Of a DNA stretch of 29,431 bases, positions 1-29,431 are shown piece after piece; the first letter of the stretch is position 1, and every line of letters starts with the position of its first letter. Under the pieces are notes generated by a model. The model searched no databases. It worked only from the letters and a program-made list of their open reading frames with translations, and was not told the origin of the DNA. The position numbers and the translations under genes were made by a program. This DNA is from a virus, in the IMG/VR virus record IMGVR_UViG_3300037847_008323, positions 1 to 29,431 of that record. One strand, 5' to 3'.

Positions 1-1
1 C

Positions 2-2416
2 TTCTCTACCAGAATCTAGGAATAACCCATTAACAGTTCCGCTTTCATCTTGTAATTGTAACCTAGCATACTTATTACCATTTTTACTAGTTCTTTTTAT
101 AATATCAGTAAGAACTCCAACAAATTTTACATTTGAAATATCAGGCATAAAATTGTCCCTATCGTCTATAATTTTGCCCGCTGATGTAAAATCATCTCCG
201 CAATCAAATATATCCCTCAGATTGTGTGAGTAACTATACCCAAGAAGTTTTTCTTCGAAATGCCAGTTAGCGTATTTTATATGACTCTTATTCATCTCAT
301 AAATATTTTTATAAGGCTCATATTTTTTCTTAAATGTTTGAAATCTACGATCAGCAAAAAGTATTCTGTTGTCATCTCCAACAGCTTTATTTTTATAACT
401 ATCGTGTATTGAAGTTAAAATATCAAAATTATACTTTTCACCCAACTCAATAAAGTTTCTTTTTTCTCTATCTGTTAATATATTAAATGTTTGAGCTTCA
501 AGCACTAGTCTGCACCTATTTGTAGAAACAAAAGAATCTAGAAGACCTGCTTGTATTAAGGCAGATAAAACCCCAATGTTGAGACCTGCTTGTTTAGCTG
601 AAATAAAAACCTCATATTTATTGTCAAAACAGTCTTCTCTAAATTCTAAAAGTGATAATAAAACTTTATCTGAAACTCCTTTTATCGAGTTCAAACCATA
701 CCTTATATCTTTGCCTTCAATTTTAAAATCAATATCAGATTTGTTAAGATCTGGTGGTAGAAGTTTTATATCGAAGTAAGAAAGCTCTTGGCTTATCTTT
801 GCTATTTCTTCATGAGAATTCGGTTCGTATTTAGCATACTTCAACAGACTTAAAAAGAACTCCTGAGGATGATTAAATTTAAGATAAATAGTTACTGCCG
901 CTAAATAAGCATAACTAATAGAGTGCGATTTATTAAAAGAATAGTTGGCAGAATCTTCGGCAACTTTCCATAGAACTTCACCTATCTTCGGGTCTAATTT
1001 ATTTTCTTTTATCTTATCCTCAATTTTTGCTTTCCAGGCTGGCATCTGGTCTACTTTTTTCTTGCCAATAATTCTTCTTAGTTGTTCAGACTCATCTAGG
1101 CTAAATCCTACCTTTACAGCCATCTTCATTAACTGCTCTTGGTACAAAGGAATGCCTCCAGTATAGCTCAATATATCATCAAAATATTCATGGACCGACT
1201 GGAACTCGCCACTTCTAACATAATCAGCATAAAGATCTTTAAAGTCCAAAGCTCCAGGTCTAGCGATAGCTACAACGGCTGATAGTTGCTCTAAGTTTTG
1301 AGGAGCTATTGTTTGGCACACTTTGAAGTTTGTCTCGGCTTCAATTTGAAACAATCCTTGAGGACATTTTAATATTTTTAATGCAGCATAAATTGATGGG
1401 TGGTGAGGGTCTATAGATGATTGTGTGATACCTAACTGTTGACAAACGTCATTTACAACTGATAGGGTTCTAAGGCCCAATATATCAAACTTCACACTTA
1501 AGCTTGCAACATCATTCATGTCATAGCCAGAAACTAAAGCCCCATCATTAGTTAGCTGTAGTGGCATTATATCATTTAAATCATAGTAAGATATTGAAAT
1601 ACCCGAAGGGTGAACCCCTGTGTTTTTATTTAGCCCTTCTAATTTTTTTGCTATCTCAAATGCTTTATTATATTTTTTTGCATGTTTTTTGAAAGACTCG
1701 CTTTCTTCATAAGCCACATCTAAAGACGCAACTTTACCAAAGTGCTTTGGTATGCTGTCACTAATTATGTTAACATTAGTCTCAGAAAGCTCTTCTACTA
1801 TCTTGCCACACTCTTTCATGCATAGCTTTCCGCTAAGAGTATTGAGTGTTAAAATTTTAGATGTTCTGCCTTTGAATTTTTCTTCAATATATTCTATGAC
1901 CTCAGCTCTTCTATCGTAAGATATATCGTTGTCAACATCAGCTAGTAAACTTCCGTCGAGATATATCTCGCCGTTATGTTCTATTTTTCTAGCACGGCTC
2001 TTGGATACAAATCTTTCAAAAAACAAATCATGTTCTATTGGGTCTATATCAGTCACCCCAATAACATATAGTACTAATGAACCCGCAGCACTACCCCTTC
2101 CAGCTCCAACTGGAATTTTATTTTCTATACAGAAGTTTATAATATCCCAGTTTAGTAAAACATAATCGATAAACCCAAGCTCTTTAAATATATCAAGCTC
2201 TTCTTTTAGTCTACCGTAATAAACTTCAGCGTTCTCTTTTGTATCTATGCCTTTTTGTTTAACTTTCTTAAAACATAGTTTTCTTAAGAACTGATAATTA
2301 CTTGCGTCTTCTGTTGCTCCAACCTCATCATAATATTTTTTTTCTATATTAATTTCTGGTAGCTTTACGCCAACTGGAAATGGAACATCGTAAGCTGTAT
2401 ATTCTTTTATGTTCAT
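2..2416 (-). CDS. dnaE: DNA polymerase III alpha catalytic core (DnaE-type), lacks PHP domain, partial
   Basis: Replicative C-family polymerase that extends primers at the phage fork. About 805 codons are visible and the C-terminus lies beyond the left edge. The ATG at 2416 overlaps the stop of the upstream exonuclease gene as ATGA. Visible motifs include GRGSAAGSLV near residues 106-115, followed by VTDIDPIEHDLFFERF, and the catalytic acidic pair in ADVDND (D162, D164). Further on are the third aspartate in FDILGLRT, YQEQLM, FNKSHSISYAYL, a helix-hairpin-helix stretch (YGLNSIKGVS) and the start of an OB-fold (FVGVLTDIIKRTSKNG). In bacterial DnaE a PHP domain of roughly 270 residues comes first. 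This protein begins directly at the start of the polymerase region, and the PHP domain is encoded separately two genes upstream. C-family assignment is very secure; the split is seen directly. Confidence 0.95.
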   Translation of the reverse strand, partial: MNIKEYTAYDVPFPVGVKLPEINIEKKYYDEVGATEDASNYQFLRKLCFKKVKQKGIDTKENAEVYYGRLKEELDIFKELGFIDYVLLNWDIINFCIENKIPVGAGRGSAAGSLVLYVIGVTDIDPIEHDLFFERFVSKSRARKIEHNGEIYLDGSLLADVDNDISYDRRAEVIEYIEEKFKGRTSKILTLNTLSGKLCMKECGKIVEELSETNVNIISDSIPKHFGKVASLDVAYEESESFKKHAKKYNKAFEIAKKLEGLNKNTGVHPSGISISYYDLNDIMPLQLTNDGALVSGYDMNDVASLSVKFDILGLRTLSVVNDVCQQLGITQSSIDPHHPSIYAALKILKCPQGLFQIEAETNFKVCQTIAPQNLEQLSAVVAIARPGALDFKDLYADYVRSGEFQSVHEYFDDILSYTGGIPLYQEQLMKMAVKVGFSLDESEQLRRIIGKKKVDQMPAWKAKIEDKIKENKLDPKIGEVLWKVAEDSANYSFNKSHSISYAYLAAVTIYLKFNHPQEFFLSLLKYAKYEPNSHEEIAKISQELSYFDIKLLPPDLNKSDIDFKIEGKDIRYGLNSIKGVSDKVLLSLLEFREDCFDNKYEVFISAKQAGLNIGVLSALIQAGLLDSFVSTNRCRLVLEAQTFNILTDREKRNFIELGEKYNFDILTSIHDSYKNKAVGDDNRILFADRRFQTFKKKYEPYKNIYEMNKSHIKYANWHFEEKLLGYSYSHNLRDIFDCGDDFTSAGKIIDDRDNFMPDISNVKFVGVLTDIIKRTSKNGNKYARLQLQDESGTVNGLFLDSGRE

Positions 2417-3045
2417 AACTCTAAATCAAATAATTGTTTTTTGAAAATTTTGAAGTTCATTTCGATATCGTACATAGCATCATGAAGTTTTTTAGGGTCA
2501 TGGGGTATGTTGTATTTTTTCAACAGGAAACCTTGAGATGTTTTTAATCCTCTTTCTCTATAATTTAAAAGTCTATATTGCCAACTTATAAAGTTTTCAC
2601 CGTTGTAAGGTATTTCTTTTGCGATGGCTGTGGCTAAAGCTTTGGTGTCAATAATTCTATTTACATACTCCTGATTTAAATCACGGGCCATAGCTCTACG
2701 CCAAACATCGACCATGTAAACATCAAACCCTAGTAAGTTTTGGCCTACAATTAAATTCCTTTCATCAAATAAAACTTCAGAGAACTCCTCCCAGACTTTG
2801 TTAGGTGCTAAGCTTTTTTTGTTATACTCTTTTTTAGAGAATCCTGTAACTTTAGCAGCTCCTTCAGAAACATTTAAGTTAGGCCAATGTATAAACCTAT
2901 CAGCTTTTGCAATTATTTTATCACCTTCAGCTAAAATCCAGGCAATCTGCCAAGGTCGGGATTTAATTAAATTTAAACCCTCAGTTTCAGTATCAAAAAT
3001 TACGTATCTCTGATTTTTATTAAATCTTAAGTTATTATTAGTCAT
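2413..3045 (-). CDS. DEDDh 3'-5' exonuclease (DnaQ/epsilon-like proofreading subunit)
   Basis: 210-aa exonuclease of the DnaQ fold, presumably the proofreading partner of the polymerase core next to it. The catalytic set is complete: D18 and E20 in FDTETEG, D108 in GQNLLGFD, then H188 and D193 in LHDAMYD, which is the DEDDh pattern. It starts 8 bases inside the PHP gene (ATGACTAA overlap) and its stop overlaps the polymerase start as ATGA, so the three are probably translated as a coupled unit. In PolC enzymes the exonuclease is inserted within the PHP domain of the same chain; here it is a free-standing gene placed between the PHP and polymerase genes. No beta-clamp-binding motif was confidently seen. 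Confidence 0.9.
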   Translation of the reverse strand: MTNNNLRFNKNQRYVIFDTETEGLNLIKSRPWQIAWILAEGDKIIAKADRFIHWPNLNVSEGAAKVTGFSKKEYNKKSLAPNKVWEEFSEVLFDERNLIVGQNLLGFDVYMVDVWRRAMARDLNQEYVNRIIDTKALATAIAKEIPYNGENFISWQYRLLNYRERGLKTSQGFLLKKYNIPHDPKKLHDAMYDIEMNFKIFKKQLFDLEL

Positions 3046-3775
3046 TAGTTAATTTTGCATAGGATTCAAAACAAAACTCATCGCTGCCAAAGTGGTCTAA
3101 GTTTGGGCAACTTAATGTAGATGGTCTGCCAAATTTTCTACCACAAATTATTTTATATGTTTGAAGAGCTTCTACGTCCTCTTTCTTTTCATAAAAAATG
3201 CTTTTTACATCTTGAGTCTTGTACTTATCCTTGCAATAATCGCTTACATATTTATTAAGTATTGAATCAAATGGTAGATTATTATTTTCTAACCAAAAGT
3301 TTGGTTTTATTTTTGTAAAATCAGGCACACAATTTTTTAAATAGAATTGATTTTGATGTATAAAAGAATCGTAAAATGGTATTACTAAATCTAAATTTTC
3401 TTCTTCCCAAATAGAGTTTAGATAGCTAAAATCTACTTTACCATTACCTTCAAGTTCTTTAAATGAGTAAATTTTATTTAAAAGCTTACAGCCTTGATCG
3501 TTTTTTGCTAAAATTATAATCTTATTATCAGAGTTATAATCGTCTTCTTCTACATCATTACAGCAAGTTAATCTAAGTCCAAATACTAAATGTATTCCAA
3601 GTTCTTTGCATGAGTTATGGCACTTTACAAAGCCAGTCATGGAGTCCTCAACCAATAAAAGAAACTTATTATCTTGGCTTTGGTTAAGTTCTAATATTTT
3701 TTCTATCGTTAGGATACTTTTACCTATAGAGTAAGTTGATTTAAATACTGGAAGCATTCCGTAAGGATACCTCAC
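3038..3775 (-). CDS. Stand-alone degenerate PHP domain of DnaE
   Basis: 245 aa that align by eye to the N-terminal PHP domain of DnaE. The block VFKSTYSIGKS sits where DnaE has its first histidine motif and VHSDYS-like loop. LLLVEDSMTGFVK matches the AITD..N.YG.VEFY-type strand-helix, GIHLVFGLRL matches GIKPI.G.E, and IIILAKNDQGCKLLNKIYS matches the LAKN..GY.NL..L.S block. The late KYKTQDVKSIFYEKKEDVEALQ region matches ND.HF....D...H. The HxH and following metal-binding histidines are missing, so phosphatase or exonuclease activity is unlikely and a structural role is favoured. Translation from 3775 uses GTG. An ATG at codon 7 (3757), preceded by GTGAGG, is an alternative start. It ends 8 bases inside the exonuclease gene. 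Confidence 0.8.
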   Translation of the reverse strand: MRYPYGMLPVFKSTYSIGKSILTIEKILELNQSQDNKFLLLVEDSMTGFVKCHNSCKELGIHLVFGLRLTCCNDVEEDDYNSDNKIIILAKNDQGCKLLNKIYSFKELEGNGKVDFSYLNSIWEEENLDLVIPFYDSFIHQNQFYLKNCVPDFTKIKPNFWLENNNLPFDSILNKYVSDYCKDKYKTQDVKSIFYEKKEDVEALQTYKIICGRKFGRPSTLSCPNLDHFGSDEFCFESYAKLTND

Positions 3776-3787
3776 ATTATAACGCTG

Positions 3788-4813
3788 TCAATAAGAATGT
3801 GCAGGACAACCCTCATAATATTTAATTTCATAAGTACAATCCTCTGGAACTAAATCTTCTGTAAAATCCTCTTCAAAATAAGAAGCTATAACATCTCCAT
3901 TTTTGTTTTTAACATGATAGTAAAAAAAATCAAACTTCATAGAACAGTGCCACTTTGGGCTACCATCTAGCTTAAGCTCTCCTTTTTCTTTTGCAAAACC
4001 ACAAAGAAGTTTTCCAGTAAAAGATCCGTCATTAGGAAAACCTTTATTGGCCGCAAAATTACACCTAGCATGTTTTTGAGAAAAATTATCTAAATACCCT
4101 TGTATTTCTGTCAACTGTAATTCAAAGCCATATAACTCTTCATTGTCCAAAGGTTTCATTTGCATTAGACCTGAGTTAGATGATTCTTTGTCTAAATCAA
4201 ACTTTAAAAACAAGAACTCACTTACTCTTTCTGAATACTCTGGAAACAAGTTTTTAACAGCTAAGCTATACATTAAATCTTGTAAATTGTCTGTCGCATC
4301 TTTACCTTTAAAGACAGACTTACTTGTTTTAAAATCTCTAATTAAAGCAAACTTTTTCTTTTTGTAGAGAAATAGTTTATCTATGAATCCTCTTATCTTA
4401 TAGCATACTTCGCCATCATTTTTGACTATTTCAAAATCTTTTTCAGAATACTCTTTTGTTGGTTTGCCTAAATCACCGCCAAAGAAATCGTAAGTTAGAC
4501 CGTTGTAGGTCATTTCTTTGATAAGCTCTATGTTTTCAGGGTCATCCACCTGCTCCTTAACAGCGTGTTTCATGACAAGCCTTTTTATAGACGGCACTGC
4601 AAAGATGTCTTGAGCTTTTACAATTTGATTGTAATATTTTTTTCTTTTCTTTTCTCCTAATAATTCAAAGATCAAGTGACATATTGAGCCTCTCTTCGCG
4701 CCATCATTACTTTTGTCGGGTAGATTTAGCTTGTATTTACACCAATAAAGCCAGGAGCAAGACTGTGCGGTCTTGATTCTACTTGCAGAAAGTGGTGTCT
4801 CAGGAGGCTTCAT
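3788..4813 (-). CDS. PD-(D/E)XK exonuclease, Cas4/RecB-like
   Basis: 341-aa nuclease of the RecB/Cas4 type, likely a 5'-3' end-resection nuclease for phage recombination or replication. Motifs in order are RGSICH (H46), GFID (D145), RDFKTSK (D160, K162) and LQDLMYSLA (Q178, Y182), the expected H...D...DxK...QxxxY layout. Cysteines at 19 and 25 near the N-terminus and at 251, 271 and 290 near the C-terminus could hold an iron-sulfur cluster as in Cas4 and AddB, but the spacing is not canonical and this is only a possibility. There is no CRISPR array or other cas gene nearby, so a CRISPR role is not supported. It overlaps the primase gene by 14 bases and is followed 12 bases later by the PHP gene. 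Confidence 0.85.
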   Translation of the reverse strand: MKPPETPLSASRIKTAQSCSWLYWCKYKLNLPDKSNDGAKRGSICHLIFELLGEKKRKKYYNQIVKAQDIFAVPSIKRLVMKHAVKEQVDDPENIELIKEMTYNGLTYDFFGGDLGKPTKEYSEKDFEIVKNDGEVCYKIRGFIDKLFLYKKKKFALIRDFKTSKSVFKGKDATDNLQDLMYSLAVKNLFPEYSERVSEFLFLKFDLDKESSNSGLMQMKPLDNEELYGFELQLTEIQGYLDNFSQKHARCNFAANKGFPNDGSFTGKLLCGFAKEKGELKLDGSPKWHCSMKFDFFYYHVKNKNGDVIASYFEEDFTEDLVPEDCTYEIKYYEGCPAHSY

Positions 4814-5867
4814 TGCTTAACACTAAGGAGTTTTTTATCTCTTTTTTAGTGAAGCAAGGAGTGTTGTTTTTAACAAATTTTAAAATATAATCTAATTGTT
4901 TTGATTGATCTATGTTTTCAGACAACCAATTTTTTAAATCATATTTTTCGACATGAGCATCACCAAAGTCATTATATGGTTTTGGTGGGAATTTTACACT
5001 TAATATATTTAAATCAAAGTATTGCGATAATTTTAAATAATTTTTAATCGCCGCAATAAATCCTCTATTTTCCTCACTGCTGTCGTCATTATTAGTAGAA
5101 ATAATAATCCGATTGATTGGCATACCACTAAGATAAGAAATAATATTGCTGTTAACAGACAAGCCAAAAATAACCAAAATGTTTTTAATACCTTGCTCAT
5201 ATAATGCTAATGCGTCTCCTATGCTTTCAACTAAAATAACTTCTTGTTTTTCGATAATAGATTCAGCTACTTCAGTTTTTAAATTAAATGCTGGATAAAC
5301 CCAACTGTTTCTCTTGCCTATATGTTTCCATTTAGGGTAATTATTGTTGTCATCTACTTTTCTCCCTGAAAAGCCAATAATTTGTTTTTCTCTATTATAT
5401 ATCGGAAAAACCATTCTTCTATACATTTTACCCACGCCAGCTAATCCCACATCAAATTTTTTCTGAGTTTCCTCTGATATTAATTTGTTATTGTAAAATT
5501 TATAGTTTGGGAATAAATTTTGCAGACAGTCTTCGGGGTAAATTTTTTCCATTTCTAATGTGGCCTTTTTCTTGTAAGTTTTTACATCACTAAGATTTAC
5601 TTTAGATAATACACTTTTTAAATCCGTGCTATTATCTTTTAAAGTGGCTTTTAGTAGAGCCTCAAACGGTTTAGATCCTTTGTTTTCGACAAAATCCATC
5701 CATACGCCTGTATTCTTGTAAATCTTTAAGGCTGTTTTATTGTCTCCATCCCTATAAAGAGCTTGTGTTCTCCAGTGATCTCCGCAATCAATCAGCTTGT
5801 AACCTAAGCTCTCTAGTATTTCCTGGAACTGCTCAGAACTGGTCAAAGTCTGGGATTGTTTCTTCAT
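4800..5867 (-). CDS. dnaG: DnaG-like primase with zinc-less N-terminal domain
   Basis: 355-aa primase that would lay RNA primers with the adjacent DnaB helicase. The N-terminal region (about 10-75) has the outline of a CHC2 zinc-ribbon (HWRTQALYRDGDNKTALKIY, then VWMDFVENKG), but the zinc ligands are absent apart from a single Cys28. The RNA-polymerase basal region is clear around 147-175 (YRRMVFPIYNRE, IIGFSGRKV). The TOPRIM domain follows with VILVESIGDALAL (E214) and IIISTNNDD (D261, D262). Length is shorter than bacterial DnaG because no long C-terminal helicase-binding domain is evident. The ATG at 5867 lies inside the dnaB gene (35-base overlap), and AAGGAG directly abuts it. No later Met would preserve the N-terminal domain. 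Confidence 0.88.
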   Translation of the reverse strand: MKKQSQTLTSSEQFQEILESLGYKLIDCGDHWRTQALYRDGDNKTALKIYKNTGVWMDFVENKGSKPFEALLKATLKDNSTDLKSVLSKVNLSDVKTYKKKATLEMEKIYPEDCLQNLFPNYKFYNNKLISEETQKKFDVGLAGVGKMYRRMVFPIYNREKQIIGFSGRKVDDNNNYPKWKHIGKRNSWVYPAFNLKTEVAESIIEKQEVILVESIGDALALYEQGIKNILVIFGLSVNSNIISYLSGMPINRIIISTNNDDSSEENRGFIAAIKNYLKLSQYFDLNILSVKFPPKPYNDFGDAHVEKYDLKNWLSENIDQSKQLDYILKFVKNNTPCFTKKEIKNSLVLSNEAS

Positions 5868-7350
5868 CTCCTTCTGTGTTTAAATCAACTTCACCATTTA
5901 GTCTTCTAGATATGTCTCTTAAGTCTCCGCACTCACTTATATTAAAATTATTAAAATTTAAATTAATTGAGTTTTTTCTTAAAGTATCATTGATTCTAAC
6001 TGGCTCAACTGCACCAGCAATATCACTGCCAAGGTGTCTTGCTTTTACATTTATTAATTTATGAGTGCCAAACTGTGGCCCCTCTAACTCTATCTCATCA
6101 GCTGTTTTGTTTCTTAATATAAACATGTGAGAACAGAATTGGGTTATCCTATCTGATAATGAAACAATTGATTCATCATCAACTATTGATTGAGCTGTTC
6201 TGTTATTTGTTATACCGTATCTATTGGACTGAACAGAAGTAATCATAGGTATGACAGGCTCTCCATCATATATAATTTCTTTTTGAACGCACTTCTTAAA
6301 TTTATCCACCATTTCTCCAACTATCTGCCACTCTGACTTGTTAGCGGATGATTCTGATGTTGTTTTAATATAATCAAAAGAGAAAACCATTTTATTTCCC
6401 CTGCCGACTTTTGAATAGTAAAACCTTTTAAGTGTGTTGACCATTGAATCAACGTCCATGCCACCTACATTATAATAATAAAACTTTAGTTCTTTTATTT
6501 TAGGCCAAACACTTCTCACCTTAGATACTACATCTTTGCCAGCTTGTCTCCATTTGCCGCTTTCTAGTAAGTGCATAGGCACACCAGACAGCGCTGCACA
6601 CTGTCTCATAATAAGCTCTTCCTTGCTCATTTCACCATTGTCAAAATGTAAAACAGGTACGTCATATTCAAGGCTAACTTTGGTAGAGTAATCCATACAA
6701 AACTGAGTTTTTCCAACTCCAGATCTAGCTACTATAACTGTTATGTTTCCTGCTCTTAATAATGAGCCATAAATCTCATTAACCTTGGGGTGTGGCCCCA
6801 TCATTCCAAATTCCGTTAATGGGTTATTGCCTCTATCTTCCACCAAATTTTCCATCTCTTCGTAGATGTTAACTGGAGTATCATTGCCCAATTCATAAAG
6901 ATTAATCCTGGAATTGTATATTGAATCAGAAGCCTCTACTATGTCTCTATAAGAAGCCTCTGGGGGCATTTTTTTCATCTTACGAGCTATTTGCTCAGAC
7001 GACGCTAATATCTCTCTCCTTATAGAATATTTTTTTAATTCTTTCGCTGTCTTTATAACGTTGCCTTTTGGAACTTTTCTTAAGGCTAATGATTTAATAT
7101 AATCAGATGGATTTAAGTTATCTTCAAAAGATAAGCCCACCTCATTTACTCTTTGAGCTATTATTATTTCATCTATATCATCACCAGCGTTTACAGCTTG
7201 CTCAACTATTCTAAAGATTGTTGAATTTAGTGAGCTTTGATCAGAATAAAAATCTGAAACAGATATGAAATTACATATCTCTGTTAATGACGCAGGATCT
7301 TTTAAAAGACCTGCTAGTAATTGTTTTTCTAATTCGTAAGAATATATCAT
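5833..7350 (-). CDS. dnaB: Replicative DNA helicase DnaB
   Basis: 505-aa hexameric 5'-3' helicase that unwinds the fork. The N-terminal domain starts with the typical LEKQLLAGLLKDP, and the RecA-like ATPase domain begins near residue 190. Walker A is ARSGVGKTQ (K214, T215), followed by VLHFDNGEMSKEEL in place of the usual LEM. Walker B is MVFSFDYIK (D326). The C-terminal part includes a TSVQSNR-type sensor motif where bacterial DnaB has LSQLNR. The final residues are acidic. The start is the ATG at 7350, overlapping the preceding 77-aa gene as ATGA. The downstream primase gene begins within its 3' end, fitting a helicase-primase pair. Confidence 0.93.
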   Translation of the reverse strand: MIYSYELEKQLLAGLLKDPASLTEICNFISVSDFYSDQSSLNSTIFRIVEQAVNAGDDIDEIIIAQRVNEVGLSFEDNLNPSDYIKSLALRKVPKGNVIKTAKELKKYSIRREILASSEQIARKMKKMPPEASYRDIVEASDSIYNSRINLYELGNDTPVNIYEEMENLVEDRGNNPLTEFGMMGPHPKVNEIYGSLLRAGNITVIVARSGVGKTQFCMDYSTKVSLEYDVPVLHFDNGEMSKEELIMRQCAALSGVPMHLLESGKWRQAGKDVVSKVRSVWPKIKELKFYYYNVGGMDVDSMVNTLKRFYYSKVGRGNKMVFSFDYIKTTSESSANKSEWQIVGEMVDKFKKCVQKEIIYDGEPVIPMITSVQSNRYGITNNRTAQSIVDDESIVSLSDRITQFCSHMFILRNKTADEIELEGPQFGTHKLINVKARHLGSDIAGAVEPVRINDTLRKNSINLNFNNFNISECGDLRDISRRLNGEVDLNTEGDEETIPDFDQF

Positions 7351-7580
7351 TCCTCTTCTGGTTTTTCATCTCTATTTATAAAGCCTTCTAAAGCTTTTAG
7401 AAGGGCCAGTTCGGTCATTGAGCAATCGAACCTTTGATATATTAGTGGTTGTCCATTTTCTGATGAAACAGCCATAATTATCCCTTTATATTTATCTATA
7501 CCTCCAGATAATTCATATAATTTATCTACCATCTCTGATGGAATGCTAAATTCTACTTCTACGTCATCGTCTTCAATCAT
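7347..7580 (-). CDS. Small acidic protein of unknown function
   Basis: 77 aa, not recognised. It is strongly acidic at both ends (MIEDDDVEVEF at the start and a DEKPEEE tail), with a short predicted helix (EMVDKLYELSGG) and strands between. No cysteine pair, membrane segment or nucleotide-binding motif is visible. It is joined by ATGA overlaps to the nuclease gene upstream and dnaB downstream, so it is almost certainly expressed and may serve the replisome, for example as a loader or inhibitor. That role is inferred only from position. Confidence 0.65.
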   Translation of the reverse strand: MIEDDDVEVEFSIPSEMVDKLYELSGGIDKYKGIIMAVSSENGQPLIYQRFDCSMTELALLKALEGFINRDEKPEEE

Positions 7581-7984
7581 AGGTATATTTCTTGATCCAC
7601 AAACAAAGATGCTGTTATCTCATCTTGTGGGTATATTTCTGCTAGTTTTATATTGTTACTTTTACAAAAAAGCAGTTTGTCCTCATCTCTTTTGAGTTGA
7701 TCGCAGTACTTAAACCTGTTTTTATGAAAAAATTTAACATATTTTGTGTGCTGCTCTCCTTGTACTTCCACTGCTATTTTTTTATTAGCATTATAAAAGT
7801 CTAAAGTCAATCTACTTCCGACAACTCTAAATTCTTCGAATACAATATCATGTATCCAAAAAGGTTGCAAAAATTGTTTTACCCTAGTTTGAAATTTGCT
7901 TCTACTGGGTTTATCCCAGTTTATGAGGTATTTTTTTGCGTTTTTTAGATTTCTTTCTCGACCATAGACATCAATAAACTTCAT
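7577..7984 (-). CDS. Small PD-(D/E)XK endonuclease-like protein (VSR/DUF559-like)
   Basis: 135 aa. The central part LTLDFYNANKKIAVEVQGEQH has the D...(8-12)...ExQ arrangement (D62, E73, Q75) of small PD-(D/E)XK nucleases such as very-short-patch repair or DUF559 proteins. These families follow it, as here, with a helix and the K/R-x-x-D-x-x-K region (DQLKRDEDKLLFCKSNNIKL). The N-terminal 45 residues are basic and aromatic and may bind DNA. It sits between recA (TAATG overlap) and the 77-aa gene (ATGA overlap), which suggests a repair, recombination or junction-processing job. A homing endonuclease origin is possible, but the tight coupling to neighbours argues for a resident replication gene. 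Confidence 0.7.
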   Translation of the reverse strand: MKFIDVYGRERNLKNAKKYLINWDKPSRSKFQTRVKQFLQPFWIHDIVFEEFRVVGSRLTLDFYNANKKIAVEVQGEQHTKYVKFFHKNRFKYCDQLKRDEDKLLFCKSNNIKLAEIYPQDEITASLFVDQEIYL

Positions 7985-9096
7985 TATGACATCTCTTGTA
8001 TATATTTTTTAAAATAATCAAAAAGAAACTTACATAGATCTGGGTTATCTTCTATGTGCTTAAAAACTTTATTCATACCTTGAATCTTCTCTGGGAACTC
8101 AAGCTTATTCTCTACTAAAAGATCTTTAAAATCGTCTGTTGTACTTATCCAAGCGCCACTCTTTTTGATAAATTCAAAAGACTCTAAAAGGTTTACTATC
8201 TCTTTTTCAATCCATATAGATGTGCCGCCTTTTCTGCCATATCTTATAGGATATGTTATTCTTTGATTTGTTTTTTCATTAGGAGATTTTTTTACCGTAA
8301 CCTTAGCATGCACTCCAATAATTGGATTTGTTTTTGGGTCGTGCTTTTTAGATGGGTCTTCTAAAATTTGATCTCCAGCAAATCTAGGATCGTACTCAAT
8401 AATCCAGTTTGCAAAGTGTAGAAGTGCGTTGCCTCCCGTCGCTGTAGTTTGTCTGACAGGGGCTTTGCTGTAAGGATCGAGTTTTATGTCAGCTCTAACT
8501 TGAGAGATGAAAATAGCCATATGGCCTCTTTTGGCTAACTTAATTGACATCTTTTTCATAAAGGTAGCAGCTACAACTGCGCCCCCTGCAACTTTTACAG
8601 AATCCTCATACCCTTTAGCTTTATCATTTTTTAGAATTAAGCCATCAACAGAATCCAAAACAAAACAATACTTTATTCCTGTCTCATTATGGTCAATCAG
8701 TTTTGTTATTATCTCAGCAACTGCTTCATAAATATTACTTTCAAAAACAAAACAAGAGCCGTTTTCCCACTCACTGTGTTCTGTTACAAAATTAAGCCCA
8801 GATCTTTCTTTCATTTCTGGAGATAATCTGCCCTCAGCTTTGATATAAAAACCTCTTGAGTTAGGTACAGTTTCCAAAAAGTTTTTCATTACCTGTAGTG
8901 ACTCAGATGTTTTACCGCCTTCGTTCATACCTGTAAACCTATGCAACCCAGGCCCAAAGCCACCTCCAAGTTCTACGTCAAACTGTAACGAGCCACTGGA
9001 AACTTTGTAGTTTTCTTCTACTTCAAAATTATAATGATCTTCTTTATTTGTCTTCAAGAAATTCTCTAATATTTTTTCTGGATTTATATCACTCAT
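7984..9096 (-). CDS. recA: RecA/UvsX-family recombinase
   Basis: 370-aa strand-exchange ATPase for homologous recombination and recombination-dependent replication. Walker A is TGMNEGGKTS (K62, T63). The catalytic glutamate is in YIKAEGRLS (E88), matching the DAE motif of RecA. Walker B is YCFVLDSVDGL (D148), then ISQVRADI (Q199, R201), and the L2 loop is TTATGGNALLHFANWI, close to the bacterial TTTGGNALKFYAS. These favour a RecA-like rather than strongly T4 UvsX-like protein, though phage versions intergrade. The start overlaps the preceding gene by 8 bases, and the stop overlaps the nuclease start as TAATG. No LexA box was identified upstream. Confidence 0.92.
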   Translation of the reverse strand: MSDINPEKILENFLKTNKEDHYNFEVEENYKVSSGSLQFDVELGGGFGPGLHRFTGMNEGGKTSESLQVMKNFLETVPNSRGFYIKAEGRLSPEMKERSGLNFVTEHSEWENGSCFVFESNIYEAVAEIITKLIDHNETGIKYCFVLDSVDGLILKNDKAKGYEDSVKVAGGAVVAATFMKKMSIKLAKRGHMAIFISQVRADIKLDPYSKAPVRQTTATGGNALLHFANWIIEYDPRFAGDQILEDPSKKHDPKTNPIIGVHAKVTVKKSPNEKTNQRITYPIRYGRKGGTSIWIEKEIVNLLESFEFIKKSGAWISTTDDFKDLLVENKLEFPEKIQGMNKVFKHIEDNPDLCKFLFDYFKKYIQEMS

Positions 9097-9424
9097 CTAA
9101 AAAGTCTTTAATTGTTTTTTTCTTAACTTTTATTTTAGCATCTTTGCCAAATTTTTCACCTATATTATACTTCGGATATTTAGAAAAGTCTACTCTAAAA
9201 TTAAAAGCTCTGAATTTTTCATCTAATGTGCTTTTTAGTTTTGGACTTGTCAAGTATGCTAAAGAATCAAATTTGTTTTCAAAAGATATACAGGACATAA
9301 ATTCTTGAGAATATCTCTCTATGAGATCATTAAGCATTTTCATTTCCCTAGCGAAAAAAGGTCTTCTGCCTTTTTCTGGTACGTCAAGCAAGCGAAAAAG
9401 TATTTCTCTTTTATTTAAAAGCAC
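9089..9424 (-). CDS. Conserved-looking protein of unknown function at the replication/glycan junction
   Basis: 111 aa, not recognised. The N-terminal half is helical with mixed charge (KREILFRLLDVPEK, REMKMLNDLIERY), and the C-terminus is very basic followed by an acidic tip (KIKVKKKTIKDFLDE). Translation begins at a GTG at 9424 whose first base is the last base of the gmd stop codon (TAGTG), and it ends 8 bases inside recA. It is the first gene after the glycan block and precedes recA, so a recombination accessory role, such as a mediator protein, is conceivable but unsupported by any motif. Confidence 0.6.
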   Translation of the reverse strand: MLLNKREILFRLLDVPEKGRRPFFAREMKMLNDLIERYSQEFMSCISFENKFDSLAYLTSPKLKSTLDEKFRAFNFRVDFSKYPKYNIGEKFGKDAKIKVKKKTIKDFLDE

Positions 9425-10491
9425 TAATCAATATCCAACAATTTCAAGTCATTATCAACCATCTTTTTTACTAAACCTGCAAAATTAGTTTTAGGCTTCC
9501 ACCCAAGCTCTTCTCTGGCTCTGCTAGAATCACCCCATAATAAATCAACCTCTGCTGGTCTATAAAATTGTGGATCAACTTCCATTAGTAGATCATCTCC
9601 ATGAAAATATTTGCAATCTTCATCTACTCCTTCCCATCTGCACATTGACCTATGAAATCCTGCTGAGTTAAATGCTTCTTCTACAAACTCTCTAATTGTG
9701 TGTGTTTGATCGGAGGATAAAACATAGTCATCAGGTGTTTTTCTCCAGACATTAGTCCAGTATTTTTCTTGATTTAACATTCTCCAGATACCATCCATAA
9801 AATCCTCTGAATCGCTCCAGTCTCTTTTTGAATCTATGTTACCAAGTCTTAATGGCTCAAAAGATTTTTTATTGGCATACTCATGACTAATACGCGCAAC
9901 ATTCTGTGTAATTTTTCTTGTTACAAACTCAACTCCTCTTCTAACTCCCTCGTGATTAAAAAGCCATCCTTGAATTGCATATAATCCATAAGAATCTCTA
10001 TAAACTTTTACCAAATGTCTGGCAGAGCATTTAGAAGCACCATACGGACTCCTGGGTCTAAGAGGATGCTCTTCATTCTGCGGTTCTGTTACAACATCCC
10101 CAAATTCCTCAGAGGAACCTGCATTATAATATCTGCATTCTGGACAGTGCCTTTTTATAGCCTCAAGTTGATGTAAAACAGCTAAAGCATTTGTTTCCAT
10201 ATGCTGAGTAGGCATTTTCCAGCTTGTACCTACAAAAGAATTTGCTGCAAAATTTATAAAATAATATGGTTTATGCTCAGCTATAACTCTGTCTACATTC
10301 TGAGGATCGGTTACATCTAAATCAATGAGAAAAAATCTAGGATTATCTAATAAATGAAGAATGTTGTCATGATTTTTGACGCTTAGTCTTCTGGCTCCTC
10401 CAATAATAGTGTGTGTGGTATTTTCTAAAAGGTAGTCTACCATATTGCTACCATCTTGTCCTGTTACTCCTGTTACTATTATCTTTTTCAT
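9424..10491 (-). CDS. gmd: GDP-mannose 4,6-dehydratase
   Basis: Short-chain dehydrogenase that converts GDP-mannose to GDP-4-keto-6-deoxymannose, the precursor of fucose, rhamnose or perosamine nucleotides. Visible are the NAD(P) motif TGVTGQDGS, NAGSSEEFGDV at the catalytic Ser/Glu site, SPYGASK with the Tyr/Lys pair, the family signature FNHEGVRRGVEFVTRKIT, and LGNIDSKRDWSDSEDFMDG. Length (355 aa) is normal. I place the start at the ATG at 10491, which overlaps the stop of the upstream gene as ATGA and directly precedes the KKIIVTG strand. An in-frame ATG at 10518 would add 9 residues inside the upstream gene. No reductase or aminotransferase that would use the product is in the window, so the host or genes elsewhere must finish the pathway. 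Confidence 0.92.
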   Translation of the reverse strand: MKKIIVTGVTGQDGSNMVDYLLENTTHTIIGGARRLSVKNHDNILHLLDNPRFFLIDLDVTDPQNVDRVIAEHKPYYFINFAANSFVGTSWKMPTQHMETNALAVLHQLEAIKRHCPECRYYNAGSSEEFGDVVTEPQNEEHPLRPRSPYGASKCSARHLVKVYRDSYGLYAIQGWLFNHEGVRRGVEFVTRKITQNVARISHEYANKKSFEPLRLGNIDSKRDWSDSEDFMDGIWRMLNQEKYWTNVWRKTPDDYVLSSDQTHTIREFVEEAFNSAGFHRSMCRWEGVDEDCKYFHGDDLLMEVDPQFYRPAEVDLLWGDSSRAREELGWKPKTNFAGLVKKMVDNDLKLLDID

Positions 10492-10931
10492 TTGTACTGT
10501 GCTATAAAGTCGCTGCAAATCCCTATGCAGTCAGTTAATTTGTCATTCGATGCTTCAGGCATGACAGCGATACTATTTTTTATTGGTTGATTTCCAGGAA
10601 ATGCCCATATGTAATTTTTACTAGTAAGAGTTATGTCATCTCTCTGATGCCAAAAATAATGTATATTATAACCTCCTTTTTTTGTTAAATATTGGAGTTG
10701 AACTGCTGCATCTAAATTTTTAGCATGACACCACAAAGATGGGTTTTTAAGATAAACTGGGTCAATCAAATCAACTGGTCCATCATGACCTAAATATAAA
10801 AAATTATCTTTACCCCATAAATCTATCTCTACATCAAAGCCTTTATCTAAAGCTTCATTAATATACTGGACTGTATTTTCTCTTTCTGGCTGCTTGCCAT
10901 GAAGATTGCCTCTGTGGGATATTAAAATCAT
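10488..10931 (-). CDS. GDPD/PI-PLC-like phosphodiesterase-fold protein
   Basis: 147 aa with the core signature of the glycerophosphodiester phosphodiesterase family: SHRGN (H6, R7), ERENT (E18, N19), FDVEIDLW (E35, D37) and LGHD (H49). That covers the metal-binding and catalytic residues, but the protein is only about half the usual 240-residue length, so the second half of the barrel looks reduced. Small relatives of this type occur in surface-polysaccharide clusters. Its substrate is unknown; a glycan-linked phosphodiester is a reasonable guess. It abuts the HAD-nucleotidyltransferase gene with no gap and overlaps gmd by 4 bases. Confidence 0.72.
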   Translation of the reverse strand: MILISHRGNLHGKQPERENTVQYINEALDKGFDVEIDLWGKDNFLYLGHDGPVDLIDPVYLKNPSLWCHAKNLDAAVQLQYLTKKGGYNIHYFWHQRDDITLTSKNYIWAFPGNQPIKNSIAVMPEASNDKLTDCIGICSDFIAQYK

Positions 10932-12290
10932 TTAATTGTTTTTTAAAAAGAAATCTAAATCTTCTGGAGTACCTAATCCCCACATATTTTCTATGTCAAA
11001 TGTTTTTACTTTTTTACCATCCTGTATAGCTTCATTAAAAACAGGGCAAACATAAAATTCATTATTATGGCGGATGTTTTTTTCTATCATTTGTTCAGCG
11101 TATTTTACGTAATCAGAGCCTTTTTTCCAGTAATAAATTCCCACTGTAGCAATATCAGAAATAGGTTTTTTCTCTGCTACCTCTGTTACATCACCTTCAT
11201 CATTTACTTTTGCAAAAGACCATTTAGGGTGTGTAGATTTAAAAGTCAAAATGCCAGCATCTGCATCTTGCTCTTGCATTTTATATAAAAATTCGCTTGT
11301 GTCCCACTGAACATACTGGTCAGAGTTAGCTATGAGTAAAGGTTGATCTGTATTTATAATTTCTTTACTTAAAAGTGTGGTGCAAGCTGCTCCTTCGGTC
11401 ATCCCGTCAACTTCTATAACATTACATTTTGGAGTTATGAGATTTAAAAGAGTATCTAGGTTATATTCTTTTCTATGTTCTTTTTGCACTATAAAAGTAT
11501 GAGGACTTTCGCAGTTTAAATTTTCTACAACGACTTGAATCATAGGTTTGCCTCTAACCTCAATTAACGGCTTTGGAAAAGTATACCCAGCGGCCTGGAA
11601 TCGACTACCAGCTCCAGCCATTGGTATCAAAACATTTAAATTGTTATCTTGCCAGCGTGTATTCATAAGTTCTTTTTTTATATTTAATTTTGATTTTACT
11701 TTTTGTATTGTTAAGTCGGATGGGTCTTTAACTCTTAAGATGTTAGCTCCTGATCTTTGAGCTGCAAGTAATCCATGGGGAGAATCTTCTACAATCAATG
11801 TTTGTTCTGACAGCTTTCCAAACTCTATCATGGTTTGCCAATACATCTCTGGATGAGGCTTTGATTTAGAGACATCTTCATTCGATAATATATAATCGAA
11901 AAAATCTATAAGGCCAAGTTTTTGCAAAACGCCTTCTAGGGAGCTTCTTATAGAATTTGAGCAACAAGCTATTTTTAAATTATGATTAGATAAAAATTCA
12001 AATAACTTTACTAAATTAGAATCTTTTCCAATTTCATTTATTTTTTGCGCCGTTATCTTTTGTTTTTCTAACCAAACATTTTCATGCTCAGATTTTGGCA
12101 GTCCTTTTTTCTCAGTTAGTATGTTTAACTTGTCTTTTGTTTTTAATCCGTCATATATATTTAGATGTTCGCTATAAGAAATAGAAAACTTAGGGTCTAC
12201 ACTTTCTAAAGCTTCATTTAAAGCGTTGAAGTGCATTTCTTTAGCTCTTACTAAAACACCATCTAAATCAAATATAATTAGTTCAATCAT
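10932..12290 (-). CDS. Fused HAD phosphatase/mutase and nucleotidyltransferase
   Basis: 452-aa two-domain enzyme. Residues 1-200 are a beta-phosphoglucomutase-like HAD hydrolase with IIFDLDGVLV (D8, D10), CCSNS (S110), KSKPHPE (K143) and LIVEDSPHG (D168). Residues 215-452 are a sugar-phosphate nucleotidyltransferase with LIPMAGAGSRF, FPKPLIEV (K239), LIANSDQYV (D323) and a later GIYYWKKGSDY stretch. Such a fusion could interconvert a sugar phosphate and then activate it as an NDP-sugar. The substrate cannot be read from sequence. It lies between the 269-aa putative glycosyltransferase (8-base overlap) and the GDPD-like gene. Confidence 0.85.
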   Translation of the reverse strand: MIELIIFDLDGVLVRAKEMHFNALNEALESVDPKFSISYSEHLNIYDGLKTKDKLNILTEKKGLPKSEHENVWLEKQKITAQKINEIGKDSNLVKLFEFLSNHNLKIACCSNSIRSSLEGVLQKLGLIDFFDYILSNEDVSKSKPHPEMYWQTMIEFGKLSEQTLIVEDSPHGLLAAQRSGANILRVKDPSDLTIQKVKSKLNIKKELMNTRWQDNNLNVLIPMAGAGSRFQAAGYTFPKPLIEVRGKPMIQVVVENLNCESPHTFIVQKEHRKEYNLDTLLNLITPKCNVIEVDGMTEGAACTTLLSKEIINTDQPLLIANSDQYVQWDTSEFLYKMQEQDADAGILTFKSTHPKWSFAKVNDEGDVTEVAEKKPISDIATVGIYYWKKGSDYVKYAEQMIEKNIRHNNEFYVCPVFNEAIQDGKKVKTFDIENMWGLGTPEDLDFFLKNN

Positions 12291-13092
12291 TCCATAAATG
12301 CTTATTCAAAAAAACTGATTTATAGTCATCCCACATATCATTTTCCATAAAGAAAAATTTATATAAACAGTGATTGTTGATTAAAGAATTTTCGCCAGTT
12401 ATATAAGTTGCCAAGCTTTCGGTTCTTTGATTCTTAAAAAGCTCGCCAGAAAATTCATTTACCTTACAGCTTATAGGCCAACCCTCTTTGCATTTTTTAT
12501 TATATTCGCTATCTTTTTTAAGGTATTCAAAAACCTTGTCATACATTGTAGATATAACATCTATATTTTCTGAAGAGCTATAAAACCAGTGATCTGAAGC
12601 GCCAGCATTTGTCTGATCCCAGTAAGCTTGGTAAATTTTACTCATGTCTTTGTTGGGATCAAAATTTAAGTGACTAGTTTTGTTTAGACCTTGTTTATGA
12701 TGTCCTACATCAAACCTGCTAACTAAAACAACATCATACTTAAACCCAGCTTCTGTTTCATACTTTTGTTTAAGTTGTATTGATTTTTTTCTAGAGAATA
12801 AGAAACTCAAGGTTTTAAATAGATCGCCTTGAGCCATTGTTGTGTTGTTAGTAAAATTTATGTCTTTAAATAAATCTTGCTCCCTCTTAAAATCTTTCTG
12901 GGGTTCAAAGACATACGCTAAAGGATTGAATATATCTACTATCTCTTGTTCTATATCATCATCCCAGGAGTGAATAAAAACATCTGCACCTTTAAGTTCT
13001 TTTAAGAGTGTAGAAAACTTTTCTAAATAAGCCCCGTCAGCTTTTACGCTGCTACCTCTAGCTAAACCATGTAAACATGCAGCTACCTTCAT
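12283..13092 (-). CDS. Putative glycosyltransferase-like protein of a surface-glycan cluster
   Basis: 269 aa, family not firmly recognised. The opening MKVAACLHGLARG, then DVFIHSWDDD and, near residue 150, YDVVLVSRFDVG, resemble the strand and Asp-containing loop layout of WavE-like and related capsule proteins, where an R-x-D segment follows a hydrophobic strand. The gene a few positions upstream at 15794-16474 has the same general architecture (STWD, then LKWRSDY). No signal peptide or transmembrane segment is seen, so it is probably cytoplasmic. It is separated from the transaldolase gene by one base. Alternatives are a nucleotide-diphospho-sugar transferase fold with unknown donor, or a non-catalytic relative. 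Confidence 0.55.
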   Translation of the reverse strand: MKVAACLHGLARGSSVKADGAYLEKFSTLLKELKGADVFIHSWDDDIEQEIVDIFNPLAYVFEPQKDFKREQDLFKDINFTNNTTMAQGDLFKTLSFLFSRKKSIQLKQKYETEAGFKYDVVLVSRFDVGHHKQGLNKTSHLNFDPNKDMSKIYQAYWDQTNAGASDHWFYSSSENIDVISTMYDKVFEYLKKDSEYNKKCKEGWPISCKVNEFSGELFKNQRTESLATYITGENSLINNHCLYKFFFMENDMWDDYKSVFLNKHLWND

Positions 13093-13093
13093 T

Positions 13094-13777
13094 TTAATGT
13101 GTAAATGTTAATTTACTTCCATCATAGAAAAATAATTGAGACTTTTTAATAGACGTTTCTAAATCATCAAAGTTCATTCTATCTAATTTTTTCATCACTC
13201 CATCTGGGATAGTTATGATGTCAGCGCCCCATAACTCAGCCTCTACAATAGAAAAAACTCTTTGACACCCAGCATATAAAATTTGTTTATTCGCGTTATC
13301 TCCTATGATAGATCTAGCCTTATCAAAAATTGGCTTAGCATATGTCCCAGAATCCGAAAGACCTCCAGCAAAAAGTGATATGATAGATTTTGTTTCGTCA
13401 CTGACAGCATTACATGCTTCAATAGTTTGCTGTTCTGTATGTATGCAGGTCACATTTACTTTAAAGCCATCTTTGCTTAAACCCTGCACTAAATCTTTAG
13501 TGGATTCTCCATTAGGTAGAACGATTGGTATTTTTACATAAACATTGCTAGCTTTCTGACATATAACCTCTGCTTGTTTTATAATAGAGCTTGAGGATGG
13601 ACCCGTCACCTGAAAAGAAATAGGTTTTCCTTTTGAGCTTTCAATAGATTTATTTATAAAAGAATCATAATCAGTTACCTCTGCTTCTGCTACGTAAGAT
13701 GTGTTTGTAGTAACTCCATCTACTAAGTTTATATGTTCTTCTATATTTACTCCGTCGTAATACCTTTTAACTTTCAT
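13094..13777 (-). CDS. Transaldolase-family protein (TalC/fructose-6-phosphate aldolase type)
   Basis: 227 aa, the short TIM-barrel form. VDGVTTNTS is the first family block, the Schiff-base lysine is K82 in VYVKIPIV, and NVTCIHT, SLFAGGLSDSG and GADIITIP follow in the usual order. The SPFVGR-type block reads SLFAGGL, so the arginine that helps bind the substrate phosphate in transaldolase B is replaced by glycine (G139); R173 in AGCQRVF is kept. Cyanophages carry talC to redirect carbon flux, but here the gene sits inside a glycan cluster, between two sugar-activating genes, so a specialised role in making an unusual sugar precursor is equally likely. It overlaps the 680-aa gene by 11 bases. 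Confidence 0.85.
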   Translation of the reverse strand: MKVKRYYDGVNIEEHINLVDGVTTNTSYVAEAEVTDYDSFINKSIESSKGKPISFQVTGPSSSSIIKQAEVICQKASNVYVKIPIVLPNGESTKDLVQGLSKDGFKVNVTCIHTEQQTIEACNAVSDETKSIISLFAGGLSDSGTYAKPIFDKARSIIGDNANKQILYAGCQRVFSIVEAELWGADIITIPDGVMKKLDRMNFDDLETSIKKSQLFFYDGSKLTFTH

Positions 13778-15809
13778 TTTTAATTAATTTGTTTAGCCAA
13801 ACAATAGCCATTAACAGTGCAAAAACTCCATGATCGGCACTAACTTTCATTCTAAATGGTACAAATCGTATAAAATACATGCTCATATAGAATATTCCTT
13901 TATTTATAACAGTGTTTTTGTCATCGTTTAATATGACTGACCACTGAGATATTATATCGTTTGTTAGCTGGTTATCTAAATCTAATTTAAAATATTTATC
14001 TATACATTCAAATTCGTCATCGTTCTTAGAAATGTTTATATCAATATTTTTCCATTCATTGAATTTAGAGAAGATTGATTGGCACATTTTACCTAAATCA
14101 AGCTCTGCTGCATCAAAAATGTCTGACCCATCCATATCTATCAACTTTATTGAAGAGCCATCCCACATTACATTTTCTAGGGTAAAATCTCCATGAATCG
14201 GTCTAATAAAATTAGGTTTTACTAAATGTTTGTCTATCGTAAGTAAAGTTTTGTTAAGTCCAAAATATTTTACATTATTTATATAAATAAATTCATTAAA
14301 AATTATTTTATTTAAATTTAAATCTTTACTATAAGAATCGAACTTACTAAAAATTTTATTTTCATAATGTCTTTCTAACCAAGATATTCCATCTATTTCC
14401 TTTCGTAGGGAGTAGACGTTTTTATTCATACCATCTAGCAATTTATTTATAGCTGATTTTTTTTCATCTAAACAGGATATGTCAGCAACAGTTTTATGCT
14501 GATCTAAATACTCCATGTCAAAGCTAAAATCAAAATCTGTATCTTTTTGTTTGGTTATCTTTGGTGTTGAATGTGGCCACAGAAAAGAGAATCTTTCTAA
14601 ATCCCTTACTTGCCGTTTTAATTTATCATAATGTACAATATCGTCTTTTTGTTTTATGATATGTTTCCTAACCGTATTATTAGACAGCAGGTAAGTCTTA
14701 GCAAAAGAGCCGCCATCAAATGTTTTAATTATTTCTGTATCGCTTTCTTCGTAGTATTTAGATATTTCTAAATCTTTTATTCCTTTATCTCGAATTAATT
14801 CCAGGCTATTTGCTTGATTTGTAAATATTTTTGATGGCTTGTGATCGTTTATTAAGAGCCTGGGTCCAGCAGGTAATCCCATGACTAGCTCGTCATATTG
14901 TATTCCTATTTTTGATAGAAGAACTGCGGTTTCATCTCTATATTTTTCGCTCCTTGCGGTTGTTAAGATTACCTTATGTCCTAGTATTTTGAGTTTTGAT
15001 AAATTTTCAAATCCATCTATTGGTTTATTTGTTTCTATATCAGTTGTTGAGTGAGGGTCGTGATATATTAAAACTCCATCTATGTCACAAAATATAGAGC
15101 ATTTTTTTCTAAGGTTGTTTACATGATTCTCTAACATTTTTACATCCCCATAAAAAGATGCACTTTTGGTGTTAGTAACCTTTAGATTTTTATCTTGCTT
15201 TAACAAGTCTTGAAGGCAATCGGAAACATATACATGATCTTTATTAAAATTATTTTCTATCTCTTTAAAATAAACGCACCCTATTATACCTTTAACATTA
15301 TAGTCATCGCTTGAAATTCTTTCTTTCTCACAAATCATTTTTATATTAGAATTTTTATCTAATACAACTTTGGACCAATTCATCCACTCATCTTTAGTTA
15401 TCTCCCAAGTTGGAATAATGCAGTCATGCTTGTTTTTTAAAGCATTTTTAAATATTTCGTCTACATTTAAACTATGATCACAATCGCAGACTATTGATGG
15501 GCCTTTAATATCTGCTAGCATGATGCCGTTATTCAATGTTTGATACGGACCTTTTGTTTTTTTAGGGATAACTATAACCTCAACAAATTCATATGATAGT
15601 TTTTCTTTTATTTTAGAAGAAACATTGTAAACTTTTTCTTGTTCAGCTGTACATATAAAATAAATTTTATTTATTTCGTTTATCCATTTTTTAAATGGCT
15701 CGAATGTAGTCTCTATAAAAGTAATATCACCTATTTTTAAAAAAGGTTTAAAAGTGCCTCCAAATCTTACAGCCTCTCCAGCCACTGGAAATATTAGATT
15801 GATGCCCAT
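13767..15809 (-). CDS. Three-domain fusion: nucleotidyltransferase, HAD phosphatase, APH-type kinase
   Basis: 680 aa with three recognisable enzyme domains. Residues 1-225 are a nucleotidyltransferase with FPVAGEAVRFGG, a Lys at KPFLKI and a metal-binding acidic pair in VCDCDHS (D109, D111). Residues 236-340 are a HAD phosphatase with IFCDIDGVL (D242, D244), LTTAR and LINDHKP. Residues 355-680 are a protein-kinase-fold sugar or choline kinase of the APH family with FDGGSFAKTYLL as nucleotide loop, FDMEYLD hinge, IHGDFTLENVMWD (D541, N546) and LIDMDGSD (D558). Together they could phosphorylate, dephosphorylate and NDP-activate one metabolite, as LicA/LicC or HddA/GmhB/HddC do as separate proteins. 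The start ATG at 15809 has a credible AAGGA site 7 bases upstream, rare in this window. Confidence 0.85.
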   Translation of the reverse strand: MGINLIFPVAGEAVRFGGTFKPFLKIGDITFIETTFEPFKKWINEINKIYFICTAEQEKVYNVSSKIKEKLSYEFVEVIVIPKKTKGPYQTLNNGIMLADIKGPSIVCDCDHSLNVDEIFKNALKNKHDCIIPTWEITKDEWMNWSKVVLDKNSNIKMICEKERISSDDYNVKGIIGCVYFKEIENNFNKDHVYVSDCLQDLLKQDKNLKVTNTKSASFYGDVKMLENHVNNLRKKCSIFCDIDGVLIYHDPHSTTDIETNKPIDGFENLSKLKILGHKVILTTARSEKYRDETAVLLSKIGIQYDELVMGLPAGPRLLINDHKPSKIFTNQANSLELIRDKGIKDLEISKYYEESDTEIIKTFDGGSFAKTYLLSNNTVRKHIIKQKDDIVHYDKLKRQVRDLERFSFLWPHSTPKITKQKDTDFDFSFDMEYLDQHKTVADISCLDEKKSAINKLLDGMNKNVYSLRKEIDGISWLERHYENKIFSKFDSYSKDLNLNKIIFNEFIYINNVKYFGLNKTLLTIDKHLVKPNFIRPIHGDFTLENVMWDGSSIKLIDMDGSDIFDAAELDLGKMCQSIFSKFNEWKNIDINISKNDDEFECIDKYFKLDLDNQLTNDIISQWSVILNDDKNTVINKGIFYMSMYFIRFVPFRMKVSADHGVFALLMAIVWLNKLIKNES

Positions 15810-16474
15810 ACATTATTCCTTGTTGTAGTATTATTCCAGTATTCCTCTTTTCTCCAATTTAAAGTGCTAGAATTATAATCGGCCCCCTCTCTGATAAAAA
15901 AGCACTCATTGCTTTTTGTCATTTTAGGTAAAAGATAATTTATTTCTATGTTTTGTCTCTCTTTTAATATATGTGATGCTAATGTAATTTTGTACTCAGG
16001 GAAAGCTGACGGTATCTGTTGATGTATAGCTTTTGTTTGTTCAAATATATTTATCAGCCAATCTGTTTTGCCCGCAAAAAAATAATCTACAAGGTAGCCA
16101 TGGTTAGATCTTAAGTATGATATAAAGCCTCTATGCTCTGACCAAGCTATAAAATTTAATTTTTCTTCATCCAATATATCAAAAAATTTATTAGCGTTTT
16201 TAGGCACGTAGTCTGATCTCCACTTTAGGCAAAAATCATAGCCTTTTTGCTCTGCTTTTTTTAAGCCGTTTAAAGAAGTTTCTATTTGTAAATTTATATT
16301 GCCTTGACCTTTTTCTTTAGGCATTTTGTTATAAATAACACAATCAGAATCTTTATACCCTTTGTCCTGTTCCCCATCCCAGGTTGAATAAATTATATCA
16401 AACCCTCGCCAAGCTTTACTCATCCTTTCATAATCATGAGTCGGCCCTTGTATTATCACGCATCGCTTTGACAT
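15794..16474 (-). CDS. WavE-like polysaccharide synthesis protein (putative glycosyltransferase)
   Basis: 226 aa. It begins RCVIIQGPTHDY, then IIYSTWDGEQ, a conserved-type NINLQIETSLNGLKKAE stretch, and FCLKWRSDYVP near residue 85. This order (IIQGP, STW, N.N.Q..ST..GL..A, LK.RSD) is the pattern of the WavE lipopolysaccharide-synthesis family. The exact reaction of that family is poorly known; sugar transfer to a core or O-chain is assumed. It overlaps the carbamoyltransferase gene by 19 bases upstream and the three-domain gene by 16 bases downstream. No membrane segment is seen. Confidence 0.75.
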   Translation of the reverse strand: MSKRCVIIQGPTHDYERMSKAWRGFDIIYSTWDGEQDKGYKDSDCVIYNKMPKEKGQGNINLQIETSLNGLKKAEQKGYDFCLKWRSDYVPKNANKFFDILDEEKLNFIAWSEHRGFISYLRSNHGYLVDYFFAGKTDWLINIFEQTKAIHQQIPSAFPEYKITLASHILKERQNIEINYLLPKMTKSNECFFIREGADYNSSTLNWRKEEYWNNTTTRNNVWASI

Positions 16475-18030
16475 TTTTCTACAAGAATTTTATGTTCGGG
16501 AAAGTACAAATAATCTATTTCTGTTTTTAAAAAGCAATTAATAGCGTTTTCTGGAGTTTCAACTATTGGCTCTCTGTCGTTGAAGCTTGTATTCAATAAA
16601 ATTGGAACTCCTGATTTTTCTTTCCATTTAGTTAAAAAATTGTATAGCCAAAAATTATCCGATTCTTTTACTGATTGAAATCTTCCAGTACCATCATGAT
16701 GCACTACCGCTGGAACTTCAGATTTTTTATCTTCTTTGAATGAAGATATTATGTTCATGTATGGAGAATCAACATCATTAACAAACCAATCTTTGACATC
16801 CTCTCTTAAAATAACTGGAGCAAAAGGTCTAAACCACTGTCTGTGTTTTACTTTTTCATTTATCATATCTTTCATATCTGGACTTCTAGGGTCAGCAAAA
16901 ATACTTCTATTTCCTAAAGCCCTTCTACCAGATTCCGAGCGTCCATTAAATATAGATACAATTTTTTGATTTTTAAGCAAGTCTAACACATCATCATCTG
17001 AAGCATTTATATATGAAATCTTTTTATTTTGTTTTATGCTTTCTAAAACTTGATCTTCAGAATATTCAACTCCCAAATAAGGTGTTTCATTATGATCTGA
17101 TATGATTCTAGTATTGTTAAGCATATGATAATAAATATACTGACAACAACCTATTGCTAATCCCGCGTCATAAGGTATGGGTGGTATATAAATATTTTTT
17201 ATGTGATCAAATTTATTTAAGATACGGGCATTCATTAACCCATTTAAAGCAACACCTCCAACAATGCATAAGTTTTCAAATCTTTCACAAGAGGACAAAA
17301 GACTAATAACTTTCTCTTCTGTCACTATTTGTAGTGAACCCGCTAAATTAAATTTATCTTCCTCACTTAAGCTTCTAAAAAATTCAAAGTCACCTCTAGA
17401 TTTAGATTCCATGTAGTTTCGCATTTGATCTACAAATTTTTGAGGATCTTTTGCCACTGCTCCCATTGCCATTACTGTACCACACTGGTTCCCAATCGGA
17501 GGACCATTTGAAAGACCAAATACTTCTTTAGTTATTAAAGACCAAGCTCCACCTATATCTAGCGGAATCATATCATTAATCTTCTGTATTTTATTACCTC
17601 TTCCTTTGTATATAGCTGCACAAGTTTCATGTGTTTTATTGCCAACCATGTCGCACTCTTCACCCCCTCCGTCTAAAGAAAGAATTAGTGCCTCTTCAAA
17701 ATTTGATGAAAAAAATGCGTTAGCTGCATGAGCTTTATGATGAGATATTTCCATATATTCTGCATCATTCTTTGACAGTTTCTTTTGTAACTGAGAAAAG
17801 CTCTCTGGGTACATGTTGGATAAGCCTCCCTGCCACCTCATAAAAAAATGAGAATAATATTTTACGTCATCTAAATCCTCTTGCCTTTCAAACAAAAATT
17901 TTAAGACATCGCCTTGCTCTTCTTTTATCCTGGAAAACCTTTCGTACTCCTCATGAATTAAGGTTTTACCATCTTCAAAAACACAATAAGCTGTGTCATG
18001 CGCTCCACATGCTAATCCTACAATTTTCAT
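16456..18030 (-). CDS. O-carbamoyltransferase (NodU/CmcH/TobZ family)
   Basis: 524-aa enzyme that transfers a carbamoyl group from carbamoyl phosphate through carbamoyl-adenylate to a hydroxyl, usually on a sugar. The N-terminal Kae1-like domain shows GLACGAHD (H11, D12), SHHKAHAANAF (H97, H98, H101), LSLDGGGEE (D120) and IVGGVALNG. The C-terminal YrdC-like domain, from about 355, shows FNGRSESGRRALGNRS, WFRPFAPVI and ILLNTSFNDREPIVETP. Length and motif order are normal for the family. In this cluster it most likely decorates a sugar of the phage-encoded glycan; modification of a nucleobase derivative is a less likely alternative. ATGA overlap with the next upstream gene. Confidence 0.92.
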   Translation of the reverse strand: MKIVGLACGAHDTAYCVFEDGKTLIHEEYERFSRIKEEQGDVLKFLFERQEDLDDVKYYSHFFMRWQGGLSNMYPESFSQLQKKLSKNDAEYMEISHHKAHAANAFFSSNFEEALILSLDGGGEECDMVGNKTHETCAAIYKGRGNKIQKINDMIPLDIGGAWSLITKEVFGLSNGPPIGNQCGTVMAMGAVAKDPQKFVDQMRNYMESKSRGDFEFFRSLSEEDKFNLAGSLQIVTEEKVISLLSSCERFENLCIVGGVALNGLMNARILNKFDHIKNIYIPPIPYDAGLAIGCCQYIYYHMLNNTRIISDHNETPYLGVEYSEDQVLESIKQNKKISYINASDDDVLDLLKNQKIVSIFNGRSESGRRALGNRSIFADPRSPDMKDMINEKVKHRQWFRPFAPVILREDVKDWFVNDVDSPYMNIISSFKEDKKSEVPAVVHHDGTGRFQSVKESDNFWLYNFLTKWKEKSGVPILLNTSFNDREPIVETPENAINCFLKTEIDYLYFPEHKILVEKCQSDA

Positions 18031-18722
18031 AAAATTCTTTCTCTTGGACTTGTTCTTACTTTTTCTATGTTATTTAATTCAAAGTAATATTCTTTAAAAT
18101 TCCATTTACCTTTTACTATAGCGGTGGCTACATAGGGCCATGCTTTTGAATTAAAATGCCCACCTCTTGAACTTTCTTCAGCAAAGTGCATCAGTCCTTT
18201 TATCCCATGTTCTATTTTGCCTCCATTTAATTCTAGATCCCAAATCGATAAGTCTCCAGACTTTTCTAAAAACTTAATAAATTCTTCACGTTTCCAAAGT
18301 GTTGGTTGCACTGCAAAGAAGTCGGGAGATTGTGGGTGGATGTCAAAAAGGCTTTCATAGTCTTTTAGTTTTAGTAATCCACAATTACCTGTTCTACATA
18401 ATCTTACAAAGGAGTAATCAGTATCTTTTAGAGCCTTCTTATATTCAAACAGTTTTGTTCCAGAAGGATCTTTATACAAAAACATATCTTCATGCTGATA
18501 TAAAATAATTTCATCATCAAGCTGACTGAGACATTCTCTTAATCTTTCGGAATAACTTTTTGATGGATCATATAATATGTGAGGATTTTTATTATTAAAT
18601 TCTTTATCTGAAAAAATTACTATGTCATCTATGCCAAATTTTTTCTGCTGTTCTAAAAATATTTCTAGAACGTCAAAATAATCAGAGTGTGAATAAACTA
18701 TATTTTTTATTCCCATGTACAT
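18027..18722 (-). CDS. Putative glycosyltransferase, family uncertain
   Basis: 231 aa. The fold outline suggests a small GT-A-like transferase: an N-terminal strand IKNIVYSHSD, a central ILYQHEDMFLY where the H-E-D could stand in for a DXD metal site, then FFAVQPTLWKREEF and WDLELNGGKIEHGI in the acceptor half. No well-known family signature is complete. Two in-frame ATGs (18722, 18716) are possible; both lie inside the end of the preceding gene. Its position between the GT-D-like gene and the carbamoyltransferase gene supports a sugar-transfer or glycan-decoration role. Confidence 0.55.
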   Translation of the reverse strand: MYMGIKNIVYSHSDYFDVLEIFLEQQKKFGIDDIVIFSDKEFNNKNPHILYDPSKSYSERLRECLSQLDDEIILYQHEDMFLYKDPSGTKLFEYKKALKDTDYSFVRLCRTGNCGLLKLKDYESLFDIHPQSPDFFAVQPTLWKREEFIKFLEKSGDLSIWDLELNGGKIEHGIKGLMHFAEESSRGGHFNSKAWPYVATAIVKGKWNFKEYYFELNNIEKVRTSPRERIL

Positions 18723-19399
18723 TTTCTGTCTGCAAAATAACCTTTACAATAGTAATCTCTAGCAAAACCCTCAGACTGTAACCAAGGGTTTAATGTTGAT
18801 CCTGCATCAATATAAATATTGTTTTTATTTGCTTCATGAAGCTGATGGCAAAGCATGTTACCAAAAGGTCCACAACAAAAAAGAAAAAGTTTATCACAAT
18901 TATTCTCCTGTTTTATTTCCTCTATTAAAGAATAATTATTAACCCAGGCACTAAATCCTATTTTATGTATTTTCTCAGGTTTGAATGGAAGTTCGTCAAA
19001 CTTTCCATTTTCATTTGCTATTAAATGAACGTCATGGTTTGAGTATTCCTTTAAAAAGGTTGCTTTATATATTGGATAGTTTGAATTAACAAATACGTTC
19101 GCAAATGTCATATGGTCTTCGTCTTGACCTGAAAACTCTCTCATTTTTTGCGCTCTATCTCCATTACAGCATGGACAACAAGTTCCTATATAGTAGTCAT
19201 CGTCTTTATATCTAATAGCATTAATTAGTTCTTGCCTATACTTTTCATCTGTATTGGGAGTATTTTCGAACTCAGTATTGTTTAGAGTTTCATTAAGCAT
19301 TGCTGCCCATTCTCCATCTGCAAATTTAGAAAAAGCGAATGGTTTGCCTTTTTTAAATTTTTCAAAAAGATAATATATTTCTTGAGTAAAGTCTTTCAT
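18707..19399 (-). CDS. GT-D-fold glycosyltransferase-like protein (DUF1792-like)
   Basis: 230 aa. The N-terminal FAFSKFADGEWAAML (about 21-35) matches the R/K-x-x-DGE motif of the GT-D family formerly called DUF1792, in which the Asp-Gly-Glu binds metal and donor. A later LFLFCCGPFGNMLCHQLHE followed by IYIDAGSTLNPW matches the family's conserved C-terminal G-P...L...L..AG....iDaG block. Cysteines are unusually frequent (CCPCC near residue 75, then FCCG), which may be structural. It overlaps the dehydratase gene by 4 bases (ATGA) and the next gene by up to 16. Confidence 0.68.
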   Translation of the reverse strand: MKDFTQEIYYLFEKFKKGKPFAFSKFADGEWAAMLNETLNNTEFENTPNTDEKYRQELINAIRYKDDDYYIGTCCPCCNGDRAQKMREFSGQDEDHMTFANVFVNSNYPIYKATFLKEYSNHDVHLIANENGKFDELPFKPEKIHKIGFSAWVNNYSLIEEIKQENNCDKLFLFCCGPFGNMLCHQLHEANKNNIYIDAGSTLNPWLQSEGFARDYYCKGYFADRKCTWE

Positions 19400-20406
19400 A
19401 TTTTAAGCCATTCATCTCTTTCTAGGCTCCATTTGATAGTGGATTCTAATGATTGTTCAAAAGGGACTGGATGTTCCCATCCAAGTTCTTTCATTTTTTG
19501 TCCATCTAGAGCATATCTTAAATCATGTCCTGGACGTTGACTATGAAAATCTACCATCTCATATTTTAATTCTTTACCCAAAATATCAGCTATCAACTGT
19601 GCTAGCTGTAAATTATCAGTTTCTTTTTCACCTACTATATTAAACCTGCCTTTTGATGCATCGTAGTTATCTAATGTTTCATCACAATTATCTAAGATAT
19701 GTAAAAGAGCATCAGCGATGTTTCTAGCGTGTATATAAAATCTGCTTCCAGCTTCAGTTTTTTCTTTATTACTATGTATGGTAACTGTCTCACCATTTAA
19801 AACTTTGTTGATTACCTTTGGTACAAATTTTTCTGGATGCTGCCTTTCTCCAATAACATTCATTGTGTTAGTGATAATTATGGGCATTTTATAGGTGTTT
19901 GCATAAGACTGGCAGATACACTCAGCGGCTCCTTTAGATGCAGAGTAAGGGTTTCCACAATTAAATCTTTCTCCCTCTTTATAATTTTTGCCAACAGGAG
20001 CTGAACCGTAAACTTCGTCTGTGGAGAAATAAATGAATTTTTTAAGATTAGGAAGATTTCTTGCATACTCTAAAATATGCAAAGTAGAATTAATATTATT
20101 TTGAACAAAAGGAATTGGATCAGATATTGAATTATCTACATGAGAATCAGCTGCAACATGAAATATGTATTCAATGTCACCTAATTCTTTTATTAGTCCT
20201 TCTTGAAATGGTAGAGATAGGTCTGTAGTAAATATTTTTACCCTTTCATCATTAAATACATTAATATCTCTAATTCTATCGTGACCTGAACTTGCATAGC
20301 TTAGCTTGTCTAAGCAGTAAATTTCCCAGTCTGTTTTTTTGAGAAAATGTTCTAATATGTGATGTCCAACAAATCCGTTAGCTCCTGTTAAGATTACTTT
20401 AGTCAT
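19396..20406 (-). CDS. NDP-sugar 4,6-dehydratase (RmlB-like SDR)
   Basis: 336-aa extended short-chain dehydrogenase. TGANGFVGHH (7-16) binds NAD, HVAADSHVDNSI matches the dehydratase block after strand 4, FSTDEVYGS carries the catalytic Asp130-Glu131 pair typical of dTDP-glucose 4,6-dehydratase, and NPYSASK gives Tyr154 and Lys158. The C-terminal half has NTMNVIGERQHPEKFVP and RFYIHARNIADAL. The product would be a 4-keto-6-deoxy NDP-sugar. dTDP-glucose is the likeliest substrate by motif, but other NDP-hexoses are possible. No RmlC, RmlD or aminotransferase is in view, so the downstream sugar cannot be named. It touches its neighbours by 1 and 4 bases. Confidence 0.88.
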   Translation of the reverse strand: MTKVILTGANGFVGHHILEHFLKKTDWEIYCLDKLSYASSGHDRIRDINVFNDERVKIFTTDLSLPFQEGLIKELGDIEYIFHVAADSHVDNSISDPIPFVQNNINSTLHILEYARNLPNLKKFIYFSTDEVYGSAPVGKNYKEGERFNCGNPYSASKGAAECICQSYANTYKMPIIITNTMNVIGERQHPEKFVPKVINKVLNGETVTIHSNKEKTEAGSRFYIHARNIADALLHILDNCDETLDNYDASKGRFNIVGEKETDNLQLAQLIADILGKELKYEMVDFHSQRPGHDLRYALDGQKMKELGWEHPVPFEQSLESTIKWSLERDEWLKI

Positions 20407-21365
20407 TACTTATGTGTGTTTACTGTATTAATATATTCTTTAAATTCGTTGCGCTCATCATACCACCAACTGCTAGCCTTGCACTTGTCTCTATCTATAT
20501 CTAATTCTAAAGATTCCCATTCTGGACCGATAGGATCAGTCACAACTAAATCATCAGGCAAACTAGATAATGATCTTAGTTTATCTCCATCTTTTATTAG
20601 TTCCCTCCATTGCTCTATTCTTTCTTCAAATGTTCCTTTAGGTGGTTCACCTTTACAAAAAACACCTGACAATCCTACATGCATTGATCTGCTTTGGTCT
20701 GGTTTTAAAACAAATAATTTGTTCTTATCCATTATCCTTTCTATAGCTCCATCATGATGAGTATGGTCATTTGGAGCTATTCTGGATATTGGATATTTTA
20801 AACTGTAGTAAAGTGTTGGGTTAGAATAAAGTAGTGGGTCGGATAGTATTGGTCTAAAATATTTATTTATTGTATCTGTAGATACGACAGATAAAGATGT
20901 GCATTGATAGTCTCCCATTAAAATATTTGCACAACCTTCTTTCTCTGCTTCTGGTCTTCTTTTGTGAGCAGCACCCATAATTCTTGGGTATTTTTTGAGA
21001 AAATTATCATATATGTATTTGTTGAATCTTACATAATCCTGTGTAGGAATCATGTCTTCTTCACCTACTATCATGAAATCTCCAGCCCTGCTTTCATCCG
21101 CTGCATAAAGGTAAGTCGATAAAATATTATGAAATCCTGGAAGTGGACAGTTTGTTTTTGGTTTAACAATTTGTTCAATAGTTGAGTCAGGGAATTTCGT
21201 TTTATAATACCTTATGACATCATTTTGATCAGCGTCGTGACCCTCTTCAGTATGGATTTGTATCTGATAATCGTTTATTGTTGGCTCACAAAATATCTGC
21301 TCTAAGTACAGATATAATAAATCTGACTTATTGTAAGCTACTATAGCTATAGTATTTTTATTCAT
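20406..21365 (-). CDS. GT-A-fold glycosyltransferase
   Basis: 319 aa with an N-terminal strand-turn TIAIVAYNKSDLLYLYLEQI typical of GT2-like enzymes. It then has FMIVGEEDMIPTQDYVRF (about 97-114), where E-E-D occupies the metal-binding DXD place, resembling the E-D-D and following aromatic helix of GT13-like N-acetylglucosaminyltransferases. The second half contains a possible catalytic-base region (NDHTHHDGAIERIM). It is cytoplasmic by sequence, with no signal or membrane segment. It overlaps the epimerase gene by 8 bases and the dehydratase gene by 1. Donor and acceptor are unknown. Confidence 0.72.
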   Translation of the reverse strand: MNKNTIAIVAYNKSDLLYLYLEQIFCEPTINDYQIQIHTEEGHDADQNDVIRYYKTKFPDSTIEQIVKPKTNCPLPGFHNILSTYLYAADESRAGDFMIVGEEDMIPTQDYVRFNKYIYDNFLKKYPRIMGAAHKRRPEAEKEGCANILMGDYQCTSLSVVSTDTINKYFRPILSDPLLYSNPTLYYSLKYPISRIAPNDHTHHDGAIERIMDKNKLFVLKPDQSRSMHVGLSGVFCKGEPPKGTFEERIEQWRELIKDGDKLRSLSSLPDDLVVTDPIGPEWESLELDIDRDKCKASSWWYDERNEFKEYINTVNTHK

Positions 21366-22356
21366 AACTATCTAAGATATAACTAATTTTACTTGCAGCA
21401 TCACCATCTCCATACGGGCATGGGCTATCTATAGTACTATCTCTTATAACTGTTTCAAAAATTTTTGGTAAATCCTTTGGTTCTGGACACATTAGTAAAT
21501 GCCCAGAGTTTATACCCTCTGGCCTTTCAGTAGTTTTTCTGCAAACTATAACCTTTTTGTTTAAAAAAGACCCCTCTTCCTGTATGCCTCCAGAATCTGT
21601 AATAACAGTCGCACATCCTTTTAAAATATTTAAAAATTCATCATGCTCTAAAGAACTAATTTTAATTATGTTTTTAATATCTTTGGCTGCTTCTTTTATA
21701 ATTGGGTTTGGGTGAATTGGATAAATAAATCGATTTCTAGTGTGTTTTTTCGCTATTTCATCTATTTTTTCTAACCACTCCTTTAATAAGTCTAAATTTT
21801 CATTCCTATGCAAAGTTACAAGAATATCCTTGCCATAAAAGGCATCTTTTTTATGTTGAAGGAGGTTATCTAAGACAGTATTACCAGTTACAAAGATATC
21901 ACCTAAAACACTTTCGTTTTTTAAATTTTCAGCAGATAGGCTAGTAGGGCAAAAATTTACTGTGGCTATCCTGGAAACCATCTGCCTGTAGCCTTCCTCT
22001 GGAAAAGGATTTTCTAGATCAAAACTTCTTAAACCTGACTCTATGTAAAATATATTTTTTTTAAGATTATAAGAAACTAATGCTACAGCCGCCACTGTCG
22101 CCGTATCGCCTTGAACAATTATATTGTCATAATTGTTTATTATGTTTTCTGTTTTTAAAAGTATTTGCTCAAATATAGAATTAAGTCTGTTTCCGCAAAA
22201 ATTATCTATGTCTACGCAATGAGTTGGGTTGCCAAAATTTATAATATCTACATGCTGCTTTATAAATAAGCTATCTAGAGACGGTTTGTACTTTAAGATT
22301 GGCTTTACTTTAAGGTATTCTGGTCTTGTACCATAAACTACAAGTGTTTTACTCAT
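21358..22356 (-). CDS. wecB: UDP-N-acetylglucosamine 2-epimerase
   Basis: 332-aa enzyme of the WecB/MnaA family, making UDP-ManNAc from UDP-GlcNAc. Motifs in order are YGTRPEYLKVKPI, VQGDTATVAAVAL (D84), ESGLRSFD (E106), PEEGYRQMVSRIA, VTGNTVLDNL, TLHRNEN (H183), IHPNP, DSGGIQEEG and ERPEGINSG, which is the complete non-hydrolysing epimerase set. Length is slightly short of the usual 370, trimmed mainly in the N-terminal domain. It feeds an N-acetylmannosamine-type sugar into the cluster. ATGA overlap with the GT-A gene upstream and 8-base overlap downstream. Confidence 0.92.
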   Translation of the reverse strand: MSKTLVVYGTRPEYLKVKPILKYKPSLDSLFIKQHVDIINFGNPTHCVDIDNFCGNRLNSIFEQILLKTENIINNYDNIIVQGDTATVAAVALVSYNLKKNIFYIESGLRSFDLENPFPEEGYRQMVSRIATVNFCPTSLSAENLKNESVLGDIFVTGNTVLDNLLQHKKDAFYGKDILVTLHRNENLDLLKEWLEKIDEIAKKHTRNRFIYPIHPNPIIKEAAKDIKNIIKISSLEHDEFLNILKGCATVITDSGGIQEEGSFLNKKVIVCRKTTERPEGINSGHLLMCPEPKDLPKIFETVIRDSTIDSPCPYGDGDAASKISYILDSYE

Positions 22357-23093
22357 ACATTTAATAATTTAAATCCTTTAGAGTGGTAATGCTTTAACGA
22401 TTCCCCAAAAATACTAGAATGATGGTTTACAGAAATAGCATCTTTATCTACCCCAAATTTATTAGCCAGCTCAGGATCACTACCCCAAAGGCTTTTGTCG
22501 TCTTTTGGATGTGGGGGAACATAAGTATTTAAATCTAAATATTTTTGTATTGAGTAAGCAAAGTGCATGTCTTCTCCACACAAATGAGAAATTGGAACTG
22601 GTGCTTCTCTCCAGAATGCACCTAGCAGATCTCTATGAAAAAACCAAGCATGCCCAACTATGTCAACTTGTTTAGTTTCCTCATTTGGGTTTGCCCAACC
22701 ATGACGCTCATAATTATGATAATCTAAATCATTAAAAGTAACTCCGATAGTTCCATATAAGCCATTGTTTTCGTTCTCAATACAATTGATGCAGTTTTCA
22801 AACCATTTTTCAGATGGTATTGTGTCGTCATCAAATACACAAACATAGTCAGATGTAGAGTTTAAAGCAAAAGCAAACCTGGCCCAAACTCCATAGTTCG
22901 CATTGTTTGCCGATATCGCAATATCTTTGTATTTTGAAAAGTCAAATTCTGTATCATTTTCTGGATGATTTTTCCAAAAGAATATTTCTTTTGCTGGTAT
23001 TGACTGTTGTTTTATAGCTTCATATTGCTTTTCTAATGTAAAAGGTCTTCTAAAACCATTTAATACGACTGATACTTCTTTATTTTTACTCAT
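22353..23093 (-). CDS. GT2-like glycosyltransferase
   Basis: 246 aa with a clear GT-A core: VSVVLNGFRRPFTLEKQYEAI at the N-terminus, YVCVFDDDTIPSEKWFEN with the DXD metal site (D88-D90), and HLCGEDMHFAYSIQKY (E174, D175) as the catalytic-base motif. A histidine-rich C-terminal segment (SVNHHSSIF) may complete the metal site. The layout resembles glycan-chain transferases with a D-D-D and G-E-D pair, such as GT64-type domains. It overlaps the GT4 gene by 8 bases and the epimerase gene by 4. Specificity is unknown. Confidence 0.78.
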   Translation of the reverse strand: MSKNKEVSVVLNGFRRPFTLEKQYEAIKQQSIPAKEIFFWKNHPENDTEFDFSKYKDIAISANNANYGVWARFAFALNSTSDYVCVFDDDTIPSEKWFENCINCIENENNGLYGTIGVTFNDLDYHNYERHGWANPNEETKQVDIVGHAWFFHRDLLGAFWREAPVPISHLCGEDMHFAYSIQKYLDLNTYVPPHPKDDKSLWGSDPELANKFGVDKDAISVNHHSSIFGESLKHYHSKGFKLLNV

Positions 23094-23937
23094 TGTTTAT
23101 CTTGGACCAAAAAATTTCCGCTGCATTCTCGCAGCCTTCTTTAAATTTATCATACCCTACTTCGTTAAATTCAAGGTATGCACCGATGCGATCTGTTTCT
23201 CCTATTATTTCTTCAACCCCACATAAGAGAGCTTCCCCTATCATTCTACAAAAAGGTTCGTTTACAATAGGCGCGTGAAATAAAGCTTTTGATTTTTGAA
23301 ATACTTCAGCAATTTCTTCATGTGATTTCATTCCTAGAAATTCAACATTATCAATACTATTGAATAACTGACTATAATCTTGATCTCCCCATCCAAAAAT
23401 ACTTACTTTTCTGTCTGGATTTTCTTGAGCAAAAGAAATTAAATTATTTAAACCTTTGAGATGATGCAGATATCCACAATATACAACATCGTATATTTTT
23501 TCATCTTCACTTTTTTTAAATATACTTGTGTCGATTGGATCATATACTATCTCGACATTTTCAAAGTAATCCCCATACATCTCAGTAAAAAACCTGTGGT
23601 GGTACTGAGTTAAAAAGAAATTTATTTTTGCATTTTTAAATAAATCTTGTCTGTCTTGGGGTTTAAGATATAAACAAGAGTCATGCTCTAACCTTACAGA
23701 GTTTGGCAGTTTTTTTATATAATTAAACTTCTCTGGAGAAGTTTGAGTTATAGCTTCTAAATTAGAATTTACAACTAAGTCGTAAGAGGAAAGAAAATCG
23801 ACTATTGAAGATGTGTGGTCGTGTTCTATTATTTCATGACCTAATTCGCGACCTTTTTTTATAATTAAATCATTACTGACTTGCGCCCCACCTTGGCGTT
23901 GTTTTAAAGTAAAGTCAGATATAAAAAGGATTTTCAT
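23086..23937 (-). CDS. GT4-family glycosyltransferase (GT-B fold)
   Basis: 283 aa, a compact group-1 glycosyltransferase. ILFISDFTLKQRQGGAQVSND gives the N-terminal acceptor-domain loop. The C-terminal Rossmann domain starts with VVYCGYLHHLKGLNNLI, followed by KVSIFGWGDQDY, VEFLGMKSHEEIAEVFQKSK and the donor-binding FHAPIVNEPFCRMIGEALLCG, where the usual E-x7-E becomes E...E around NEPFCRMIGEA. It is shorter than the common 350-400 aa, mostly in the N-terminal domain. It is the first gene of the glycan block in transcription order, 19 bases after the unknown phage protein. Donor unknown. Confidence 0.83.
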   Translation of the reverse strand: MKILFISDFTLKQRQGGAQVSNDLIIKKGRELGHEIIEHDHTSSIVDFLSSYDLVVNSNLEAITQTSPEKFNYIKKLPNSVRLEHDSCLYLKPQDRQDLFKNAKINFFLTQYHHRFFTEMYGDYFENVEIVYDPIDTSIFKKSEDEKIYDVVYCGYLHHLKGLNNLISFAQENPDRKVSIFGWGDQDYSQLFNSIDNVEFLGMKSHEEIAEVFQKSKALFHAPIVNEPFCRMIGEALLCGVEEIIGETDRIGAYLEFNEVGYDKFKEGCENAAEIFWSKINNE

Positions 23938-23956
23938 GCAATAGCATGATTATATC

Positions 23957-24937
23957 CTATAAGTCGTCTTCTTCAATAAAAATAGAAATATTTTCTAAAT
24001 CAGGATTTTGATCTATTAAGTCTTTTTGATCACAAAAACTCTCATCGTTCCAACCCCACTCGCTTAGCACTTCTTCGTCGTCCCAAGCTACTGCATCACT
24101 TGATGTCATTTTGCTTACAGGCTTTTTACTCCAAAATCTACAAGACCAATATCTAGCCTTATACTTTGGACCTGGGTTTGTATCACATTTATGTCTAGCT
24201 CTAAAATTTCTTCTTCTGTCTGGATCGTCTCTTCTTATCTCCATGTTTGGATCACCAAACTTAACCATAACTACATTGCCTTTGTCATTTTTGACATACA
24301 CTCCAAACTTCTTTTTAGAGCCAGATGGTAACCTAAAGGGTTTATTTAGAGTTTTTTTTTGAGCCTCTGTATAATCTAAATCTTCAGCCTCAGCATCCAT
24401 TTCTTCCTCAGATATGCCAGCTTTAAGTAAATCGATTTTAGCCATGGTAAAATTAAGATCACTAAAATCTATGTACTCACGACCTACTTCTTCATTATAA
24501 TACTCTTCACTTCCTCTGGCTATATCTGAATCAGCGGCACGATAAGACTTCTTAACTTTGCCACCTCTCATCATTTTTAGAAATGTATTCACTCTAGCCA
24601 TAGCCCACTGGCCCCTGCTTTTTCCAGGTCTGTGACTGCTTGAAAAAGCTCCAGCGCCTCGCCTATAAACTTTTTTAAGCTGACCTAATGTTACTTTTCT
24701 AGAGTGTTTGGAGTTATGCTCTTTTACTTTATTCTTGAGAGCTGTTATGACTTTTTCAGAAAAAGTAATTGAAGGCGCTTTTTTGTCACCACCAGCAGAT
24801 CCTTTTGGATTCTTTTTAGAACCTTTTTTGCGCTCTGAAGGTTTGGCTGGAGTCTGCGCTCCGCTTTTACGTCCAGGTCTTTTAGCTGCCTGAGACTCTA
24901 AAAACTCTTTTGCTTGGTCTGAAAAATCGTACTCCAT
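23957..24937 (-). CDS. Phage protein of unknown function with basic linker and Cys/Arg-rich domain
   Basis: 326 aa from the ATG at 24937; an in-frame TTG at 24955 would add six residues but is less likely. Residues ~12-55 are a Lys/Ser/Gly/Pro-rich disordered linker. Next is a conserved-looking helical domain (KVTLGQLKKVYRRGAGAFSS, RGQWAMARVNTFLKMM). An acidic middle follows, then a domain containing FGDPNMEIRRDDPDRRRNF, RARHKCD, NPGPKYKARYWSCRFWSKK, and an acidic tail. From memory this Arg-rich RARH..C...K.RYWSC motif recurs in many tailed-phage proteins of unknown role, some linked to head assembly; I cannot verify that here. It stands between nrdA and the glycan block with small gaps on both sides (38 and 19 bases). 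Confidence 0.75.
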   Translation of the reverse strand: MEYDFSDQAKEFLESQAAKRPGRKSGAQTPAKPSERKKGSKKNPKGSAGGDKKAPSITFSEKVITALKNKVKEHNSKHSRKVTLGQLKKVYRRGAGAFSSSHRPGKSRGQWAMARVNTFLKMMRGGKVKKSYRAADSDIARGSEEYYNEEVGREYIDFSDLNFTMAKIDLLKAGISEEEMDAEAEDLDYTEAQKKTLNKPFRLPSGSKKKFGVYVKNDKGNVVMVKFGDPNMEIRRDDPDRRRNFRARHKCDTNPGPKYKARYWSCRFWSKKPVSKMTSSDAVAWDDEEVLSEWGWNDESFCDQKDLIDQNPDLENISIFIEEDDL

Positions 24938-24976
24938 ACGAAAAAATTTACACAAAAAATGATTAAAAATGAATTT

Positions 24977-26623
24977 TTATCCTTCGCAAGACGAACAAGA
25001 TAGAATTGACCTAGCTAACTCTTGACTTGGATTAGCACTTCTTTGGTAATAAAATGTCTTAACACCTTGTTCCCATCCAAATATAAGTAACTCACTTACC
25101 TGTTTTGGTGGGCATTTAGGTGAAATCATTAGGTTTAGACTCTGGCTTTGGTCTATATATTTTTGTCTTTGTGCAGCTTGAATAACTATTTCTTTTTGTG
25201 ATATCTCTCCAAAAGTCTTAAATACGTCTTTCTCTTCATCAGTTAGAAAATCTAAATGTTGCACTGACCCACCCTTGACAAGAATTGACTTCCAGGTTTT
25301 TTGCGTGTTTTTACCCTTTTCCTCTAAAAGTTTTTCAAGATAAGGGTTTTTGTAAGTAAATTTACCCTTGGCCAAATCCTTTGTAAAATAATTGCTATTC
25401 AAAGGTTCTATGGATGGAGAAACTTGTCCTAGTATAAAAGAGCTTGAAGTGGTAGGCGCAATAGCCATCGTGGTCATATTACGCCTACCATAACCCTGAA
25501 GGTATTCAGGTTCTCCAAGAAGCACAGAGAGATCTTGTGTTGCTTTATCGCATTTTTCCCTAATAAATTGGTGTATTTCTTGATTTAAAAATTTAGCTTC
25601 CAATCCCTCAAAAGGAATCATTTGTTGTTGCAAATAAGAATGCCAACCTAAAACTCCTAAACCAACAGCTCTTTGTCTTTTAGCAAACTCATGAGATGAT
25701 TTCATGAATGGCATACCCTCAGTCTTCTGAATGTATTCCTCCATAACTGCATCAAGAAAGAATGTCAAAGTCTCTACAGCGTCAGTTTCTTTAATTTCGT
25801 CCCAGTGTACTAAATTTAAAGACGCTAAACAGCAAACAAAAGATTCTTCTTCAGATGAGCTTAAAGCTATCTCGCTGCAAAGATTAGAAGCGTGTACTTT
25901 TAAATTTTTATCCTTATAAGCTTTTGGGGCTTCATCATTTACAGTGTCAGTAAAAAATAAATAAGGATATCCTGTTTCAAATCTTTTTCTTATAACAGAG
26001 GCCCATATGGATCTTTTTTCTTTATCACCATCCATCAAATCTCTCATCCAAGCATTATCTATGCATACTCCAAAGGACAAATCTTGTATAGGGTGACCTT
26101 CACTTCTTATTCTCAAAAATTCTTTAATATCTGGATGGTCTATTGGTAAATAGCCAGCAAATGACCCTCTTCTTACATTACTCTGAGAAACAACAGAGGA
26201 CACTTTGTCAAAAAGCTCCATGAAATGAACTGATCCACTAGATGTACCTCCAGATGATATTTCTTCTCCTCTTCCTCTCAAAGATCCAAAGTAAGCTGAT
26301 GTTCCAGCTCCATGCTTGGTTTGCATTCCTACTTCAGCTTGCTTCTCTAAAATAGAATCCATTCTGTCTTCTATGTAGATGCCATTACAAGAAATAGGTA
26401 ACCCTCTTTCTCTGCCAAAGTTAGCCCAGACAGGGCTAGACAAAGAGTAAAATCCTCTGGCCGCATAGTCCTCAAACTTTTCAGCAAACCCCTTTACTTT
26501 TAAATATTTTTCAGCAGCCGCAGCTATGTCGGCAACTCTTTGTTTTGGGGACTCATTTTTTTCTAAATAACCTCTTTTTAAGAAAGCTTTAGAATCTTTA
26601 TTTAACCAATAATACTTTTTCAT
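24977..26623 (-). CDS. nrdA: Class I ribonucleotide reductase large subunit without ATP cone
   Basis: 548-aa catalytic subunit that reduces ribonucleoside diphosphates for phage DNA synthesis. Active-site residues are C79 (PISCNG), N247, C249 and E251 (NLCSEI), C264/C265 (CCLASLNL) and the radical-transfer tyrosines Y525/Y526 (FYYQRSANPS). The C-terminal CSSC (543, 546) is the thioredoxin/glutaredoxin-reducible pair. Only 78 residues precede the first active-site cysteine, against about 224 in E. coli NrdA, so the N-terminal ATP-cone that senses dATP is missing. Substrate-specificity loops appear present. It follows nrdB with a TAATG one-base overlap. Confidence 0.95.
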   Translation of the reverse strand: MKKYYWLNKDSKAFLKRGYLEKNESPKQRVADIAAAAEKYLKVKGFAEKFEDYAARGFYSLSSPVWANFGRERGLPISCNGIYIEDRMDSILEKQAEVGMQTKHGAGTSAYFGSLRGRGEEISSGGTSSGSVHFMELFDKVSSVVSQSNVRRGSFAGYLPIDHPDIKEFLRIRSEGHPIQDLSFGVCIDNAWMRDLMDGDKEKRSIWASVIRKRFETGYPYLFFTDTVNDEAPKAYKDKNLKVHASNLCSEIALSSSEEESFVCCLASLNLVHWDEIKETDAVETLTFFLDAVMEEYIQKTEGMPFMKSSHEFAKRQRAVGLGVLGWHSYLQQQMIPFEGLEAKFLNQEIHQFIREKCDKATQDLSVLLGEPEYLQGYGRRNMTTMAIAPTTSSSFILGQVSPSIEPLNSNYFTKDLAKGKFTYKNPYLEKLLEEKGKNTQKTWKSILVKGGSVQHLDFLTDEEKDVFKTFGEISQKEIVIQAAQRQKYIDQSQSLNLMISPKCPPKQVSELLIFGWEQGVKTFYYQRSANPSQELARSILSCSSCEG

Positions 26624-27594
26624 TAAAATAGATCGTCTGCATCAAATGTTTGTGAATTTTTAGAGTATTCGACAGGTCTAGAATGGAAAAAATCTGTAGC
26701 ATTATTTCCCATCAATTCCTCTTCGAACCACATTGTATCTTCTAGTATAGAAGTTTCAACATCAAATGCAGGTTCAAAACCTATTTTTTCTAAAGAATCA
26801 TTGATTCTGTTCTTTATAAATTCTTTTAAGATATTGGCGCTCAAGCCTTTCTCATCAAAACCATTGACCATCCAATCAACAATCTTGCTTTCAGCAACAA
26901 AAGCATCTTTTGCTTCATGCTTTATTCTCTCTTCTAGTTCTTCATCAAAAAGCTCAGGATATTCACTTCTTATTGTGTTAATTATCTTAATCCCAGCCAG
27001 CGCATGAATGTTTTCTTCATTCCTAGTATACTTGACTTGCTGTCCAGTATCTTTAAGAACATTCCTATAGCGATTAAACCAGTTAATAATATAAAACTGC
27101 GAAAAGAGAGAAACATTCTCCACAAAAAGCGTGAAAAGAATGATTGAATATACATATTGTTTTTTTGAATCTTTGTAAAATTTGTGATTGTATTTTCTAA
27201 GATATTTTACCCTACCCTCAATAAAATCTAGCTTTAAATTTTCCTCAAAAACATCCTCTAGCCCAAGTACCTTTAAAAGTCTCTCATAGGCATTATTATG
27301 AATAACTTCAATATTAGCCATAACATATCCTAAATCAGTTAAACTAGGATGAGGTAAATTATCTCCAAGTTTACTCCAAAACTTTTTCACGGCTACTTCT
27401 ATCTGCCCAATCGCAGAAAGAGTACGAATGATCATATCTCTCTCTTTAGGGGATAAATTAACATTAAAGTCCTGTATATCGCTGGTGAAACTGAACTCTT
27501 TGTCGGTCCAGAACCCGTTGTGCATTGCCTCGATAAATTCTTGCGCCCAGGGATAATGGTCGGGCTTACGTGATAGTTGCTCTTGGAAAATCAT
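26623..27594 (-). CDS. nrdB: Class I ribonucleotide reductase small subunit
   Basis: 323-aa ferritin-like radical-generating subunit. Candidate metal ligands are E66 (IGQIEVAVK), E96 and H99 (IEVIHNNAY), E159 (FVENVSLF), E194 and H197 (RNEENIHAL). Y103, four residues after H99, matches the radical tyrosine of class Ia. The first ligand position, Asp in E. coli and most class Ia and Ib enzymes, is Glu here, which could change the metal preference. The C-terminus ends SQTFDADDLF, the tail that docks on NrdA. There is no fused ATP-cone at either end. It is the first gene of the leftward transcript, with no visible Shine-Dalgarno. Confidence 0.94.
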   Translation of the reverse strand: MIFQEQLSRKPDHYPWAQEFIEAMHNGFWTDKEFSFTSDIQDFNVNLSPKERDMIIRTLSAIGQIEVAVKKFWSKLGDNLPHPSLTDLGYVMANIEVIHNNAYERLLKVLGLEDVFEENLKLDFIEGRVKYLRKYNHKFYKDSKKQYVYSIILFTLFVENVSLFSQFYIINWFNRYRNVLKDTGQQVKYTRNEENIHALAGIKIINTIRSEYPELFDEELEERIKHEAKDAFVAESKIVDWMVNGFDEKGLSANILKEFIKNRINDSLEKIGFEPAFDVETSILEDTMWFEEELMGNNATDFFHSRPVEYSKNSQTFDADDLF

Positions 27595-27652
27595 AGTCAG
27601 AAAGTTTTACACTTGAGTGGCTCCATCGTCAAATATTAAAATCAATTTTGAT

Positions 27653-27667
27653 AAAAAAATTTTTTTT
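27653..27667 (+). promoter_or_regulatory. A7T8 tract, UP-element-like
   Basis: AAAAAAATTTTTTTT ends one base before the -35 hexamer at 27669, i.e. roughly -50 to -36 relative to the expected start. That is where UP elements bind the RNA polymerase alpha C-terminal domain, and the A-then-T composition fits. It may also bend DNA. Confidence 0.55.
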
Positions 27668-27668
27668 G

Positions 27669-27696
27669 TTGACAAATTTGACATTGGCAGTATAAT
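27669..27696 (+). promoter_or_regulatory. Consensus sigma-70 promoter for the sigma factor-ssb operon
   Basis: TTGACA at 27669-27674, a 16-base spacer, and TATAAT at 27691-27696: both hexamers match consensus exactly. Transcription would start near 27703, leaving a leader of about 110 bases before the ATG at 27815. It should be read by unmodified host holoenzyme, suggesting early or middle expression of the sigma factor and SSB genes. Confidence 0.8.
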
Positions 27697-27697
27697 A

Positions 27698-27708
27698 CCG
27701 TGAAACGG
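27698..27708. repeat. Short inverted repeat at the expected transcription start
   Basis: CCGT-GAA-ACGG, a 4-bp stem around a 3-base loop, covering the predicted +1. It is too short for a terminator but could form a small 5' hairpin or part of an operator. Confidence 0.35.
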
Positions 27709-27724
27709 AGCAAGGACGTTATTG

Positions 27725-27744
27725 TATCTATTACGTAATAGATA
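27725..27744. promoter_or_regulatory. 20-bp perfect palindrome, candidate operator
   Basis: TATCTATTACGTAATAGATA is identical to its reverse complement over all 20 bases, centred between 27734 and 27735, about 32 bases downstream of the predicted start. The core ATTACGTA recurs at 27748-27755, 18 bases further on. Perfect symmetry with no loop suits a dimeric DNA-binding protein better than an RNA hairpin. A repressor, a recombinase or an initiator site are all possible. Confidence 0.6.
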
Positions 27745-27759
27745 TGCATTACGTATACT

Positions 27760-27771
27760 GTAACGGTAACG
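27760..27771. repeat. Tandem hexamer repeat GTAACG x2
   Basis: GTAACGGTAACG, two adjacent copies of GTAACG, sits directly after the second ATTACGTA copy and before the AT-rich block. Together with the palindrome it makes a compact set of repeated short sites in the leader. Confidence 0.35.
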
Positions 27772-27814
27772 TTTTATAATATATTTAATTATCTTATAAT
27801 TATATATAAATAAA

Positions 27815-28423
27815 ATGGAAAAAGGTGAAACAGATCCTAAAATAGATCCTGTGCAAAGCGACTTAACTTTAATCAACAGGATCAAGGAAAATAATGACCA
27901 AGATAGTCTTCTTGAGTTAATCAACAGGCATTCTGGAATTTACCACACAATGGTTAATTACTTTTTATCTGGGTCAAACAATAACCTGGAAAAAAATGTC
28001 TTAAATCAGGAAAAAGATTTAGCTATTTACGACTCGGCTAAAAATTATGATCCAAACAGGAAAACTAAATTTTCAACGCATTTAGCTAATCAAACTAAAT
28101 GGAAATGCCTTAACATTTTAAATAAAAAGAAAAAAGTTAAGGAAGTATTTTTAGATGATGAAGAGTGTTTTATTGAGCCGTATTCTGATTCTTTCTATGA
28201 AAATATTAAAAAAGAGGAGGCTTTAACCGCCTTTTCAAAATGCTTAAAAAAAGAGCAAGACGAAAGAATAAAAAAAATTATTGACAGGAGATATAATGTG
28301 AATAATAATAAGCTCACTCCTTGGAGAGAAATAGCAGAGGATCTCGAAATGAGCATTCAAGGCTGTATAAATCTTCATAATAAATTTATAGAAAAAGTAA
28401 AAAAACAAACTCATAATGTATAA
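27815..28423 (+). CDS. gp55-like alternative (late) sigma factor
   Basis: 202-aa sigma-70-related protein. The region-2 signature is seen as LINRIKENNDQDSLLELINRH, then AIYDSAKNYDPNRKTKFSTHLANQTKWKCLNILN, where YDP..K.KFSTHLANQTKWK corresponds to the FDP..G.KFSTYA...IRQ core helix that binds the -10 element. A short region-4-like helix-turn-helix follows near the end (LTPWREIAEDLEMSIQGCINL). The size and lack of regions 1 and 3 match T4 gp55, which directs RNA polymerase to phage late promoters. The ATG at 27815 lacks a Shine-Dalgarno. The gene overlaps ssb by 8 bases. Confidence 0.8.
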   Translation: MEKGETDPKIDPVQSDLTLINRIKENNDQDSLLELINRHSGIYHTMVNYFLSGSNNNLEKNVLNQEKDLAIYDSAKNYDPNRKTKFSTHLANQTKWKCLNILNKKKKVKEVFLDDEECFIEPYSDSFYENIKKEEALTAFSKCLKKEQDERIKKIIDRRYNVNNNKLTPWREIAEDLEMSIQGCINLHNKFIEKVKKQTHNV

Positions 28424-28790
28424 CTCAATAACATCAGCCGCATATCTTGTAAAAGATCCTGAAGTAAGAACTACCAACACTGGTAAAAAAGTAACCAACC
28501 TTAGGGTGGGTGTATCATCAGCAAACGCTAAAACTAAGTGTTTTATCGATGTAGAATACTGGGATAAGACAGCAGAACTCGCAGAAAAATACCTCAGCAA
28601 AGGCAGAGAGTTTATTGTTCAAGGAGAACTTTGCATGTCAAGTTGGGAGAAAGATGGCAAAAACTACAGCAAATACTTCATCAGAGGTAAGGATCTTCAG
28701 TTCTTGTCTAATTCTAAAAAGAGTGATTCTGATGGTGGCGGTGATCAGCAGGATGGTGGAGACAATTCATCTGACGACGTTCCATTTTAA
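28416..28790 (+). CDS. ssb: Single-stranded DNA-binding protein, bacterial type
   Basis: 124-aa OB-fold protein that coats single-stranded DNA at the fork. The OB strands are visible in MYNSITSAAYLVKDPEVR, KVTNLRVGVS, CFIDVEYWDKTAELAEKYL and KGREFIVQGELCMSSWEKDG. A Gly/Asp/Gln-rich disordered linker leads to the acidic tip DDVPF, nearly the bacterial DDDIPF that recruits replication and repair partners. The tip suggests that this SSB talks to bacterial-type partner proteins, either the phage's own DnaG, RecA and nuclease set or those of the host. It overlaps the sigma gene by 8 bases and the next gene by 1 (TAATG). Confidence 0.92.
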   Translation: MYNSITSAAYLVKDPEVRTTNTGKKVTNLRVGVSSANAKTKCFIDVEYWDKTAELAEKYLSKGREFIVQGELCMSSWEKDGKNYSKYFIRGKDLQFLSNSKKSDSDGGGDQQDGGDNSSDDVPF

Positions 28791-29431
28791 TGAAGTTGCT
28801 TTTAGAAGTTCCTTTAAATAGGCTTAGCTTCGGAAATGTAGCTTTTAATTTAATACGTGAGCTACATAAAAAAGAAGTTGATATCGGGATATTCCCAATT
28901 GGAGACCCTGATCTTTCAGCTTATGATTTTTCCGAAGATCTTAAAAAGTATATAGAAAATGCTATAAATGCTAGGTTTGATTATCTTTCTCAAGATATCC
29001 CTAGCTTTAAGCTTTGGCACTTAAATGGAAGTGAAAATAGGAAAACTAAAAAACAATACCTTTTTACTTTTTATGAGTGCAATCAGCCTACGCCAATAGA
29101 GTCTGCAATATGTAATGTCCAGGACCATGTTTTCTTTAGTTCAAATGATGCTATAGACAACTTTAAAAGAGTTGGTTGTAATAATACAAGTTTTCTTCCT
29201 TTGGGATTAGACGAGGACTTCAAAAGAACTGAAAAAACTTACCTTGAGGGCGTTACACATTTTGGACTCATGGGTAAGTTTGAAAATAGAAAGCACACCC
29301 AAAAAATTATACAGACTTGGTTAAAGAAGTATGGTAACAATAGTAAATATTTACTAACCTGTTGTATAACAAATCCATTCTTCAAAGAGGACCAAATGCA
29401 GGGTTTGATTAATAACACCTTGGGTGGCGAA
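28790..29431 (+). CDS. GT4-like glycosyltransferase, partial
   Basis: 214 codons are open to the right edge, with no stop. The N-terminus (KLLLEVPLNRLSFGNVAFNLIREL) has the strand-loop-helix of a GT-B acceptor domain, where S-F-G-N takes the place of the glycine-rich loop. FTFYECNQPTP and HVFFSSNDAIDNFKRVG match the pre-linker helix seen in group-1 transferases. FLPLGLDEDFKR and FGLMGKFENRKHTQKIIQ then begin the donor domain (the usual P.G.D...F and .GR....K). It starts at the ssb stop (TAATG). It shows that glycosyltransferase genes also occur on the opposite strand, outside the main glycan block. Confidence 0.75.
   Translation, partial: MKLLLEVPLNRLSFGNVAFNLIRELHKKEVDIGIFPIGDPDLSAYDFSEDLKKYIENAINARFDYLSQDIPSFKLWHLNGSENRKTKKQYLFTFYECNQPTPIESAICNVQDHVFFSSNDAIDNFKRVGCNNTSFLPLGLDEDFKRTEKTYLEGVTHFGLMGKFENRKHTQKIIQTWLKKYGNNSKYLLTCCITNPFFKEDQMQGLINNTLGGE

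Follow-up and report, generated by a model that had tools for sequence, protein, structure and literature searches.

The window analysed here is the whole 29,431 nt stretch of DNA from IMG/VR virus record IMGVR_UViG_3300037847_008323. It carries a replicase in three separate minus-strand genes, which encode a PHP protein, a DEDDh exonuclease and a DnaE-type polymerase that lacks a PHP domain (Table 1). The original prediction, made from the letters alone, had described consecutive, overlapping genes at 3038-3775, 2413-3045 and from 2416 leftward. All three ORF positions are correct according to the ORF list and Pfam, and both overlaps are present in the sequence. From their coordinates, the PHP and polymerase genes share one reading frame in the window. 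An Rfam search of the window gave zero matches.

Table 1. Features of the replicase locus and its upstream context in the window
Feature	Position	Strand	Length	Basis or remarks
Standalone PHP-domain protein	3038..3757 (probable start)	-	239 aa	Pfam PHP, fold model, conservation-based start
DEDDh 3'-5' exonuclease, proofreading-type	2413..3045	-	210 aa	Pfam RNase_T, phrog_192
PHP-less DnaE-type DNA polymerase III alpha core	2..2416	-		Palm, fingers, HhH, OB domain
Overlap of PHP stop and exonuclease start	3038..3045	-	8 nt	Sequence, ATGACTAA
Overlap of exonuclease stop and polymerase start	2413..2416	-	4 nt	Sequence, ATGA (TTATGA)
Upstream co-oriented replication/recombination genes	3788..9096	-		Context
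RecA/UvsX-like	7984-9096	-		Upstream context
Nuclease-like	7577-7984	-		Upstream context
77-aa ORF	within 3788..9096	-	77 aa	Upstream context, listed between nuclease-like gene and helicase
DnaB-like helicase	5833-7350	-		Upstream context
DnaG-like primase	4800-5867	-		Upstream context
PD-(D/E)XK nuclease	3788-4813	-		Upstream context

The 245 aa protein predicted from ORF 3038-3775 was checked against both PHP profiles and the PHP fold, and it matches both. The match to Pfam PHP (E 1.5e-7) is better than the curated cut-off, and a profile-profile comparison matched the protein to the PHP domains of DnaE (probability 97 %, E 8e-11). The AF2 model (pLDDT 91) superimposes on residues 7-259 of Thermus aquaticus (Taq) DnaE with a VIA Z of 21.4 over 226 residues, compared with a Z of only about 12 for standalone PHP phosphoesterases. 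Its counterpart in E. coli is DnaE 6-248. The fold is contiguous over 226 of the 239 residues and includes the C-terminal part of the DnaE PHP domain. Profile and fold methods were needed, as phmmer with the single PHP sequence found no relatives in the PDB. A tblastn search for the protein in cultured phages and a DNA search also returned no match. The start of the gene was better placed at ATG 3757 than at GTG 3775. Conservation among relatives begins at the Met of the former, which is thus probably the start, and the in-frame upstream GTG adds six unconserved residues.

At least eight of the nine positions of the PHP metal-ligand site, HHDHEH[C/H]DH, have been replaced, in that eight could be mapped, with none canonical, and position 7 was not mapped. 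In the profile-profile alignment to fused PHPs, using the E. coli ligand numbering of PMC3666897, the equivalents are R10 to V/L/I, H12 to K, D19 to K/R, F44 to gap/D, D69 to R/K, H83 to K (104/104), D201 to S/T and R203 to Y/L/F. With its metal ligands replaced, the PHP protein is predicted to be non-catalytic. The former metal pocket is lined by conserved Lys and Arg residues (K6, K13, R62 and K79).

The exonuclease ORF matches Pfam RNase_T (1e-16) and phrog_192, 'DNA polymerase exonuclease subunit' (2.7e-22), and phmmer with the single sequence found no relatives in the PDB. The DEDDh residues D18, E20, D108, H188 and D193 are all present and are invariant in 119/119 lineages, and the protein presumably proofreads. 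In all 119 lineages, its C-terminus lies only 17 residues past the motif III Asp. Hence, the C-terminal tail by which epsilon holds on to the PHP domain in E. coli is missing, and any contact with the PHP protein must differ from that in E. coli.

The polymerase ORF matches Pfam DNA_pol3_alpha (2e-60), DNA_pol3_finger and HHH_6, which bears out the predicted DnaE palm-fingers core. However, the gene is truncated by the window edge, with 805 aa visible compared with about 856 aa (~850) in full-length relatives. The score against NCBIfam TIGR00594 was 450.8 bits, above the cut-off, against 32.7 bits for PolC PRK00448, and the protein therefore scores as DnaE-like. C-family features of the DnaE type, namely a Pol-beta-like palm with an Asp triad, fingers and HhH, are present, and the triad (D160, D162 and D311) is invariant in 119/119 lineages. 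A fold model, built for the 97 %-identical protein of relative L001, can be superimposed on E. coli DnaE 269-910 and on Taq DnaE 284-1121. Its residues from about 742 to 847, which follow the HhH region, match OB folds (Z about 11). As regards the C-terminal tau-binding domain of DnaE-type polymerases, full-length relatives end at the equivalent of Taq 1121, and the chain appears to end after the OB. The PHP model covers DnaE 6-248 and the polymerase model runs from 269 onward, so that the two fit end to end along DnaE, about 20 residues apart.

The same arrangement was found across a large group of uncultured phages, represented by 190 loci (some contigs are repeated) and 119 polymerases that are distinct at 95 % identity and diverge down to about 50 % identity. 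Wherever the 5' region of a relative is complete, the three genes are separate and in the order PHP, exonuclease, polymerase, and the polymerase chain has no N-terminal PHP. The whole clade thus conserves PHP, exonuclease and a DnaE core devoid of PHP as separate proteins, divided where PHP meets the polymerase, and the survey of gene order in relatives upheld the order predicted. In 79 of 118 lineages the PHP gene overlaps or directly adjoins the exonuclease gene, and in 65 the exonuclease and polymerase genes share a -4 overlap. Spacings of >60 nt were found between PHP and exonuclease in 29 of the 118 lineages, often with unrelated genes between them, and between exonuclease and polymerase in 15. 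Genes intervening at one or other junction include those for a cupin/mannose-6-phosphate isomerase type protein and an FkbM methyltransferase, as well as unnamed ORFs. None was recognised as a homing enzyme, and a homing endonuclease acting as a wedge between the genes was rejected. The reading-frame offsets among the three genes differ by lineage, with eight combinations found.

All three genes are under strong purifying selection, with dN/dS values of 0.045-0.089 for PHP, 0-0.068 for the exonuclease and 0.016-0.044 for the polymerase, and PHP is the fastest evolving. The distance matrices for PHP and polymerase are correlated (r 0.89), a correlation that shared ancestry alone could produce. 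In the polymerase tree, the clade with the split genes forms one group with 100/100 support, and long branches among the fused references blur its sister group. Twenty relative contigs of 84-211 kb, the completeness of which was not established, were also searched with profiles. The contigs had one PolIII alpha each, and Pfam found one PHP in 14 of the 20. Neither PolA nor PolB (PF00136) was found in these possibly incomplete contigs, and a second polymerase may lie elsewhere in the genomes. A search of the 20 long relatives for a sliding clamp (PF02768) gave no match.

DnaE1-type Pol III alpha subunits (E. coli, Thermus aquaticus and M. tuberculosis) have the same PHP fold, the same order of palm, fingers, HhH and OB, and the same catalytic aspartates, but in the phages PHP is a separate gene and the chain appears to end at the OB. 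The original prediction likened the locus to the logic of PolC in discrete genes. The same three parts do occur in the same order in PolC of Gram-positive bacteria. However, PolC is a single chain whose PHP domain is interrupted by the exonuclease, whereas the phage PHP is uninterrupted and the sequence and structure are of the DnaE type. The analogy is therefore loose, and it is further loosened by the spacings of >60 nt found in some lineages. Membership of PolC was rejected on the profile scores and the uninterrupted PHP fold. E. coli epsilon (DnaQ) is likewise a separate DEDDh proofreading exonuclease beside a polymerase with a dead PHP, but, unlike the phage exonuclease, it has the PHP-binding tail.

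The original prediction also stated that PHP and polymerase stay in one protein in known DnaE enzymes. This is true for every cultured phage DnaE inspected, with the caveat that phage DnaE genes with a break within the polymerase core have been described (PMC7824862). In Pseudomonas phage PB1 and Serratia phage Hera, a DEDDh/epsilon-type exonuclease gene lies directly upstream of dnaE and overlaps it, but the PHP region stays in the polymerase chain (Pfam PHP shown for Hera). DnaE is also in two genes in Cellulophaga phage phiST (gp44/gp45), Rossellomorea phage phiT1 and Bacillus phage KLEB27-3, but the break is inside the palm/polymerase core and the N-terminal half comprises PHP and palm. 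The minimal Pol III of jumbo phage group 2.2 is a C-family polymerase in separate proteins, split between the NTP-binding and template-binding parts, encoded by distant genes, with no other Pol III domains and accompanied by a family B polymerase (PMC7824862). In the clade described here, the break is at the PHP/palm boundary, and the 20 contigs, possibly incomplete, contained no PF00136 match. The split at the PHP/polymerase boundary is a further kind among the known phage Pol III gene splits.

We consider that the locus probably encodes a C-family replicase made up of three subunits, of which PHP is non-catalytic. The replicative polymerase of the clade would be translated as three proteins from overlapping genes, namely a DnaE-type chain that starts just past the PHP boundary, a catalytically intact DEDDh proofreader, and PHP as a free-standing protein. 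Predicted not to bind metal, the PHP protein would most likely dock in trans at the position that the covalent PHP occupies in DnaE. There it would stabilise the polymerase and might also help to keep the exonuclease in place, and it is likely that the three reassemble and act jointly as a heterotrimeric polymerase-proofreader. One report describes PHP as a major structural element of Pol III and associates loss of its metal with a separate proofreading exonuclease (PMC3666897). Points against three subunits are the faster evolution of PHP, its frequent separation from the exonuclease by other genes, and the missing epsilon tail.

Among the alternatives, the polymerase may work without PHP, with the standalone PHP repurposed, for example to bind host epsilon or DnaE and hinder host replication. 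This is unlikely, though it is the strongest of the rivals. Of the three genes, PHP varies most and does not always adjoin the others, and its basic former metal site could bind a different ligand. However, its order with polymerase and exonuclease is kept in all lineages, the whole DnaE PHP domain is covered, including its C-terminal part, and PHP integrity is reported to be important for the stability and activity of Pol III (PMC3666897). Slightly less probable is that PHP is a true exchangeable subunit, such that the polymerase would be fully active only with PHP bound and the Lys/Arg pocket would bind an anionic ligand or DNA, regulating replication. It is improbable that PHP is an epsilon-like adaptor with the exonuclease as its sole partner, the pair visiting the polymerase loosely. 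The PHP and exonuclease genes overlap or abut in many lineages, and the E. coli PHP domain binds epsilon (4gx8 and 4gx9 chimera; PMC3919608), but the phage exonuclease has no epsilon tail, and in E. coli the PHP domain forms an integral part of the polymerase structure (PMC3666897).

The shared frame of PHP and polymerase in the window would fit an apparent frameshift introduced into a fused gene by sequencing or assembly, or programmed frameshifting that gives one chain, yet either is very improbable. The genes are separate in every complete relative, each has its own start, with the usual ATGA-type overlaps, and unrelated genes sit between them in many lineages. The frame offsets are not conserved, which argues against the programmed version too, and a sequencing frameshift, which the original prediction had named as grounds for refutation, is excluded. 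In cyanobacteria, intein-split polymerase sequences are known (PMC3919608), and a split intein joins the DnaE parts after translation. The same route for PHP and polymerase was rejected, as Pfam finds no Hint/intein domain where the PHP chain ends or the polymerase chain begins, and the chains stop at domain boundaries.

We found no description of this three-gene split of PHP, exonuclease and polymerase in the literature. By published description, all C-family replicases have a PHP domain, and it is strictly conserved. It is often catalytically dead in these enzymes, and its role is incompletely understood. In this clade, PHP has been cut out of the chain yet kept under strong selection throughout, and the covalent link between PHP and polymerase is evidently dispensable. 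The contribution of a dead PHP to stability, synthesis and proofreading is hard to address with a fused enzyme, but the split would let it be asked directly, by mixing separately purified PHP, exonuclease and polymerase. The 782-position polymerase profile phrog_11165, the match to which begins near the start of the window's polymerase, may contain further PHP-less chains.

The window, 29,431 bases long, is a linear virus fragment from IMG/VR. Consecutive ORFs at its left end encode a protein with a PHP domain, a DEDDh exonuclease and, last, a polymerase of the DnaE type (see table). Neighbouring genes overlap: the stop codon of PHP with the start of the exonuclease (ATGACTAA), and the exonuclease stop with the start of the polymerase gene (TTATGA). 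Pfam matches to PHP (1.5e-7), RNase_T (1e-16) and DNA_pol3_alpha (2e-60) agree with the original prediction of three separate, overlapping genes, including the assignment of the 245 aa protein to PHP. However, the start of this protein is most likely ATG 3757, not GTG 3775, because conservation in relatives begins at that Met. The complete polymerase of L001, a related locus (97 % identical), is 856 aa.

Coordinates of features in the window and in related loci (L handles)
Feature	Location	Strand	Remarks
PHP-domain protein	window 3038-3757	minus	most likely start
DEDDh exonuclease	window 2413-3045	minus	
DnaE-type polymerase	window 2-2416	minus	truncated by window edge
Sugar/glycan cluster	window 9424-23937		large; GDP-mannose dehydratase, HAD/nucleotidyltransferase fusion, carbamoyltransferase, UDP-GlcNAc 2-epimerase, probable glycosyltransferases
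Transaldolase/fructose-6-phosphate aldolase family gene	window 13094-13777		227 aa; within glycan cluster
Paired ribonucleotide reductase genes, large and small subunit	window 24977-27594		large subunit short, 548 aa
Cupin, mannose-6-phosphate isomerase C-terminal type	L007 5649-5999; L021 5664-6014; L025 5664-6014		between exonuclease and polymerase, ends overlapping; tested in L007
FkbM-type methyltransferase	L011 5379-5993; also in L025		between exonuclease and polymerase; tested in L011
IMP dehydrogenase/GMP reductase-like gene	L162 3377-4351; L168 3102-4070; L173 3202-4179; L178 3383-4342; L195 3219-4172; L220 3347-4330		~320 aa; PHP-exonuclease gap; by eye only
SET-domain-like gene	L116 3833-4354; L117 3851-4363; L129 3848-4351; L144 3839-4342		~170 aa; PHP-exonuclease gap; by eye only
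Polymerase interrupted a second time	L218 4992-7976; L243 4953-8030		near profile position 500, and near 100-126
810 aa gene directly after polymerase	L001 8583-11015; L036 8574-11006		ClpA/ClpB-like AAA+ (Pfam); product classed in L001 only
dnaE apparently split in palm	L262 (Bacteroides phage BS-TP1) 1289-5803		Dda-like helicase gene between halves

Relatives were surveyed using 80 sequences at 64-97 % identity and further sets obtained via distant members and an alignment. PHP, exonuclease and polymerase were separate genes in the same order in every locus with enough upstream sequence, and loci without PHP or exonuclease were cut at a contig end. The 190 loci counted include repeated contigs; counting only polymerases distinct at 95 % identity leaves 119, that of the window among them, and the most distant share ~50 % identity. 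Among 118 PHP-exonuclease junctions, 79 overlap or abut, 10 are separated by 1-60 nt and 29 by >60 nt; for the exonuclease-polymerase junction (n=118) the numbers are 97, 6 and 15. A sequencing or assembly error, such as a frameshift dividing one reading frame, is ruled out by the constant order in all sufficiently long loci, frame offsets that vary by lineage, and low dN/dS (PHP, 0.045-0.089; exonuclease, 0-0.068; polymerase, 0.016-0.044). The three-gene arrangement is a stable organization under selection. In a tree, 27 split polymerases form one group (support 100/100), consistent with a single origin.

The model of the PHP protein (mean pLDDT 91) aligned using VIA-align with residues 7-259 of Taq DnaE (Z 21.4) and 6-248 of E. 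coli DnaE (Z 21.3), at rmsd 2.7-2.9 over 222-226 residues, bearing out the proposed fold, whereas other PHP proteins scored far lower (Z about 12). For the L001 polymerase model (pLDDT 86.8), the aligned region starts at residue 269 in E. coli DnaE and spans 284-1121 in Taq DnaE. In these models, therefore, the two proteins tile DnaE as far as the OB domain, with ~20 linker residues missing. With 450.8 bits, the window polymerase passed the cut-off of TIGR00594, the model for the DnaE superfamily, and it barely matched the PolC model, and the likeness to PolC originally proposed extends only to the order of the parts.

Of the nine PHP metal ligands that PMC3666897 gives for E. coli, Taq and PolC, eight were mapped by profile-profile alignment (prob 97 %, E 8e-11). 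None of the eight is canonical in the split clade, and Lys or Arg predominates at positions 2, 3, 5 and 6 (K6 92/104, K13 98/104, R62 87/104, K79 104/104). According to Barros et al., Arg is the commonest substitute at most lost ligand positions, replacing the charge of the metal. From these replacements the protein is predicted to be structural rather than catalytic. Polymerase D160, D162 and D311 and exonuclease D18, E20, D108, H188 and D193 are invariant (119/119). In all 119 lineages the exonuclease ends 17 residues past motif III, and hence lacks the PHP-binding tail of E. coli epsilon. We infer that the PHP protein most likely docks on the polymerase at the site of the covalent PHP domain, and that together with the exonuclease they would form a heterotrimeric polymerase-proofreader. 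The main alternative is that the PHP protein has been repurposed and acts elsewhere.

PHP is described as universally present (PMC12926913) or strictly conserved (PMC3666897) in C-family/bacterial replicative polymerases, and no description of a PHP protein encoded separately from its polymerase was found in the open-access papers searched. The claim that known DnaE enzymes keep both together holds for the following DnaEs of cultured or sequenced phages (MA9V-3, Sundance, Nanodon, Cyrano, Mx1, Hera, Sebata, AR1086-1, Phabba, S-CoN_Ph10, Curly, PB1 and two gut phages), which carry some 200-360 residues ahead of the palm in the same chain, identified as PHP by Pfam in those tested. In PB1 and Hera an exonuclease gene overlaps the fused PHP-polymerase gene, whereas in the split clade PHP is a gene of its own. 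In phiST, phiT1 and KLEB27-3, dnaE is instead broken within the polymerase core. Jumbo phage group 2.2 has a minimal Pol III in two parts, without other Pol III domains (PMC7824862).

RecA/UvsX-like, DnaB-like, primase-like and PD-(D/E)XK genes lie upstream of the three genes in the window. Twenty contigs from relatives (84-211 kb, not known to be complete) carried one Pol III alpha each, and in 14 of them Pfam found a single PHP copy. Neither family A nor family B polymerases were matched in these contigs, which include those of L036, L118, L121 and L198, nor, despite the C-family polymerase, was the beta clamp (PF02768). Further genes lie between or beside the three in some relatives, and the second interruption of the polymerase in L218 and L243 is possibly an intron or a further split.
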